Shown here piece after piece: positions 1-48,858 of a DNA stretch of 48,858 bases (its first letter is position 1; the number at the start of each line of letters is the position of its first letter). The position numbers and the translations under genes were made by a program. The stretch is from positions 1 through 48,858 of IMG/VR virus record IMGVR_UViG_3300027771_001972; one strand, written 5' to 3'. The notes under the pieces were generated by a model. It was not told the origin of the DNA. It saw only the letters and a list, made by a program, of their open reading frames with translations, and did no database searches. The stretch comes from a virus.

Positions 1-604
1 CTTTTGTAGATTGTATCATAGCAGCGTGTGCTCTTCCATTAGTATTTACTACCCCACTTCTTCTACCTCTATGATAAGCTACGTTAGTACCTCTATATCT
101 ATTGTAGTTATTCCAACCATAAATGTTATTGTTCCATCCATAAGGATTTCCATAACCATAATATCCATTCCAGCTCCATTGGTTTGATGACCAACTTCTA
201 TTGTTCCAGCTATAAGACCAACCCATTCCATAATTCATAGATGAATATCCCCATAACCAATCATCCCACATCAAATCTCTATTCCAATATGAATTCATAT
301 TGAACCCATTACTCCAACTGTATCTATTATTGAAGTTATATCTATTGAATCTATTATTTCTTAGTATTCTATTATTCCAATCAAATGATATAGGCTGAGA
401 TTTAGCGTATTGAGCATAATCATATCTAAAATTAAAATCATCTCTGAGTAATCTATTTAATTCCCATTCGTTATCCACTACATTTACATCAATGGTTTCT
501 CCATTCGCAGTAGTGTAGATTGGGTCATAAGATAGTGTAGATACTTTAAACGTTCCACAACTCATCATTAAGAATACCGATAGTAATAATAGTAAATTTT
601 TCAT
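1..604 (-). CDS. Lipoprotein, Asn/Tyr/Trp/Arg-rich, 3' end outside window
   Basis: An open frame starts at the ATG at 604 and runs without a stop off the left edge (201 residues visible). The N-terminus is MKNLLLLLSVFLMMSCGTF: a short basic start, a hydrophobic stretch and a lipobox-like LMMSC, so a lipidated, exported protein is predicted with the modified Cys at residue 16. After about residue 70 the sequence becomes very rich in N, Y, W, R, S and G, for example repeated NNR, WN and YGY. Such lipoproteins are common in flavobacterial genomes and are unusual in a phage. The gene follows the 95-residue ORF by 15 nt and is probably co-transcribed. The role is unknown; a host surface change such as superinfection exclusion is only a guess. 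Confidence 0.8.
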   Translation of the reverse strand, partial: MKNLLLLLSVFLMMSCGTFKVSTLSYDPIYTTANGETIDVNVVDNEWELNRLLRDDFNFRYDYAQYAKSQPISFDWNNRILRNNRFNRYNFNNRYSWSNGFNMNSYWNRDLMWDDWLWGYSSMNYGMGWSYSWNNRSWSSNQWSWNGYYGYGNPYGWNNNIYGWNNYNRYRGTNVAYHRGRRSGVVNTNGRAHAAMIQSTK

Positions 605-619
605 AATTATGATTTTAAG

Positions 620-907
620 TTATATTTTTTGGGTTGTTACTTCACTCAGAACCCTTATGGATTCAGTTAACCTTTGTGATTGGTTACCCTTTGGTATTAG
701 TAACACAATATGTGTACCACTATGTCCTATAAAGAAATTATTTTTAAAGGGAGTAATCACCTTTGGTTGTATCTCCATTGAGGTTTGGGAGAACAATAAG
801 AGAATAATTGGGTAAGGAAAGAAACCATTTTTACGAGCTTCCCATATGTTGTTTCCTACCTCTAATATGAAGTTACATAACCTTTGTTTAAATTTTAACC
901 TAACCAT
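620..907 (-). CDS. Hypothetical protein, 95 aa
   Basis: No family recognised. The 95-residue product begins MVRLKFKQRLCNFILEVG and has a mixed composition with a hydrophobic middle (YPIILLLF). Its start overlaps the end of the upstream 68-residue ORF by 13 nt, which suggests translational coupling. It lies on the same strand as every other supported gene. A 68-residue frame on the opposite strand covers most of the same bases and is considered a shadow. Confidence 0.55.
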   Translation of the reverse strand: MVRLKFKQRLCNFILEVGNNIWEARKNGFFPYPIILLLFSQTSMEIQPKVITPFKNNFFIGHSGTHIVLLIPKGNQSQRLTESIRVLSEVTTQKI

Positions 908-1101
908 CCTTTTAAATAATGTATCCGATTAAGATATAAATCCTTTATTACTTTACACTTACTTTCACAAATATTTCCTGCTTCCCACCGCTTATAGGTT
1001 TGAAGATGATAATCCGATTTAATCAATTCATTTTCCCACTTTGGATGTATCCCTAATGATGATGATATCTCAAATAAGGCTTTATTGAGGCTGTTTGTCA
1101 T
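895..1101 (-). CDS. Hypothetical protein, 68 aa
   Basis: A 68-residue protein starting MTNSLNKALFEISSSLGIHP. It is Lys/Ser-rich in the first half and has two Cys (CESKC). The pattern LFEISSSLGIHPKWENELIKSDYHLQTYKRWEAG resembles a small helix-turn-helix fold, but I cannot assign a family. It is preceded by about 114 nt without a gene (1102-1215) that is AT-rich with one G/C-rich patch, and overlaps the next gene by 13 nt. No promoter with the fixed 20-nt spacing was found upstream. Confidence 0.6.
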   Translation of the reverse strand: MTNSLNKALFEISSSLGIHPKWENELIKSDYHLQTYKRWEAGNICESKCKVIKDLYLNRIHYLKGWLG

Positions 1102-1215
1102 ATTAATATAAAGATATTTAACTATTTGAATATAAATATAGTATTTTCAAACTATCAATAAAAAAATCCGTTCCGACTCTCCCCCCACCATAAACGATGT
1201 AAAGGAGGTATTCCC

Positions 1216-1368
1216 TTAATCCTCTATTGTGGTTATACTATTTTTCTTTGGAACATACTCATCAACACCCTGCTCAAAGTCGGTATCATAGTAATCTCCA
1301 CGCTCATCTTTATTGGTGGTGGGTTCGTTCCATTGGTCATCAAAGTACTGAAAATTGTTATCGTTCAT
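1216..1368 (-). CDS. Small acidic hypothetical protein, 50 aa
   Basis: Start ATG at 1368 shares its first base with the TAA stop of the upstream gene (TAATG), a junction used repeatedly in this genome and typical of re-initiation. The 50-residue product is acidic and aromatic in its first half (for example DERGDYYDTDFEQG) and ends TTIED before TAA at 1216. No family recognised. The junction and the strand argue that it is real despite its size. Confidence 0.6.
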   Translation of the reverse strand: MNDNNFQYFDDQWNEPTTNKDERGDYYDTDFEQGVDEYVPKKNSITTIED

Positions 1369-1562
1369 TAGTATATATTTATTACGATTCTTGCTATTTG
1401 AGTTTGTGATACTCTGATAGGTACTATGGTATCTCCGGTGATTGGATTGATTAACAATCTTCCACTTTCCAAATGTAGGTTCTGAGCTGGTGTTAACTTA
1501 CTCAATATCTCATTTGTGATTATTGGGTCTTGTACTCCACCATCAGTTAGTAATCCAAACAT
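1368..1562 (-). CDS. Hypothetical protein, 64 aa
   Basis: A 64-residue product beginning MFGLLTDGGVQDPIITNEIL and rich in Ile, Leu and Thr. No motif recognised. It starts 3 nt after the stop of the 91-residue gene and ends in a TAATG overlap with the 50-residue gene, so it sits inside a tightly coupled run of small genes from 2515 down to 1216. Confidence 0.6.
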   Translation of the reverse strand: MFGLLTDGGVQDPIITNEILSKLTPAQNLHLESGRLLINPITGDTIVPIRVSQTQIARIVINIY

Positions 1563-1565
1563 TAT

Positions 1566-1841
1566 TTAATACTTAGCCTCCACTGTTAATACACATTCGG
1601 ATAATCCCTCATGCTTTGATTGATTTGGAGTAATCCCCTTAATCAACCATTTTAAATTTTGGTATGAAATTTCACCACCTACCGATAAACAAGGACCGCC
1701 TTCATAATCAAACATTGTTACCTTACCTGCATCATTCTGAGATTGTCTCACAAATTGAGATTCACCCATTACTCTGATACGATTAGCATCAATCTTTTCG
1801 ACTGTACGTTCTAATCCATATCTACTCTTAATCACTTCCAT
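1566..1841 (-). CDS. Hypothetical protein, 91 aa
   Basis: A 91-residue product, MEVIKSRYGLERTVEKIDAN at the start, with the pattern of a small beta-rich domain (IRVMGESQFVRQSQN, GKVTMFDYEGGPCLSVGG). No family recognised. It is 15 nt downstream of the 58-residue gene and 3 nt upstream of the 64-residue gene in the same run. Confidence 0.65.
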   Translation of the reverse strand: MEVIKSRYGLERTVEKIDANRIRVMGESQFVRQSQNDAGKVTMFDYEGGPCLSVGGEISYQNLKWLIKGITPNQSKHEGLSECVLTVEAKY

Positions 1842-1856
1842 AACTTTAAATATTAG

Positions 1857-2033
1857 CTATTCATTTATATTTTTTAATTTACTGTTATAATCTTCCATTA
1901 GTTCTATATATCGAACTTCATCATTATACATTTTATTGAAGTTGTTTATTAGGTTCAATACACTACCATTTATTAAGTGTACATATTGAGCCGTTCTAAT
2001 TGTATTCCAAACTTTAGTATAAGCTGTAATCAT
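1857..2033 (-). CDS. Hypothetical helical protein, 58 aa
   Basis: ATG at 2033 overlaps the TAA of the 160-residue gene (TAATG). The 58 residues begin MITAYTKVWNTIRTAQYVHL and end YNSKLKNINE before TAG at 1857. It is mostly predicted helix, with alternating hydrophobic positions. No family recognised. Coupling to the upstream gene is the main support. Confidence 0.6.
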   Translation of the reverse strand: MITAYTKVWNTIRTAQYVHLINGSVLNLINNFNKMYNDEVRYIELMEDYNSKLKNINE

Positions 2034-2515
2034 TATCTTAATCCTTTTGTTGTTGTTCTACCTAATGTTATTGCTATCTCTGATGGGGTTGTTCCCATTT
2101 TCATTTCCTTCTTATACCACCAATACATATCTTCGGTAGTACCTTTCCCTCTTTGCTTTTCTAAACACTTCTCCCACAAATCCTTTCCGAACTCAGATTC
2201 CAATTCGGTTCTTAATTGACGTAATCGTATGTTCTCTTCATTTACTCCTACTTCCATCAACTTTTGTGCTTTGATTCGTTTCATCTTAGCCAATTGATGA
2301 GCTTCATGCCTTCTATCAAAGATATCATTAATCTTTGAAGTTTCCATAAACCCATTATAGATACCATCATATAACTTCTCATTATCCTTAGCTTCTCTAA
2401 AGTATGGTGAATATTCAAAATCACCATTCCTAATCTTCAATAGAAGTGGGAACTTAGCTTTTAAAGGTCTCCTTCTATACTTACCTTCTGTAAAATATCT
2501 AAATGGGTTATACAT
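2033..2515 (-). CDS. Hypothetical protein with C-terminal HTH-like segment, 160 aa
   Basis: First gene of its transcription unit, 31 nt downstream of a promoter whose -7 box ends at 2547. The protein begins MYNPFRYFTEGKYRRRPLKA and carries a long charged helical middle (residues about 60-125). The end, GTTPSEIAITLGRTTTKGLR, has the spacing of a small helix-turn-helix. This may be a structural protein or a regulator; I do not recognise the family. The start codon is embedded in three AAAACCAT repeats. Confidence 0.75.
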   Translation of the reverse strand: MYNPFRYFTEGKYRRRPLKAKFPLLLKIRNGDFEYSPYFREAKDNEKLYDGIYNGFMETSKINDIFDRRHEAHQLAKMKRIKAQKLMEVGVNEENIRLRQLRTELESEFGKDLWEKCLEKQRGKGTTEDMYWWYKKEMKMGTTPSEIAITLGRTTTKGLR

Positions 2516-2537
2516 GGTTTTATGGTTTTATGGTTTT
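2514..2537 (-). repeat. Three tandem 8-bp repeats (AAAACCAT) at a start codon
   Basis: Read on the minus strand, AAAACCAT occurs three times in perfect tandem. The last copy supplies the first two bases of the start codon at 2515. The repeat makes up almost the whole short leader of the 160-residue gene. It could be a translation-enhancing or regulator-binding leader, or a slipped duplication of a start region. Confidence 0.75.
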
Positions 2538-2546
2538 AATTATATG

Positions 2547-2578
2547 TAAATATACAAAATATATTTGAGATAACCAAA
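2547..2578 (-). promoter_or_regulatory. Promoter P1, TTTG-N20-TATATTTA
   Basis: On the minus strand TTTG (2578-2575), exactly 20 nt, then TATATTTA (2554-2547). The -33 box lies in TTTGG-TTATC-TCAAA, an imperfect inverted repeat shared with other promoters here. It matches the Bacteroidota sigma consensus (TTTG / TAnnTTTG). It drives the 160-residue gene starting at 2515. Confidence 0.75.
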
Positions 2579-2589
2579 TAATTAACTAA

Positions 2590-2853
2590 TTATTCTTTTT
2601 CAGGTCCATACATCTTTGGTACACCACCATCTTTTTGACCTAATGAATTAAGTATCTTCTCACCTATCTTTATATCAAACTTTACCCCATTTATTCTAAA
2701 TGTACCACCTTGCCTTACAATCTTTTTGAAAAATATAACTTGCTTTTCGGTCCATTCCTCTGAAAGTTTTAATACATCTTCTCTACTAATTGGTTTATCA
2801 TTAGCTAATATCTTAGATGTCTTTACAATGGATGCTAGTTTTAGTTTGCTCAT
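2590..2853 (-). CDS. Hypothetical protein, 87 aa
   Basis: An 87-residue product starting MSKLKLASIVKTSKILANDK and ending in the polar GGVPKMYGPEKE. It is basic, likely helical at the N-terminus, with a short beta-rich middle (GGTFRINGVKFDIKIG). Family not recognised. It is the last gene of the ligase transcription unit: its ATG is 1 nt after the stop of the 46-residue gene, and promoter P1 lies just downstream. Confidence 0.7.
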   Translation of the reverse strand: MSKLKLASIVKTSKILANDKPISREDVLKLSEEWTEKQVIFFKKIVRQGGTFRINGVKFDIKIGEKILNSLGQKDGGVPKMYGPEKE

Positions 2854-2854
2854 A

Positions 2855-2995
2855 TTAATCTCTTTCTAATATTTTCTTAATTTGAGATTCTTTCAAAATC
2901 TTAGGTTGTTGTGTATTATTAGATTGTTCTTCTTCGTTTGGGATGTGGTAGTTCTCAACTAGCTTCTGCATCCAATCATTTGTTTGTTTACTCAT
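2855..2995 (-). CDS. Small hypothetical protein, 46 aa
   Basis: ATG at 2995 shares a base with the TAA stop of the Api92-like gene (TAATG). The 46 residues begin MSKQTNDWMQKLVENYHIPN, have a Glu/Gln/Asn-rich middle and end IKKILERD. It is soluble, helical and without a recognised family. The coupled start and the 1-nt gap to the next ATG support it. Confidence 0.6.
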   Translation of the reverse strand: MSKQTNDWMQKLVENYHIPNEEEQSNNTQQPKILKESQIKKILERD

Positions 2996-3492
2996 TACTT
3001 TATATTTAATAGTTGTTCTAATTGTTCGAATGATGGTTCAATCACATCATCCCAAAAGAATTCAGGCTCGTCATCTACACTCAAATCATCCAATTCTCGT
3101 GTAATGTACTCACCATCTTTTGTAATTTTAATAACACCAATTGGCTCATACCCCTCATCCCAATACCTAGCGGTGAATGTTACATCCGAATCAATTTCAA
3201 TTAATTGTCGGTGTATTTCCTTTAACATATCCGATGGTGGATACCATGCTGAGTCAAAATGAACTTCCATTTCGGTGTCACTATTAGTAAAGTAATCCTG
3301 AATTGAAATCCATTTGGAACCTATCTTATTAATAAATAATTCAGCATCTGCGCCAAACACATCTGCAATATGTGGAGTATCTCCTTCGTTTGGGTACCTT
3401 CCAGCATTACAATTGTCAATCTTTTCGAATAGGAAATCAATTACCTTTGATGTTCCTTTAATAATAAAATTTGTACTACAAGTATTTGCCAT
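2995..3492 (-). CDS. Api92-like protein with ferredoxin-fold domain
   Basis: The N-terminus MANTCSTNFIIKGTSKVIDF fits the MAN-x-C-S-N-x-x-x-x-x-G opening of the Api92-like / DUF1281 family. That family carries a ferredoxin-like domain and is found on phages and plasmids. Conserved-looking features include the aromatic FDSAWYPPSDMLKEI segment (about residues 79-93) and an acidic C-terminal tail. The molecular role of the family is not established. It lies 3 nt after the DNA ligase gene and is co-transcribed with it. Confidence 0.65.
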   Translation of the reverse strand: MANTCSTNFIIKGTSKVIDFLFEKIDNCNAGRYPNEGDTPHIADVFGADAELFINKIGSKWISIQDYFTNSDTEMEVHFDSAWYPPSDMLKEIHRQLIEIDSDVTFTARYWDEGYEPIGVIKITKDGEYITRELDDLSVDDEPEFFWDDVIEPSFEQLEQLLNIK

Positions 3493-3495
3493 AAT

Positions 3496-4530
3496 TTATT
3501 TATCTAATCGTACACCACAAAATACAGGGAATCTTAATGAACCATCATCAGTAGTTTCAAAGTATCTAACTTCAGCCGTTTTACCTATATAATCTTCTTT
3601 ATTGGTTAAGATATCCTCTCGTTCTTCGTGAGATAATCTAGCACCAGTCTTTACAACCTTTCCGTTGTATTCTATCCAAATAGTTCCGTGAGTTGGAATA
3701 GCATCATTTGGTGTAATATCCACAATAGGTACAGCTACATCAAAGAACTTTTTATACTTCAATAAGTTATCACTTCTACCATTCACTTTATATCCATCAG
3801 TTCCCCATCGTATCATTATACCTTCATAGCCAACACTCATAAATTTCCCATAATAAAATTCTAACTCGTCTGGGTTATTGATTTGTACTAATGGTACTAC
3901 TTCTATATTTGGTAAACCGAATACTATGGTTTTAAGTTCATTGTATCTTTCTATAAATGGTTTATCTGAAATCATATCATATACATGGTATTTCACATTT
4001 TCAGTTTGACCTTCTCTATATTTCTTTATGATTTTCATATTCTCTTGAAATGTCAATCCATGTGCATATAGTTCTCCATCAATATATTCCTCAAATCCTT
4101 TCAAATCATTCTGAATATGTTTTAAAGTAATGATTTCCTTATTTGCTCTTGATATTAACTTACCATCATTTCCCAATCCTCTCATACCATCTAACTTTGG
4201 TTGAGCATAACAAGGAAATTGTACTTTCTTTTCTTTTTTGAAATAATCTTGAGCTAACATAGGTAGGATTACCTTAACACTCTCAGCTTCTTCAATGGTT
4301 TTGAAATACCCCTCTCTTAGTTTCTTAACTATAAGAGCTCCAGCTTCAAATTCAGATTGAGTTACTTCAGTAGTTTCGTTTATCTTTCCGATGTTCTTTG
4401 GTTTACACAATTTTTTATGTTCTACCTTTTTACCATCTAGCAATCCAGATGTTTGGATTAAATTACCTTCGTTGGTAGTTACTTCCAATACTCTTACTTT
4501 GCCTTTACTATCTAATTTGTATATCTTCAT
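3496..4530 (-). CDS. ATP-dependent DNA ligase
   Basis: Seals nicks in DNA through an enzyme-AMP intermediate; needed in phage replication and repair. Visible nucleotidyltransferase motifs: motif I QPKLDGMR with the AMP-accepting Lys at residue 112; motif III around IDGELYAHG; motif IV YEGIMIR; motif V LLKYKKF followed by an OB-fold with VPIVDITP. About 90 residues precede PMLAQDYF as an extra N-terminal domain, so at 344 residues it is smaller than T4 gp30 (487). The C-terminus SLRFPVFCGVRLDK resembles the end of related phage ligases. It lies between a 110-residue hypothetical gene and the Api92-like gene in one operon headed by the MoxR-like gene. Confidence 0.92.
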   Translation of the reverse strand: MKIYKLDSKGKVRVLEVTTNEGNLIQTSGLLDGKKVEHKKLCKPKNIGKINETTEVTQSEFEAGALIVKKLREGYFKTIEEAESVKVILPMLAQDYFKKEKKVQFPCYAQPKLDGMRGLGNDGKLISRANKEIITLKHIQNDLKGFEEYIDGELYAHGLTFQENMKIIKKYREGQTENVKYHVYDMISDKPFIERYNELKTIVFGLPNIEVVPLVQINNPDELEFYYGKFMSVGYEGIMIRWGTDGYKVNGRSDNLLKYKKFFDVAVPIVDITPNDAIPTHGTIWIEYNGKVVKTGARLSHEEREDILTNKEDYIGKTAEVRYFETTDDGSLRFPVFCGVRLDK

Positions 4531-4536
4531 ATTTTA

Positions 4537-4869
4537 TTATCTAAATATAAAATTTAATATTGTTAGTTTGAATGTATCTAAGTTACTTAGTCCATTCGTA
4601 CTCCATAGTTTATTATCATCTAAATCTTCTCTAAGTTTTAATAGATAGGTTCTAAGGAATAAGAAATCACCTTCAAACTTCAATTGCTTATCAGCTCCGT
4701 TTGGGAACTGCCAACATAGTTTTAATAGTGAGTACTCATTTAAGTTTTTTTGTATTGTTAGTAAGTTAAATCCCCAACCTTCCCAATTGGTATTAATGAA
4801 AATATTTAATGGGGAGATTGTGATATTAATTTTTCTTGCCTTCCAATTTATTTTTTGTAGTATATTCAT
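4537..4869 (-). CDS. Hypothetical protein, 110 aa
   Basis: A 110-residue product beginning MNILQKINWKARKINITISP. It is rich in Leu, Asn and Trp (NTNWEGWGFNL, LLKLCWQFPNG). No family recognised. It lies between the MoxR-like ATPase gene (15 nt) and the ligase gene (6 nt). The stretch before its ATG reads AACCCTAACCT, close to the AACCC motif seen in leaders of the neighbouring units. Confidence 0.7.
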   Translation of the reverse strand: MNILQKINWKARKINITISPLNIFINTNWEGWGFNLLTIQKNLNEYSLLKLCWQFPNGADKQLKFEGDFLFLRTYLLKLREDLDDNKLWSTNGLSNLDTFKLTILNFIFR

Positions 4870-4884
4870 AGGTTAGGGTTTAGA

Positions 4885-6093
4885 TTAAAACATTGGAATT
4901 TCTTCTGATTCGTTTTCAACTTCCTGCTCATTGAAAAGAGCCTCACCCTCATCCCTTACATACTTCTGAACTAATTGTTTAACATAGGTTCTTTCAGAAT
5001 CTACACCACCATCATTAGAGAAGAATGGAAAGATTGATATTTCAGCTGATTCGAATAAATCAAAACCATCATAAAGTAATCCAGCCATCTCAACACTAGC
5101 TCTAGTCGATACCATTGCGGTAACTTTACCAGCATCACTCATTGATTGAGTACGAGTATGGTGAGATATTTCAGCTACTGCTTTTAAATCATCTTCGTTA
5201 ACATCAGGGAACATAAACTTTAACAATTCAAATTCCTGCTCATCATTTAGAACATCCATTTCAATAGTAACAAATCTATCTAAAATTGCTCTATCAATTA
5301 CTCTAGTCGAAGTGTATTCGTTACCAATGTTAGCCGTAGCGATGAAAGTAACACCTTCAGCCACATTCACAATTGGTGAACCTTCAGCCTCATCTAATCT
5401 TAAATATCTCTGCCCACCATCTAAAACGGTCATTAAGATATTCCAAGCATCAGGGTGAGCCCTACTTAACTCATCTAATAGGATAACTGCGTTTGGAGTT
5501 TTGATTGCTTTAACAAATGCTGATTCTGAAAAGTAAGTTCCTTTTTGTTTATCAAACTGAGTATTACCAATCAAAGTTGCTCTAGCATCTTGCGTTGCTC
5601 CTAAGTTGAAGTAGAAATCTGGTCTATCTAATGCTTTTACTAATGATTTGGCCGCCATAGTTTTACCACAACCAGCTGGTCCAGTCATCATAATGTTCTT
5701 AGCTCTTACAGCTGAACGTATTAGGAATTTCCATTTTAAATCAGTCATCACTAATTCAGTTGGTCTAAGTTGAACCGAACCATTGTGAATGAAATCTTTA
5801 ATAGCTTTATGGTCTGATTGGTCTTCAAATTGAACACCACCATTATCAGTATTCATTGGTACAACTAAGTTGTTGTAAACATCCATTGATACTCTTCGGT
5901 AAACCTTCTTACCATTCTTATTGATGAACGATTGTAGTGCTTCACCATTAACATATGCACTCTTACGAGTACCAGTAGTAACACCCATTGTACCAACTTT
6001 GGTATCCTTAGTGTCAATTAACTTAAATGAATTTCCAAACTTTTCTACTTTGTAAACTTCATTTTTAACGAATCCGATTGTGAAATCTTGCAT
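4885..6093 (-). CDS. MoxR/CobS-like AAA+ ATPase
   Basis: AAA+ ATPase of the MoxR/CobS clade, which usually works with a VWA-domain partner to remodel or insert metal into a target. Numbered from the chosen start: residues 1-115 are an accessory N-terminal domain, Walker A is GPAGCGKT (138-145), Walker B AVILLDEL, sensor 1 TANIGNEY, and arginine-finger region DRAILDRF. The frame opens upstream at 6141, but that ATG lies in a GGGG..CCCC inverted repeat. The ATG at 6093 follows an AATAACCCTTTAA leader that also precedes the VWA gene, so 6093 is preferred (402 residues). The partner gene lies upstream at 6424-8538. T4-like marine phages often carry cobS-like genes; the substrate is unknown. Confidence 0.88.
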   Translation of the reverse strand: MQDFTIGFVKNEVYKVEKFGNSFKLIDTKDTKVGTMGVTTGTRKSAYVNGEALQSFINKNGKKVYRRVSMDVYNNLVVPMNTDNGGVQFEDQSDHKAIKDFIHNGSVQLRPTELVMTDLKWKFLIRSAVRAKNIMMTGPAGCGKTMAAKSLVKALDRPDFYFNLGATQDARATLIGNTQFDKQKGTYFSESAFVKAIKTPNAVILLDELSRAHPDAWNILMTVLDGGQRYLRLDEAEGSPIVNVAEGVTFIATANIGNEYTSTRVIDRAILDRFVTIEMDVLNDEQEFELLKFMFPDVNEDDLKAVAEISHHTRTQSMSDAGKVTAMVSTRASVEMAGLLYDGFDLFESAEISIFPFFSNDGGVDSERTYVKQLVQKYVRDEGEALFNEQEVENESEEIPMF

Positions 6094-6107
6094 AACTTTT
6101 ATTTGTA

Positions 6108-6139
6108 TTAAAGGGTTATTGTTTCGGGGATTATTCCCC
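6108..6139 (-). promoter_or_regulatory. 5' leader with hairpin and AATAACCCTTTAA box
   Basis: In the transcript from P2 the palindrome GGGGAATAATCCCC (6139-6126) is followed by AATAACCCTTTAA (6120-6108), then the start codon at 6093. The same 13-nt box lies before the VWA gene. TAACCC also occurs in the leaders of the 46- and 89-residue genes. This suggests a shared leader element. Confidence 0.5.
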
Positions 6140-6154
6140 ATTTGTATTACTAGT

Positions 6155-6186
6155 CTAATATACGAAATATATTTGGAACTACCAAA
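6155..6186 (-). promoter_or_regulatory. Promoter P2, TTTG-N20-TATATTAG
   Basis: Minus strand: TTTG (6186-6183), 20 nt, TATATTAG (6162-6155). TTTGG-TAGTT-CCAAA is a perfect inverted repeat over the -33 box. The TTTCG just before the -7 box is shared with P4, P8 and P10. It drives the MoxR-like gene and probably the ligase operon. Confidence 0.8.
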
Positions 6187-6188
6187 CT

Positions 6189-6329
6189 TTATTCGATGTT
6201 TTTTTTATGTTTTTCTTTACGATAGAATTTCTTCTTATTTCTATGAGGAGTTGGAACTTTAAGTGCATCTAACCAATCTTGTAAAGTTAACTGAACTTCT
6301 TTTAGTTTTGTATTTTTACTATCTTTCAT
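6189..6329 (-). CDS. Small basic protein, 46 aa
   Basis: ATG at 6329, TAA at 6189. The product starts MKDSKNTKLKEVQLTLQDWL and ends in a Lys/His/Arg-rich tail (NKKKFYRKEKHKKNIE), so it probably binds nucleic acid or is an assembly peptide. No family recognised. It has its own promoter (P3), and its stop lies 3 nt from the -33 box of P2. It stands alone between the VWA and MoxR genes, whose products probably act together. Confidence 0.65.
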   Translation of the reverse strand: MKDSKNTKLKEVQLTLQDWLDALKVPTPHRNKKKFYRKEKHKKNIE

Positions 6330-6347
6330 TTCGCTTGATTGGGGTTA

Positions 6348-6379
6348 GGGTAGTATCTCTCTCTCTTTCTTAACTACCC
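6348..6379 (-). promoter_or_regulatory. Inverted repeat next to promoter P3
   Basis: GGGTAGT (6379-6373) and ACTACCC (6354-6348) form a perfect 7-bp inverted repeat with an 18-nt purine-rich centre. It starts 1 nt after the -7 box, and TAACCCC follows it. Depending on the exact transcription start, it is either an RNA hairpin at the 5' end or a DNA operator. Confidence 0.5.
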
Positions 6380-6380
6380 T

Positions 6381-6412
6381 CTAATATACGATTTTCAATT
6401 GACATACACAAG
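6381..6412 (-). promoter_or_regulatory. Promoter P3, CTTG-N20-TATATTAG
   Basis: Minus strand: CTTG (6412-6409), 20 nt, TATATTAG (6388-6381). The stretch AGCTTGTGTATGTCA is identical to that in P5. It drives the 46-residue gene starting at 6329. Confidence 0.75.
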
Positions 6413-6423
6413 CTTTTTCTCAT

Positions 6424-8538
6424 TTATTTTTGAAGAAAAAGTCCGTTCATTGTTTTGGTTATTTGAGAAACGTTTTTTAAATCTATCAATTTTGCACCAG
6501 CACCATACATAATTTTAAATCCGTTTGATGGTTCTTGTCCTTCACGTACATAATCATCAACGTAGTATGATAGAGTTTGAATTCCCATACCTTCTATTTG
6601 TTTTACCATTTTACGAGTATGTTGATACGCTGGTTCACCTGAATAGTATAAATCACTATTACCAAAGTAAGGTTCACCATCTGAAATATTTAAGAAGTAT
6701 GAATCCATATCATTATTTGAACCTAAGAAGTTTTTCATAATTGCTTCAAAACATAATCCCTCAGGAGTAGTACCACCTACGTTTAGTGATGGAAACATTT
6801 GTTTAACCTTAGAGAACTTATCAGAACGAGAATCATAAGCCATTACTATATAAGGTATCTCACCAGATGTAGTTCTAAACGTAACCTGTATTGATAGGTT
6901 TTGAATCATATCAACTGCTTTACAAAGTGCAACCACATTGGTCATAGTATTTGTCCACTTACCACCATTCATTGAACCACTAGCATCAATTGATACATGC
7001 AGATTAGCTTTCTTATAAGAATCAGTTTCCATATATTGGAATACATTTTCGTTTCCAAATCCTAATGATGATATCATTCGTTTATCAATCTTACCATATT
7101 TTTGGCGATTGAAGATAGTATTTCTATCTTCACCTCTTACCTGAAGTTTCTTACCTAACATAGTTCCGATTCGAATACCATCATTAACTGCATCCGTATG
7201 TCTCTTATCAATAGGGCCGTTCTCTTCAACATTCCAATTATTATAACTCATTGGGAATATACTACTTTCTAAAAGTGATTGTGTTAATCTCTTAACTACA
7301 ATACATTTGGTACCTTTTTGGTGTTTTCCATAATAACTTTCAATACCACTACCAACCGAAGTAACTTCCGAACCTGATTCTTGAATAGCTTCTACATCGT
7401 TATTATCCTTCTTAGTGATTTTTTTCTTTTTGATATCACCATCTAAGAAATCTTTTTGTTTTTGGATTTTCTTTTGTAGAAGTTGTTTTTGTCTATCTGA
7501 AAGTTTAACTTTTTCAGTTGTTTCAGTTTCATCAGTATTAGTTGAATCAGATGGTGTACCCATTTCATCAGGAACATTATCTAATTCCATTCCTCCACTA
7601 CCAGTTGGAGATTCATCAGAACCACCAGTTGGAGATTCACCATCTACACTATTCATTAAATCATCAAACTCTTCTTCGGTCATTTCACGTGGTTCATCCG
7701 AACCATTACCACCATTTCCGTTTTGAGGTTGTTCACTTTGTTCACTTTGTTGGTCATTACTACCATCACCATCACCTTCTTCACTTTCCGATGTTGGTAA
7801 GTTACTCATAATAGTTTGAAACATTGTTAGAGCCACATTGAAAGCATCTAAGGAACTTTTTAACCTATCAATAGAACCTAATCCCATTGTTTTGTAAATA
7901 TCTCTTAAACCCTTTAATGCGGTTAAGTCAGTATTCTTATTATGAATGTTAATAATTCTAAACATATACGAATCAACACTCTCTTCAGTATATTCATCAG
8001 ATTGTAAAGCCTTATCAATCAATTTATCATTAAAGTACTTATCGTACATTGCTCGGTAATAATCTCTATAACCTGGAGCCGAATCAAATACAAATTTATC
8101 AATTCTTCTATCTTCTACAACATTCCATAAATCTTTGATGATTGAAACTGAATTCATAATACCTTTCTTAATAGCCCCAGTGGTAATATGTGTAGGAACT
8201 ATATTATAGATATCTTTAAGAACTTGGAAATCTGAAAGTTTAATGTGAGAACCTTCATGTAGTGCTAATCCAACAGCAACATCAAAATCCTTTGGTTCTG
8301 ATATATTAGAACCAATTACTACACTTTTACCATCAGTATAAGAATCACCTCTTTCACTAAATTTAACTGCAATTTGGTCATTCGTAACAATGTTAACGAA
8401 GTTTGAAATAGCCCGTTTAGAAGCTGCCATTTTGTAGAGGTCATTTGATTTCTTCTCTACTACACTCATTGTATCAACTACACTATCTTCATCTTCCCAA
8501 TCTTTTAACCAATAAGAAGAATTTCCGTATTTACTCAT
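6424..8538 (-). CDS. HExxH plus VWA-domain protein, partner of the MoxR-like ATPase
   Basis: A 704-residue protein of the CobT/VWA type. Residues about 35-240 form a helical domain with HEGSH (94-98), an HExxH zinc-protease-like signature, and VEDRRID (141-147), which could supply a third metal ligand. Residues about 250-345 are a disordered acidic Ser/Gly/Glu/Asp/Thr linker, and 347-373 is a Lys/Gln-rich helix. The C-terminal VWA domain has the MIDAS motif DASGS (518-522), a Thr at GGTTPEG and a later DGEP. Such proteins pair with MoxR/CobS AAA+ ATPases, and that gene lies just downstream. Whether the HExxH site is active is not shown. The gene has its own promoter (P4) and leader. Confidence 0.85.
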   Translation of the reverse strand: MSKYGNSSYWLKDWEDEDSVVDTMSVVEKKSNDLYKMAASKRAISNFVNIVTNDQIAVKFSERGDSYTDGKSVVIGSNISEPKDFDVAVGLALHEGSHIKLSDFQVLKDIYNIVPTHITTGAIKKGIMNSVSIIKDLWNVVEDRRIDKFVFDSAPGYRDYYRAMYDKYFNDKLIDKALQSDEYTEESVDSYMFRIINIHNKNTDLTALKGLRDIYKTMGLGSIDRLKSSLDAFNVALTMFQTIMSNLPTSESEEGDGDGSNDQQSEQSEQPQNGNGGNGSDEPREMTEEEFDDLMNSVDGESPTGGSDESPTGSGGMELDNVPDEMGTPSDSTNTDETETTEKVKLSDRQKQLLQKKIQKQKDFLDGDIKKKKITKKDNNDVEAIQESGSEVTSVGSGIESYYGKHQKGTKCIVVKRLTQSLLESSIFPMSYNNWNVEENGPIDKRHTDAVNDGIRIGTMLGKKLQVRGEDRNTIFNRQKYGKIDKRMISSLGFGNENVFQYMETDSYKKANLHVSIDASGSMNGGKWTNTMTNVVALCKAVDMIQNLSIQVTFRTTSGEIPYIVMAYDSRSDKFSKVKQMFPSLNVGGTTPEGLCFEAIMKNFLGSNNDMDSYFLNISDGEPYFGNSDLYYSGEPAYQHTRKMVKQIEGMGIQTLSYYVDDYVREGQEPSNGFKIMYGAGAKLIDLKNVSQITKTMNGLFLQK

Positions 8539-8550
8539 AATTTTATGTTT

Positions 8551-8583
8551 TTAAAGGGTTATTGATTAGATGGAACTCCCACC
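8551..8583 (-). promoter_or_regulatory. 5' leader with hairpin and AATAACCCTTTAA box
   Basis: The transcript from P4 contains GGTGG-GAGTT-CCATC (8583-8569), a short hairpin, followed by AATAACCCTTTAA (8563-8551) and the VWA start at 8538. The 13-nt box is identical to that before the MoxR-like gene, consistent with co-ordinated expression of the pair. Confidence 0.5.
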
Positions 8584-8594
8584 TCATTACCTGT

Positions 8595-8626
8595 CTAATA
8601 TACGAAATGTATTTGGATTAAACAAG
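8595..8626 (-). promoter_or_regulatory. Promoter P4, CTTG-N20-TATATTAG
   Basis: Minus strand: CTTG (8626-8623), 20 nt, TATATTAG (8602-8595), with ATTTCG before the -7 box as in P2. It drives the HExxH/VWA gene. Confidence 0.75.
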
Positions 8627-8637
8627 CTTTATTTGAT

Positions 8638-8907
8638 TTATTTTTGATTTTCGATATGTTCATTAATCAATGTAACCATATCTTCGATTCTTCGATAATC
8701 TTCAGATGGGAGGATTAGTGATTTAACTAATAACTCATCATATAAATAGCCATCCCATATACCATTTAACATATTAAGTATTGGATGATGTACTTCTTTC
8801 ATAGTTTCCCATATGTAATCTCTTACCAATCTGATTGTAGTTGAGTGGTAATCGAAAAGGAATCCATGTTTCATTAATTCATGTCGGTCAAATCTTTTGT
8901 AATTCAT
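8638..8907 (-). CDS. Hypothetical protein, 89 aa
   Basis: The frame can open with TTG at 8943, but the ATG at 8907 is preferred. It lies after a TAACCC leader like those of its neighbours and at a normal distance from promoter P5. The product begins MNYKRFDRHELMKHGFLFDY and has conserved-looking aromatic and acidic patches (NGIWDGYLYDELLV, PSEDYRRIEDMV). No family recognised. It is the first of four consecutive units with the same promoter and leader design. Confidence 0.7.
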   Translation of the reverse strand: MNYKRFDRHELMKHGFLFDYHSTTIRLVRDYIWETMKEVHHPILNMLNGIWDGYLYDELLVKSLILPSEDYRRIEDMVTLINEHIENQK

Positions 8908-8931
8908 ATTATATAATTTAAGTGGGTTAAC

Positions 8932-8961
8932 GTTGTTCACCAATCTCTCAATCTTAACAAC
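8932..8961 (-). promoter_or_regulatory. Inverted repeat next to promoter P5
   Basis: GTTGTT (8961-8956) and AACAAC (8937-8932) form a 6-bp inverted repeat beginning 3 nt after the -7 box, with TTAACCC following. This matches the arrangement at P3. Confidence 0.4.
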
Positions 8962-8964
8962 ACT

Positions 8965-8996
8965 CTAATATAAGAATAATAAATGACATACACAAG
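8965..8996 (-). promoter_or_regulatory. Promoter P5, CTTG-N20-TATATTAG
   Basis: Minus strand: CTTG (8996-8993), 20 nt, TATATTAG (8972-8965). It lies about 20 nt downstream of a strong terminator, so it restarts transcription for the 89-residue gene. Confidence 0.75.
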
Positions 8997-9015
8997 CTTT
9001 TTCTTACTTATTTTC

Positions 9016-9050
9016 AAAAAAAAAGACCCAACAATTAAGTTGAGTCTTTT
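9016..9050 (-). terminator. Rho-independent terminator
   Basis: Minus strand: AAAAGACTCAAC, loop TTAATT, GTTGGGTCTTTT (one G-T pair), followed by a run of T totalling about nine bases. It is the strongest terminator in the window. It ends the transcript of the 51-residue gene and probably of the second glycan block. Confidence 0.9.
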
Positions 9051-9070
9051 ATATATAAATTTTGTAACTT

Positions 9071-9226
9071 TTAGTATTCAGTATCGTGAGTTGGGTAATC
9101 AGTTTCCAAATCATCTAATACAAATAATAATTCCCTTCTAGCTTCCTCAACCATTCGGAAATCTTCATAAGATATAGCTTCTTCTAACTTATCCAATATT
9201 TCCTGTACTCTTTCATTGATATCCAT
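9071..9226 (-). CDS. Small acidic helical protein, 51 aa
   Basis: ATG at 9226, TAA at 9071. The 51-residue product begins MDINERVQEILDKLEEAISY, then EDFRMVEEARRELLFVLDDL. It is almost entirely predicted amphipathic helix with strong negative charge, and the YEDFRxxEEARREL pattern resembles UvrB/UVR-like helical hairpins. No firm family. It lies 52 nt after the sulfotransferase-like/GT gene and is followed by a terminator. Confidence 0.65.
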   Translation of the reverse strand: MDINERVQEILDKLEEAISYEDFRMVEEARRELLFVLDDLETDYPTHDTEY

Positions 9227-9278
9227 ATTATTTATTCTGAGTTTCTCACTTAAATATGGAGTTTTTAAAAAATAGTAA

Positions 9279-10796
9279 TTATTTTAAGATGTTTTTAATA
9301 TCACCTCGCCAACGTAGCTCTGAATTAGGTGTTAATTCCATAAAATCTGATTGTAAAATCTCCTCATTAACATCAACACCTTTACAATATAATTCATCAT
9401 CACTACCTTTTGATGTTCTGGTAATTGTTAAGTTAGTTCCTAAAAATCGTATTGGTACACTTACTTTATTTATGTGAGTGTGTAAGAAGAATTCATGTGG
9501 TACCATATAGTAATCTTTATTCAAATGCTCCATCATATAAAATAAACAGGTTGAATAATAATCCATTAACTTAGGTGAACCGTATGCAAATAAGTCACAA
9601 ATACCATCTGAATCTTTCCAACCGGATGTCTTAACTCTACCATATGGTATGTTAAACATTTCATTTTCAGTTATATCCAATCGTTCATCAAAGAATATAT
9701 CAGTTCTAGCTCGGATTACAATATCATAATCAATATCCAATTCCTTTGTAAGTAGGTTTGCTCTCCATATCTTATACCACATTGATAATGTACCAAAGTT
9801 CATACAAGAGTCTCTTAGATGTTGTTGTAATGAGTTTGGTGGATTGATTCCCATACGTAACTGTGATAGAGTTGATTGTTCAAACGATTTGAAGGATTCT
9901 ACTTCAGTTTTCTTTACATCATATAATCTATGAAAGTTATCAATTGTATCACCTAGCTCCTCATTCTCAACATCCCAAAAGGATGCATACACATCCATAT
10001 CATATTGTTTGATAAGATTATTCCAATAATCCTTAGTTCTTTCCAAATCTCTAATTTCACCAGAGAAACATATTGCTATCTTCTTCTTAGATGTAGTTAC
10101 GTTGGGTTTTCTTTTTATCACTTTTTTAGTAGTTGATTGAGGTGATGATGAATATCCAAAATATTCTAAATCATCTTTCCACAATACTTCCAATTGTTTA
10201 ATATGTTCTGAAGTGTACATATCGAAGTAATCTATTTGCTTAGGAAGTGATTCTAAATCAATATCAGTTAAATTGACGTGTTTTCTGAACTTATTAATAT
10301 CAGCTTCTATTGATTCATATCGTAAAATAATACTAGTATCAGTTAGTAACCATTTTCCGTTGATATCTTTTAATTGAGAAAATAGTGATTTTCTAAATAA
10401 TGGTGCATGGAATACAATAGACCTATCTAAGTATATATCTACAAATTTATGAAAATCTACTATGGTATGATTATCAGTTGGTAAATTATGATACTTTCTA
10501 CACCATGCCCAATCATTAATAAAATATTGATATAGTAGATTAAACGGATTCCTAACAGTGGTTGCTAGAATATCAACTGATACGTATCCAAATTCATCAA
10601 CATCCCTAAACTTACCCTCTGATTGTGATGTAAAATCCCAATCTCGCCAACCCTTTATTTGAGCTGGGTAGTTCCAAGATGTACCAGTTGAATGTATAGG
10701 TACAAATAAATTATCTAGCTCAACAACTTTATTTACAAAGTTTTTGTTGAAAATTTCATTTCCTGCATTTGGAATATCTATGTATAATAATCTCAT
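9279..10796 (-). CDS. Two-domain sulfotransferase-like / glycosyltransferase-like protein
   Basis: A 505-residue fusion. Residues 1-230 resemble a carbohydrate sulfotransferase: an opening IDIPNAGNE in the position of the PAPS-binding loop, HSTGTSWN, VRNPFNLLYQYF (about 81-92) like the 3'-phosphate site, and RYESIEADINKF. The usual Lys/Thr of the first loop is not evident, so activity is uncertain. After a Ser/Thr/Lys linker, residues about 240-505 begin KKKIAICFSGEIRD and include DMDVYASFWD and IVIRARTDIFFD. These match the pattern of the GT-like protein at 33532-34257 (IALCLSGYF, DVFIHSWD, VIKSRFDLG). The second domain is probably a GT-A-type transferase. Its start overlaps the cupin stop by 4 nt. 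Confidence 0.65.
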   Translation of the reverse strand: MRLLYIDIPNAGNEIFNKNFVNKVVELDNLFVPIHSTGTSWNYPAQIKGWRDWDFTSQSEGKFRDVDEFGYVSVDILATTVRNPFNLLYQYFINDWAWCRKYHNLPTDNHTIVDFHKFVDIYLDRSIVFHAPLFRKSLFSQLKDINGKWLLTDTSIILRYESIEADINKFRKHVNLTDIDLESLPKQIDYFDMYTSEHIKQLEVLWKDDLEYFGYSSSPQSTTKKVIKRKPNVTTSKKKIAICFSGEIRDLERTKDYWNNLIKQYDMDVYASFWDVENEELGDTIDNFHRLYDVKKTEVESFKSFEQSTLSQLRMGINPPNSLQQHLRDSCMNFGTLSMWYKIWRANLLTKELDIDYDIVIRARTDIFFDERLDITENEMFNIPYGRVKTSGWKDSDGICDLFAYGSPKLMDYYSTCLFYMMEHLNKDYYMVPHEFFLHTHINKVSVPIRFLGTNLTITRTSKGSDDELYCKGVDVNEEILQSDFMELTPNSELRWRGDIKNILK

Positions 10797-11116
10797 TCTA
10801 CAATATATTTATCACCCTTTACACAAGGAAATTTAATTACAGTTGTTGTTACATCACTAATGGTTCTAAAATCGGTTTTATCACCAGGTTCTATTATAAT
10901 AACATCACCTTCATTATATACTACTGAATTCATCTCAGCACTACCTTTTGTGATAATAGTTATTTCAGTTGCCACTTTATGGTAATGAGTATGTTCGTAT
11001 TCATCTTTTTTATAATTCTTAACCGATACCTCAAAGTCATCAGTTTTAAATAATGATGGTTCGAAGTTACCAACTACCCAACCTTTAAAAAATTCATCTA
11101 ACTTACGTACTTTCAT
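10793..11116 (-). CDS. Cupin-domain protein
   Basis: A small single-domain cupin of 107 residues. Motif 1 is near HTHYHKVATEITIITKGS (about residues 42-59), with His residues and a Glu placed for metal binding. Motif 2 is near YNEGDVIIIEPGDKTDF. Small cupins in glycan clusters can be sugar isomerases or epimerases, or ligand-binding proteins; the sequence does not decide. It lies 1 nt after the Nudix gene and overlaps the sulfotransferase-like gene by ATGA. Confidence 0.75.
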   Translation of the reverse strand: MKVRKLDEFFKGWVVGNFEPSLFKTDDFEVSVKNYKKDEYEHTHYHKVATEITIITKGSAEMNSVVYNEGDVIIIEPGDKTDFRTISDVTTTVIKFPCVKGDKYIVE

Positions 11117-11117
11117 A

Positions 11118-11504
11118 TTACAAATAATCTTCTATTAATAAATCTACTACTAAATCATTACCAACAACCATTGATACATCCTCTAAACTGTCTAAACCAT
11201 GCCAAGATACTTCAATGTGTTCTTTAGCAATTGCCTCACTTCCATCGTTTTCATCTTTACTGAGTTCTACTTTGTAGAAGTGTACATTATACATACCATT
11301 CTCCACATTCACATAGAAATCACCTACTTCAATATCAGCATCCAATTCCTCAATCCATTCCCTATGTAATGCATTTGTATCAGTTTCATCCTTCTTAACT
11401 TTTCCACCGGGAAATTCCCAGTGACCTGAAGGTTTTAATCCTAATAAAATGTGAGGTATATTATCTTTATACTTAATACAAATTCCTGCTACTACTCTTT
11501 TCAT
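11118..11504 (-). CDS. Nudix hydrolase, MutT-like
   Basis: A Nudix hydrolase of 128 residues. The Nudix box GGKVKKDETDTNALHREWIEEL (about 33-54) fits G-x5-E-x7-REUxEE with all catalytic acids present. The N-terminus MKRVVAGICIKYKDNIPHIL and GHWEFPGGK resemble MutT/8-oxo-dGTP hydrolases. In this setting a nucleotide-sugar hydrolase or a nucleotide-pool cleaner are both possible. Start and stop overlap both neighbours closely (ATGA with the GDPD-like gene). Confidence 0.85.
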   Translation of the reverse strand: MKRVVAGICIKYKDNIPHILLGLKPSGHWEFPGGKVKKDETDTNALHREWIEELDADIEVGDFYVNVENGMYNVHFYKVELSKDENDGSEAIAKEHIEVSWHGLDSLEDVSMVVGNDLVVDLLIEDYL

Positions 11505-11950
11505 TTTTTATAGTTTTGAATTATATCGGAACATATTCCGATTGTTGTTTCTATTGGTGTTTTTTCAAACACTTCTGGTAATACTAAAATTCCATTATCA
11601 TATAGGTTAGTTGACCATATGTACCCATATGATGTTAATACCCCCATATCTTTATCATGTGAGAAGTAATTGTATTCGGGTCCAAAGGTGTTGATTTTAT
11701 TAAAATATGAAAGTGAATCCATATTCTTACAATGTATCCACAACTTATCACTTCGGTCATCCAACCAATCAATATCAATTTGATAATCAGCCTTATCATG
11801 TCCTAAATATAACTTACCACTTTCTACTTCATACCACACATCAATCTCCACATCATAACCAGCTGCTATTGCTGTGTCTATGTAGTTTGGTTGATTCTCA
11901 AATGGAACCAATCTCCCATTTATATTACCTCTATGTGATATTAGTATCAT
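11501..11950 (-). CDS. Glycerophosphodiester phosphodiesterase-like protein
   Basis: A short (149 aa) GDPD-like TIM-barrel protein: MILISHRGNINGR at the N-terminus supplies the HRG motif, and AGYDVEIDVWYE supplies the E-x-D metal ligands. LYLGHDK follows with the second His. Full GDPDs are about 230-300 residues, so this is a compact version. It may hydrolyse a phosphodiester in a glycan or lipid, or act on a glycerol-phosphate decoration; this is inference. It overlaps both neighbours by ATGA. Confidence 0.7.
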   Translation of the reverse strand: MILISHRGNINGRLVPFENQPNYIDTAIAAGYDVEIDVWYEVESGKLYLGHDKADYQIDIDWLDDRSDKLWIHCKNMDSLSYFNKINTFGPEYNYFSHDKDMGVLTSYGYIWSTNLYDNGILVLPEVFEKTPIETTIGICSDIIQNYKK

Positions 11951-12693
11951 TGTAATTCGTATGGTGCTTTTGGTTTCAACAAATCTTCTATCTTAGAAAT
12001 ACTTTGATTTAATTCTGGTGTGAAGTTATTATACCAATATGTTTTGAATATATTTGCAATTATCTTATATGGTTTTAATTCAGTTAATGGAATTATATCA
12101 AAGTTTTCAACCATTATCTGATTCATCTCTCTTTTGTGAAATTCTTCTTTGTATTTAGCCATAAGATATCCTTTAGTTAAGTTTATCTCAGGTTCCCAAT
12201 ATGAATATCGTTGTCCATCAACCACATGATATATTAACTTATTATCAAATGCATATTTAGTGGCCCCATACATAAACTTTAAGTTTTCAGTTGTTGCTGC
12301 CATTAAATGGTCTGATATATGGTATGGGAAATCCGTACCATGTCTAAAGAATACAGGTACTGTCCATATCTTTTCTGGATTGGTTACTATTAAATCTCTA
12401 ATAAAATCTATATTTGAATAATACTCATCACCCCTAACCTTTACCACATATTTAGTGGTTACGTTGTTCAATCCATTTATAGTTGAAACGAATTGATAAT
12501 TCATATTCTGCTCCCCACTATCTTTTGGAAGTTTAGATTGAATAAATTGTAGGTTGTTTGGGAAATACGATAAGTCCAATGTGTGGTCAGACCATGTTGA
12601 AATCACAATGGGAAATTGTGGAAATGTTTCCACATAATAATTATATGATTCTTGAGAAATCTTCCCTTGAATCAAAATTGTAACATCTTTCAT
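11947..12693 (-). CDS. WavE-like glycosyltransferase
   Basis: 248 residues with the pattern of WavE lipopolysaccharide-synthesis proteins: MKDVTILIQGKISQES, PIVISTWSDHT, a region of unique residues QSKLPKDSGEQNMNYQ, and KYVVKVRGDEYY, where the R-x-D-E matches the R-x-D of the family. The C-terminus is charged. It probably adds a sugar to a glycan. It is the first gene of the second glycan block, 15 nt after a small membrane-protein gene. Confidence 0.7.
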   Translation of the reverse strand: MKDVTILIQGKISQESYNYYVETFPQFPIVISTWSDHTLDLSYFPNNLQFIQSKLPKDSGEQNMNYQFVSTINGLNNVTTKYVVKVRGDEYYSNIDFIRDLIVTNPEKIWTVPVFFRHGTDFPYHISDHLMAATTENLKFMYGATKYAFDNKLIYHVVDGQRYSYWEPEINLTKGYLMAKYKEEFHKREMNQIMVENFDIIPLTELKPYKIIANIFKTYWYNNFTPELNQSISKIEDLLKPKAPYELQ

Positions 12694-12708
12694 TAAATAA
12701 GTAACCTT

Positions 12709-12894
12709 TTATTTCTTAAACTTTATGTTTATGAAATTTATTAAACCTGTTATTGTTGGTGCCCATAAGCCAATGAATATACCTAATCTTTCATTTCCAA
12801 CAATCAGAAAGATATAGGATGATAATAGTATAGATAATAATACACTTAGTAACAATATATATTCTGATTTTGGTATTTTAGAGTTCTTTGCCAT
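12709..12894 (-). CDS. Small membrane protein, two TM segments, 61 aa
   Basis: 61 residues with two hydrophobic segments (about 12-32, ILLLSVLLSILLSSYIFLIV, and about 36-55) and basic ends (MAKNSKIPK and NIKFKK). The topology resembles small phage holins or inner-membrane accessory proteins. No family recognised. ATG shares a base with the stop of the 47-residue gene (TAATG). Confidence 0.7.
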   Translation of the reverse strand: MAKNSKIPKSEYILLLSVLLSILLSSYIFLIVGNERLGIFIGLWAPTITGLINFINIKFKK

Positions 12895-13037
12895 TATGAA
12901 TCATAATCATCTTTAAGATAATTAGCTTTGTACTTTGATTTACGTTTGTAATCGTTAGTCTTTTTTACAGAACCGTTTTTCTTCTTTCTATCAAACTCAT
13001 CTTCCCATTCATAGGAATCAGAAATATCCTTCTTCAT
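12894..13037 (-). CDS. Small charged protein, 47 aa
   Basis: ATG at 13037, TAA at 12894. The 47 residues run from an acidic half (DISDSYEWEDEFD) to a basic half (KKKNGSVKKTNDYKRKSKYK) and end DDYDS. It is disordered in appearance with no family. The TAATG overlap and 3-nt gap from the upstream gene place it in the small membrane-protein operon. Confidence 0.6.
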   Translation of the reverse strand: MKKDISDSYEWEDEFDRKKKNGSVKKTNDYKRKSKYKANYLKDDYDS

Positions 13038-13040
13038 TAT

Positions 13041-13343
13041 TTAATCTTTAAGTAGTGTTCGGTGCATTCGGTTTTCTTGCTCTTTATCATCAACTAATTT
13101 AATAAGCGATTTGTGGAGATGTTCTAATTTTTCAATTTCCCTAGAATAGGTTTCTGAATCTTTTACAACTATTTGGTTGATTTTATCTTCTAACCTATCC
13201 AAGTCTTTTTGGCAATTAATCTTATCAAGTTTTAGCTCGTATCTCAAATCGGATACTGAACTTTGTAACTTAAATATGATAAAGGTTAATACCAATACCA
13301 CTATACTTATTGTACCGAAAATGATAAAGTATTGAAATTCCAT
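13041..13343 (-). CDS. Single-TM coiled-coil membrane protein, 100 aa
   Basis: Residues 5-27 form a transmembrane helix (FIIFGTISIVVLVLTFIIF). The rest is a charged coiled coil (LRYELKLDKINCQKDLDRLE...). This is a type II-like membrane protein of the i-spanin shape, but the shape alone does not prove a lysis role. It has a TAATG overlap with the upstream gene. Confidence 0.7.
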   Translation of the reverse strand: MEFQYFIIFGTISIVVLVLTFIIFKLQSSVSDLRYELKLDKINCQKDLDRLEDKINQIVVKDSETYSREIEKLEHLHKSLIKLVDDKEQENRMHRTLLKD

Positions 13344-13657
13344 TATTTCTTCTTAGGTGTAGTTTTCTTTGATGCTGGTTTTCTTCCCTTACGAGCTTTT
13401 CCCTTAACTGCATCAACTACATCTTTAGATTGATTGGCTACTTCCTTTATTGCATCCACTACATCAGTAGCTTCTTCAATAACTCTCTTAGCTCTACGTT
13501 TTGTTTCTTTGACAACCTTTTCAGCTTGTTCAATTTTATCTTCTACTACATCTGGAATTAAATCTCCATCTGAATCTTTTAGTTTACCTGTCTTTTGAAG
13601 GTAAACTAATACGGCTGCAACGACTGCTATCACTGCTATTGTGTAAATAATAATCAT
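13343..13657 (-). CDS. Single-TM protein with DxDGDxxPD motif and basic tail, 104 aa
   Basis: The N-terminal helix MIIIYTIAVIAVVAAVLVYL is followed by KDSDGDLIPDVVED, a DxDxDGxxD-type calcium-binding motif like the thrombospondin type 3 repeat. Then come a long alpha-helical charged segment with repeating V-x-x-A patterns and a Lys/Arg tail (KGRKPASKKTTPKKK) that could bind nucleic acid or acidic lipids. No family recognised. Such TM-plus-helix-plus-Lys proteins are frequent in Bacteroidota phages. It is coupled to the next gene by TAATG. Confidence 0.7.
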   Translation of the reverse strand: MIIIYTIAVIAVVAAVLVYLQKTGKLKDSDGDLIPDVVEDKIEQAEKVVKETKRRAKRVIEEATDVVDAIKEVANQSKDVVDAVKGKARKGRKPASKKTTPKKK

Positions 13658-13695
13658 AATTTTTATTTTGTTGGTTTAATATAAATATCAACTGA

Positions 13696-13836
13696 TTAGA
13701 TAAACATCTGAAAATCATCAGAATCCTCAGTTGCTTCACTTTCCTTAGAGGTGTGATTTGTTACTGCAAATGATGCTAATATCATAGTTGCTAATGCAAT
13801 TAATAGGTTTCGGAAATACTTTCTAATCTTCTCCAT
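13696..13836 (-). CDS. Small single-TM protein, 46 aa
   Basis: ATG at 13836, TAA at 13696. The sequence MEKIRKYFRNLLIALATMIL is a basic start followed by a hydrophobic helix ending ASFAV, then a Ser/Glu/Asp-rich tail. This could be a signal peptide with cleavage after a small residue, or a TM anchor. It overlaps the last 14 nt of the 87-residue gene. No family recognised. Confidence 0.6.
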   Translation of the reverse strand: MEKIRKYFRNLLIALATMILASFAVTNHTSKESEATEDSDDFQMFI

Positions 13837-14086
13837 ACAATGAATACTTTTTATCGGGTTTTGGTTCTATAATTGTTTCTTCTTTTTTAATCACATAAGT
13901 AAAACCTTCCCTAGCATCCATAAAGAATTGCGTATCGCCATCTTTTTGGTAAACATACTCTAATACATCTGTCAATGATTCAAGTACGACTGAAGAGTTA
14001 TCTAAGGGAGTCCATCGGTCACCCGGTGGAACTCTCTTAGCAACTTTTACTTTTACCTCTTCGGTAATAACTTCAGGTTCTTTCAC
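13823..14086 (-). CDS. Hypothetical protein, 87 aa
   Basis: An 87-residue product starting at GTG (14086), whose G is shared with the TAG stop of the upstream gene. It has a charged N-terminus (KEPEVITEEVKVKVAKRVPP), a middle of beta character and an acidic C-terminus. No family recognised. It is the second gene of the P6 unit. Confidence 0.65.
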   Translation of the reverse strand: MKEPEVITEEVKVKVAKRVPPGDRWTPLDNSSVVLESLTDVLEYVYQKDGDTQFFMDAREGFTYVIKKEETIIEPKPDKKYSLYGED

Positions 14087-14298
14087 TATTCGATAACTCT
14101 TATAATTCTACTCTCACGAGCTCCACTTACTTTGAAATCAATATTTGCTGCTGAATCAGTAAAATCACCAATAACTCTCGCTTCCGCTTCGGTTACTGAC
14201 ATAGCATCTACTAAATAGATTTCTTTGTTTTTCTTGTCTTTACCATTTTTTAGTGTGGCAACCACTACTTCAACTGTTACTTCAAAATACTTTGACAT
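14086..14298 (-). CDS. DUF4494-like protein, 70 aa
   Basis: The pattern MSKYFEVTVEV, KNKEIYLVDAMSVTEAEARV and a later F-x-V-x-G fits DUF4494, a small family found almost only in Bacteroidota and their mobile elements. Typical members open MxxWFECKVRY and contain PYLVDALSFTEAEARI. This copy is shorter (70 residues against about 150). The function is unknown. It supports a Bacteroidota host. It is driven by P6. Confidence 0.7.
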   Translation of the reverse strand: MSKYFEVTVEVVVATLKNGKDKKNKEIYLVDAMSVTEAEARVIGDFTDSAANIDFKVSGARESRIIRVIE

Positions 14299-14335
14299 AA
14301 TCTTCGTTTATATTTATATATATTATTAATTTAAG

Positions 14336-14367
14336 TAAAGATACAAAAATTAATTGGATTTACCAAA
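14336..14367 (-). promoter_or_regulatory. Promoter P6, TTTG-N20-TATCTTTA
   Basis: Minus strand: TTTG (14367-14364), 20 nt, TATCTTTA (14343-14336). TTGG-TAAAT-CCAA is an inverted repeat over the -33 box. It drives the DUF4494-like unit. Confidence 0.7.
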
Positions 14368-14378
14368 CTTTTTTAAAA

Positions 14379-14954
14379 TTAATATTCATATTCTTTTTTC
14401 GGCCCCGTAAGATTACCAACAATTAGGAATGAGCAGTTAAAACATAGCATTCTTAAATTATCATATAGGTGGTTCTTTTTGTTGCCATCAATGAAATCCA
14501 ATACTAATGGAACTCTGAAATCAGTTACTCGCCTTTCCTCACATCCACAATTACTACACTTCTCCTCAATGTAACCATTTTCCAATAATCGTTTCTTCAG
14601 TTTCCAAACTGGGTACTCTGGATGTTTTCCAGCTAAGATATCATCTATCCCATGAGCTAATGCGTTTGGGTTACTACCCTTACGGATACCAATACCATGT
14701 GGATTCTTTAATTTCTCAAAGATACCATATTCTTTAGCGTACTTCTTATATGTGTTATAGGATACTCCCAACAACCTTGCAGCTTCTGCAGCAGAACGTG
14801 CTTTTTGTTGAACTTCTTTAATTTCAGATTCCATTAAAGGTCTAGCTCCCAATCCCCGTTTGGTTCTTTGTTTAGGTGCTACTGATAAATCTTTAGTTGG
14901 GTCTAAGTGTGGAAATAACTTCTCACCTTCTTCGTTGTTTGTAACTTCTTCCAT
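14379..14954 (-). CDS. HTH plus degenerate HNH-type protein
   Basis: A 191-residue protein. Residues about 45-75 (KEVQQKARSAAEAARLLGVS then YNTYKKYAKEYG) form a homeodomain-like helix-turn-helix. The C-terminal zinc-finger-like part has CSNCGCEE, then VLDFIDGNKKN, DNLRMLCFNCS. This is the layout of HNH nucleases (CxxC, DHxxGxxxN, NLxxLCxxCH), but the catalytic His is Phe (LDFIDG) and the last His is Ser. So a DNA-binding protein derived from an HNH homing-type nuclease is likelier than an active nuclease. It is transcribed from P7. Confidence 0.75.
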   Translation of the reverse strand: MEEVTNNEEGEKLFPHLDPTKDLSVAPKQRTKRGLGARPLMESEIKEVQQKARSAAEAARLLGVSYNTYKKYAKEYGIFEKLKNPHGIGIRKGSNPNALAHGIDDILAGKHPEYPVWKLKKRLLENGYIEEKCSNCGCEERRVTDFRVPLVLDFIDGNKKNHLYDNLRMLCFNCSFLIVGNLTGPKKEYEY

Positions 14955-15046
14955 TATTATATACTATTTTAAGTTTTTGTCCTTATGTGTATAAATATAG
15001 AGTAATCTCTTTTTCATACACAAAACCTAAAGTTGTTATAGTAATG

Positions 15047-15078
15047 CTAATATACAAAAAAAGATTGGAATAACCAAT
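15047..15078 (-). promoter_or_regulatory. Promoter P7, ATTG-N20-TATATTAG, inside a terminator
   Basis: Minus strand: ATTG (15078-15075), 20 nt, TATATTAG (15054-15047). ATTGG-TTATT-CCAAT, the inverted repeat over the -33 box, is also the stem of the upstream gene's terminator. It gives a leader of about 90 nt before the HTH/HNH-like gene. Confidence 0.75.
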
Positions 15079-15084
15079 CTTTTC
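15054..15084 (-). terminator. Rho-independent terminator overlapping P7
   Basis: Minus strand: AAGATTGG, loop TTATT, CCAATCTT, then a run of T. The stem is perfect over 8 bp. It ends the P-loop kinase-like transcript. Confidence 0.8.
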
Positions 15085-15110
15085 TTTAATTTATTTTATG
15101 TTAAGTGTAT

Positions 15111-16835
15111 TTATTTATTGGATTCATTAAATCTACGGGATTTTTCAACCGATGCCCAATCAACCCCTTTAATTAAATCTTTTATAGATTTGAATTTTGG
15201 GGAATTTATCATTTTACCATTTAGAATATAAACTACACCTCCTGATAAATCTTTTCCTTTTTTAATTTTACCTTTTGATATTACTTGCCAAAAGTTTCTA
15301 TCAAATCCCTTTGGAACGAAAAACGAAATAATATTTCCAGTTGATTGTATGATTTTTAGTTTTTGTACATCTGAGATTTTAGTTAAAGGTGTTTTAGCAT
15401 CAATTCCATCTAAACCTTTAAATTGCTTTTCAGTAATTACCGATTCTAATGCTGTATGGTGCCTGTTTTCGCTATCTTTATATGACTCGTAATCTACTTT
15501 GGTGATTTTCTTTACTTGCTGTTCTGCGGCATCTACCACTTTGAATAAGTTTTTAATGAATACATTATCATCTATTTTGAATAACCCCTCGCCAAAATCA
15601 ATTATATCTTCTTTGTAATTAATAAATTTTCCTAATTGCTTCTTTTTAGTTTTTATTAATCCAAAAAATACCTTTTTATATTTAGGAAATGGGTTGAAAT
15701 ATACACTATAACTAAATCGTAATCTCTTAGCGTCAGATTCGCCGATGGTGACAACAAACCTACCTAATGGGTACTCTTTATACCAAAACTCATCTCCGTA
15801 ATTTGAACTATTTGCTGTTTTCTTAAATCTTCGTTTTTTGAATTGAGTTACGTATAAATCATAATTATCAATATATCCTTCGTTTACAACCGATTCTTTC
15901 ATATTTGCTGTTATGGATTGTGGTGCGTTATTCATAACCCATCTAAATAATTTATCCTTCCAAAACTTTTCTGGAAATATGCCACCCTTTGCCTTTTTAA
16001 GAGGTAATGAAAGAAATCCAGATGTAAATTTTACCTTTATATCTCTTTTTTCTTTCTGATTATTTTTTTGTGTCTTTTCAATTTCCTTACCATCTGCTCC
16101 TTTTAGGAATACAGTGTTTTGTGGATTATTTAGAATTACATCAACTCTACCATTCATACCTTTAGGAAGTGCCTTAGTTATAATCCCCCAAATAGTATTA
16201 GTTGCACCTTCGTGTGTTTGTAAAAGAATATCATCAGGTACCATTCTAGCTCTGTTCTTATTGTTAACCATTGCCGTAACATAATTTGTAAGTATCCAAG
16301 TTAAGTGAACATTATCAGCTTTATAACCAACAGCCTTCAACTGAGCTACCACCGAAGTAATTGATGTTACTTTCTTTGCAGTTATATCAAATAATATGTT
16401 TGGTAGTGTTTCTGGGTTATTCTTACCCCTTAATAAAGTTATTAATGATTTATCTTTGATACCAATAGCATCTACTAATATATGTAAAGCATATACGTGG
16501 TCTGGGTTCTTTAGATTTAGGTTTTGTAATTTATATCCTTTATCTTGTATTTTGTTAATTAACTCCAAATCCTTTGGTTTGATATTTCTTCCGTACTTTT
16601 TAGTAATCGAATTGATATCCAACTTACCCATTCTATTTAAAATTTGGATTTGTTTTTTTATCTCATCCACATCTCTTAATTTAAATGATGCTGAATCTAA
16701 AAAGTTTTCAATTGCGAATCCCTTACCACTACCAGCTCCACCTGCTACAAATACAACTTGTCCATATGGTTTGCGATTACCATATGTAATTAACTTTTCG
16801 TTTAATATATCCTCCGTTATTTCTTCGTAAATCAT
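15111..16835 (-). CDS. P-loop kinase-like (zeta-toxin-like) protein with prohead-protease-like site
   Basis: 574 residues. The N-terminal half opens GQVVFVAGGAGSGKGFAIEN with Walker A GGAGSGKG (32-39) and SFKLRDVDEIK after it, the pattern of zeta-toxin/kinase-fold NTPases. At 313-320 it carries KESVVNEG, the same octad that recurs in the 751-residue protein at 21460-23715. A prohead protease cut after VNE319 would separate the kinase half from a Lys-rich C-terminal half. A virion-packaged effector, like T4 Alt in concept, is an inference. The upstream neighbour is the subtilisin-like gene; a terminator follows. Confidence 0.7.
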   Translation of the reverse strand: MIYEEITEDILNEKLITYGNRKPYGQVVFVAGGAGSGKGFAIENFLDSASFKLRDVDEIKKQIQILNRMGKLDINSITKKYGRNIKPKDLELINKIQDKGYKLQNLNLKNPDHVYALHILVDAIGIKDKSLITLLRGKNNPETLPNILFDITAKKVTSITSVVAQLKAVGYKADNVHLTWILTNYVTAMVNNKNRARMVPDDILLQTHEGATNTIWGIITKALPKGMNGRVDVILNNPQNTVFLKGADGKEIEKTQKNNQKEKRDIKVKFTSGFLSLPLKKAKGGIFPEKFWKDKLFRWVMNNAPQSITANMKESVVNEGYIDNYDLYVTQFKKRRFKKTANSSNYGDEFWYKEYPLGRFVVTIGESDAKRLRFSYSVYFNPFPKYKKVFFGLIKTKKKQLGKFINYKEDIIDFGEGLFKIDDNVFIKNLFKVVDAAEQQVKKITKVDYESYKDSENRHHTALESVITEKQFKGLDGIDAKTPLTKISDVQKLKIIQSTGNIISFFVPKGFDRNFWQVISKGKIKKGKDLSGGVVYILNGKMINSPKFKSIKDLIKGVDWASVEKSRRFNESNK

Positions 16836-16877
16836 TGTACTATATCTTTATTATATATATTAAAATTTTAGAAAGTT

Positions 16878-18491
16878 CTATCTTTCTTTGATACTCAAAT
16901 TAAAGGTTACTGGTAATCCAGTCACTTTAATTGGTATTGGGTTACTAAATGGCATATACAATACCTTTGCTTCACCACCCTTTAAACTTCTATCATTTGT
17001 CCAATCATTACCAGTTCCAGTATTTAGAATAGCTGAACCAGCATTATCTAATAACCATTGTTTACCTTGTGCTGGAGTGAATTCTGGATGTAGTTCTAAT
17101 ATACAAGCCAATACACCAGCTACTTGAGGTGATGCCATTGATGTTCCCGTTATATTAGTTTGTTTAAAATTAGTGTTTAGTGTGTAATTTTGAGAACCAC
17201 CTCCCCATCTGTTTGTAGTGGAAGTTGAACTCATTATGTTTGTTCCAGCTGCGTAGATATCAACACCAGGTCCAGTTTCGGATGAAGTTGCTTTTCTATC
17301 TAAAGTTGCTGATGATACGGATGAATCTATATTACCAACTATGATTGCTCTCGGAGAACCATCCAATCCAGCATCTCCATATGGTGAGGAACCTCTGTGG
17401 TAGTATTTGGTACCAGTTATTGAATGAGTATAGTTGTTATTATAATCAGTGCCACCTACTTCATCTATTTTATTGGAACGATTACCAGCAGCAACACATA
17501 TATGTATTCCGGCTTCCAACATCTCTTCAATATCAGTATCAACGGATACAATTCTATTATTACTCGCATAGGTTGGGTTAGCGTTAAAGAAAGAATACAT
17601 CAACCCATAGTTGTTTTCTCGTTCGGATGTACTATCTATTTGTGTCCCATTATAATCAACACCTCTATAATTTATGTTTGTGATTTGAGCTTGTGTAAAT
17701 GTAGATAGATATCCCCAACTCATATTTACAACAGTCGGTCTTTTATATCCAGTTAAAGGGTCAATCGATTTAGCGTTGTGCCAACCTTTTATAGCATCAA
17801 ATGCAAAAGATGTTGAAATACCAGTTCCACTATCAGTATCACCTTCCAATCCAGAAATCTTTTGATGTAATACCTTTGAATTCTTTGCAAATCCATATGT
17901 TTTACCAACAGCTATACCACCACAATGTGTTCCATGTCCATCGAAATCTCTATCGTGATTTGCGTTTTGTGTGAATGCACCAAATGCTCCCCAATCTACT
18001 GATTCGAATCGAGAGTTACCATCACTATCTTCAAATTCAGGATGGTCAGTTTGTATACCACTATCTTGAGTGATTACATCTACACCCTTTCCAGTTAATG
18101 TGTATGTATAACTTTCTGAAGTTGTGGTTGATGTTCCGTAGTTGTTAGTTTTTGATAATGCTCTTATTAATCCCCAATTTTGGATATCAGCACTATCAGA
18201 TGATGATTTTGTAAATGTACCACTTTGAGTTGCTCTTGGAGCTAGTACGATATCATCTCTAAATTCAGGTGGAATTTCAACTGCCATAACTCTTTCATCG
18301 TTTCTTACAGTTTCAGCTTCTACTTCTGAAAGTGTATACCAAGTTTGCCTTTGGGAGTTTTCTCTTTGGTTTGGAGAATTTACTCTTCGATTGGGAATGT
18401 ATAAATTACCTCCATCGTTATCCAATTCCATATCACCCCAAAAGGATTGATAATCTACACCCTTATTAAGTATTACGTTATACGTTACCAT
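16878..18491 (-). CDS. Subtilisin-like serine protease (peptidase S8)
   Basis: 537 residues with the full S8 triad: Asp143 in VITQDSGIQTDHPEF, His186 in DGHGTHC, Ser451 in GTSMASPQVAGV, plus oxyanion Asn337 in AAGN. There is no signal peptide. The first ~100 residues look like a propeptide or attachment domain. Its place next to the fibre-like gene suggests a virion protein that cuts host surface proteins or matures a structural protein; this is inference. S8 proteases are rare among phage structural genes. It is the fourth gene in the run bS21, fibre, protease, kinase-like. Confidence 0.92.
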   Translation of the reverse strand: MVTYNVILNKGVDYQSFWGDMELDNDGGNLYIPNRRVNSPNQRENSQRQTWYTLSEVEAETVRNDERVMAVEIPPEFRDDIVLAPRATQSGTFTKSSSDSADIQNWGLIRALSKTNNYGTSTTTSESYTYTLTGKGVDVITQDSGIQTDHPEFEDSDGNSRFESVDWGAFGAFTQNANHDRDFDGHGTHCGGIAVGKTYGFAKNSKVLHQKISGLEGDTDSGTGISTSFAFDAIKGWHNAKSIDPLTGYKRPTVVNMSWGYLSTFTQAQITNINYRGVDYNGTQIDSTSERENNYGLMYSFFNANPTYASNNRIVSVDTDIEEMLEAGIHICVAAGNRSNKIDEVGGTDYNNNYTHSITGTKYYHRGSSPYGDAGLDGSPRAIIVGNIDSSVSSATLDRKATSSETGPGVDIYAAGTNIMSSTSTTNRWGGGSQNYTLNTNFKQTNITGTSMASPQVAGVLACILELHPEFTPAQGKQWLLDNAGSAILNTGTGNDWTNDRSLKGGEAKVLYMPFSNPIPIKVTGLPVTFNLSIKER

Positions 18492-18506
18492 ACGTTAGTT
18501 TGATTA

Positions 18507-21173
18507 TTATACAAATGCGATTTCTTTCCACTCAGTTCCATTAAAGAACCATAATTTGGAATCGGTTCCAATACTACCACTATTCATCATACTACCAGTT
18601 AATGGTGATGCGGTTGGATTTCCAATTGTTTTTTCTAAGGTTAACATATGGTTAACTCTAACATCGGCTGATGAAGATAGTATTAAACCACCCCCTCCAG
18701 TCGTAATTTGTATAGTGTTACCAGCATCAATTTCTAATGTAGTTGCTGCACTTATAGTTGGTGTACCAACATCCCCAGCGATAAATGAATCAGCGGTTAC
18801 CGAACCACTTACGTTGATTGAACCCTTTGTATCAATTGAACCAGTTATTTTATAATTACCAGTTAAATCCTGGCTATGTGTAAATTCTTGTGCTACTGAA
18901 TCATATACTAAGATATCACCTTCAGCTACATCAACAGTTATAGTACCCACATCGGATAACTCACTCAATTCAGTAGCTCCTCCACCACTTCCAATTGCAT
19001 CTATTCTACTTGCAAAGGATTCTGATATTGGTGTGAATGTAAACTCTTGAATACCACTTCCAGATACTGATGATATATTAATGTTTCCATTAAATCCAGA
19101 ACCCTGTCCAGTAAAAACTAAATTTGGTTCACTCCATACAACATTTGATATATAATCGGCTCCGGCACCTGCTCCTTCAACATTATCGATTCTCTGAGCA
19201 ACGGATGAAGAGAATGAACCTGTAAATGTATTTAGTTCATTAACACTATTATCAATCGAACCAGTTCTGGCTTCTAAACCTTCAAATCTAGCGGTACCAC
19301 TACTAACTTCCACAGCCGTTACTCTTTGTGAGAATGAACCACTATCTACTATCAATGCATCAACTGATGCTGATATAGATGCTGAGTGGTAATTCAACGA
19401 TGCGGTATGTGCTAATATATAACTATCACTTCCAGCTGATAAGTTAAAGTAAGGTATATTTGATACATCGGAACCACTTGTTATCGTAACACCATCTCCT
19501 ATAAAGTATGGAGTATCTGTTACACCTGAATATGTTATTTGTTGTGATGATGAAACTAATGTTACTACATTATCATTACCATCAACCGAACCACCATTTA
19601 ACATAGATGCGGTTACTTCACCCAATCTAACTTCAGTAATACCACTACCTTCATTACCAATTCTATCAGAAAGTGATGCCGATAGTAAACTAAATGAACC
19701 TGTTATAGCATCTTTATCTGCGAATGATGCTGTCGAATCCGTAGTTACGAACCCATTATTAATTATTTGAATTGAACTACTTAATAAGTTTTGAGGTAAT
19801 CTATCTTTTATATATACCTCATTTATGTCACCAGACAATACGTATCCTAATTCTGATAATTGAGTTGAACCAGATATGGTACCAGTTGGTAGTGGAACAT
19901 CCGAACTAAATGCATTTCCAGTTCCAGCGAAAGTAATTACACCATTTTGGATACTAACATCATTTATGAAATCTGCACCACCTCCACCACCGAATCTATC
20001 ATTCAATGATTGGGAAAATGCTGTGAATGTAAAATTATTAGCACCAGTACCTATTTTTATTTGAGCTAGTGCTAAATTAGTAGTTGTTGGGTCAAGTACT
20101 GATTGGGATACTATGTGATAATCATCATTATATTCTACATCACCATCACTACCACCACCAGCTGCAACTGATATAGTAACAGCTCCATCGGTTGTAGATA
20201 CACCAGTTCCAGTAAAATTGATAGATTTTACATCGGCTTCAATCGATGTCCCACTTTGTAATATTTCAAGTGAACTTGATGTAAATCCAAAATCAGTAAT
20301 TTGCTGTGAACCAGAAATAGTTCCTTCAGTAGAACCACCACCACCAGCTTCCAACGTAGTTACTCTACCTTCCATTGAAGATGAGAATGAACCAGTAAAT
20401 ATATTCAACTCACTAACACCCTCTGCAATCTCTAATGCATTTACTCTACTATTAATTGAACCAGTGAATGTGTTTAATAAACTAACATCAGTCCCATCAA
20501 CTGTTACTTGTATAATACCACTACCAGAATCATCAACAATAGCTCCAACTAATTTTATTTGGGTAACATCTGCAATTGATTCTAACCTCTCATCTGAAAC
20601 AGTTAATGAATATACATCAGCTACGGGTATTGCTATGGTAACATCACCCGAACCATTATTGGTTACAGTTCCACCAGTTACAGAAATACTATCTACATCA
20701 GTTACAGTAGTTGAACCATCCGATACTTGTAGATTTAATTGTGAACCGCTATCAATTGATAATGCAATATCACCACTACCATTATCAGTTACAGTAGCTC
20801 CGTAAACAGTGATAGAATCAACAGTACTTACTGAAGTTCCTCCACCAATAACACCTAAGTTATAGCCAGCAGGAAAAGACCCACTTAAAACACCATCGGC
20901 GTTTAATTTAGTTTTAACCTTAGTATCGGTATAATATTGTGCAGTACCTTCGGAAATATTATCAGTAGATAATGCGTTTATTGTATTGTTTACAGCAGCA
21001 ATCTGATTAGCCAATTCTGTATCAGTTGCAACATCTGAATTTGTAAATGCCTTTAATGATGACATTTGTGCTTTTAGAGTTACACCACCGTCAACAAGAG
21101 GAACTATGGTAGTTCCATTAATTGAACCAGATACTAATTCGGTTAATGCGGATATTTTAATATTGTCTGCCAT
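18507..21173 (-). CDS. Fibre-like structural protein with repeats, 888 aa
   Basis: A long Ser/Gly/Thr/Val-rich protein. It opens MADNIKISALTELVSGSING, a form often seen in tail or neck fibres of marine myoviruses. It has many repeats of the type GSFSSSxxxRVxxLE and SDGSTTVTDVDSISVTGG, giving alternating short beta-strands and short heptads. It ends with ADVRVNHMLTLEKTIGNPT and DSKLWFFNGTEWKEIAF, typical of fibre C-termini. A trimeric beta-fibre is likely. A strong Shine-Dalgarno (AAAGGAG) lies 10 nt before the ATG, within the last codons of the bS21 gene. Confidence 0.8.
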   Translation of the reverse strand: MADNIKISALTELVSGSINGTTIVPLVDGGVTLKAQMSSLKAFTNSDVATDTELANQIAAVNNTINALSTDNISEGTAQYYTDTKVKTKLNADGVLSGSFPAGYNLGVIGGGTSVSTVDSITVYGATVTDNGSGDIALSIDSGSQLNLQVSDGSTTVTDVDSISVTGGTVTNNGSGDVTIAIPVADVYSLTVSDERLESIADVTQIKLVGAIVDDSGSGIIQVTVDGTDVSLLNTFTGSINSRVNALEIAEGVSELNIFTGSFSSSMEGRVTTLEAGGGGSTEGTISGSQQITDFGFTSSSLEILQSGTSIEADVKSINFTGTGVSTTDGAVTISVAAGGGSDGDVEYNDDYHIVSQSVLDPTTTNLALAQIKIGTGANNFTFTAFSQSLNDRFGGGGGADFINDVSIQNGVITFAGTGNAFSSDVPLPTGTISGSTQLSELGYVLSGDINEVYIKDRLPQNLLSSSIQIINNGFVTTDSTASFADKDAITGSFSLLSASLSDRIGNEGSGITEVRLGEVTASMLNGGSVDGNDNVVTLVSSSQQITYSGVTDTPYFIGDGVTITSGSDVSNIPYFNLSAGSDSYILAHTASLNYHSASISASVDALIVDSGSFSQRVTAVEVSSGTARFEGLEARTGSIDNSVNELNTFTGSFSSSVAQRIDNVEGAGAGADYISNVVWSEPNLVFTGQGSGFNGNINISSVSGSGIQEFTFTPISESFASRIDAIGSGGGATELSELSDVGTITVDVAEGDILVYDSVAQEFTHSQDLTGNYKITGSIDTKGSINVSGSVTADSFIAGDVGTPTISAATTLEIDAGNTIQITTGGGGLILSSSADVRVNHMLTLEKTIGNPTASPLTGSMMNSGSIGTDSKLWFFNGTEWKEIAFV

Positions 21174-21192
21174 GATAGTTTATCTCCTTTTA
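21165..21192 (-). promoter_or_regulatory. Strong Shine-Dalgarno before the fibre gene, inside bS21 3' end
   Basis: On the minus strand AAAAGGAGATAA overlaps the last codons and stop of the bS21 gene (AAA AGG AGA TAA). AAGGAG lies 10 nt before the fibre ATG at 21173. Other starts inspected here mostly lack such a sequence. Confidence 0.7.
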
Positions 21193-21440
21193 CTTTTTTT
21201 ATCGGGAGTTTCGTTTAAGTCACCCCTTTCATCTTTATCTTCAATTGTTTTCAACTTCTGTATGTAAATAGCCTTTTGCTTTTCTCTTCGCTTAGAAGTA
21301 GTTGGTTTAGTGTATTCTTTCCTATCCTTTAATTCTTGGATATGTCCACTATCAAACCCCCTTCTTTTGAAGATTTTTAAAGCCCTATTAATATCACCCT
21401 TGCGGACTTCAACAGAAACTCTAGCCTTTGGTTTACTCAT
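21180..21440 (-). CDS. rpsU: Ribosomal protein bS21 homologue
   Basis: 86 residues with the bS21 signature: VEVRKGDINRALKIFKRR, then a Glu/Arg/Lys helix (ELKDRKEYTKP) and a Lys/Arg-rich second helix (SKRREKQKAIY). The tail (KLKTIEDKDERGDLNETPDK, then KSKRR) is longer than usual bacterial S21. bS21 sits by the anti-Shine-Dalgarno region of 16S rRNA; in Bacteroidota it helps hide that sequence. A phage copy could replace the host protein and change which mRNAs are translated. No Shine-Dalgarno precedes this gene; its own last codons form one for the next gene. Confidence 0.88.
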   Translation of the reverse strand: MSKPKARVSVEVRKGDINRALKIFKRRGFDSGHIQELKDRKEYTKPTTSKRREKQKAIYIQKLKTIEDKDERGDLNETPDKKSKRR

Positions 21441-21459
21441 ATTGTAACAATTAATATAA

Positions 21460-23715
21460 TTAGTTTATGTATGCGTTCAATTCGTACCCATTCTTCATAC
21501 CATATACTTGAATGTGTAACATTTTCTTTTGAGGTTTACCATTTTTAAGTAATTCCAAATTTACTTTAGTTGTTTTACCAACTGAAGGTCTTTTTGAATT
21601 CATACCTACTTTGTTGAACAACTCATCATCTTCAATAGTGTACCCTTTTTTACCAGCCATTACTTCAGCAGCTTCAATAGCATGAGTATAAGATTTGAAA
21701 TATATCTCATGTTCTAAATTAGTTCCTTCAACTTTCATACCTGAAATGTTTGAACGAATTATCATTGCCTTTCCACCATCCTTCTCAACTGATTTTAAGA
21801 ACTTCTTAGCATCTACTTCGCTTGAATATGCAGCTGATGCTGGTTTTATATTTCTATTGTTAATATCTTTCTTAACTTTAAACATTACTACGAATGCCTT
21901 AGCTTCTGAAATTGTTGATTCGAATTTAAAATCTTGGTTAGCCATTGATTTCTCAGATTTGATTGCTAACAACCCTTGCTTTGATTTAGGTATCTTTAAT
22001 TGTGCAATTGCCTTTTTCTTAGCATCCCATAAATCAGTACCATTTATCTTATACTGCTTTTTGTTGTAGAATGCAATAAATTTTCCTTCATTTACTGATT
22101 CGGATTTATTTATTTTATTACCAGCTTTAACTGCATCTTTGTGAGCTTTTGAGTTTTTGTGTGCAGGTTTTTCACCTCTAGCTTTCTTAGCTCTTATGTT
22201 TGCCCATAACCCATCTCCTTCGTTTACATCCTCATTCTTCATAAGTTTGTGTGCCATATGTCCCATTGCTACAATACCACTCTTTACAAACTTATCTTTA
22301 TTAGATTGTTGTTTAAGTGCATCATATACTTGAACCATTAGAGATGCTGATTGCATATCTACTCTTACTTTCTTCTTTGATTTAGTATCAACTACTAAAG
22401 CGTTTTGTTTATCTTTTACAATTTTTCTTAATTGAATGATAACATCATCTTCTTTAGCTTCAGTAACTACTGATTCGTTTTTGAATGGATTAAATAAACC
22501 TCTCTTACTTACTTCCTTTTCAGTAGATGGTGCAACCTTTGCATTGTTTTGGTGTTTGTTTTTAATTGGATTATATTTTTCCAATTCATCTACATCCACA
22601 TTACCATCAGCATCAGTTTTCACTTCACCTGATTTATCATCACCTAATCTTACGATACCAACAGTCTTAGTTCTTTTATTATAAACTAAATCATCCTTTT
22701 TGAATTTACCTTCGTTTACTACTGATTCGTTTTTACTTAACGATTTCAATTTAGAGTCAATTGATTTAATTTCTGCATTATTAACAGATATCTTTTTTCT
22801 ACGATTAGGGTTTGATTCTAAGTTACCAAATCTTTCGTTTGATTTAACCAAATTTGCTCTTCTTTTTGTTAGAGTTGCTTTTGTATCACCAGCTTCAGTA
22901 ACTACTGATTCACCTTTGTATTCAGCATCCTTATACATACCACTAACTTTATCATCAAGTTCCTTAGCCAACTTCTTCTTTTCATCACCAAGTTTTTTAA
23001 GAACCTTTATAAAAGCTTCCTTTTTATCTGTATCTTTGTTTTTCTTATAGAAATCCAATGCCTTAGCAATATCATCAATGTTCTTTTGTTGTAGTTTTGA
23101 GATAGCGTTAATACTTCTACCTTCATTAACTACTGATTCATCTAACTCAAATTCAGAATATTTGTTTAAATCATTTAAACTTTTTAATTCAACTCGCTTA
23201 CCAGCTGAATCCATTCCGTAGATAGTAGCGGTATATTTACCCATTCCATCAGAACGTTTACCTTTTAATTTTTGTTTTAATTCAGCACCAGCTCTACGTT
23301 TGCTAACGTTAGATGATTCGTTTACCGATACTCCTTCATATATTGATTTAAGATACTGAACGAAATCTTTATCGTTTTTCATTGCTCTAAAATCACTATC
23401 CGAAAATACCTTCTTTAAGAAATCTCTAATATCTTTTGAATCTTGTCTAATTTGGTCTATTGCTGATGCAACGCCCTCTTCCATTTCTTCTGGTGATTTA
23501 CCAAATGTGTTATGAACTAATGTATCAAGTTTTGTATGAAACTCTTCTTCCTCAGCATCAGTAGCTTCAGTAATTTTAACTGGAACTAAGTGTGTTCCAA
23601 TTTTATTATCATACATCATAATATATGGGATTCCATCTTTACCCATAAGTTTAAAATCTTTATGTTTCTTATCCCAATCCTTACGAGTGATTGTTTGCAT
23701 CTTTGGTTTTGTCAT
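21460..23715 (-). CDS. Polyprotein-like virion protein with repeated V-x-E-G/A sites, 751 aa
   Basis: No named family. The protein alternates basic globular-looking modules of about 45-150 residues with a recurring linker NESVVNEG or ESVVTEA. Candidate cut sites: ITE50/A, VNE133/S, VNE198/G, VTE274/A, VNE335/G, VTE419/A, VNE499/G, VNE543/G and ISE604/A. These fit the T4 gp21 prohead-protease preference (a hydrophobic residue, any, Glu, then small). T4 internal proteins are processed this way, but usually at one or two sites. Cutting here would give about ten small Lys-rich proteins, suited to DNA binding in the head. It overlaps no neighbour but lies 1 nt after the 95-residue gene. Confidence 0.7.
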   Translation of the reverse strand: MTKPKMQTITRKDWDKKHKDFKLMGKDGIPYIMMYDNKIGTHLVPVKITEATDAEEEEFHTKLDTLVHNTFGKSPEEMEEGVASAIDQIRQDSKDIRDFLKKVFSDSDFRAMKNDKDFVQYLKSIYEGVSVNESSNVSKRRAGAELKQKLKGKRSDGMGKYTATIYGMDSAGKRVELKSLNDLNKYSEFELDESVVNEGRSINAISKLQQKNIDDIAKALDFYKKNKDTDKKEAFIKVLKKLGDEKKKLAKELDDKVSGMYKDAEYKGESVVTEAGDTKATLTKRRANLVKSNERFGNLESNPNRRKKISVNNAEIKSIDSKLKSLSKNESVVNEGKFKKDDLVYNKRTKTVGIVRLGDDKSGEVKTDADGNVDVDELEKYNPIKNKHQNNAKVAPSTEKEVSKRGLFNPFKNESVVTEAKEDDVIIQLRKIVKDKQNALVVDTKSKKKVRVDMQSASLMVQVYDALKQQSNKDKFVKSGIVAMGHMAHKLMKNEDVNEGDGLWANIRAKKARGEKPAHKNSKAHKDAVKAGNKINKSESVNEGKFIAFYNKKQYKINGTDLWDAKKKAIAQLKIPKSKQGLLAIKSEKSMANQDFKFESTISEAKAFVVMFKVKKDINNRNIKPASAAYSSEVDAKKFLKSVEKDGGKAMIIRSNISGMKVEGTNLEHEIYFKSYTHAIEAAEVMAGKKGYTIEDDELFNKVGMNSKRPSVGKTTKVNLELLKNGKPQKKMLHIQVYGMKNGYELNAYIN

Positions 23716-23716
23716 C

Positions 23717-24004
23717 TTAATTTAGTTTTTTTGCTATTGTGTAGAAATCAAATACAAATCCGTATCCAGCACCATCATAACTATGGTCAATTTCAACAGG
23801 TAATTTTAATTTCTTATCTAATTCTTTTAATATGATATAATCAATCAGTTCATCACCACCAGCTCTATCTGCGATAGCTAACTGAAGTGCATCCAATTCT
23901 TTAGAACTTTTTGCGATAGCGATTAACCCTTTGTTTTTTAGTTGGGGTATAAACTTAAACTCAACTTTGTGAGTTTTACCACCTGCTTTAATATTGATTT
24001 TCAT
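23717..24004 (-). CDS. Hypothetical protein, 95 aa
   Basis: A 95-residue product, beginning MKINIKAGGKTHKVEFKFIP and ending FDFYTIAKKLN. It is a mixed alpha/beta small domain with a Lys-rich start. No family recognised. It sits between the HAD hydrolase (33 nt) and the polyprotein-like gene (1 nt), so it is probably a head or virion-associated component. Confidence 0.7.
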   Translation of the reverse strand: MKINIKAGGKTHKVEFKFIPQLKNKGLIAIAKSSKELDALQLAIADRAGGDELIDYIILKELDKKLKLPVEIDHSYDGAGYGFVFDFYTIAKKLN

Positions 24005-24037
24005 ACTTAATTGTTATTATATTATAAATATAGTTTT

Positions 24038-24568
24038 TTAGTGTTTTATATGTTGAACTCGCCAACGTACATCCTTACCTCTCAACATCTTCTTAGTTGC
24101 ATCTACGTTCTTTTTGGAATCATCAGCAAAATACACATCATCGTAACCTTCGTTATCGATTTTATCTTCTATCCAATCAGCTTTATCTTTCGGGTTATTG
24201 GATGCTAATGCTACTACATATATTTTCTTGGAATTTACTCCAATATCTTTTAGATACTTCTTAATAGGTTTGTATGCTGCTCTAGCAGTTAAGATATAAA
24301 CACCACTACCACCACTACTCATCATTACTCTTCTTAAAATCTTAGTAATACTTTTTATTTCCTTTGGGTCTTTAACTTTGTTGAAATCTGAAAAATCAAA
24401 ATCATCACCATCCTTTTCATTGTAAACTGCGTATTCACCCGGAGTTAGTTTTGATTTTTTACCATCCGAATGAGTGATGTATATGAATGAAGTTGTTTTT
24501 ACCAACGTATCATCAAAATCAAAAACTCTTAAACTCTTTTTTTCAGTAAGTAAACTTCGTGCTATCAT
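24038..24568 (-). CDS. HAD-superfamily hydrolase
   Basis: HAD phosphatase with motif I VFDFDDTLV, motif II YILTARA and motif IV FADDSKKN. The frame opens at 24592, but promoter P8 has its -7 box at 24601-24594, so an mRNA would start at about that codon. The ATG at 24568 (176 residues), preceded by AAGAAG, is the better start. The motif layout fits nucleotidases and the phosphatase half of polynucleotide kinase/phosphatase; the substrate is open. It precedes the 95-residue and polyprotein-like genes. Confidence 0.8.
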   Translation of the reverse strand: MIARSLLTEKKSLRVFDFDDTLVKTTSFIYITHSDGKKSKLTPGEYAVYNEKDGDDFDFSDFNKVKDPKEIKSITKILRRVMMSSGGSGVYILTARAAYKPIKKYLKDIGVNSKKIYVVALASNNPKDKADWIEDKIDNEGYDDVYFADDSKKNVDATKKMLRGKDVRWRVQHIKH

Positions 24569-24593
24569 ATCTTCTTGCTCTTTTATCAACATA

Positions 24594-24625
24594 CTAATAT
24601 ACGAAATTATTTTAACTTATCCAAA
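24594..24625 (-). promoter_or_regulatory. Promoter P8, TTTG-N20-TATATTAG
   Basis: Minus strand: TTTG (24625-24622), 20 nt, TATATTAG (24601-24594), with ATTTCG before the -7 box. It lies over the end of the coiled-coil gene and the upstream edge of the HAD frame. It probably drives HAD, the 95-residue gene, polyprotein, bS21, fibre, protease and kinase-like genes. Confidence 0.75.
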
Positions 24626-24939
24626 TTTTGATTAATAAAAGCCTGATTATTTAATTCCAATAATCTTAGGTTTTCTTTTTCTAAATATTGTACTTTAACA
24701 CTAAGTTCTGCTAAATCCTTTGTGAGTTGTAATATCTTTTCTCGTAAGTCATCTTTTTCGTTAGAGCTACGTTCCAATAATTCCTCCAACCTATCAATAC
24801 GCTTTGCGCAATCATCTTTGATGAAATCTTCTTCTTCTTTTTTGTATTGAGCACGTTTCTCATAAAATCTCCAAGCTCCGGCTGAACCTAAGACTGTGGC
24901 TAATGTGATAAATACTGCGTATAATGATTCAGTTTGCAT
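24607..24939 (-). CDS. TM plus coiled-coil protein, candidate i-spanin
   Basis: Residues 6-25 are a membrane helix (LYAVFITLATVLGSAGAWRF). The rest is a long coiled coil with heptads (RIDRLEELLERSSNEKDDLR, then ILQLTKDLAELSVKVQYLEK). This N-in, C-out shape is typical of inner-membrane spanins (Rz-like), and a candidate holin gene lies two genes upstream. No o-spanin lipoprotein was found next to it. Other tail- or membrane-anchored roles are possible. Confidence 0.65.
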   Translation of the reverse strand: MQTESLYAVFITLATVLGSAGAWRFYEKRAQYKKEEEDFIKDDCAKRIDRLEELLERSSNEKDDLREKILQLTKDLAELSVKVQYLEKENLRLLELNNQAFINQNLDKLK

Positions 24940-24947
24940 AGTTGTTG

Positions 24948-25493
24948 TTATTTTCCTTTTTCTAATTCTGCTCTAAGGTAATGCTTTGCACCTATTAGGT
25001 AATCTTTTGCTTTGATAACTTTAGCTTGCCACCAATGTGGTAAGTCAATCTCTTTTCCACTTTCTTCAAACTCAACCATCATTTCTCCCAACTCATCTGC
25101 GTATCTTTCGATGGTACTTAAATCAGCTCTTAACATACCCGGTTCATCATCTTGATGTCCGATATCAGTATCTTCCAATTTTAGTTCATCATCAACACCT
25201 AATTTAGAAACATACTTATCTTCCATATCTTGCATTTGGATAAGATTCTTTCTACGTGCGTTTATTTTTTTAGTTAAATCCTTTAGGATATTAAGAAGTT
25301 TTAATTTCTTAGTAGGGTCCTTCTCAGTATTATAAGGTACCACCACTTTCTTTCTATCGGCTTCTAACTCCTTAATAACTTTTTTAACTGCTTCCATTTT
25401 CATATAAAGTTTAGGAATACCAGCTTCTACCAATTGTTCAATGGTAAATCTTTCCTCAAACTTTTCAATTAAATGTTGTTCTATTAGTTTCAT
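24948..25493 (-). CDS. Conserved T4-like marine phage protein, 181 aa
   Basis: A 181-residue helical protein. The C-terminal part, with GHQDDEPGMLRADLSTIERY, then DLPHWWQAKVIKAKDYLIGA and KHYLR, matches my memory of a segment in many T4-like marine phages. There it stands alone or at the end of structural proteins. The N-terminus contains TIEQLVEAGIP, whose LVE/A could be a prohead-protease site. The middle is Lys-rich with coiled-coil character. Function unknown; head-associated by context. Confidence 0.65.
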   Translation of the reverse strand: MKLIEQHLIEKFEERFTIEQLVEAGIPKLYMKMEAVKKVIKELEADRKKVVVPYNTEKDPTKKLKLLNILKDLTKKINARRKNLIQMQDMEDKYVSKLGVDDELKLEDTDIGHQDDEPGMLRADLSTIERYADELGEMMVEFEESGKEIDLPHWWQAKVIKAKDYLIGAKHYLRAELEKGK

Positions 25494-25583
25494 AATTTCT
25501 TATTTTATACTACCTCTATAATAAATATAAAGATAATTTTATTTAATGATTCAGCAACCCCAATAAGTTGAGGTTACCTTTTA

Positions 25584-25817
25584 TCATTTTGGTTCGTCTT
25601 TTTTAAATATTTTGGTTGCACCATCAATACCAAAAGAACCTAAAGTAATAATTACGAATGAATTGAATACTGTATCATCTATTACTAGAGCTGTTCCCAT
25701 TATACCAGTTATAATATCCGCTGCTGCGAAAACTGTCATTACTGCGAATGATGCGAATCCTACAATGTTTTTTTCGTTGTAATCGTTTTTGTCTTTAAAA
25801 ATATCTTTAAATGCCAT
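25584..25817 (-). CDS. Small two-TM protein, candidate holin
   Basis: 77 residues with two hydrophobic helices (about 19-42, IVGFASFAVMTVFAAADIITG, and about 49-66), a charged N-terminus (KDIFKDKNDYNEKN) and a Lys-rich C-terminus (KIFKKDEPK). This is the usual shape of class II holins, and no other function is suggested by the sequence. No endolysin gene is visible in this window, so the assignment rests on shape and on the nearby spanin-like gene. Confidence 0.6.
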   Translation of the reverse strand: MAFKDIFKDKNDYNEKNIVGFASFAVMTVFAAADIITGIMGTALVIDDTVFNSFVIITLGSFGIDGATKIFKKDEPK

Positions 25818-25896
25818 AATATGTTTGTTTAGTTAATTTAAGTAACCAATTAACATAACCTATTTGATTATAAATATTGAGATAGATTAGAAACGA

Positions 25897-26763
25897 TTAA
25901 ATCCTAGCTATGAAACTATGTAATTCAGTTGATAAGTGTGATTGGGCTTCTTTATAGAAATCTGTTTTCATATCAGCTTTTACTATTTTATTTTTAATAG
26001 TTGGCTCTCTGTTAAAGTAATCCTCTGAGATGTAGATTCCATCCAATACATATTGTTTAATGTCATAACCCTTTTTAATAGCACCTATGGATGCCATCAT
26101 ACCAAAGGTATCCTCAGGCCCATATCCACCAAATGAATCAGGTATTCCAATGAACTGCCAAAACTCTTTTGAATATAATGTATGCATACCACATCCAAAC
26201 TTAATTGTGGGTATTAAATGCATTACCAGTTTATTTGGGGTTTGTTGATGTACGCTTTCCAATGTTTCTTTAGTATTGAATTCAGTATCTCTCATACTCG
26301 AATCAACCAATACGTCCCAGCTATTATCCCACCATTTTGGAATAGCTGGTGAAACTATATATTTACCATTTAATGGCTCAGCTGCTCTAAGTTGGTACAT
26401 TAATTGATGTTCATGGATTATAATATCAGTATCCACAAATAAGAATTGGTCAAAGTAGTTAATCTTAATAGATTCTCTCTTTTGTTGAGTTGTACCCCAC
26501 ATAGAATCATCCAATATTATTTCATTAAGTTGATGTATTTCCTTATACTGAAATTGTTCGTTGAATATCTTAATGAAATAATCTTGCTTTAATTCACTGT
26601 TATCCCAATCAGTCAATTTTGGATTTAGGTTTAAAGTTGCCTTTATGTACACCTCATAATCCTTACAATACATAAGTGCCTTACGATACTGAATCATAAA
26701 GGTTTGAAACATTTCTATTTCATTTGGCATGATGTGAATACACACTAATGTTTTCTTACTCAT
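25897..26763 (-). CDS. GT-A-fold glycosyltransferase
   Basis: 288 residues. FDQFLFVDTDIIIHEH holds the D-x-D metal/nucleotide-sugar motif (D112-D114). FGGYGPEDTFGMM resembles the [FW]GGxGxED motif that supplies the catalytic acid in galactosyl- and GalNAc-transferases. There is no TM segment, so it acts in the cytoplasm. The start overlaps the upstream GT2 gene by TAATG. It is the last gene of the first glycan block. The sugar is not predictable. Confidence 0.75.
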   Translation of the reverse strand: MSKKTLVCIHIMPNEIEMFQTFMIQYRKALMYCKDYEVYIKATLNLNPKLTDWDNSELKQDYFIKIFNEQFQYKEIHQLNEIILDDSMWGTTQQKRESIKINYFDQFLFVDTDIIIHEHQLMYQLRAAEPLNGKYIVSPAIPKWWDNSWDVLVDSSMRDTEFNTKETLESVHQQTPNKLVMHLIPTIKFGCGMHTLYSKEFWQFIGIPDSFGGYGPEDTFGMMASIGAIKKGYDIKQYVLDGIYISEDYFNREPTIKNKIVKADMKTDFYKEAQSHLSTELHSFIARI

Positions 26764-28001
26764 TAAAATACGTTTTTAAAATGTGGTTTAATCATATCAA
26801 TGGTTTTCAAAGATTTGATGTATATATCAAATATATCAAATGAGAAACTTCCAAATGTATCAGTTTCCTCAATTATAAAAGGTAACCTTTTAATAAACTC
26901 AACAAAATGATTTTGAGTTACTTTACTTGCATCAAATGAAATGATTATATCATTATTTTTTTCATTATCAAATGGTTTAACTCTATCAGTTATATCATAT
27001 TCAGATTGTTTATTTTCCAATGTTACATAAGTACCATATTCACAATCTACATATATAGTATCACACCAAGGTTCTAATATTGATAATAGTTGTGTATTAC
27101 AATTTTTAACAACAAAACCTGTATTGTATCGTTTTGGTACAATTGGTAACATATTATCATCATGCAACACATCAATATGCCATTTTCTCCACCACTCTTT
27201 AAATTTATTTTCTCTGAGTAATGTGTATTCTTCCGAATCCTTTGGTTTGTACCAAATTGTACCATCAGGTAATGGAATCTCTTTTTCAATTTCAATACCA
27301 TCTTTAAACCTACTTCCTCTACAAGTCATATGATACACGTATGCATCTCTACTCTGAATTAGTTTATATCCATTTAAATGAAATCTATTGAAGATATCAG
27401 AATCTTCCAATTCCATTGGTGCGAATAAGAAGTCATGTCCACCTATTGATGTAAAATCTTCTTTATACATTACCCAAGGTGCAAAGATACCCATTGATGT
27501 TTTATCTCTATCAATCAACTCTTTAGAATTTACAAACTCTAAGAATTCATCTTTCTGATTAGTAAACTCACCCACTTCCATACCAAAGTTCCTAACGTAC
27601 TTTTCAGGTCCAGGTGGATGTAGAGGTGGTTCGATACGAGTTGCTGATACAACACTCATTGGTGTAAGGTGTTTCAATGTATTCTGAACATACATTGGTG
27701 TTACTACCATATCTGAATGTAATATTGATACAATTGGAGTCTTAGCCAACTTAAAACCAATATCATACAATACAGTATGTCCAACTCTATCACCACTATC
27801 GTTTCTATATGTGATGATATTATCTTTACCATCTGCGTAACTTTCAATCCACTCCCAACTATTATCATCCGAAGCATCATCCAATATTACGATATCATGC
27901 TCACTACCATAGTGTTCTTCAATAGAACCTACGGCTTGTTGTAGATATGGTAGATTACTTCTACAAGGTATTACAAATGTTATTCTTTGATAATTTGTCA
28001 T
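26763..28001 (-). CDS. Family 2 glycosyltransferase with C-terminal extension
   Basis: GT2 N-terminal domain: ITFVIPCRSNLPYLQQAVGS, DIVILDDASDDNSWEWIESY, and SILHSDMVV in place of the usual D-x-D, with MELEDSDIFNRF downstream as the catalytic E/D region. Residues about 290-412 form an extra domain (VVKNCNTQLLSILEPWCDTI, ending HFKNVF) of unknown fold. Length is 412 residues against about 250-330 for simple GT2 proteins. Coupled at both ends by TAATG. Confidence 0.8.
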   Translation of the reverse strand: MTNYQRITFVIPCRSNLPYLQQAVGSIEEHYGSEHDIVILDDASDDNSWEWIESYADGKDNIITYRNDSGDRVGHTVLYDIGFKLAKTPIVSILHSDMVVTPMYVQNTLKHLTPMSVVSATRIEPPLHPPGPEKYVRNFGMEVGEFTNQKDEFLEFVNSKELIDRDKTSMGIFAPWVMYKEDFTSIGGHDFLFAPMELEDSDIFNRFHLNGYKLIQSRDAYVYHMTCRGSRFKDGIEIEKEIPLPDGTIWYKPKDSEEYTLLRENKFKEWWRKWHIDVLHDDNMLPIVPKRYNTGFVVKNCNTQLLSILEPWCDTIYVDCEYGTYVTLENKQSEYDITDRVKPFDNEKNNDIIISFDASKVTQNHFVEFIKRLPFIIEETDTFGSFSFDIFDIYIKSLKTIDMIKPHFKNVF

Positions 28002-29374
28002 TACTTCTTATTAATATAGTTATCTAAATAATATTGGAGGTCTGATGGTGTTCCCAATCCCCACATTTTGGGTGTATCAAATGTTCTTACTTTCAATCCA
28101 CTCTTAATTGCAATATTGTAAACTGGTGCTACGTAGAATTCACCATTTACTCTGATATCACTATCAATCATTTCCTCAGCGTACTTAACGAAATCAGAAC
28201 CATGCTTATAATAATAGAATCCAATTGTTGCTAAATCAGATATTGGATTCTTCTCCTGCACTTCAGTTACAAATCCATCTTCATCTAATTTTGCGAAACT
28301 CCACTTTGGGTGAGTTGAATGAAATACTGGGATTCCACCATCACAATCATTCTCATTCATTTTGTAGAAAAACTCATTTGAATCCCATTCTACAAATTGG
28401 TCAGAATTAGCGAAGAACAATGGATTACCATTATCAATAAATTCCTTAGCCAATAAAGCAGTACAAGCAGCTCCCTCAGTTACACCCTCAACTTCTACTA
28501 TTGTACAATTTGGTGTAATTAAGTTAAGTAGTGTATCTAAGTTGAATTTCTCTCTATGGGATTTCTGAACTACATATATGTAGTTTGCATCAATGTTTAG
28601 ATTCTCAACTACAACCTGTATCATAGGCTTACCATCAACTTCAATTAATGGTTTTGGAAATACATAACCAGCATCAACAAATCTACTCCCAGCTCCTGCC
28701 ATTGGAATCAATACGTTTAACTTTTCATCTTTCCACTTTGGTTTATCATTTGTTTTACCCATTTCTATTTCGTTTAACTTTTTATAGATTGTATCATAAG
28801 TTACTTCACCCGGATTCTTTACTCTCAATACGTGAGATTTAGAACGTGATGCTGCAAGTAATCCATATGGTGAATCTTCTACGATTAAAGTTTCGTGTGG
28901 TAAACAACTCATCATTGATATTGCCTTCCAATACATTTCTGGATGTGGTTTAGAATTTTTAACATCTTCATTAGATATAACTAAATCCATATACTCCATT
29001 ATACCCAACTTAGATAGAACTGTCAATACAGTCTTTCTGATTGAGTTGGAACAAACTGCTATCTTATACCCATCATCAACCAATGAACTCATTAGTGATT
29101 GTAATTCTACATTGGGTTTTAACTCTTTCAACATTTTCAATGTGTACTTTTGTTTCTTTTCCCAAATATCAGAATGTTGTTCAGTTGGTAAACCTTTGTT
29201 CTCACTCAACATCTCTAACTTTTGATTTGTTTTTAAACCATCATAAGTTGATAGGTGTTCAGCCCAACTGATTTCATATTCTTTTCCTAATGCATCGTTC
29301 AATGCATCAAAGTGGATGTTTTTAGCCTCAACCAATACACCATCTAAATCGTAAATCACTAATTTTGTTTTCAT
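28001..29374 (-). CDS. Fused HAD phosphatase and sugar nucleotidyltransferase
   Basis: Residues 1-205 are a beta-phosphoglucomutase-like HAD domain: LVIYDLDGVLVEAKN (D9, D11), CSNS, SKPHPEMYW and VEDSPYG. Residues about 217-457 are an NTP-transferase: LNVLIPMAGAGSRF, PKPLIEVDGKPM, ANSDQFVEW and later WGLGTPSDLQYY. It can dephosphorylate a sugar phosphate and activate a sugar phosphate to an NDP-sugar. This is similar in logic to heptose or cyclitol pathways, where a bisphosphate is trimmed and then activated. It overlaps the upstream gene by ATGA. The real substrate is not visible. Confidence 0.85.
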   Translation of the reverse strand: MKTKLVIYDLDGVLVEAKNIHFDALNDALGKEYEISWAEHLSTYDGLKTNQKLEMLSENKGLPTEQHSDIWEKKQKYTLKMLKELKPNVELQSLMSSLVDDGYKIAVCSNSIRKTVLTVLSKLGIMEYMDLVISNEDVKNSKPHPEMYWKAISMMSCLPHETLIVEDSPYGLLAASRSKSHVLRVKNPGEVTYDTIYKKLNEIEMGKTNDKPKWKDEKLNVLIPMAGAGSRFVDAGYVFPKPLIEVDGKPMIQVVVENLNIDANYIYVVQKSHREKFNLDTLLNLITPNCTIVEVEGVTEGAACTALLAKEFIDNGNPLFFANSDQFVEWDSNEFFYKMNENDCDGGIPVFHSTHPKWSFAKLDEDGFVTEVQEKNPISDLATIGFYYYKHGSDFVKYAEEMIDSDIRVNGEFYVAPVYNIAIKSGLKVRTFDTPKMWGLGTPSDLQYYLDNYINKK

Positions 29375-30051
29375 ACTATTCCTCTTTCAAATGGGTTGAT
29401 ATTATACTTCCCAAATAATTTATCCAATTCATCCCTATACTCACCCATATTCCACTTACCTTTATTAATAGCTGTAGCTATATAAGGAAATATGATACTA
29501 TCACAATGATGCATACCCCGTTGTTTCTCATTACCCAATCTTACCATATAGTGATGTGTGATGGATTCAACTGCTCCTTCAAAATCCCATATGTTTAAAG
29601 ATGGTACTGAATTTAACAAAGATACGAAATCTTTTCGGTTTATCAAAGTCGGTTGGATAGAAAATGAACTTTCCACTAAAGTATTATCTATATCAGATGA
29701 TGATTTATTGGTAATGGTATTGATAAGCTTTATTGAACCAACCTGTCCACTATTTACCAAATCATAATACCTTTCAATATAATCTAACTTTACCTCACTA
29801 AATAATATCATATCCTCATGCAAAAACAAAATAGTTTCTTCGGTAATCTGAGGTAGTACTTCTTTCCAGCGTTCGGTATATGGTTTGCTATCATCATATG
29901 TTAATTGTACATATTGTGATAATTTTGAATGTTCTTTATCAACCACCACATATACTTTGTTGTTAGGTAAATACTTTTTAAGTTGGCTAAAGAACATATC
30001 CCAAACATCAACCATATCAGTATGTGTATAAACTACTATTGGTACATTCAT
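29371..30051 (-). CDS. Glycosyltransferase-like protein, GT-A type
   Basis: 226 residues. MNVPIVVYTHTDMVDVWDMF at the N-terminus, KVYVVVDK, and TILFLHEDMILF look like a GT-A fold with an HEDM motif in the position of D-x-D. GAVESITHHYM may hold the acceptor site. No exact family. Its position between two nucleotidyltransferases suggests it uses one of the activated sugars. It lies 6 nt after the nucleotidyltransferase gene. Confidence 0.6.
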   Translation of the reverse strand: MNVPIVVYTHTDMVDVWDMFFSQLKKYLPNNKVYVVVDKEHSKLSQYVQLTYDDSKPYTERWKEVLPQITEETILFLHEDMILFSEVKLDYIERYYDLVNSGQVGSIKLINTITNKSSSDIDNTLVESSFSIQPTLINRKDFVSLLNSVPSLNIWDFEGAVESITHHYMVRLGNEKQRGMHHCDSIIFPYIATAINKGKWNMGEYRDELDKLFGKYNINPFERGIV

Positions 30052-30057
30052 ACTAGC

Positions 30058-30750
30058 TTATCTTAATTTTAATTTAACTAAATTAGTATATTCATGTGGT
30101 GTTCCTAACACTATCGTATCATTATCATTATGTACATCACCACTCACAATACGCTTATCATCTTTTATCATTTTATCATATATTTGACTTATATAACCAT
30201 CTACATAATATTTACGATATGTTTCGGTAGAACTAAATCCATATAGACCAGATGTTGCTTCATTGGATATTAGTATCTTTTCAGAAATATTAGTTATAGT
30301 ATTATTATCACGTAGTACATAACTGTATTTATGATTTTGAGATGAAAATAAATCTATATACCCATCTGCATTATTCAATTCATTATTTATTCTTAAATAA
30401 TCTCTGTTATATAATATAGTATCTATGTTATGTACAATAAACCTACTTTGGGAGTTACTTTTCTCAATCCCCCGCAAGAGTGTTTCTGATTGGCTATTTG
30501 TATCATCGATTACTATTATCTTAAAATTTCCAGAAGTATAATAATCACACGTTTTTTGAATATGATTATAATAATCCATATCCTTTTTATGCATTATCAA
30601 ATATACATTATCAAATTTATAATCCATAAACTGATTTAGTAATTCTGATAAAATTGTTCTGTGTCCCCAAGGTAACAAAAACTTAGGTATTTGATAACCC
30701 TCATTTTTAAACCTACTATATTCACCTGCCATTGTTAAAAATAAATCCAT
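30058..30750 (-). CDS. Sugar-phosphate nucleotidyltransferase
   Basis: MDLFLTMAGEYSRFKNEGYQ then IPKFLLPWGHRTIL gives the pyrophosphorylase signature (G-x-G-x-R-F replaced by GEYSRF, then PKxLLP). A later VHNIDTILYN marks the metal-binding region. The 230-residue size fits the compact RmlA/IspD-like class. It lies just after the SDR gene and next to the sugar-phosphate cyclase, so it may activate a cyclitol or modified sugar phosphate. This is an inference from position. Confidence 0.75.
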   Translation of the reverse strand: MDLFLTMAGEYSRFKNEGYQIPKFLLPWGHRTILSELLNQFMDYKFDNVYLIMHKKDMDYYNHIQKTCDYYTSGNFKIIVIDDTNSQSETLLRGIEKSNSQSRFIVHNIDTILYNRDYLRINNELNNADGYIDLFSSQNHKYSYVLRDNNTITNISEKILISNEATSGLYGFSSTETYRKYYVDGYISQIYDKMIKDDKRIVSGDVHNDNDTIVLGTPHEYTNLVKLKLR

Positions 30751-30762
30751 TGCTATATTTGT

Positions 30763-31419
30763 TTAGTGCCATTCATTTGTTGGAAATATTGTGATATCTT
30801 TTACCACAACATTATCAGATAGACCAATTATATAGTCTACTGTATTAATTATATCAGTTGGGTCTAACAACTTAGTAACATCACCAGGATACTTATTACC
30901 AGAGTTCCATAACTCGGTATTTATACCACCCGGATGTATATTACTTATCAATATACCCTTTTCTATTAATTCTTGTGATAATGAATCCATAAATACTTTC
31001 AATCCTGCCTTGGATGCACTATATAAAGATTGGTTCTTAATACCACTTAGACCAGCTACTGAATTTATATTTATTATTCTACCACGTTTCATCTTTGTAA
31101 TCGAATGTAATGTAACCATAATAGAACCCTTTAGGTTTATATCTATTACTGAATTAATATCCGATTGTTTAATATTATCATAGTCAGAACGTTGATATAT
31201 TGCTGCGTTATTTATTAAAATATCTATATTATCGATTTCATTAATGAAATTAATAATTTCACTCTCATTTGATATATCAACACTTTTACATGGGAAATTT
31301 ACCTTATCACTATTTCTACCGAGTGCGTATATATCATAACCCAGCTTTGTAAAATGAGTAACCATTTCCTTACCCACTCCACTTGTTCCACCTGTTATTA
31401 AAATTGTTTTATTTTTCAT
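30763..31419 (-). CDS. Short-chain dehydrogenase/reductase
   Basis: A classical SDR of 218 residues: TGGTSGVGK (8-16) binds NAD(P), DILINNAA (74-81) is the NNAG motif, NSVAGL supplies the Ser, YSASK (about 132-136) is the catalytic Tyr-x-x-x-Lys, and HPGGINT follows. It reduces or oxidises a keto/hydroxyl group. Here it overlaps the sugar-phosphate cyclase gene by 11 nt, so the cyclase product (a cyclic ketone) is the obvious candidate substrate. It is slightly shorter than typical SDRs (about 250). Confidence 0.85.
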   Translation of the reverse strand: MKNKTILITGGTSGVGKEMVTHFTKLGYDIYALGRNSDKVNFPCKSVDISNESEIINFINEIDNIDILINNAAIYQRSDYDNIKQSDINSVIDINLKGSIMVTLHSITKMKRGRIININSVAGLSGIKNQSLYSASKAGLKVFMDSLSQELIEKGILISNIHPGGINTELWNSGNKYPGDVTKLLDPTDIINTVDYIIGLSDNVVVKDITIFPTNEWH

Positions 31420-32542
31420 TTATATCTTTGAATATATTAATTATAGTAATTACCTCATCGAATGTTACATCATTCAAAAATATATGTGAACCCAGTCCAT
31501 TAGGTATTGGTAAATTCTGGTTTCCGTTTCTATGCTTTACAGTATCACTTAGACTTTCCCATAAGATATTTATATCATAAAACATTGGATGGTCTGTTGG
31601 TAATCCTAATTTTTTTGAGGTTTCATATACCTTATCCAAATCTTCTTTAGTTAAATACCCCCTCTTATATGATAAACAACACGAAAATAATATATCAATA
31701 GCAACTGCATGTCCATGACTTAAACTAGGTACATTATCAGTTTCTAAACTCTTCATTTCTATTATAGGGCTGAAAGAGTGTCCAAAATCCATCGACCTCT
31801 TCAAATCAGTTTCCCATAAATTATGTTCCAATTGGCTTTTCATAACAGATATAGCCCTATGAATTACCTCATGTGATGTATGGTGATTGAAATTATTATT
31901 ATATAGAATATCACCGAAATTATATAAAATATTAAACAAATCCAAATCTGCAATAACTCCAATCTTTATAATCTCACCAAGACCAGAACTTATTTCTATT
32001 GGTTCCAATGTTGGTAAAAATGTAGTATCTAATAAAGATGCTACTGGTGGGTAATATGAACCTAATCGATTTCTACGTGTCATATAGTTTATACCAGTTT
32101 TAGCTGCTACACTAACATCAACTATACCAAGTAAGGTAGTTGGTATCCTTAGATATGGAATACCCCTACGGTACATACTTGCGGCTAAACCTACTAAATC
32201 AAGTACCACACCTCCACCTATTCCTATAAGGGAAATATCACGTCTAGTAAGTCCGAAGTTTTCCATTTTCTCCAATAAGATAAATAGATTGTCTACACTC
32301 TTATTACATTCACCCCCATCCAATAGTACTGATTGGTATGGTATATTATTTTCTTCGAAGTAATTTGTTATGTCAGTAAGATAATGTGTTGCAACGTTTG
32401 CATCTATCACCAATAGCTTTTTTTGTTTTAAATCACCAATATAATCAAGTAATTTTACATTATCCACATCAAACATATTTTCAATTTGTGATATGGTATA
32501 TGTTATAGGGTTACTTGTATCGATTTTCCAGTTATTTTTCAT
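31409..32542 (-). CDS. Sugar-phosphate cyclase, 2-epi-5-epi-valiolone synthase-like
   Basis: Member of the 3-dehydroquinate synthase superfamily (NAD-dependent, Zn). NAD-binding GIGGGVVLDLVGLAA (107-121), AAKTGIN (K148), RRNRLGSY (N158), GLGEIIKIG (E190, K193), MDFGHSFSP (251-259) and LSHGHAVAID (H276). Zinc ligands by alignment: E190, H255, H276. In DHQ synthase the sixth block is LNxGHTxGH. Here it is MDFGHSFSP, with Asn to Asp (252) and His to Pro (259), changes reported, as I recall, for 2-epi-5-epi-valiolone synthases, which cyclise sedoheptulose 7-phosphate. That assignment is likely but unproven; DHQ synthase is less likely. It overlaps both neighbours. Confidence 0.85.
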   Translation of the reverse strand: MKNNWKIDTSNPITYTISQIENMFDVDNVKLLDYIGDLKQKKLLVIDANVATHYLTDITNYFEENNIPYQSVLLDGGECNKSVDNLFILLEKMENFGLTRRDISLIGIGGGVVLDLVGLAASMYRRGIPYLRIPTTLLGIVDVSVAAKTGINYMTRRNRLGSYYPPVASLLDTTFLPTLEPIEISSGLGEIIKIGVIADLDLFNILYNFGDILYNNNFNHHTSHEVIHRAISVMKSQLEHNLWETDLKRSMDFGHSFSPIIEMKSLETDNVPSLSHGHAVAIDILFSCCLSYKRGYLTKEDLDKVYETSKKLGLPTDHPMFYDINILWESLSDTVKHRNGNQNLPIPNGLGSHIFLNDVTFDEVITIINIFKDINEK

Positions 32543-33515
32543 TTATCAAATTATTTAATAAGTTAGAAGCTACTCCATAAAAGAATATAGCTTTATTTAA
32601 ATCTTTTTCTATTTTAAATGGTATCATTCTAATGAATTGAGATATTTCCAATATTTTTATTGATATTACCTCTTCCTTTGAATAATTAGTATTTATGAAT
32701 TTGGTCAATTCATCATTAAACCAACGTATTCCATTTGGTATATTTATGTTTTCCATTATGATATTATTTTCTACGATTTTACAATCTTTATTATTATAAT
32801 ATTCATATAATGAATTAGATGATTGTAATAATTGAGAATACTCTGCTAAATCAGAATCTATCGTAGTTTCATCATATGGGTCTATCAACCATATTTTTTC
32901 TTTTTGTGGTTCGTATAGTATATTTTCTAATGTTAAATTTCCATGTGTAAAACACTCAGTTGGGTTTACATAATTTTTAGACATCAATTTATAGAAAATA
33001 TTTATATTTTTATGAAACGATGGTATATCTTCTCCAATAAAATTTATACTATCATATTTTATAAAATTACTAAATGTAGTATTTTTATTTGCCATTAATA
33101 ATGGCCTATCAATATCAGAATTCTTATATAAATCAAATCCACCGGAATTGGATTTTAATTTAAAACTATCATACATTGGTTTAATTGATGCTTGTAATTT
33201 ATTAAAGAATGAGGTTGCTTCTTCTTTTGTGTTTACTGAATCCAAATATTCATATCCATTCATAGAATCAGCCATATATGGCATAGTATAATATGCACAT
33301 TGCTTATTATCATAATATGAATCACCCACACCAAAATCAAGTACAGGTATAAATAAATCAGGAAACATTTCGTTGTATCTCTGTAATCTCTTTAACTGAG
33401 AATACCATCGATTATACCCATATTCAATATCGGTATGTAAATCAACTTCTTTTCTAACATACTTTTCATCAATAACTCCAGTTTTACTTAATGAACCACC
33501 TTTTAATATTCTCAT
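32532..33515 (-). CDS. Aminoglycoside-phosphotransferase/choline-kinase-fold protein
   Basis: FTHGNLTLENILY (about residues 190-202) is the Brenner-type HGD-x-x-x-x-N catalytic loop (Asp replaced by Asn), and WLIDPYDETT carries the metal-binding D. The N-lobe is weak, with SKTGVIDEKYVRKEV. It likely phosphorylates a small hydroxylated molecule, or binds one. Its place before the cyclase, SDR and nucleotidyltransferase suggests a sugar or cyclitol kinase. HGN rather than HGD may lower or alter activity. It overlaps the cyclase gene by 11 nt. Confidence 0.7.
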   Translation of the reverse strand: MRILKGGSLSKTGVIDEKYVRKEVDLHTDIEYGYNRWYSQLKRLQRYNEMFPDLFIPVLDFGVGDSYYDNKQCAYYTMPYMADSMNGYEYLDSVNTKEEATSFFNKLQASIKPMYDSFKLKSNSGGFDLYKNSDIDRPLLMANKNTTFSNFIKYDSINFIGEDIPSFHKNINIFYKLMSKNYVNPTECFTHGNLTLENILYEPQKEKIWLIDPYDETTIDSDLAEYSQLLQSSNSLYEYYNNKDCKIVENNIIMENINIPNGIRWFNDELTKFINTNYSKEEVISIKILEISQFIRMIPFKIEKDLNKAIFFYGVASNLLNNLINEK

Positions 33516-33531
33516 TTATTTTATTTTTTAT

Positions 33532-34257
33532 TTATTCCCAAACACTTTGTAATGGTTGTTTTTTATCCCATAACTTAGTTTTTGTTAAAAACCACTTCCA
33601 CCCTTTAATTCCATTAACGATACCACCATCAGTACCACCAGCCCATGTTTCATATGGAGAACCAGCCTTTATATCATTTGATAAAATATTAAAAACATCT
33701 CCGAAATTTCTCATATTTTCATAATTTGAGTAAAACCACATGTCAGCAGGTCCTTCAGTTTCCAAATATTGCCAATCAGCTATGTAAAAATTATTCATAT
33801 CTAAATTTGGATTAAAATTAATACATTGTACTGGGTATGGGTTTACTCCGCCTTTCCCAGATGTATCTCTATTGATTCTACCTAAATCAAATCTACTCTT
33901 TATAACACAATCGTAATTTACTTCCGATTTTATCATTAATTCAAATGATTTTTGTATCGAATAATATTGAGAAAATATATTCCAAAATGGTGTACCATGT
34001 GATGGGAATTTATCTAATCCATTTTGGTTGAATATTGGTTTAAAATCAATTTGTGTTTCAAATATGGAATCTTTTATAAGATTATCATATAATCGTTCTA
34101 TAATATCTTTATTTGATATATCCCAACTATGTATAAACACATCTACTGTATTACCATTTAGAATGTGCTTTTTAATGTACTCAAATCCATCCTCTCCAAA
34201 TGAATTGGGAGATTTTGGTGAATTAAAATAACCAGATAAACATAGTGCTATTTTCAT
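33532..34257 (-). CDS. Glycosyltransferase-like protein
   Basis: 241 residues of the type MKIALCLSGYFNSPKSPNSF, DVFIHSWDISN, IKSRFDLGRI (R-x-D region) and DGGIVNG. The same pattern forms the C-terminal domain of the protein at 9279-10796. It resembles capsular and O-antigen GT-like proteins, with no signal peptide. The sugar and acceptor are unknown. ATG shares a base with the DegT gene stop (TAATG). Confidence 0.6.
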   Translation of the reverse strand: MKIALCLSGYFNSPKSPNSFGEDGFEYIKKHILNGNTVDVFIHSWDISNKDIIERLYDNLIKDSIFETQIDFKPIFNQNGLDKFPSHGTPFWNIFSQYYSIQKSFELMIKSEVNYDCVIKSRFDLGRINRDTSGKGGVNPYPVQCINFNPNLDMNNFYIADWQYLETEGPADMWFYSNYENMRNFGDVFNILSNDIKAGSPYETWAGGTDGGIVNGIKGWKWFLTKTKLWDKKQPLQSVWE

Positions 34258-34883
34258 TATTCTATTGTTTTAGTATCTTTGAATATAGTGAATTCGGTTA
34301 AATCTCGATAACCATTATCTTCACCTAAATCACTCATACTTTCTGGGTAGTTTTGAAACATAGATAATCCATGTGCAGCTTGTTGTGGAGTCATATACAT
34401 ATTCCAACCATGAAATGTAATATCATCATCCTTATAGTACTTTTCACTTCTACCTTCATATCTTGCTTTCTTAAACCAATCTGCTGCTTCAGCATCATCG
34501 GTTAGAATCATACCACCTTTCCAAATAGGAAGTAACTTTTTAATATGAAATGATAAAGTCATAAATTGACCAGGTACATACATATCAGATGTCAATCGCT
34601 TAGCCGCATCCCAAATAGGATATGGTTTTAATTGATACATACCTTTCCAATGATTTGTTTCTGCTCTCTTATCAAATATAACCTCACCACCAGCGTGTGT
34701 GATTGATTGAGGTACTGATAGGTAAGTTTGTGATGGAATTGTAACTTCCGTTACTTCCAAATACTTACAAGCTAAAAATAATGCGTTTGTACAACTATCG
34801 ACTGAGATAGCATAAGGTGCTCCAGTATAATGAGCTATCTCCTCTTCAAACATTCTTACTATTTTGTATGGGTTGTGTAACAT
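34257..34883 (-). CDS. Short DegT/DnrJ/EryC1-type aminotransferase
   Basis: Sequence features of PLP-dependent sugar aminotransferases: FEEEIAHYTGAPYAISVDSC, TNALFLACKYL, VTIPSQTYLSVPQSI, IWDAAKRL (D in the PLP-N contact), and TLSFHIKKLL with the Schiff-base Lys, then KGGMILTDD. At 208 residues it is about half of the usual 370-400, lacking the C-terminal small domain. The frame extends upstream to 34928, but the ATG at 34883 follows the GNAT stop by 2 nt and is preferred. It may act as a reduced enzyme or with another subunit; activity is uncertain. Confidence 0.75.
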   Translation of the reverse strand: MLHNPYKIVRMFEEEIAHYTGAPYAISVDSCTNALFLACKYLEVTEVTIPSQTYLSVPQSITHAGGEVIFDKRAETNHWKGMYQLKPYPIWDAAKRLTSDMYVPGQFMTLSFHIKKLLPIWKGGMILTDDAEAADWFKKARYEGRSEKYYKDDDITFHGWNMYMTPQQAAHGLSMFQNYPESMSDLGEDNGYRDLTEFTIFKDTKTIE

Positions 34884-34885
34884 AT

Positions 34886-35269
34886 TTAATCTTTTGTTAA
34901 TATATAAAATTTCTTTGTAAATCCACAAGCTTCAAATAATTTGATACTAGCTTCATTATCCATTTTTACTTTTGCAAATGCGGTTGGTTCCTCATTCATA
35001 ATTTCATTAATCATAAACTTACCAATTCCGTTACCTTGATAATCAGGATGAGTACATACTCTGATATCATCTTCAATAACTCCAACGTAACCAGCGGGTT
35101 CACCATTAAGTAAACCAATTCGATAGTAGTGTGAATTACCTTTCATATAATTGGTTTGCATGTCCTCAGTAATGTGTACTGATTTTATGAACCCACTTAT
35201 AACTCTTTCATCGTTTCTGAGAGTTCTTACAAACTCCCAATATTCCTTTGTACATTTTACTAATTCCAT
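34886..35269 (-). CDS. GNAT-family N-acetyltransferase
   Basis: 127 residues with the acetyl-CoA pyrophosphate loop HPDYQGNGIGKFMI and the closing NEASIKLFEACGFTKKFY. Sugar-acetylating GNATs commonly act after a DegT aminotransferase, and here the DegT gene comes next (2-nt gap). This suggests formation of an N-acetylated amino sugar. It overlaps the upstream GT-D-like gene by 10 nt. Confidence 0.88.
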   Translation of the reverse strand: MELVKCTKEYWEFVRTLRNDERVISGFIKSVHITEDMQTNYMKGNSHYYRIGLLNGEPAGYVGVIEDDIRVCTHPDYQGNGIGKFMINEIMNEEPTAFAKVKMDNEASIKLFEACGFTKKFYILTKD

Positions 35270-36036
35270 TTACATATCTTTTGAATATCCTGTCCACCTT
35301 TGTAACTCCAAAATGCTTGTAGATATCCTCTATGTGTTGGCATATCCATCATTGGTGTTAAGCAAGTCCCAATATCAATATAAGTATTATTGGGATAATC
35401 TCTGAACAACTCCACAATTGCCAAGTTGGTGAAAGTAGAAGCTGAGAAAAGGAATACGTGATTTGTGATATTGTTATCTCCAATCCATTGTTTAATTTCT
35501 TCAATTTTTCCATAATCGTTTATCATTGCGTTATAACCTACTCTAAAATCTTTTTTGATAAATGGTAACCTTTCTAAGTTAGCATCATCGTGTCCAATAA
35601 ATACACAATCTCTACTATAAAATATAGGTAGTATATGTGTGATGAATATTGGATAGTTTCCATTAACCCATAGGTTTGCCCAAGTTAATGAATCATCATC
35701 TCCACCAGCTAAATCAACTTGCCAATCAAATGCCTCTTTACCTACACAACAACTACAACTGATTCCTTTGAAATAATTGTGTTGTTTGTATTGTAATGAT
35801 TCAACTAACTTTTGTTGATAGAACGAATGTTCATTTGGGTCAAAGTGTTTGAAATCAGGTTGTTGATATATACCACCCTGCTTTTCATCTCCTATTTGTA
35901 TTACACCATTTCCCAAAACTAATTCTTTGTTTTGTAAGATGTACATTTCCCCATCAGAATATCTAGAGAATGCAAAGTGTTCTTGCTCTTCTAACTTAGT
36001 TCTGAATTTTACAAAGTGTTCTCTAAAGTTCTTCAT
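35260..36036 (-). CDS. GT-D-like glycosyltransferase (DUF1792-type)
   Basis: 258 residues. FAFSRYSDGEMYILQNKEL carries the R-x-x-DGE motif that marks the DUF1792/GT-D family, where D and E bind the nucleotide sugar and metal. Further features are NWVNGNYPIFIT-like and DCVFIGHDDANL segments and VFLFSASTFTNLAI. GT-D enzymes glycosylate adhesins or glycans in Gram-positive bacteria; a phage copy with a Bacteroidota host is unusual. It overlaps wecB by 14 nt and also has an internal promoter, P12, just upstream. Confidence 0.75.
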   Translation of the reverse strand: MKNFREHFVKFRTKLEEQEHFAFSRYSDGEMYILQNKELVLGNGVIQIGDEKQGGIYQQPDFKHFDPNEHSFYQQKLVESLQYKQHNYFKGISCSCCVGKEAFDWQVDLAGGDDDSLTWANLWVNGNYPIFITHILPIFYSRDCVFIGHDDANLERLPFIKKDFRVGYNAMINDYGKIEEIKQWIGDNNITNHVFLFSASTFTNLAIVELFRDYPNNTYIDIGTCLTPMMDMPTHRGYLQAFWSYKGGQDIQKICKWN

Positions 36037-37024
36037 TTCGTAATATATCTAATACCTTTTCAGATGTGTAACCATCTCCATATGGACATGATGTTCTAAT
36101 ATACGGATTTTTTATGAGTTTACCAAATAAATCACTTAAATCTTTTGGTGTTTCACACATATGTAAATGACCTGTATCTATACCTTCAGGTCTTTCCGTT
36201 GTTTTTCTACAAACTATTACCTTCTTATTAAAAAATGTTCCCTCTTCTTGTAATCCACCACTATCAGATATTACTAATACTGATTTACGTAATGTGTTGA
36301 TTAGATATTCATGCTCCATTGGTTCAACAACTGTCACATTGCGTAGCAACGGTCTATGTTCTCTTATTTTTGGATTTGGATGTATTGGTAACACAAATTT
36401 AAATTGTGGATTGGATACTGCCAACTTTTCAATTTCAGTAAACCATTCACTCATCCAATGTAGATTTTCTCTACGATGTAATGTTACTAATATAAGATTT
36501 TCAGTTGTACATTCACCTAAATCAGTTAAGTTATCTAATACCGAATTACCTACTATAAATGTTTTACCATGTACTTTTTCACCTTTTAGATTATCAGATG
36601 ATAATTCAGTTGGTGCAAAGTTCACATCAGCTATTCTAGCTATCATCTGTCTATATCCTTCTTCTGGATATGGATGTTGTAAGTTTCCACTTCGTAAACC
36701 AGCTTCCAAATAATAGATTCGTAACTTACGATTAAATGCAGCTAATGAACATCCGAATGCTGAACCAGTATCACCTTGAACTAACACTCCTCTAAAATCC
36801 CCATTTGGAAATTGTAACATACAATCTGATATGATTGAATCTAACCTATTGGCGTTTTCCGATATGGTAATTTTATAATCAACCTCTACATCTTTCAACA
36901 AATCAATATGCTGTCCAGTAAATAAAAGTTTATACTCACTCCTATCCATAAGTTTTATTAATGGTTTAATTTTCAACCATTCGGGCCTTGTCCCAAAACA
37001 TAATAATATTGGATTATTTTTCAT
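36023..37024 (-). CDS. wecB: UDP-N-acetylglucosamine 2-epimerase
   Basis: Interconverts UDP-GlcNAc and UDP-ManNAc. Family marks: FGTRPEWLKIKPL near the N-terminus, VQGDTGSAFG, YYLEAGLRSG, HPYPEEGYRQ, TLHRREN, and the strong SDSGGLQEEG. It is 333 residues, near the usual 350-380. Cytoplasmic. It provides ManNAc-type sugars for the surrounding glycosyltransferases. Starts 11 nt inside the upstream GT gene's 3' end. Confidence 0.93.
   Translation of the reverse strand: MKNNPILLCFGTRPEWLKIKPLIKLMDRSEYKLLFTGQHIDLLKDVEVDYKITISENANRLDSIISDCMLQFPNGDFRGVLVQGDTGSAFGCSLAAFNRKLRIYYLEAGLRSGNLQHPYPEEGYRQMIARIADVNFAPTELSSDNLKGEKVHGKTFIVGNSVLDNLTDLGECTTENLILVTLHRRENLHWMSEWFTEIEKLAVSNPQFKFVLPIHPNPKIREHRPLLRNVTVVEPMEHEYLINTLRKSVLVISDSGGLQEEGTFFNKKVIVCRKTTERPEGIDTGHLHMCETPKDLSDLFGKLIKNPYIRTSCPYGDGYTSEKVLDILRNEEL
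36096..36127 (-). promoter_or_regulatory. Internal promoter P12, TTTG-N20-TATATTAG, within wecB
   Basis: Minus strand: TTTG (36127-36124), 20 nt, TATATTAG (36103-36096), embedded in the last codons of the epimerase gene. TTTGGTAAA matches the -33 regions of P2, P6 and P9. It could drive the GT-D, GNAT, DegT and cyclitol genes. A chance match is possible because it lies in a coding region. Confidence 0.5.
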
Positions 37025-37784
37025 TTACTAACCTCCATCCTTTCTTTCTTTGTTCGTGAAAATATTGATTCATTAATTGTTTAAATGGTGTTCCTTCTAC
37101 ACTAGCTTGATTTGATTCCCATAATGAGTTCTCATCTCCACCATACTCAGCACCTTTAATACTTCCCCATAATGATTTATCCGATTTTGGATGTGGTGGA
37201 ACGAATGTTGGAATACCTGCGTATTTTTGTAACATATAAGAAAAGTGCATATCCTCACCACAAGTGTTATACTTAGGGTCTGGCAATTCTCTTACCATAT
37301 GAGATAACCATTCCTTCTTAAAGAACCAACTATGTCCAACTAAATCAACTTGAACTGTCCTATCATTGTTACCAGTATCAGGCCAGCCGAATCTAAGGTA
37401 ATGTTCATAGTAAGATGAATTTTGTGGTGGTAATGGGTTTGGATAAAGTAAACCAACTGAACCTAATAAACCTTCATTAGTTTTCATTGTTTCCATACAA
37501 TTCTCCAACCATCGTTCACCCGGTATTGTATCATCATCAAATACACAAACATATGGGTTTCTAGCATTCATTGCAAAATAGAATCTTGCCCATACTCCAA
37601 AGTTATAGTTACAATATGCAACTGGTATCTCTGAACCTATATCGTAATTTAATAAATCATTATCACCCGGATTATTGTACCACAATAGAATCTCATCAGG
37701 TTTAACTGTTTGATTCTTCAATGCTTCCAATTGTTCGTTGAGGTTATCTCCTCTTTTATAACCATTTAAAATAACTGTTATCAT
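37014..37784 (-). CDS. Family 2-like glycosyltransferase, GT-A
   Basis: 256 residues from the ATG at 37784, which overlaps the TGA of the upstream gene (ATGA); a start nine codons upstream is possible but less likely. MITVILNGYKRGDNLNEQLE, VCVFDDDTIPG with D-x-D, and CGEDMHFSYML with the catalytic GED region. It is cytoplasmic and transfers a hexose or amino sugar. The acceptor is unknown. Confidence 0.85.
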   Translation of the reverse strand: MITVILNGYKRGDNLNEQLEALKNQTVKPDEILLWYNNPGDNDLLNYDIGSEIPVAYCNYNFGVWARFYFAMNARNPYVCVFDDDTIPGERWLENCMETMKTNEGLLGSVGLLYPNPLPPQNSSYYEHYLRFGWPDTGNNDRTVQVDLVGHSWFFKKEWLSHMVRELPDPKYNTCGEDMHFSYMLQKYAGIPTFVPPHPKSDKSLWGSIKGAEYGGDENSLWESNQASVEGTPFKQLMNQYFHEQRKKGWRLVNEK

Positions 37785-38761
37785 AACTTCTTTTTTGTTT
37801 CGTTTAACCAAACTTTGTTGGTATAATACTTTTTATAATTCTCTTTAGCTGTGTTACTACATAATTGATAGAACTCAGTATCCTCTTTAAGTTGAATTGC
37901 TAACTCCCTAGCCCTCTTTACATTACCAACATCAACTGATGTAAATGAATGTATTAGGCGTTGTGTATCAACCTTCTCATTACCAATTACAGGTATTCCA
38001 AAGTATCCACAATTAAGAGAGAATGTACCAGCAGCAACAGTTGGCATCAAATGTACACCATACTTAAACTTAGATACTTCTTTCATCCAATCTATCCAAC
38101 TCATACGTGGGAAATGATTAATATTATCCAATGCCCCTTCATTGATTCGTTTAGCATGCGAATCTTGTCCCCATATCGGTACATCAAATTCAGATGCTAC
38201 CATATATGATTCAAATCCACCATACCATCTTGCAAAGTTACCACCAATCAAAACCTTATCTTCGGTTATTGGTGTAATATCTTTTATCAATTCCTCTATC
38301 ATTAAAGAACGAATAAACTCAACCTTCTTAGATGGGAATAAACCTTTGTAGTAATTAACATCACTATCATTGTGGGCAAAGATACCATCGGTACTACCCA
38401 AAAAGTTGTAGAACCTAATTTGGTCTACAACTTCATAATCATTCCACCACCAATGTGGTCCTTCTTGTATGTAATATACCTTTTTGTTAGTTTCCTTTAA
38501 AGTATCAACTAATGGTTCATTTAGATAATGTGAAGCTGGGTTAATCCCATCTATAATCTTTGAACCTTCAGCAGATAAGAATAACTTACCTTTTGGGAAT
38601 ATAATAAATACAACATCATAGTTACTAACTGATTGGTATTTAGCTAATGGATAATGAACTGCTTTTAATTCGTTCATCCATGCAAACTCTGTGCGTGCGT
38701 TAGGATGGTTATTTGGTACCAACCCATTAAATCCCATTTCGGTTAGAAATGCTACTTTCAT
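37781..38761 (-). CDS. GT-B-fold glycosyltransferase-like protein
   Basis: 326 residues. MKVAFLTEMGFNGLVPNNHP, VYYIQEGPHWWWNDY, GIFAHNDSDVNYY, VLIGGNFARWYGGFESY and AAGTFSLNCGYFGIPVIGNE are GT-B-like; the last block (S-N-C-x-x-x-x-x-P-V-x-x) is at the nucleotide-sugar site of GT4-like enzymes. No signal peptide. It overlaps both neighbours by ATGA. The family cannot be set more precisely. Confidence 0.7.
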   Translation of the reverse strand: MKVAFLTEMGFNGLVPNNHPNARTEFAWMNELKAVHYPLAKYQSVSNYDVVFIIFPKGKLFLSAEGSKIIDGINPASHYLNEPLVDTLKETNKKVYYIQEGPHWWWNDYEVVDQIRFYNFLGSTDGIFAHNDSDVNYYKGLFPSKKVEFIRSLMIEELIKDITPITEDKVLIGGNFARWYGGFESYMVASEFDVPIWGQDSHAKRINEGALDNINHFPRMSWIDWMKEVSKFKYGVHLMPTVAAGTFSLNCGYFGIPVIGNEKVDTQRLIHSFTSVDVGNVKRARELAIQLKEDTEFYQLCSNTAKENYKKYYTNKVWLNETKKKL

Positions 38762-39387
38762 ATCGTATCGTATAATGCGTTTTGTTTTTCCTGTCTTTCA
38801 ATCTCCTTTGGATGATAGATTGCGAATGGCTCTTCCAATGGTAGAATAGTTAACGTATTGTAACCTTTAATTCTCTCATGTACTTTACCTTCCCATTCTA
38901 TTGTAGATGTTCTTCTATATATTCTAGTTTGTAAATCAGGCCAATTTACCCAACCTTCGTTATTTACATTCCATCCCCACTTTTTAATATGTTCATCGGT
39001 TAAACCTTCAACTGTATTAACTCTAGGTACAAAGAATAAATCAATATCTAAATTAGCTTCTATTAAATCATGCATATTTGCCACCAAATACTCATGTGGG
39101 ATTTCATCTGCATCTATTTGAAAAATGAAGATACCTTTAGCATGATTCTTTATATTATTTTTAAATGATGCAAAATCTTTATTAAGTGGGAAATCAATCA
39201 CATTTACATTTGAATGTAGTTGTTGAATAATTCTCAAATAATCAATAACTTCTTTTGTTGCACCATCAGTATCATATTGTATGAGAATCTCATCATCAGA
39301 TTGTACTCTGGGATGTAGGAAGTTAACTAATTTTGTAATCTCAGTTAGTTCATTACAAACTGTGATTGCATATGTGATGTTAATCAT
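38758..39387 (-). CDS. Family 2 glycosyltransferase
   Basis: 209 residues. ITYAITVCNELTEITKLVNF, an FQIDADEIPHEYL D-x-D region, and WEGKVHERIKGYN, which is the W-x-x-x-V-H-E block of GT2 proteins such as LPS core beta-glucosyltransferases. It lacks membrane segments. It overlaps the upstream 160-residue gene by 8 nt and the next by ATGA. Confidence 0.85.
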   Translation of the reverse strand: MINITYAITVCNELTEITKLVNFLHPRVQSDDEILIQYDTDGATKEVIDYLRIIQQLHSNVNVIDFPLNKDFASFKNNIKNHAKGIFIFQIDADEIPHEYLVANMHDLIEANLDIDLFFVPRVNTVEGLTDEHIKKWGWNVNNEGWVNWPDLQTRIYRRTSTIEWEGKVHERIKGYNTLTILPLEEPFAIYHPKEIERQEKQNALYDTI

Positions 39388-39862
39388 AGTATTGTTTTAA
39401 TGTTGGTTTCTTTAATGTAAATTCAGTAGCATGTTGGATACCAGATATCTTATAAGTTCGATATGCTGCTCCTTTAGCAACAAAGTTAGGTTTGTTTTTT
39501 ATATATGAATCATATACCTTATTACCACCCGTATCCATTGGAGTTGCCAATTCGTATAGACCTATCTTAACTTGCTCACTATTCAATATATCAGAATCAT
39601 CGTTTCCACCTTTTTTTGCCAAATCCTTAAACCAATTTAAAAACTTTGTTGGTTCTATATTTGATAGTTTTAATGCTGATACTTTACCTTCATATATACC
39701 TGTAACGAATATCAATGTTTCATCAGCTCCTTTTAATGTAGTTCTCCCAGTATCAACATATTTGTATGTTGAAATCTTATAAATTCCATAAGGTTTAATC
39801 TTTCCTTTAGAAACTCTAGTTCCAGAATCCATCAAACCTCTATATTTTGGTGCGTAATTCAT
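39380..39862 (-). CDS. Hypothetical protein, 160 aa
   Basis: 160 residues beginning MNYAPKYRGLMDSGTRVSKG and rich in Tyr, Lys and Thr. TTLKGADETLIFVTGIYEGK and VSALKLSNIEPTKFLNWFKD give an alternating beta pattern followed by a helix. Not a glycosyltransferase. Related sequences may occur in T4-like marine phages, but I do not recall a name. ATG shares a base with the stop of the GT-B gene (TAATG). Confidence 0.7.
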   Translation of the reverse strand: MNYAPKYRGLMDSGTRVSKGKIKPYGIYKISTYKYVDTGRTTLKGADETLIFVTGIYEGKVSALKLSNIEPTKFLNWFKDLAKKGGNDDSDILNSEQVKIGLYELATPMDTGGNKVYDSYIKNKPNFVAKGAAYRTYKISGIQHATEFTLKKPTLKQYYD

Positions 39863-41160
39863 TATACTTTATTTAATTTTGGTAATTGCATTTTGTTTTT
39901 GTTTAACTTAGGTAAGTTGAATGGTTTTTGTTGTGGAATTGCTTTCACATATTTACTCATCATCCCATCAAATACTTCATCCATTTTACTTAAACTAAAG
40001 TTTGTTTCTATGTTTGTTTTTAACCCAGCTGATTGCTTTAGGTATGTATCATACTCATTGAACACTTTATACATCTTATTAGCTGCATCTGAGTAATTTA
40101 CACTAAACCATTTAGCCTCTTTAAGTAAGAACTTATCAGCGGCAGATTCATGCACATTTGTTAATTCACCTTCTAAGAAAACAGTGTGTTCTTTTGGTAA
40201 GAAATCAACGTGTCCACTCCAACCACTAACCATAATAGGTTTACCAGTTAATGCAAATTCAGCTAAAGGTCTACCATACCCCTCACCTTTGGTGAAAGAT
40301 ACCATTGCCTTTACTTTAGGATGATTGTATAGTTCACTCATTTCCGAATCTTCCAAATCTCCATGTAGTAAATAAATCTTTGGTAAATCATCACCTAAAT
40401 CTTTTATAATAGCCTCTATCTTATCTCTCGTATTCTCTCTATCGATAACTGAGAAACCAGCATGTGATGTTTTTAGGATTAGACCTGGTCTTTTATCTTT
40501 AGGTAGATATTTGAAAACAGTAGAGAATGTTTTAATTACCATTCCCACATCTTTTCTATCTTGCCCCAAATTACCTTTCAACCAATGTCCTACATATAGG
40601 AAGTTGAAATCAGATTCCAATACACCATCTAAGATATCTACTTTAGAATCGGATGGTAAGTATCTTTCTAAATCAACTCCTTCGAATAAAACCTCAACTG
40701 GTTTTGTAATTCTATATTCACTTATCACTTGCCCAGTTTGATTATTCTTTTCTTGATATGCAGTTTGTAACATTACATTCTTTGTAAATGTAGATGGTAC
40801 AATTATCAAATCCATTTTATTGGAACCATCTATAAATTCTTTTGGAATGACCGTAGTTTCTACACCAGCAGTTATACCAATGTTATAGTTACCCTTTGGT
40901 TCGAATTCATTTGCAACAGACATCTGCATAAAGATATCTGGCTTTTTCTCCAACTTAGTGATTATGTTAGCGAAAACTTTATTACCGAATTCGGAATCGG
41001 GTTTAATTTGATTTTGTGGAGTATTACCCCATCTAGTTGGTACAATTTTTACATCATACTTATTCATTTTAAATAAGCTTCTAAGGATATCCCTTGCGTG
41101 GTCACCATACCCACTTCGAGTAAATACCGGCGCCTGATATACTAATAATGGTTTATTCAT
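39862..41160 (-). CDS. Family 4-like glycosyltransferase (GT-B)
   Basis: 432 residues. MNKPLLVYQAPVFTRSGYGD, IVPSTFTKNVM, FLYVGHWLKGNLGQDRK, and the retaining GT-B signature FTKGEGYGRPLAEFALTGKP, where E-x-x-x-x-x-x-E contacts the nucleotide sugar. The closing helix is charged. Similar enzymes occur in several T4-like marine phages. It lies 11 nt downstream of the NTF2-like gene. Confidence 0.85.
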   Translation of the reverse strand: MNKPLLVYQAPVFTRSGYGDHARDILRSLFKMNKYDVKIVPTRWGNTPQNQIKPDSEFGNKVFANIITKLEKKPDIFMQMSVANEFEPKGNYNIGITAGVETTVIPKEFIDGSNKMDLIIVPSTFTKNVMLQTAYQEKNNQTGQVISEYRITKPVEVLFEGVDLERYLPSDSKVDILDGVLESDFNFLYVGHWLKGNLGQDRKDVGMVIKTFSTVFKYLPKDKRPGLILKTSHAGFSVIDRENTRDKIEAIIKDLGDDLPKIYLLHGDLEDSEMSELYNHPKVKAMVSFTKGEGYGRPLAEFALTGKPIMVSGWSGHVDFLPKEHTVFLEGELTNVHESAADKFLLKEAKWFSVNYSDAANKMYKVFNEYDTYLKQSAGLKTNIETNFSLSKMDEVFDGMMSKYVKAIPQQKPFNLPKLNKNKMQLPKLNKV

Positions 41161-41171
41161 AACTTTTTATT

Positions 41172-41528
41172 TTATTGTTGTGTTGCGTAAATTGATATTA
41201 TTTTGTAGTTATCATCAAATACAAGTTCATCTACTATGTTGAGAGTTTCCCCGCCAATTTCAAGAGTTATAACATTTGAATATCCTATTGGATTTGATGC
41301 TTCCTCTGCATAGAATTCAGTTGTACTTACCACTGTAAGTGTGAACTCATTTTCAAAGAATGCTTCATTAACTTCCAATACATCATTAGGGTTAGTCCAT
41401 TCACCATTCCAATCGGTTAACTTTATATCATTTGAGTATAATCTAGCTAAGTAATTTAAATCCTTATTTTGGAATCTATCAAAGTATTTGTTGTTTACTG
41501 CTAATGTGCGTGTTGTATCTAAAGCCAT
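41172..41528 (-). CDS. NTF2/SnoaL-like small protein
   Basis: 118 residues with the NTF2-like pattern: FDRFQNKDLNYLARLYSNDI for the first helices, LTDWNGEWTNPNDVLEVNEA, and beta-strands to IVDELVFDDNYKIISIYA at the end, like SnoaL/ketosteroid-isomerase domains. Such domains bind small molecules or isomerise sugars and polyketides. It sits between two GT-B genes, 1 nt after the upstream one. Confidence 0.65.
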   Translation of the reverse strand: MALDTTRTLAVNNKYFDRFQNKDLNYLARLYSNDIKLTDWNGEWTNPNDVLEVNEAFFENEFTLTVVSTTEFYAEEASNPIGYSNVITLEIGGETLNIVDELVFDDNYKIISIYATQQ

Positions 41529-41529
41529 A

Positions 41530-42921
41530 TTAATTTATTTTAAATAATTCGAATCGTTTACGTGGTTTCCAATTTTCAAAAGTACCTTCGATACCCTCTA
41601 CTAATGTACCACACATATTCTCCACACTTAATCCAGATTCACCAATAAATGAATCCCTTCCAACTTGTCCGTTTGCTGTAAGTTCTTCTTTAGGAGTGTT
41701 GTACATCTCTTCCATAGCAGTTGCTACATCATATACATCTACTTTATCATCCCAAATGTAAGGAGTTGGTACTGAACCAGCCATAGTTTGTGCTCTACTC
41801 CATACAGGTCTAGCCCACACACCACTATCTAATTTATCTTCCCAATCTCTCCATTTATGTAAAGAACCTAATTCTTTGTAATCTTCTGAAGTAACCAACT
41901 CACCCGTTTCTTTGTATCTAAAACCACATTGGTCTTGCAATCCACCAGTTACGTTAACAATGATTGGAGTTCCAGCCATTACCGATTCTGCGGTTGTTAA
42001 TCCAAATCCTTCATTACCTGCAATATTGATTGTTACATCTCCGATATTATATAGAAGATTTAACTCATCCGTTGTTCTTCTCTTATCTGAGAATATTACG
42101 TTACAATCGGGTGCTAATGTTTTGTGTACTGAATGTAAATCAGTTCCATTGTTATCAACAGGTTGAGTGTGCATTAGTAAAGCCACTTTCTTAGCTTTAT
42201 CTTCACCGATTCTATCACAAAAATCTTTAAATGCCATTATCACATCAGATGGTTGTTTTCTACGGATGTTACGATTTGACCAAAAGAATACAAAGTCGTA
42301 TTCGTTTCCACCTAATACCTCTGAACGGAATTCAGTTGGTACTTCAGTTGGGAAGTATTCGGTTGATTTGATACCATGTGGTACATATGATACTTGCCAA
42401 TCTTTGTGGGGTCTCCACGTTGGTTTATCAGTACGAGAAGTTAATCTACTTACGATACCATAAGTTTGACGAGAAATACAACCAATCCAATCACAACTTT
42501 CATAGTAATTTCTATTGTATAACGGGTCTGGTAAATCATCCCAAATTGCGTAGAATAAGATTGGGATATTTTGTCTTACCTCATGCTCCATATCATATAA
42601 CCAAGTCCAATAACGTGGGTCGGTAAAGTGTAAGATAGCATCAGGTTGTTCCGAATTGATTAGTTGTCTAATTAAACCTTGGTCACCATACCCACTCCAA
42701 GGAAGTATTTTAACACTAGCATCAACTACACCAGTTCTTTTTTGTATATCTAATGATACATCCAATATCTTTCCCTTTTCAGGGTGTTCAATTGCTGCAC
42801 CTACTTGGAACCAATCATATTTATCAACAGTACCCATTACCATTGCCTTAGACATGGTAGCGATACCACTTGCCATCCTTAAATCATCGGATAGTAATAG
42901 AATCTTCTTCTTTTTACTCAT
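41530..42921 (-). CDS. GT-B-fold glycosyltransferase
   Basis: 463 residues. MSKKKKILLLSDDLRMASGI, CDWIGCISRQTYGIV, FFWSNRNIRRKQPSDVI, and the donor-site block NIAGNEGFGLTTAESVMAGT then PIIVNVTGGLQDQCGF. These features match GT4-type transferases common in marine myoviruses. It is the first gene of the first glycan block and lies 25 nt after the RHH-like gene. The substrate is not predictable. Confidence 0.87.
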   Translation of the reverse strand: MSKKKKILLLSDDLRMASGIATMSKAMVMGTVDKYDWFQVGAAIEHPEKGKILDVSLDIQKRTGVVDASVKILPWSGYGDQGLIRQLINSEQPDAILHFTDPRYWTWLYDMEHEVRQNIPILFYAIWDDLPDPLYNRNYYESCDWIGCISRQTYGIVSRLTSRTDKPTWRPHKDWQVSYVPHGIKSTEYFPTEVPTEFRSEVLGGNEYDFVFFWSNRNIRRKQPSDVIMAFKDFCDRIGEDKAKKVALLMHTQPVDNNGTDLHSVHKTLAPDCNVIFSDKRRTTDELNLLYNIGDVTINIAGNEGFGLTTAESVMAGTPIIVNVTGGLQDQCGFRYKETGELVTSEDYKELGSLHKWRDWEDKLDSGVWARPVWSRAQTMAGSVPTPYIWDDKVDVYDVATAMEEMYNTPKEELTANGQVGRDSFIGESGLSVENMCGTLVEGIEGTFENWKPRKRFELFKIN

Positions 42922-42946
42922 AACTTATTAATATAACCTGTTTAAT

Positions 42947-43144
42947 TTAAAATTGTGACCCGCTGATTTGTAGTTTTAAGTACTCATTCATTTCATTTCT
43001 GAAATCTTCATCGGTCACATACCGTTCCACTGTTCTATTTACTAATTTCTGAAGTGTTACATCCGATTCAAACGATACTTGTTTAAACGTTGAATATACT
43101 CCTTTAATTATTTTTACAGTAGTTAATTTTGTTTCTACACTCAT
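42947..43144 (-). CDS. Ribbon-helix-helix-like protein, 65 aa
   Basis: The frame opens at 43318 inside the nuclease gene, but the ATG at 43144 fits better: it follows the nuclease stop by 46 nt and gives a compact protein. MSVETKLTTVKIIKGVYSTF then KQVSFESDVTLQKLVNRTVE shows a short beta-strand and two helices, as in CopG/MetJ-type RHH DNA-binding proteins. It may regulate the glycan block or the replication genes; no operator was identified. Confidence 0.6.
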   Translation of the reverse strand: MSVETKLTTVKIIKGVYSTFKQVSFESDVTLQKLVNRTVERYVTDEDFRNEMNEYLKLQISGSQF

Positions 43145-43190
43145 AATATATGTATTTGTTTCATATATATAAGTATATAGATATTTTATT

Positions 43191-44060
43191 TTACGATGAT
43201 TTTTTATCACATAATCCCCTCTTACCAAATTCACAAAATTTACAATTCTTTTGTCTATCACCTGGTTGCTTTGGGTAATTGATATTTCGGTACTTACCCT
43301 CATCATCAAATACATCATTTACAAAATTGTTAAACTCTGTATATATTTTGTTTACAGTTGGTTTACCATTTGCTGGGATATGCTTTGACATATATGGGAT
43401 TGGGAATGGAGCATCTTCATAGAGTTTTCTTCTCATAATCTGATATTCTACTTTTATCTTATCCAATGAGATATCGAATAGTTCAGAATAATATTTCTTA
43501 TACAAAACTATCTGAGCGTTTTTAAACTTATCAGCTTTAGCGTATTTGTTCCAACCCATTGTAGATGTTTTCAAATCTATAATAATGATTGAATTATCTG
43601 ATAAATCCCTCATCACCACATCAATGAAACCTATGAATTCCACACCTGGTTTTATTTTAGCTTTAAGTGGTATCTCTATACCTACTAACTCAAATCCAGT
43701 CTTTGTGTAAAACTTATCTATCTTTGCTTTGAACCATTCTAAGATTCTCCTACCATCACCATAGAACTCTTCTAATTCCAATTGAGAACATATAGTTCCC
43801 TCTGATAACTTTTCAGTTTCTTTTGTATATTCCTTTCGCATCCATTCTGCTAACAATTTATCGGTGTTAACCTCCATTGCTGCTTTCTTAGATGTACCAT
43901 ACATAACTTTTAGGAACTCTTGAATCGTTTCATGTATTGCCGTTCCGAAAATTGTATATATGTTTGCTGAAGATTCTCCTAATCTATCTATGTATCTCAA
44001 CTTATATTGTTGAGGACATGATGAATAGGTTGAATATTGTGAAAAACTAACTCTTGCCAT
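43191..44060 (-). CDS. PD-(D/E)xK nuclease, Cas4/RecB-like
   Basis: 289 residues. GTAIHE (H43), GFIDVVM (D147), IIDLKTST (D162, K164) form the RecB-type nuclease site. Cys15 (SSCPQQYKLRYIDRL) and a C-terminal cluster NCKFCEFGKRGLC (C273, C276, C284) match the four-Cys iron-sulfur clamp of Cas4/AddB. It probably is a 5'-3' exonuclease for recombination or DNA processing. It is transcribed from P9 with the RHH-like gene. Confidence 0.88.
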   Translation of the reverse strand: MARVSFSQYSTYSSCPQQYKLRYIDRLGESSANIYTIFGTAIHETIQEFLKVMYGTSKKAAMEVNTDKLLAEWMRKEYTKETEKLSEGTICSQLELEEFYGDGRRILEWFKAKIDKFYTKTGFELVGIEIPLKAKIKPGVEFIGFIDVVMRDLSDNSIIIIDLKTSTMGWNKYAKADKFKNAQIVLYKKYYSELFDISLDKIKVEYQIMRRKLYEDAPFPIPYMSKHIPANGKPTVNKIYTEFNNFVNDVFDDEGKYRNINYPKQPGDRQKNCKFCEFGKRGLCDKKSS

Positions 44061-44080
44061 AAATATCTTTGTTTGTTACA

Positions 44081-44112
44081 CAAATATACGAAAAAAAAGT
44101 GAAACTACCAAA
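44081..44112 (-). promoter_or_regulatory. Promoter P9, TTTG-N20-TATATTTG, inside a terminator
   Basis: Minus strand: TTTG (44112-44109), 20 nt, TATATTTG (44088-44081). It fits the Bacteroidota -7 consensus TAnnTTTG. The -33 box lies in the terminator loop of the upstream gene. It drives the Cas4-like nuclease. Confidence 0.8.
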
Positions 44113-44128
44113 TGTAATTTCACTTTTC
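44090..44128 (-). terminator. Rho-independent terminator overlapping P9
   Basis: Minus strand: AAGTGAAA (44125-44118), loop of 13 nt holding TTTGG, TTTCACTT (44104-44097), then a run of T. It ends the replication operon after the 73-residue gene. Confidence 0.8.
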
Positions 44129-44153
44129 TTCAATTTGTTATATTTTATATGTG

Positions 44154-44375
44154 TTATGATAAATCAACAGTGAGTAGTTTCATATCACCACCCCATTGTC
44201 CATCAGTTGTTCCCTCTTCTATGTATATGTTAGCAACATTACCAGTAAAGGTTACTTTAGTTGTAAATGGTAATTCAGCAGATAATACCGGTCCCATAGT
44301 CATCTTAGCTACTTCTAAATCAGATGTTTTCATAATCATCGAAACCATTTCTTTTACTTTATCAGTATTTGTCAT
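44154..44375 (-). CDS. Hypothetical protein, 73 aa
   Basis: 73 residues beginning MTNTDKVKEMVSMIMKTSDL, then a beta-rich part (TKVTFTGNVANIYIEEG) and GDMKLLTVDLS at the end. No family recognised. It follows the gp62-like gene by 3 nt and is the last gene before the terminator, so it belongs to the replication operon. Confidence 0.7.
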   Translation of the reverse strand: MTNTDKVKEMVSMIMKTSDLEVAKMTMGPVLSAELPFTTKVTFTGNVANIYIEEGTTDGQWGGDMKLLTVDLS

Positions 44376-44378
44376 AAT

Positions 44379-44828
44379 CTATACTTTTATCTTTAACTTC
44401 TTAATAATTTTAGTTTCAGTACCATAATCTTCAGATAACTGAATGATACGTTCCTTACCACTTTTGGAGTTATATAAAATCTTTAGGTAACTCTCAGCTT
44501 CCAACTTAGATACCTCATAATGATTTGCTACTAATTGAACCAACCACTTCTCATACTTATCAGCTCCCTTTGGTTTCATATACTTCATAAAGTGTCTACC
44601 CTTTGGAAGTAAATCAATTAATGCTAAATACATTGCCTTTGGTGGTACTTCTTGAAGATATGGTTGAACAGCTGCTATTGTTTCTACCCACTCATATTTC
44701 ATAGATAGGAATCGTAATACCATAAAGTTGGAAAACGTTTTCTTATCAGCATCTTCCAACTTATCCCAATACTTTGGGTCCTGTGTGTTGGTAATCATTT
44801 TTATGTGGTCGAACAGTCCTATTGCCAT
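44379..44828 (-). CDS. 62: Clamp-loader small subunit, gp62-like
   Basis: 149 residues, shorter than T4 gp62 (187). The order and shape agree with gp62: LFDHIKMIT near the N-terminus, LPKGRHFMKYMKPK (T4: PRGKRYGKWAK) and WLVQLVANHYEVSKLEA (T4: IIKLLAKRYQV). It joins the gp44-like ATPases to load the gp45 clamp. ATG shares a base with the zinc-ribbon gene stop (TAATG). In T4 the order is 43, regA, 62, 44, 45; here 43, 45, DruA-like, 44, zinc ribbon, 62. Confidence 0.8.
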   Translation of the reverse strand: MAIGLFDHIKMITNTQDPKYWDKLEDADKKTFSNFMVLRFLSMKYEWVETIAAVQPYLQEVPPKAMYLALIDLLPKGRHFMKYMKPKGADKYEKWLVQLVANHYEVSKLEAESYLKILYNSKSGKERIIQLSEDYGTETKIIKKLKIKV

Positions 44829-45151
44829 TACTTACCTTCCGATTTGTTCAAATCCATTTGGATTAATGCTTTCAATTGCTCCGGCATTAATTCCTCACAT
44901 ATCTCACCACAATTAGCACATAACATAACATCTATTGGAACTACTACATCCTGCGGAGTACCAGTTATCAATTTTGAAATCTTACGAAACTTACCAGCGG
45001 TTACGAATACATCATCTCCACAATGTGCACAAACGATTGGTTTGGATTTACCTAAGTCTATTTTAGGTTGCCCTTGTCCAGTCTCAACTTGTTGTGATTG
45101 TGTTGGCTTTTGTGGTTTCCCACCATTCATTCCTATTACTTTTGTTGCCAT
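44828..45151 (-). CDS. Zinc-ribbon protein, 107 aa
   Basis: 107 residues. A polar Gln/Lys/Gly-rich N-terminus of about 38 residues is followed by VCAHCGDDVF and later MLCANCGEIC, two CxxC knuckles about 37 residues apart that should bind one zinc. Small zinc ribbons of this kind occur beside clamp-loader genes in T4-like marine phages. It may bind DNA or the clamp loader. It is 1 nt from the gp44-like gene. Confidence 0.7.
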   Translation of the reverse strand: MATKVIGMNGGKPQKPTQSQQVETGQGQPKIDLGKSKPIVCAHCGDDVFVTAGKFRKISKLITGTPQDVVVPIDVMLCANCGEICEELMPEQLKALIQMDLNKSEGK

Positions 45152-45152
45152 C

Positions 45153-46100
45153 TTAAATTAAATTTAATATTTCGATTAATGTTGCTGCCATTGGGATTTC
45201 CTTATCAATAGCGTTAAAGTGTCTACTCTGTCCTTCAGATAGTGCAATGATTACATTTGCCGTATTTGATGGTGCGAACTCATCTACCTTCTCATAAAGT
45301 AAAGTAAATAGTTCTGAGAAATCAGTTACTCTACTATCAATGATTGTTTGCCTCATATTAGTATATTTGTTTCTCTTATCATCTTTAGATTTAAGAATAT
45401 CCAACACTTTGATTTTGTAATCATTTTCTAATAAGTTCTGAGTATCTACTTGTAACTTACCTTTGTTTGAGTTCAATTGACAGGTATTGATAATCTTACG
45501 AATATCAGGGTAACCTGCATCAATAATTGGAACTAAATCCTTTGGTTCAAATTCAACACCTTCCGCTCCCAAAATCTTTGAGATTTGAATTGCAACATCT
45601 TTCTTAGTTGGAGGTACAATTTGAAAAGATTGACAACGAGATTGAATCGGGTCAATTACCTTCTCAACATAATTACACGTTAGAATAAATCTACAATGTT
45701 GTGAGAATGTTTCCATTAAGTTACGAAGAATAGCTTGTGCATTTGGTGACATATAATCAAACTCATCCAAAATTACTATCTTCCACTTTTTGAATCCCAT
45801 AGAGGATGCAAAGTTTTTTACCTTATTACGTACAGTATCTACGTTGTTTTCATCAGATGCGTTAATCACCATATAATCACAATCAACTGATTTTACTATC
45901 AGTTTAGCCAATGTTGTTTTACCAGTACCAGCTCTACCATGTAATAATAAGTGAGGAACATCACCTGTTTCTAAGTAACCTTCTATTTTAGATTTTAAGT
46001 GTGCATTACCTACGTAATCAACTAACTTTGTCGGCCTGTACGATTCCACCCAAAGTGAGTTATCTACCTTTTCTTCTTCGTTTTGTTCAAAAAATGCCAT
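45153..46100 (-). CDS. 44: Clamp-loader ATPase, gp44-like
   Basis: 315 residues, the usual length (T4 gp44, 319). Features of RFC-type AAA+ subunits: WVESYRPTKLVDYVG, Walker A GRAGTGKT (K61), Walker B VILDEFDYM, sensor 1 TCNY and SRC motif QSRCQSF. It uses ATP to open and load the clamp with the gp62-like subunit. It is placed between the DruA-like and zinc-ribbon genes. Confidence 0.95.
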   Translation of the reverse strand: MAFFEQNEEEKVDNSLWVESYRPTKLVDYVGNAHLKSKIEGYLETGDVPHLLLHGRAGTGKTTLAKLIVKSVDCDYMVINASDENNVDTVRNKVKNFASSMGFKKWKIVILDEFDYMSPNAQAILRNLMETFSQHCRFILTCNYVEKVIDPIQSRCQSFQIVPPTKKDVAIQISKILGAEGVEFEPKDLVPIIDAGYPDIRKIINTCQLNSNKGKLQVDTQNLLENDYKIKVLDILKSKDDKRNKYTNMRQTIIDSRVTDFSELFTLLYEKVDEFAPSNTANVIIALSEGQSRHFNAIDKEIPMAATLIEILNLI

Positions 46101-46123
46101 TTATATATTTTTATTTTGTTTTA

Positions 46124-47344
46124 TTATCTACCTACTTCACTTAATCGTTGAGCTTTAAACTCTTCCCACGTTGTACCTATCCCATCTAAATAAAATAAGT
46201 GTTCCGTTTTTAATTTACCAGCATCATGCAACTTAGAATATCTCTTTGTAGCTTGTCGTTTCCACCACTTATTAATATTCTCTTGCCCTTCTACGAACTT
46301 CTTTTTCATTACTAATTCAGATTCTTCTATTTCTGAACGTAAGAACTCAGGTCCGTTTTCGTACATCATTGCTAAATACACACCACGTTTAAAACCATGA
46401 TGATATGCCGATTGCTTGATACCACATTCTTTGAATATCTGCCCAAGAATCTTTTGTTTGATACCACTTACAGGTCCACTAGCTCCCTTACCAGTTCCCA
46501 TACTCTTACCATTACGAATTCTTTCGTTGGTAATAGCTTTCTCATACCATTCTGCTCTATTCTGCTTTATCCATTGGTGCCAAGGTTCATAGAACTCATC
46601 ATCTGGTTTTAAAGAAATCTTCCCAGCGGATTCCCCCAACGTTTTAAAGTGAGGGATTCCGTTATACTGAGAATGAATTCCGTAAAGAGAAGTTGTTCCT
46701 ACTGCTATCAATGTTTGCCCATACTTTCTTTTCCAAAATTCCCTAACTTCGGGAACAGTGGTCATCATAGCGGTTAGTTTACCACCTAAGAAATTGTAAC
46801 CTAAAGGTTGGGTACAAACAATAGTGGAAGCGATAGTAGTGTAGTTTAACTTACCATTTACGAATTTATCTTCTTTTTTCCATCCGATGTAATTATCTCT
46901 AACACCCATTGAAGTAACATCTGATGCTAATGATACCAATCCTAACAATTTACCACTAGTCCTATCTTTAATAAAGATTTTTACATTACGACCAGGGTTA
47001 GCTGTCCAACTCATAGTATGAATCATCCTACGTAAGTAGGTCCATTTCGTACCTGCTGCAGCATCATCCTCAACTATTTCAATATAAGGGTCTAACTCAT
47101 CTATTTCTTTGATAGTTTGTTCCTTATTATTGATATCAGTTGGTTTCCATTGTGTATCATAAAGAGTTGAGATATGTGGCTTGTCCCTAATCATAGAGTC
47201 CTCCTGCAAAGCAACCCACTTTTTATATAAAGTTTGCTCTTCAACAGTCATTGTCATTAAGTAATCCATATTTTCAATAAGTTTTCTTTTCTCATCTTCA
47301 AATATAAATTCAGGCTTTGCATCTTCTACATCCCAAAAGCTCAT
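46124..47344 (-). CDS. DruA/DUF4338-like protein
   Basis: 406 residues. The block PGRNVKIFIKDRTSGKLLGL, VSLASDVTSMGVRDNYIGW and later TIASTIVCTQPLGYN, with VREFWKRKYGQTLI, closely follows the DUF4338 domain that names DruA of the Druantia anti-phage system. The family's biochemical role is unknown. This copy lies between the clamp and clamp-loader genes, with 31 nt and 23 nt gaps, so it looks like a part of the replication module rather than a defence island. Related genes exist in some T4-like marine phages, as I recall. Confidence 0.75.
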   Translation of the reverse strand: MSFWDVEDAKPEFIFEDEKRKLIENMDYLMTMTVEEQTLYKKWVALQEDSMIRDKPHISTLYDTQWKPTDINNKEQTIKEIDELDPYIEIVEDDAAAGTKWTYLRRMIHTMSWTANPGRNVKIFIKDRTSGKLLGLVSLASDVTSMGVRDNYIGWKKEDKFVNGKLNYTTIASTIVCTQPLGYNFLGGKLTAMMTTVPEVREFWKRKYGQTLIAVGTTSLYGIHSQYNGIPHFKTLGESAGKISLKPDDEFYEPWHQWIKQNRAEWYEKAITNERIRNGKSMGTGKGASGPVSGIKQKILGQIFKECGIKQSAYHHGFKRGVYLAMMYENGPEFLRSEIEESELVMKKKFVEGQENINKWWKRQATKRYSKLHDAGKLKTEHLFYLDGIGTTWEEFKAQRLSEVGR

Positions 47345-47375
47345 ACGTTTCTTTTTTTAGTGTTAATAGATTTTA

Positions 47376-48071
47376 CTATTTAATTTCTACGAGATAGTAA
47401 TTCGATACATAATCTCCTTCGGTGAATGCCACTTTAGCCAATCCAGATGAAGAAATCTCCAATGATGAAGTTGATGAACCTTTGTTAGATAACAAAATAG
47501 CTTTCAAATACTTAGCTGAAAATGCAATTGGTTTAACATCACCTTCACATTTACAATCAACAGTGATTGAGATTCGGTTTGAGTTAATTGAAGAATATCC
47601 TAAGATGATTTCTCCTTTACCATCTTTACAAGTGAATGTAAATGTATCAGCATCTGCTAATGCTCCCTTAGATTTGATGAATTTATTTACAAACTCATTA
47701 TCTAATGTAATATCTACGTTGAAAGGAGGTAGAGCTTTTAAATCAGGTACCGCTGGGATAACTGAAGGTGCTGCTAACATATACTGCATCTTAGTTCCTT
47801 TATCTGAGAACTTCAAAGCACCAGTAACTTCTTCTACTTTAATATTGTTATCCAATACACTCATTAATCCTTTTAATTGAGATGTAGTGTAGATACCAAA
47901 TTCTCCATTTGGGAATTCTGATTCAGTTACTGTAACATCTCCTAAAAGAGTCTTGTCATCAGATATCATTCGAACTGATAATGTGTTATCATCCGATTTA
48001 ATCATTACCGATTCTACCTCACCACCAAGGTTGTAGCGGTTTACAAAACCATCTAATTTTAATTTTTCCAT
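47376..48071 (-). CDS. 45: Sliding clamp, gp45-like
   Basis: 231 residues (T4 gp45, 228). N-terminus MEKLKLDGFVNRYNLGGEVE, the domain-linking region VPDLKALPPFNVDI, and the conserved C-terminal fold FTEGDYVSNYYLVEIK indicate a trimeric ring clamp. It tethers the polymerase and in T4 also activates late transcription. A good SD-like AAAGGA lies 7 nt before the ATG, unusual here. Two promoters (P10, P11) lie upstream. Confidence 0.9.
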   Translation of the reverse strand: MEKLKLDGFVNRYNLGGEVESVMIKSDDNTLSVRMISDDKTLLGDVTVTESEFPNGEFGIYTTSQLKGLMSVLDNNIKVEEVTGALKFSDKGTKMQYMLAAPSVIPAVPDLKALPPFNVDITLDNEFVNKFIKSKGALADADTFTFTCKDGKGEIILGYSSINSNRISITVDCKCEGDVKPIAFSAKYLKAILLSNKGSSTSSLEISSSGLAKVAFTEGDYVSNYYLVEIK

Positions 48072-48104
48072 AATTGTCCTTTTAATATTTATTTTATTGT
48101 TTTA

Positions 48105-48136
48105 CAAATATACGAAATCTAATTGATATAACCTAA
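48105..48136 (-). promoter_or_regulatory. Promoter P10, TTAG-N20-TATATTTG
   Basis: Minus strand: TTAG (48136-48133), 20 nt, TATATTTG (48112-48105). The leader of about 30 nt ends with AAAGGA before the clamp ATG. It drives the clamp gene. Confidence 0.7.
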
Positions 48137-48172
48137 TTAAATTTACATTTTATTTCTACGTTGTGTAGTAGT

Positions 48173-48184
48173 GTAGAATTCTAC
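48173..48184. repeat. 12-bp palindrome GTAGAATTCTAC upstream of the clamp
   Basis: A perfect palindrome between promoters P10 and P11, followed on the minus strand by ACACTACTACACAACGTAG. It could be a regulator site or a leader hairpin in the longer transcript. Confidence 0.55.
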
Positions 48185-48196
48185 TTTCTTATTATA

Positions 48197-48228
48197 CTAA
48201 TATACGATTTATTATTCAACTATCCTAA
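48197..48228 (-). promoter_or_regulatory. Promoter P11, TTAG-N20-TATATTAG
   Basis: Minus strand: TTAG (48228-48225), 20 nt, TATATTAG (48204-48197). It lies right after the polymerase stop and gives a longer leader for the clamp gene. Tandem with P10. Confidence 0.7.
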
Positions 48229-48858
48229 TTAAAATGCGAAAAACTGCTCAGCTGTTTTTGTTGAACTTAATACTGCTCCCCATCCTAATGCCCCATAGAA
48301 ATCTTCTAACTTCTTTAATAGTTCTCTTTCGAAAATCTTATCATAATCAATGTAAGTTCTAATTAACTCCATTATTTCTTTAGGGTCATCATAACCATTG
48401 AAACCAACCGCCTGTAACCCAAACGGATTTTGTTTTAGATATACCCACTTAATCTTATCACCATCTTTCAAAGGTGCGAAGGTTTTATCCAACTTCCAAT
48501 GTTTTAATAGTTGATTATAAGCGATTGATGCTTTTACGTGTGCTGGGCAACCTGATGGGAATCGGAACATTGCCGTTTGCCCTCTCTTCTTTGGCATGTA
48601 TTTAGATAGATTCTTAACACCACCGGCTTTAGCAATCTTAACTACATCCATATTTACCAAATCTGCTTTGAAATTGTAAATCTTATCAGTAAGTTGTGTT
48701 TCAGTATCACCTCTTAGGATTTCAATAATAACTTCACCCATAAACTTTCTAAATGCGGCTGGATATGATGAACGTACAACATCCAATCCCTTTACATCTA
48801 ACTTATCAACAGCTACACCATTATCCGATATAATCCATTGTGCGTATCGCTTCTTAGC
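48229..48858 (-). CDS. 43: DNA polymerase, family B, gp43-like, C-terminal part
   Basis: The frame is open from the right edge. AKKRYAQWIISDNG at the start of the visible part matches the KKRYA motif of T4 gp43, where it lies in the palm/thumb region; LDVKGLDVVRSSYPA follows. The closing part FYGALGWGAVLSSTKTAEQF is the thumb and the C-terminal clamp-binding peptide (AEQFFAF resembles a PIP-like end). About 209 residues are visible; the exonuclease and polymerase active sites lie beyond the window. The stop at 48229 is followed by P11. Confidence 0.93.
   Translation of the reverse strand, partial: AKKRYAQWIISDNGVAVDKLDVKGLDVVRSSYPAAFRKFMGEVIIEILRGDTETQLTDKIYNFKADLVNMDVVKIAKAGGVKNLSKYMPKKRGQTAMFRFPSGCPAHVKASIAYNQLLKHWKLDKTFAPLKDGDKIKWVYLKQNPFGLQAVGFNGYDDPKEIMELIRTYIDYDKIFERELLKKLEDFYGALGWGAVLSSTKTAEQFFAF

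Follow-up and report, generated by a model that had tools for sequence, protein, structure and literature searches.

A conserved four-gene cassette with an EEVS-type cyclase in uncultured phages and its proposed role in activating C7-cyclitols

In bacteria, 2-epi-5-epi-valiolone synthase (EEVS) is known to start the synthesis of drug-type pseudosugars, and in animals that of gadusol. An EEVS-like gene among the glycan genes of a virus raises the question of whether a phage can make an activated cyclitol, and where such a compound would be used. In this study, the locus was investigated in a stretch of 48,858 nucleotides (IMG/VR record IMGVR_UViG_3300027771_001972; hereafter, the window) using domain and profile searches, structure prediction, fold comparison, a cyclase tree and gene-neighbourhood analysis. 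A first-pass annotation, made from the letters alone, had proposed a five-gene pathway to a C7-cyclitol nucleotide sugar.

Phage context and distribution of the cassette

The contig belongs to a T4-like phage, as identified by its 45-44-62 replication block; it is partial, and the capsid genes lie outside it. The cassette is located inside a glycan gene cluster that holds GT2 and GT4 glycosyltransferases, a UDP-GlcNAc 2-epimerase, a short DegT aminotransferase and a GNAT protein. The assignment to a phage genome was upheld. All six open reading frames annotated at 28001-33515 were found there on the minus strand (Table 1), and several of them overlap by 4-11 bases, including 11 bases between the SDR and cyclase genes. 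Domain searches recovered the SDR, the cyclase of the DHQ_synthase superfamily, two NTP_transf_3-like proteins and the HAD domain as annotated. The 226-aa protein had been labelled a glycosyltransferase; it had no match in Pfam, PHROG or NCBIfam, and the label is without family support.

Table 1. Features of the glycan gene region and replication block in the window
Feature	Position	Strand	Evidence
Whole glycan-gene region with cassette	25897..42921	(-)	Pfam/PHROG scans
HAD hydrolase and second nucleotidyltransferase fusion, 457 aa	28001..29374	(-)	PF13419 8e-30; PHROG 3980/29467
226-aa protein, family not assigned	29371..30051	(-)	38% homologue occupies this position in Balneolaceae L063
Dedicated sugar/cyclitol-phosphate nucleotidyltransferase, 230 aa	30058..30750	(-)	PF12804 1.8e-4; profile vs 4evw
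SDR reductase, 218 aa	30763..31419	(-)	PF00106 2e-40
EEVS-type sugar-phosphate cyclase, 377 aa	31409..32542	(-)	PDB sequence and fold matches, residue table, tree
APH/maltokinase-fold kinase-like protein, 327 aa	32532..33515	(-)	AlphaFold, Foldseek and motif counts
241-aa protein beside kinase-like gene	33532..34257	(-)	PHROG 13607 7e-14
T4-type replication block	44379..48071	(-)	phrog_225, phrog_168 5e-80, phrog_223; PF16790
Clamp-loader small subunit	44379-44828	(-)	Within T4-type replication block
Clamp-loader ATPase gp44	45153-46100	(-)	Within T4-type replication block
Sliding clamp gp45	47376-48071	(-)	Within T4-type replication block

The conserved unit comprises four genes, namely, those for the APH-fold kinase-like protein, the EEVS, the SDR and the dedicated nucleotidyltransferase. 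The kinase-like gene was directly upstream of the EEVS gene in 46/46 testable IMG/VR contigs and 7/7 cellular loci, and the SDR gene was directly downstream in 51 of 52 viral loci; overlaps were mostly 1-23 bases. Where a viral locus had sufficient flank, the cassette always included a nucleotidyltransferase (29/29); the dedicated type occupied position -2 or +2 in 29 loci of viral and 8 of cellular origin. This order is far beyond chance because it recurs in dozens of divergent contigs. Beyond dozens of uncultured phages, the unit was detected in a small number of bacteria and in one archaeal bin. It forms stand-alone four-gene operons in Myxococcales, and Polynucleobacter sp. 80A-SIGWE (cassette in L067) is probably its most readily available carrier in culture. 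In several phage loci and in the Balneolaceae locus, the cassette has a homologue of the 241-aa protein (gene cluster 5, in 33 loci) as its neighbour. Some of the cassette contigs are certainly T4-like phages, with the gp23 major capsid protein at 1e-142 or better in three of them (L017, L058 and L061); the L017/L058 group is Kyanoviridae-like. Searches for terminase, sheath and capsid genes verified only a subset of the viral contigs, and the shorter ones are counted as viral on their IMG/VR classification.

A search of 50,697 named phages found no EEVS, and the literature searches yielded no report of a phage EEVS or of valiolone in phages. Cyclase matches in named phages were considered as precedents and rejected: those inspected were DHQS-like, two had aroK-aroB neighbours, and the records were bacterial contigs or unannotated. 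Genes labelled as 3-dehydroquinate synthase have been described in an algal virus (PMC13431477) and among the auxiliary metabolic genes of gut viromes (PMC12927239). Single-sequence pattern scans of the viral and genome collections returned nothing, as did a scan with the dedicated nucleotidyltransferase alone, and an alignment of ValA with the window cyclase was needed to retrieve cyclase homologues.

Active sites of the cyclase and its partners

Sequence, fold, active-site residues and tree agree in placing the cyclase with EEVS-like and not with DHQS-like enzymes, as first proposed, and its predicted substrate is sedoheptulose 7-phosphate. The protein matched PF01761 (4.6e-30) and PF24621 (4.5e-23). 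Searched against the PDB by sequence, it scored 273 bits with ValA (4p53), 207 with DDGS and 131 with the best DHQS, and ValA was again the top match by fold (E 1.9e-33, TM 0.94); ValA and DDGS structures outranked every DHQS. PHROG held no family for the cyclase or the kinase-like protein, and a BFVD fold search gave 0 matches.

The zinc ligands of the DHQ synthase superfamily are intact (E190, H255 and H276), as is the NAD-binding GGG..D (G109-111 and D115). The MDFGHSFSP block carries the two substitutions read from it initially, Asp for Asn (D252) and Pro for His (P259), and the Asn and His that DHQS carry in the LN-GHTFGH block are absent. At position 252, 9/9 DHQS have Asn and the solved DDGS has Ala; at 259, 9/9 DHQS have His and DDGS has Pro. 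H337 is shared with ValA, replaced by Thr in DDGS and varied in DHQS. The combination D252/P259/H337 is common to 18 other EEVS-type rows of the residue table, with P259 in 17 of the 18. The residues compared represent subsets of the 14-residue EEVS fingerprint of Kean et al. (2014). Identity of the cassette clade to ValA is only 39%, and R157 occupies a site that is Lys in ValA and DHQS. In a tree that included DHQS, DDGS and EEVS sequences, the cyclase did not group with DHQS and was placed on the side of the sedoheptulose-7-phosphate cyclases (support 100/98) as sister to a Balneolaceae protein (99/95); DDGS and the EEVS groups diverged from one open fork, with no clean split between them.

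The kinase-like protein had no significant Pfam match. Its AlphaFold model (pLDDT 93.4) was closest in the PDB to maltokinase 5jy7 (3e-8) and APH(2'') in a Foldseek search, thereby bearing out the annotated APH/choline-kinase fold, which is not visible in the sequence. Maltokinase phosphorylates an anomeric hydroxyl. In the motif HGN-L-T-L-E-N at 191-198, Asn replaces the catalytic Asp of HxD, and D212, the Asp of IDP, is kept. This HGN occurs in 56/56 cyclase-linked members with a readable motif, whereas distant relatives keep HGD. The missing canonical catalytic Asp had been overlooked in the first-pass annotation. All cassette genomes contain the family, whereas the remaining EEVS genomes that were tested had none, save one weak distant match. 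We propose the protein as a putative cyclitol kinase, and this is the weak step of the route. The Tyr-x-x-x-Lys of the SDR and R13, K23 and D110 of the dedicated nucleotidyltransferase are invariant among 17 relatives. The nucleotidyltransferase family profile reached PDB 4evw, a nucleoside-diphosphate-sugar pyrophosphorylase, at 6e-33. No similarity in sequence was shown between the cassette proteins and known cyclitol kinases or nucleotidyltransferases.

A proposed route to an activated cyclitol and its alternatives

We consider it moderately probable that the locus represents, in a phage, a conserved module of four genes whose product is a nucleotide-activated C7-cyclitol (carba-sugar) destined for surface glycans. 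The cyclase would convert host sedoheptulose 7-phosphate to 2-epi-5-epi-valiolone or a stereoisomer with loss of phosphate, and the proposed role of the SDR would be to reduce the ring ketone. The APH-fold protein may then phosphorylate a hydroxyl of the unphosphorylated cyclitol at C1 or C7, with cyclitol 1-phosphate drawn in the likely route, and the dedicated nucleotidyltransferase would yield the NDP-cyclitol. A neighbouring glycosyltransferase could transfer the cyclitol to a phage-encoded or host-surface glycan. A comparable activation is known for the AcbU kinase and the AcbR/ValB nucleotidyltransferases, which produce GDP-valienol by acting on valienol phosphates (PMC9200736).

The order of these steps may differ, and the activation could take place at C7, whose hydroxyl is free in EEV, giving, for example, a CDP-cyclitol that is moved as a phospho-cyclitol in a teichoic-acid-like manner instead of a C1 pseudo-glycoside. 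The MobA-like nucleotidyltransferase, whose profile also reaches ribitol-5-phosphate cytidylyltransferase (also NCBIfam NF001183), is consistent with this variant; however, the sugar pyrophosphorylase is the top profile match, RmlA types score about the same as cytidylyltransferases, and no obvious TagF-type phosphotransferase was seen among the neighbours scanned. We regard C7 activation as plausible but unlikely.

The first-pass pathway also included the HAD-nucleotidyltransferase fusion, which would act on the same cyclitol in a phosphatase step as in AcbJ or in a second activation. Both the window and the Balneolaceae locus (68%) have the full-length fusion adjoining the cassette, and in L007 it lies within 5 kb; a fusion-type nucleotidyltransferase replaces the dedicated one in loci with a RuBisCO-like gene. 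Against this, the fusion occurs at 55-58% identity in cyanophages S-CAM9, S-PRM1, B23 and others that have no cyclase, and the majority of phage loci with a cyclase lack a HAD gene close to the cassette. Because cyanophages carry the fusion without the cyclase, it was dropped from the core and is an accessory glycan gene. The linkage of the kinase-fold protein, cyclase, SDR and nucleotidyltransferase stands, and the five-gene pathway is quite unlikely.

A free C7-cyclitol produced by the cyclase and SDR as an osmolyte, UV screen or signal, with the nucleotidyltransferase and glycan genes as mere neighbours, is very unlikely. In animals, EEVS leads to the sunscreen gadusol with no nucleotide activation (PMC4426668), and the kinase-like protein may be inactive, with Asn for the catalytic Asp; nevertheless, the nucleotidyltransferase accompanies the cassette wherever the viral flank suffices and also in the Myxococcales operons, and no gadusol- or mycosporine-type partners (methyltransferase-oxidoreductase, ATP-grasp) were seen. 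A dehydroquinate synthase that supports aromatic amino acid synthesis as an auxiliary metabolic gene was rejected as extremely improbable on residues, tree and fold, with D252, P259 and H337 unlike all DHQS and no shikimate genes near the cyclase, even with aroB as the best NCBIfam model (214 bits, below its 305-bit cut-off).

On the preferred route through a four-gene module, many aquatic phages, scattered bacteria and one archaeal bin may produce an NDP-C7-cyclitol and incorporate a carba-sugar in a virion glycan or surface polysaccharide, with an APH-fold enzyme working without the usual catalytic Asp; we put this wider proposal slightly short of even. Literature searches found no polysaccharide containing a C7-cyclitol. 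Carba-sugars should resist glycoside hydrolases because they have no ring oxygen. If the proposal is true, the carba-sugar would be a structural sugar, not part of an antibiotic, and would perhaps block glycosidases, receptors or rival phages. Phages that make carba-sugars with a conserved, mobile module would bring a new chemical strategy to the contest between phage and host at the cell surface, and the cassette would be a small new enzyme set for activated cyclitols.

Comparison with known systems

Compared with known EEVS, including ValA, the window cyclase shares the fold, the Zn and NAD motifs and the Asp/Pro/His combination, but forms a separate clade within a four-gene cassette with other partners. 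The early acarbose and validamycin pathways (AcbC-M-O-L-N-U-J-R; ValA-C-B) likewise combine a cyclase, reductase, kinase-type protein and nucleotidyltransferase to reach an NDP-cyclitol, which is the predicted product here. The likeness first noted to these pathways holds by function and fails in the enzyme types: the cassette has fewer genes, its kinase-like protein with Asn for Asp is not of the ROK type, and its nucleotidyltransferase is MobA-like NTP_transf_3, whereas theirs is GlgC-like PF00483. No epimerase as in those pathways was found, and the glycosyltransferases among the glycan genes scanned were of the GT2 and GT4 types only, with no GT20-type pseudoglycosyltransferase.

The kinase-like protein shares its fold with maltokinase and APH(2'') at about 10% identity but differs in the catalytic position. 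The animal gadusol system uses the same cyclase type (PMC4426668); the window has no MT-Ox and instead has a nucleotidyltransferase and glycan genes. EboD of the ebo operon also falls on the sedoheptulose-7-phosphate cyclase side, with Asp at 252 and His at 337 as in the window cyclase (PMC5133447), but has His at 259 where the window cyclase has Pro, and its operon partners differ. The glycan cassettes of the cyanophages S-CAM9, S-PRM1 and B23 resemble the window in their T4-like background, glycan genes and HAD-nucleotidyltransferase fusion, whereas the cyclase, the kinase-like gene and the dedicated nucleotidyltransferase are all present in the window and absent from them.

Gene layout and phage affiliation

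The window is an incomplete viral contig 48,858 bases long. It carries a T4 replication block comprising the sliding clamp, clamp-loader ATPase and clamp-loader small subunit, and is therefore a T4-like phage. The best named matches of the clamp-loader ATPase (approximately 40%) were mostly from Synechococcus, Microcystis and Pelagibacter phages. A DruA-like gene (DUF4338, PF14236, 2e-20) interrupts this block, separating the clamp-loader genes from that of the sliding clamp. Elsewhere, a Subtilase-family peptidase gene (PF00082, 2e-30; PHROG 9158, 4e-80) adjoins two long ORFs lacking a Pfam match.

The ORF listing placed six minus-strand ORFs across 28001-33515, as the first-pass annotation had done. 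This region is located midway in a 17-kb glycan gene block that includes GT2 and GT4 transferases, UDP-GlcNAc 2-epimerase, a short DegT aminotransferase and a GNAT gene. In family-profile scans, the cyclase was assigned to the DHQ_synthase superfamily, and the 327-aa and 226-aa proteins had no sequence-family match.

Coordinates of the features discussed, with the six ORFs of the window first, in transcription order
Feature	Location	Strand
327-aa kinase-like protein	32532-33515	-
Cyclase	31409-32542	-
SDR	30763-31419	-
Small nucleotidyltransferase		-
226-aa protein		-
HAD-nucleotidyltransferase fusion		-
Short DegT/DnrJ/EryC1 aminotransferase	34257-34928; L063:5625-6254
DruA-like gene	46124-47344
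Subtilase-family peptidase	16878-18491
RuBisCO-like protein	L028:5796-7034
Radical SAM protein	L028:10367-11362
Second SDR-cluster protein	L028:9721-10425

The DegT/DnrJ/EryC1 aminotransferase, which also occurs in L027, L028 and other loci, is approximately 200-220 aa long (full ones, approximately 360 aa). It is probably not a broken gene, because the short form is conserved in phages and Balneolaceae (74% identity). Segment 28001-29374 and the aminotransferase gene shared 68% and 74% identity, respectively, with the Balneolaceae glycan cluster L063, which suggests gene exchange with Balneolota or a host related to Balneolota.

Among the other cyclase-bearing viral contigs, those of L017, L058 and L061 encode the T4 major capsid protein gp23 (1e-142 or better), and the former two also carry terminase and tail sheath genes. 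Capsid proteins of cyanophages and Pelagibacter phage HTVC008M share 66-67% identity with that of L058. The 394-kb L007 contig has a sheath-like match below the cut-off, and the remaining contigs were counted as viral on the basis of IMG/VR classification.

Class of the cyclase

The AlphaFold model of the cyclase (pLDDT 92) matched the validamycin 2-epi-5-epi-valiolone synthase (EEVS) ValA first (E 1.9e-33, TM 0.94 by target), followed by DDGS and then dehydroquinate synthases (DHQS) at approximately 1e-24 or worse. The telling positions are D252, P259 and H337, and this pattern is common to all 18 other EEVS-type, all 22 viral and all 9 cassette-bearing cellular rows, with a single Gln at the Pro position as the sole exception. 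DHQS rows have N at position 252 and H at position 259 (9/9 each), and DDGS has A at 252 and T at 337. EboD shares D252 and H337 with the window cyclase but has His in place of Pro; the EEVS type is thus marked by the combination rather than by any single residue. Arg157 is present in every viral and cassette-bearing cellular row, whereas ValA has Lys.

The tree placed the cyclase on the sedoheptulose-7-phosphate cyclase side (support 100/98), next to a Balneolaceae protein (99/95). DDGS was not cleanly separated from EEVS, so the tree does not fix the exact product within this side. The phage EEVS had no match in BFVD. Fold, residues and tree agree with the earlier proposal of an EEVS-like enzyme rather than a DHQS, and the protein is filed as a predicted EEVS-like enzyme.

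Spread and composition of the four-gene unit

Alignment-based scans yielded 56 IMG/VR contigs with such a cyclase, many of them near-copies and hence not 56 independent cases, and 200 loci in GTDB genomes, of which 80 were kept for comparison. The kinase-like gene lies directly upstream of the cyclase in all 46 testable viral loci, and the SDR lies directly downstream in 51 of 52 (one gene further in the exception); the genes mostly overlap by 1-23 bases. A nucleotidyltransferase occurs within the cassette in 29/29 viral loci with enough flank. In cells, the unit was found in Balneolaceae (L063), a Woesearchaeota bin (L064), three Myxococcales, Fibrobacteria and a Polynucleobacter isolate, and partially, without the cassette SDR, in L070 and L071; in the neighbour comparison, actinobacterial EEVS loci of the antibiotic type lacked it. 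Among the genomes tested, all nine with the cassette encode the kinase-like family, and the others gave only one weak distant match. It is rare in cells (1/247 Balneola-phylum, 3/379 Myxococcota and 1/398 Polynucleobacter-family genomes, the latter two with additional weak distant matches), and none was found in 50,697 named phage records or 72,556 plasmids. The cyclase tree requires at least two transfers between cells and viruses.

In 28 viral loci the dedicated nucleotidyltransferase precedes the cyclase by two genes; in the window, in L007 and in seven cellular loci it follows at the same distance. None of the 17 viral loci in which a RuBisCO-like gene immediately precedes the kinase-like one yielded it; 14 of these, those with enough flank, instead have a HAD-fusion-type nucleotidyltransferase four or five genes upstream. 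The window holds both types. The fusion had been proposed as part of the pathway, but cyanophages carry it alone and the distribution of types differs among cassette loci; it is therefore an accessory glycan gene.

The divergent RuBisCO-like protein of L028 (PF00016, 5e-43, well short of every RuBisCO cut-off) recurs in 16 further viral loci (L013, L021, L027, L030, L033, L036, L042-L045, L048, L050-L052, L054 and L056), had no match in named phages, and may be an enolase or epimerase acting on the cyclitol. Directly after the cyclase-SDR pair, this group has genes for a radical SAM protein and for a second SDR-cluster protein that has no Pfam match.

Proposed route and comparison with known pathways

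The cyclase would close sedoheptulose 7-phosphate to 2-epi-5-epi-valiolone (EEV) with loss of phosphate, and the SDR, whose motifs are intact in comparison with relatives, would reduce the ketone. The kinase-like protein would then phosphorylate a hydroxyl, the nucleotidyltransferase, with invariant catalytic Arg, Lys and Asp, would couple the phosphate to a nucleotide, and a glycosyltransferase of the cluster would use the NDP-cyclitol. Four genes would be exactly enough, because EEV carries no phosphate.

Phosphorylation is the least certain step. As modelled (pLDDT 93), the kinase-like protein adopts the maltokinase/APH(2'') fold, consistent with the APH/choline-kinase fold first assigned, and HGN-x-T-L-E-N occupies the site of the kinase HxD-x4-N motif. 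Asn replaces the catalytic Asp in 56/56 readable cyclase-linked members, whereas distant relatives without an EEVS link keep HGD (L172, L177-L179 and L184-L188); the substitution is therefore a lineage-specific trait. It may lower activity, alter the chemistry or abolish activity, but the loop Asn and the IDP-motif Asp are retained. In two of the distant Asp-keeping relatives, the kinase domain forms the C-terminal part of a 650-aa membrane-protein-like ORF.

Cellular cassettes adjoin a Wzx-type flippase (L064), an ABC exporter (L063) and ManC/GDP-mannose dehydratase genes (L067), a context that fits surface polysaccharide. EEVS and the acarbose/validamycin route are already known. In the acarbose route, the 1-hydroxyl is phosphorylated by AcbU in valienol 7-phosphate and, at a lower rate, in valienol, and AcbR makes GDP-valienol; enzymes of each type can thus act on C7-cyclitols (PMC9200736). 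The open-access papers searched did not report a phage EEVS, a unit of four genes from these enzyme families, or the broad distribution of that unit among aquatic phages. We view the whole cassette as a variant of cyclitol activation pathways, carried by phages.
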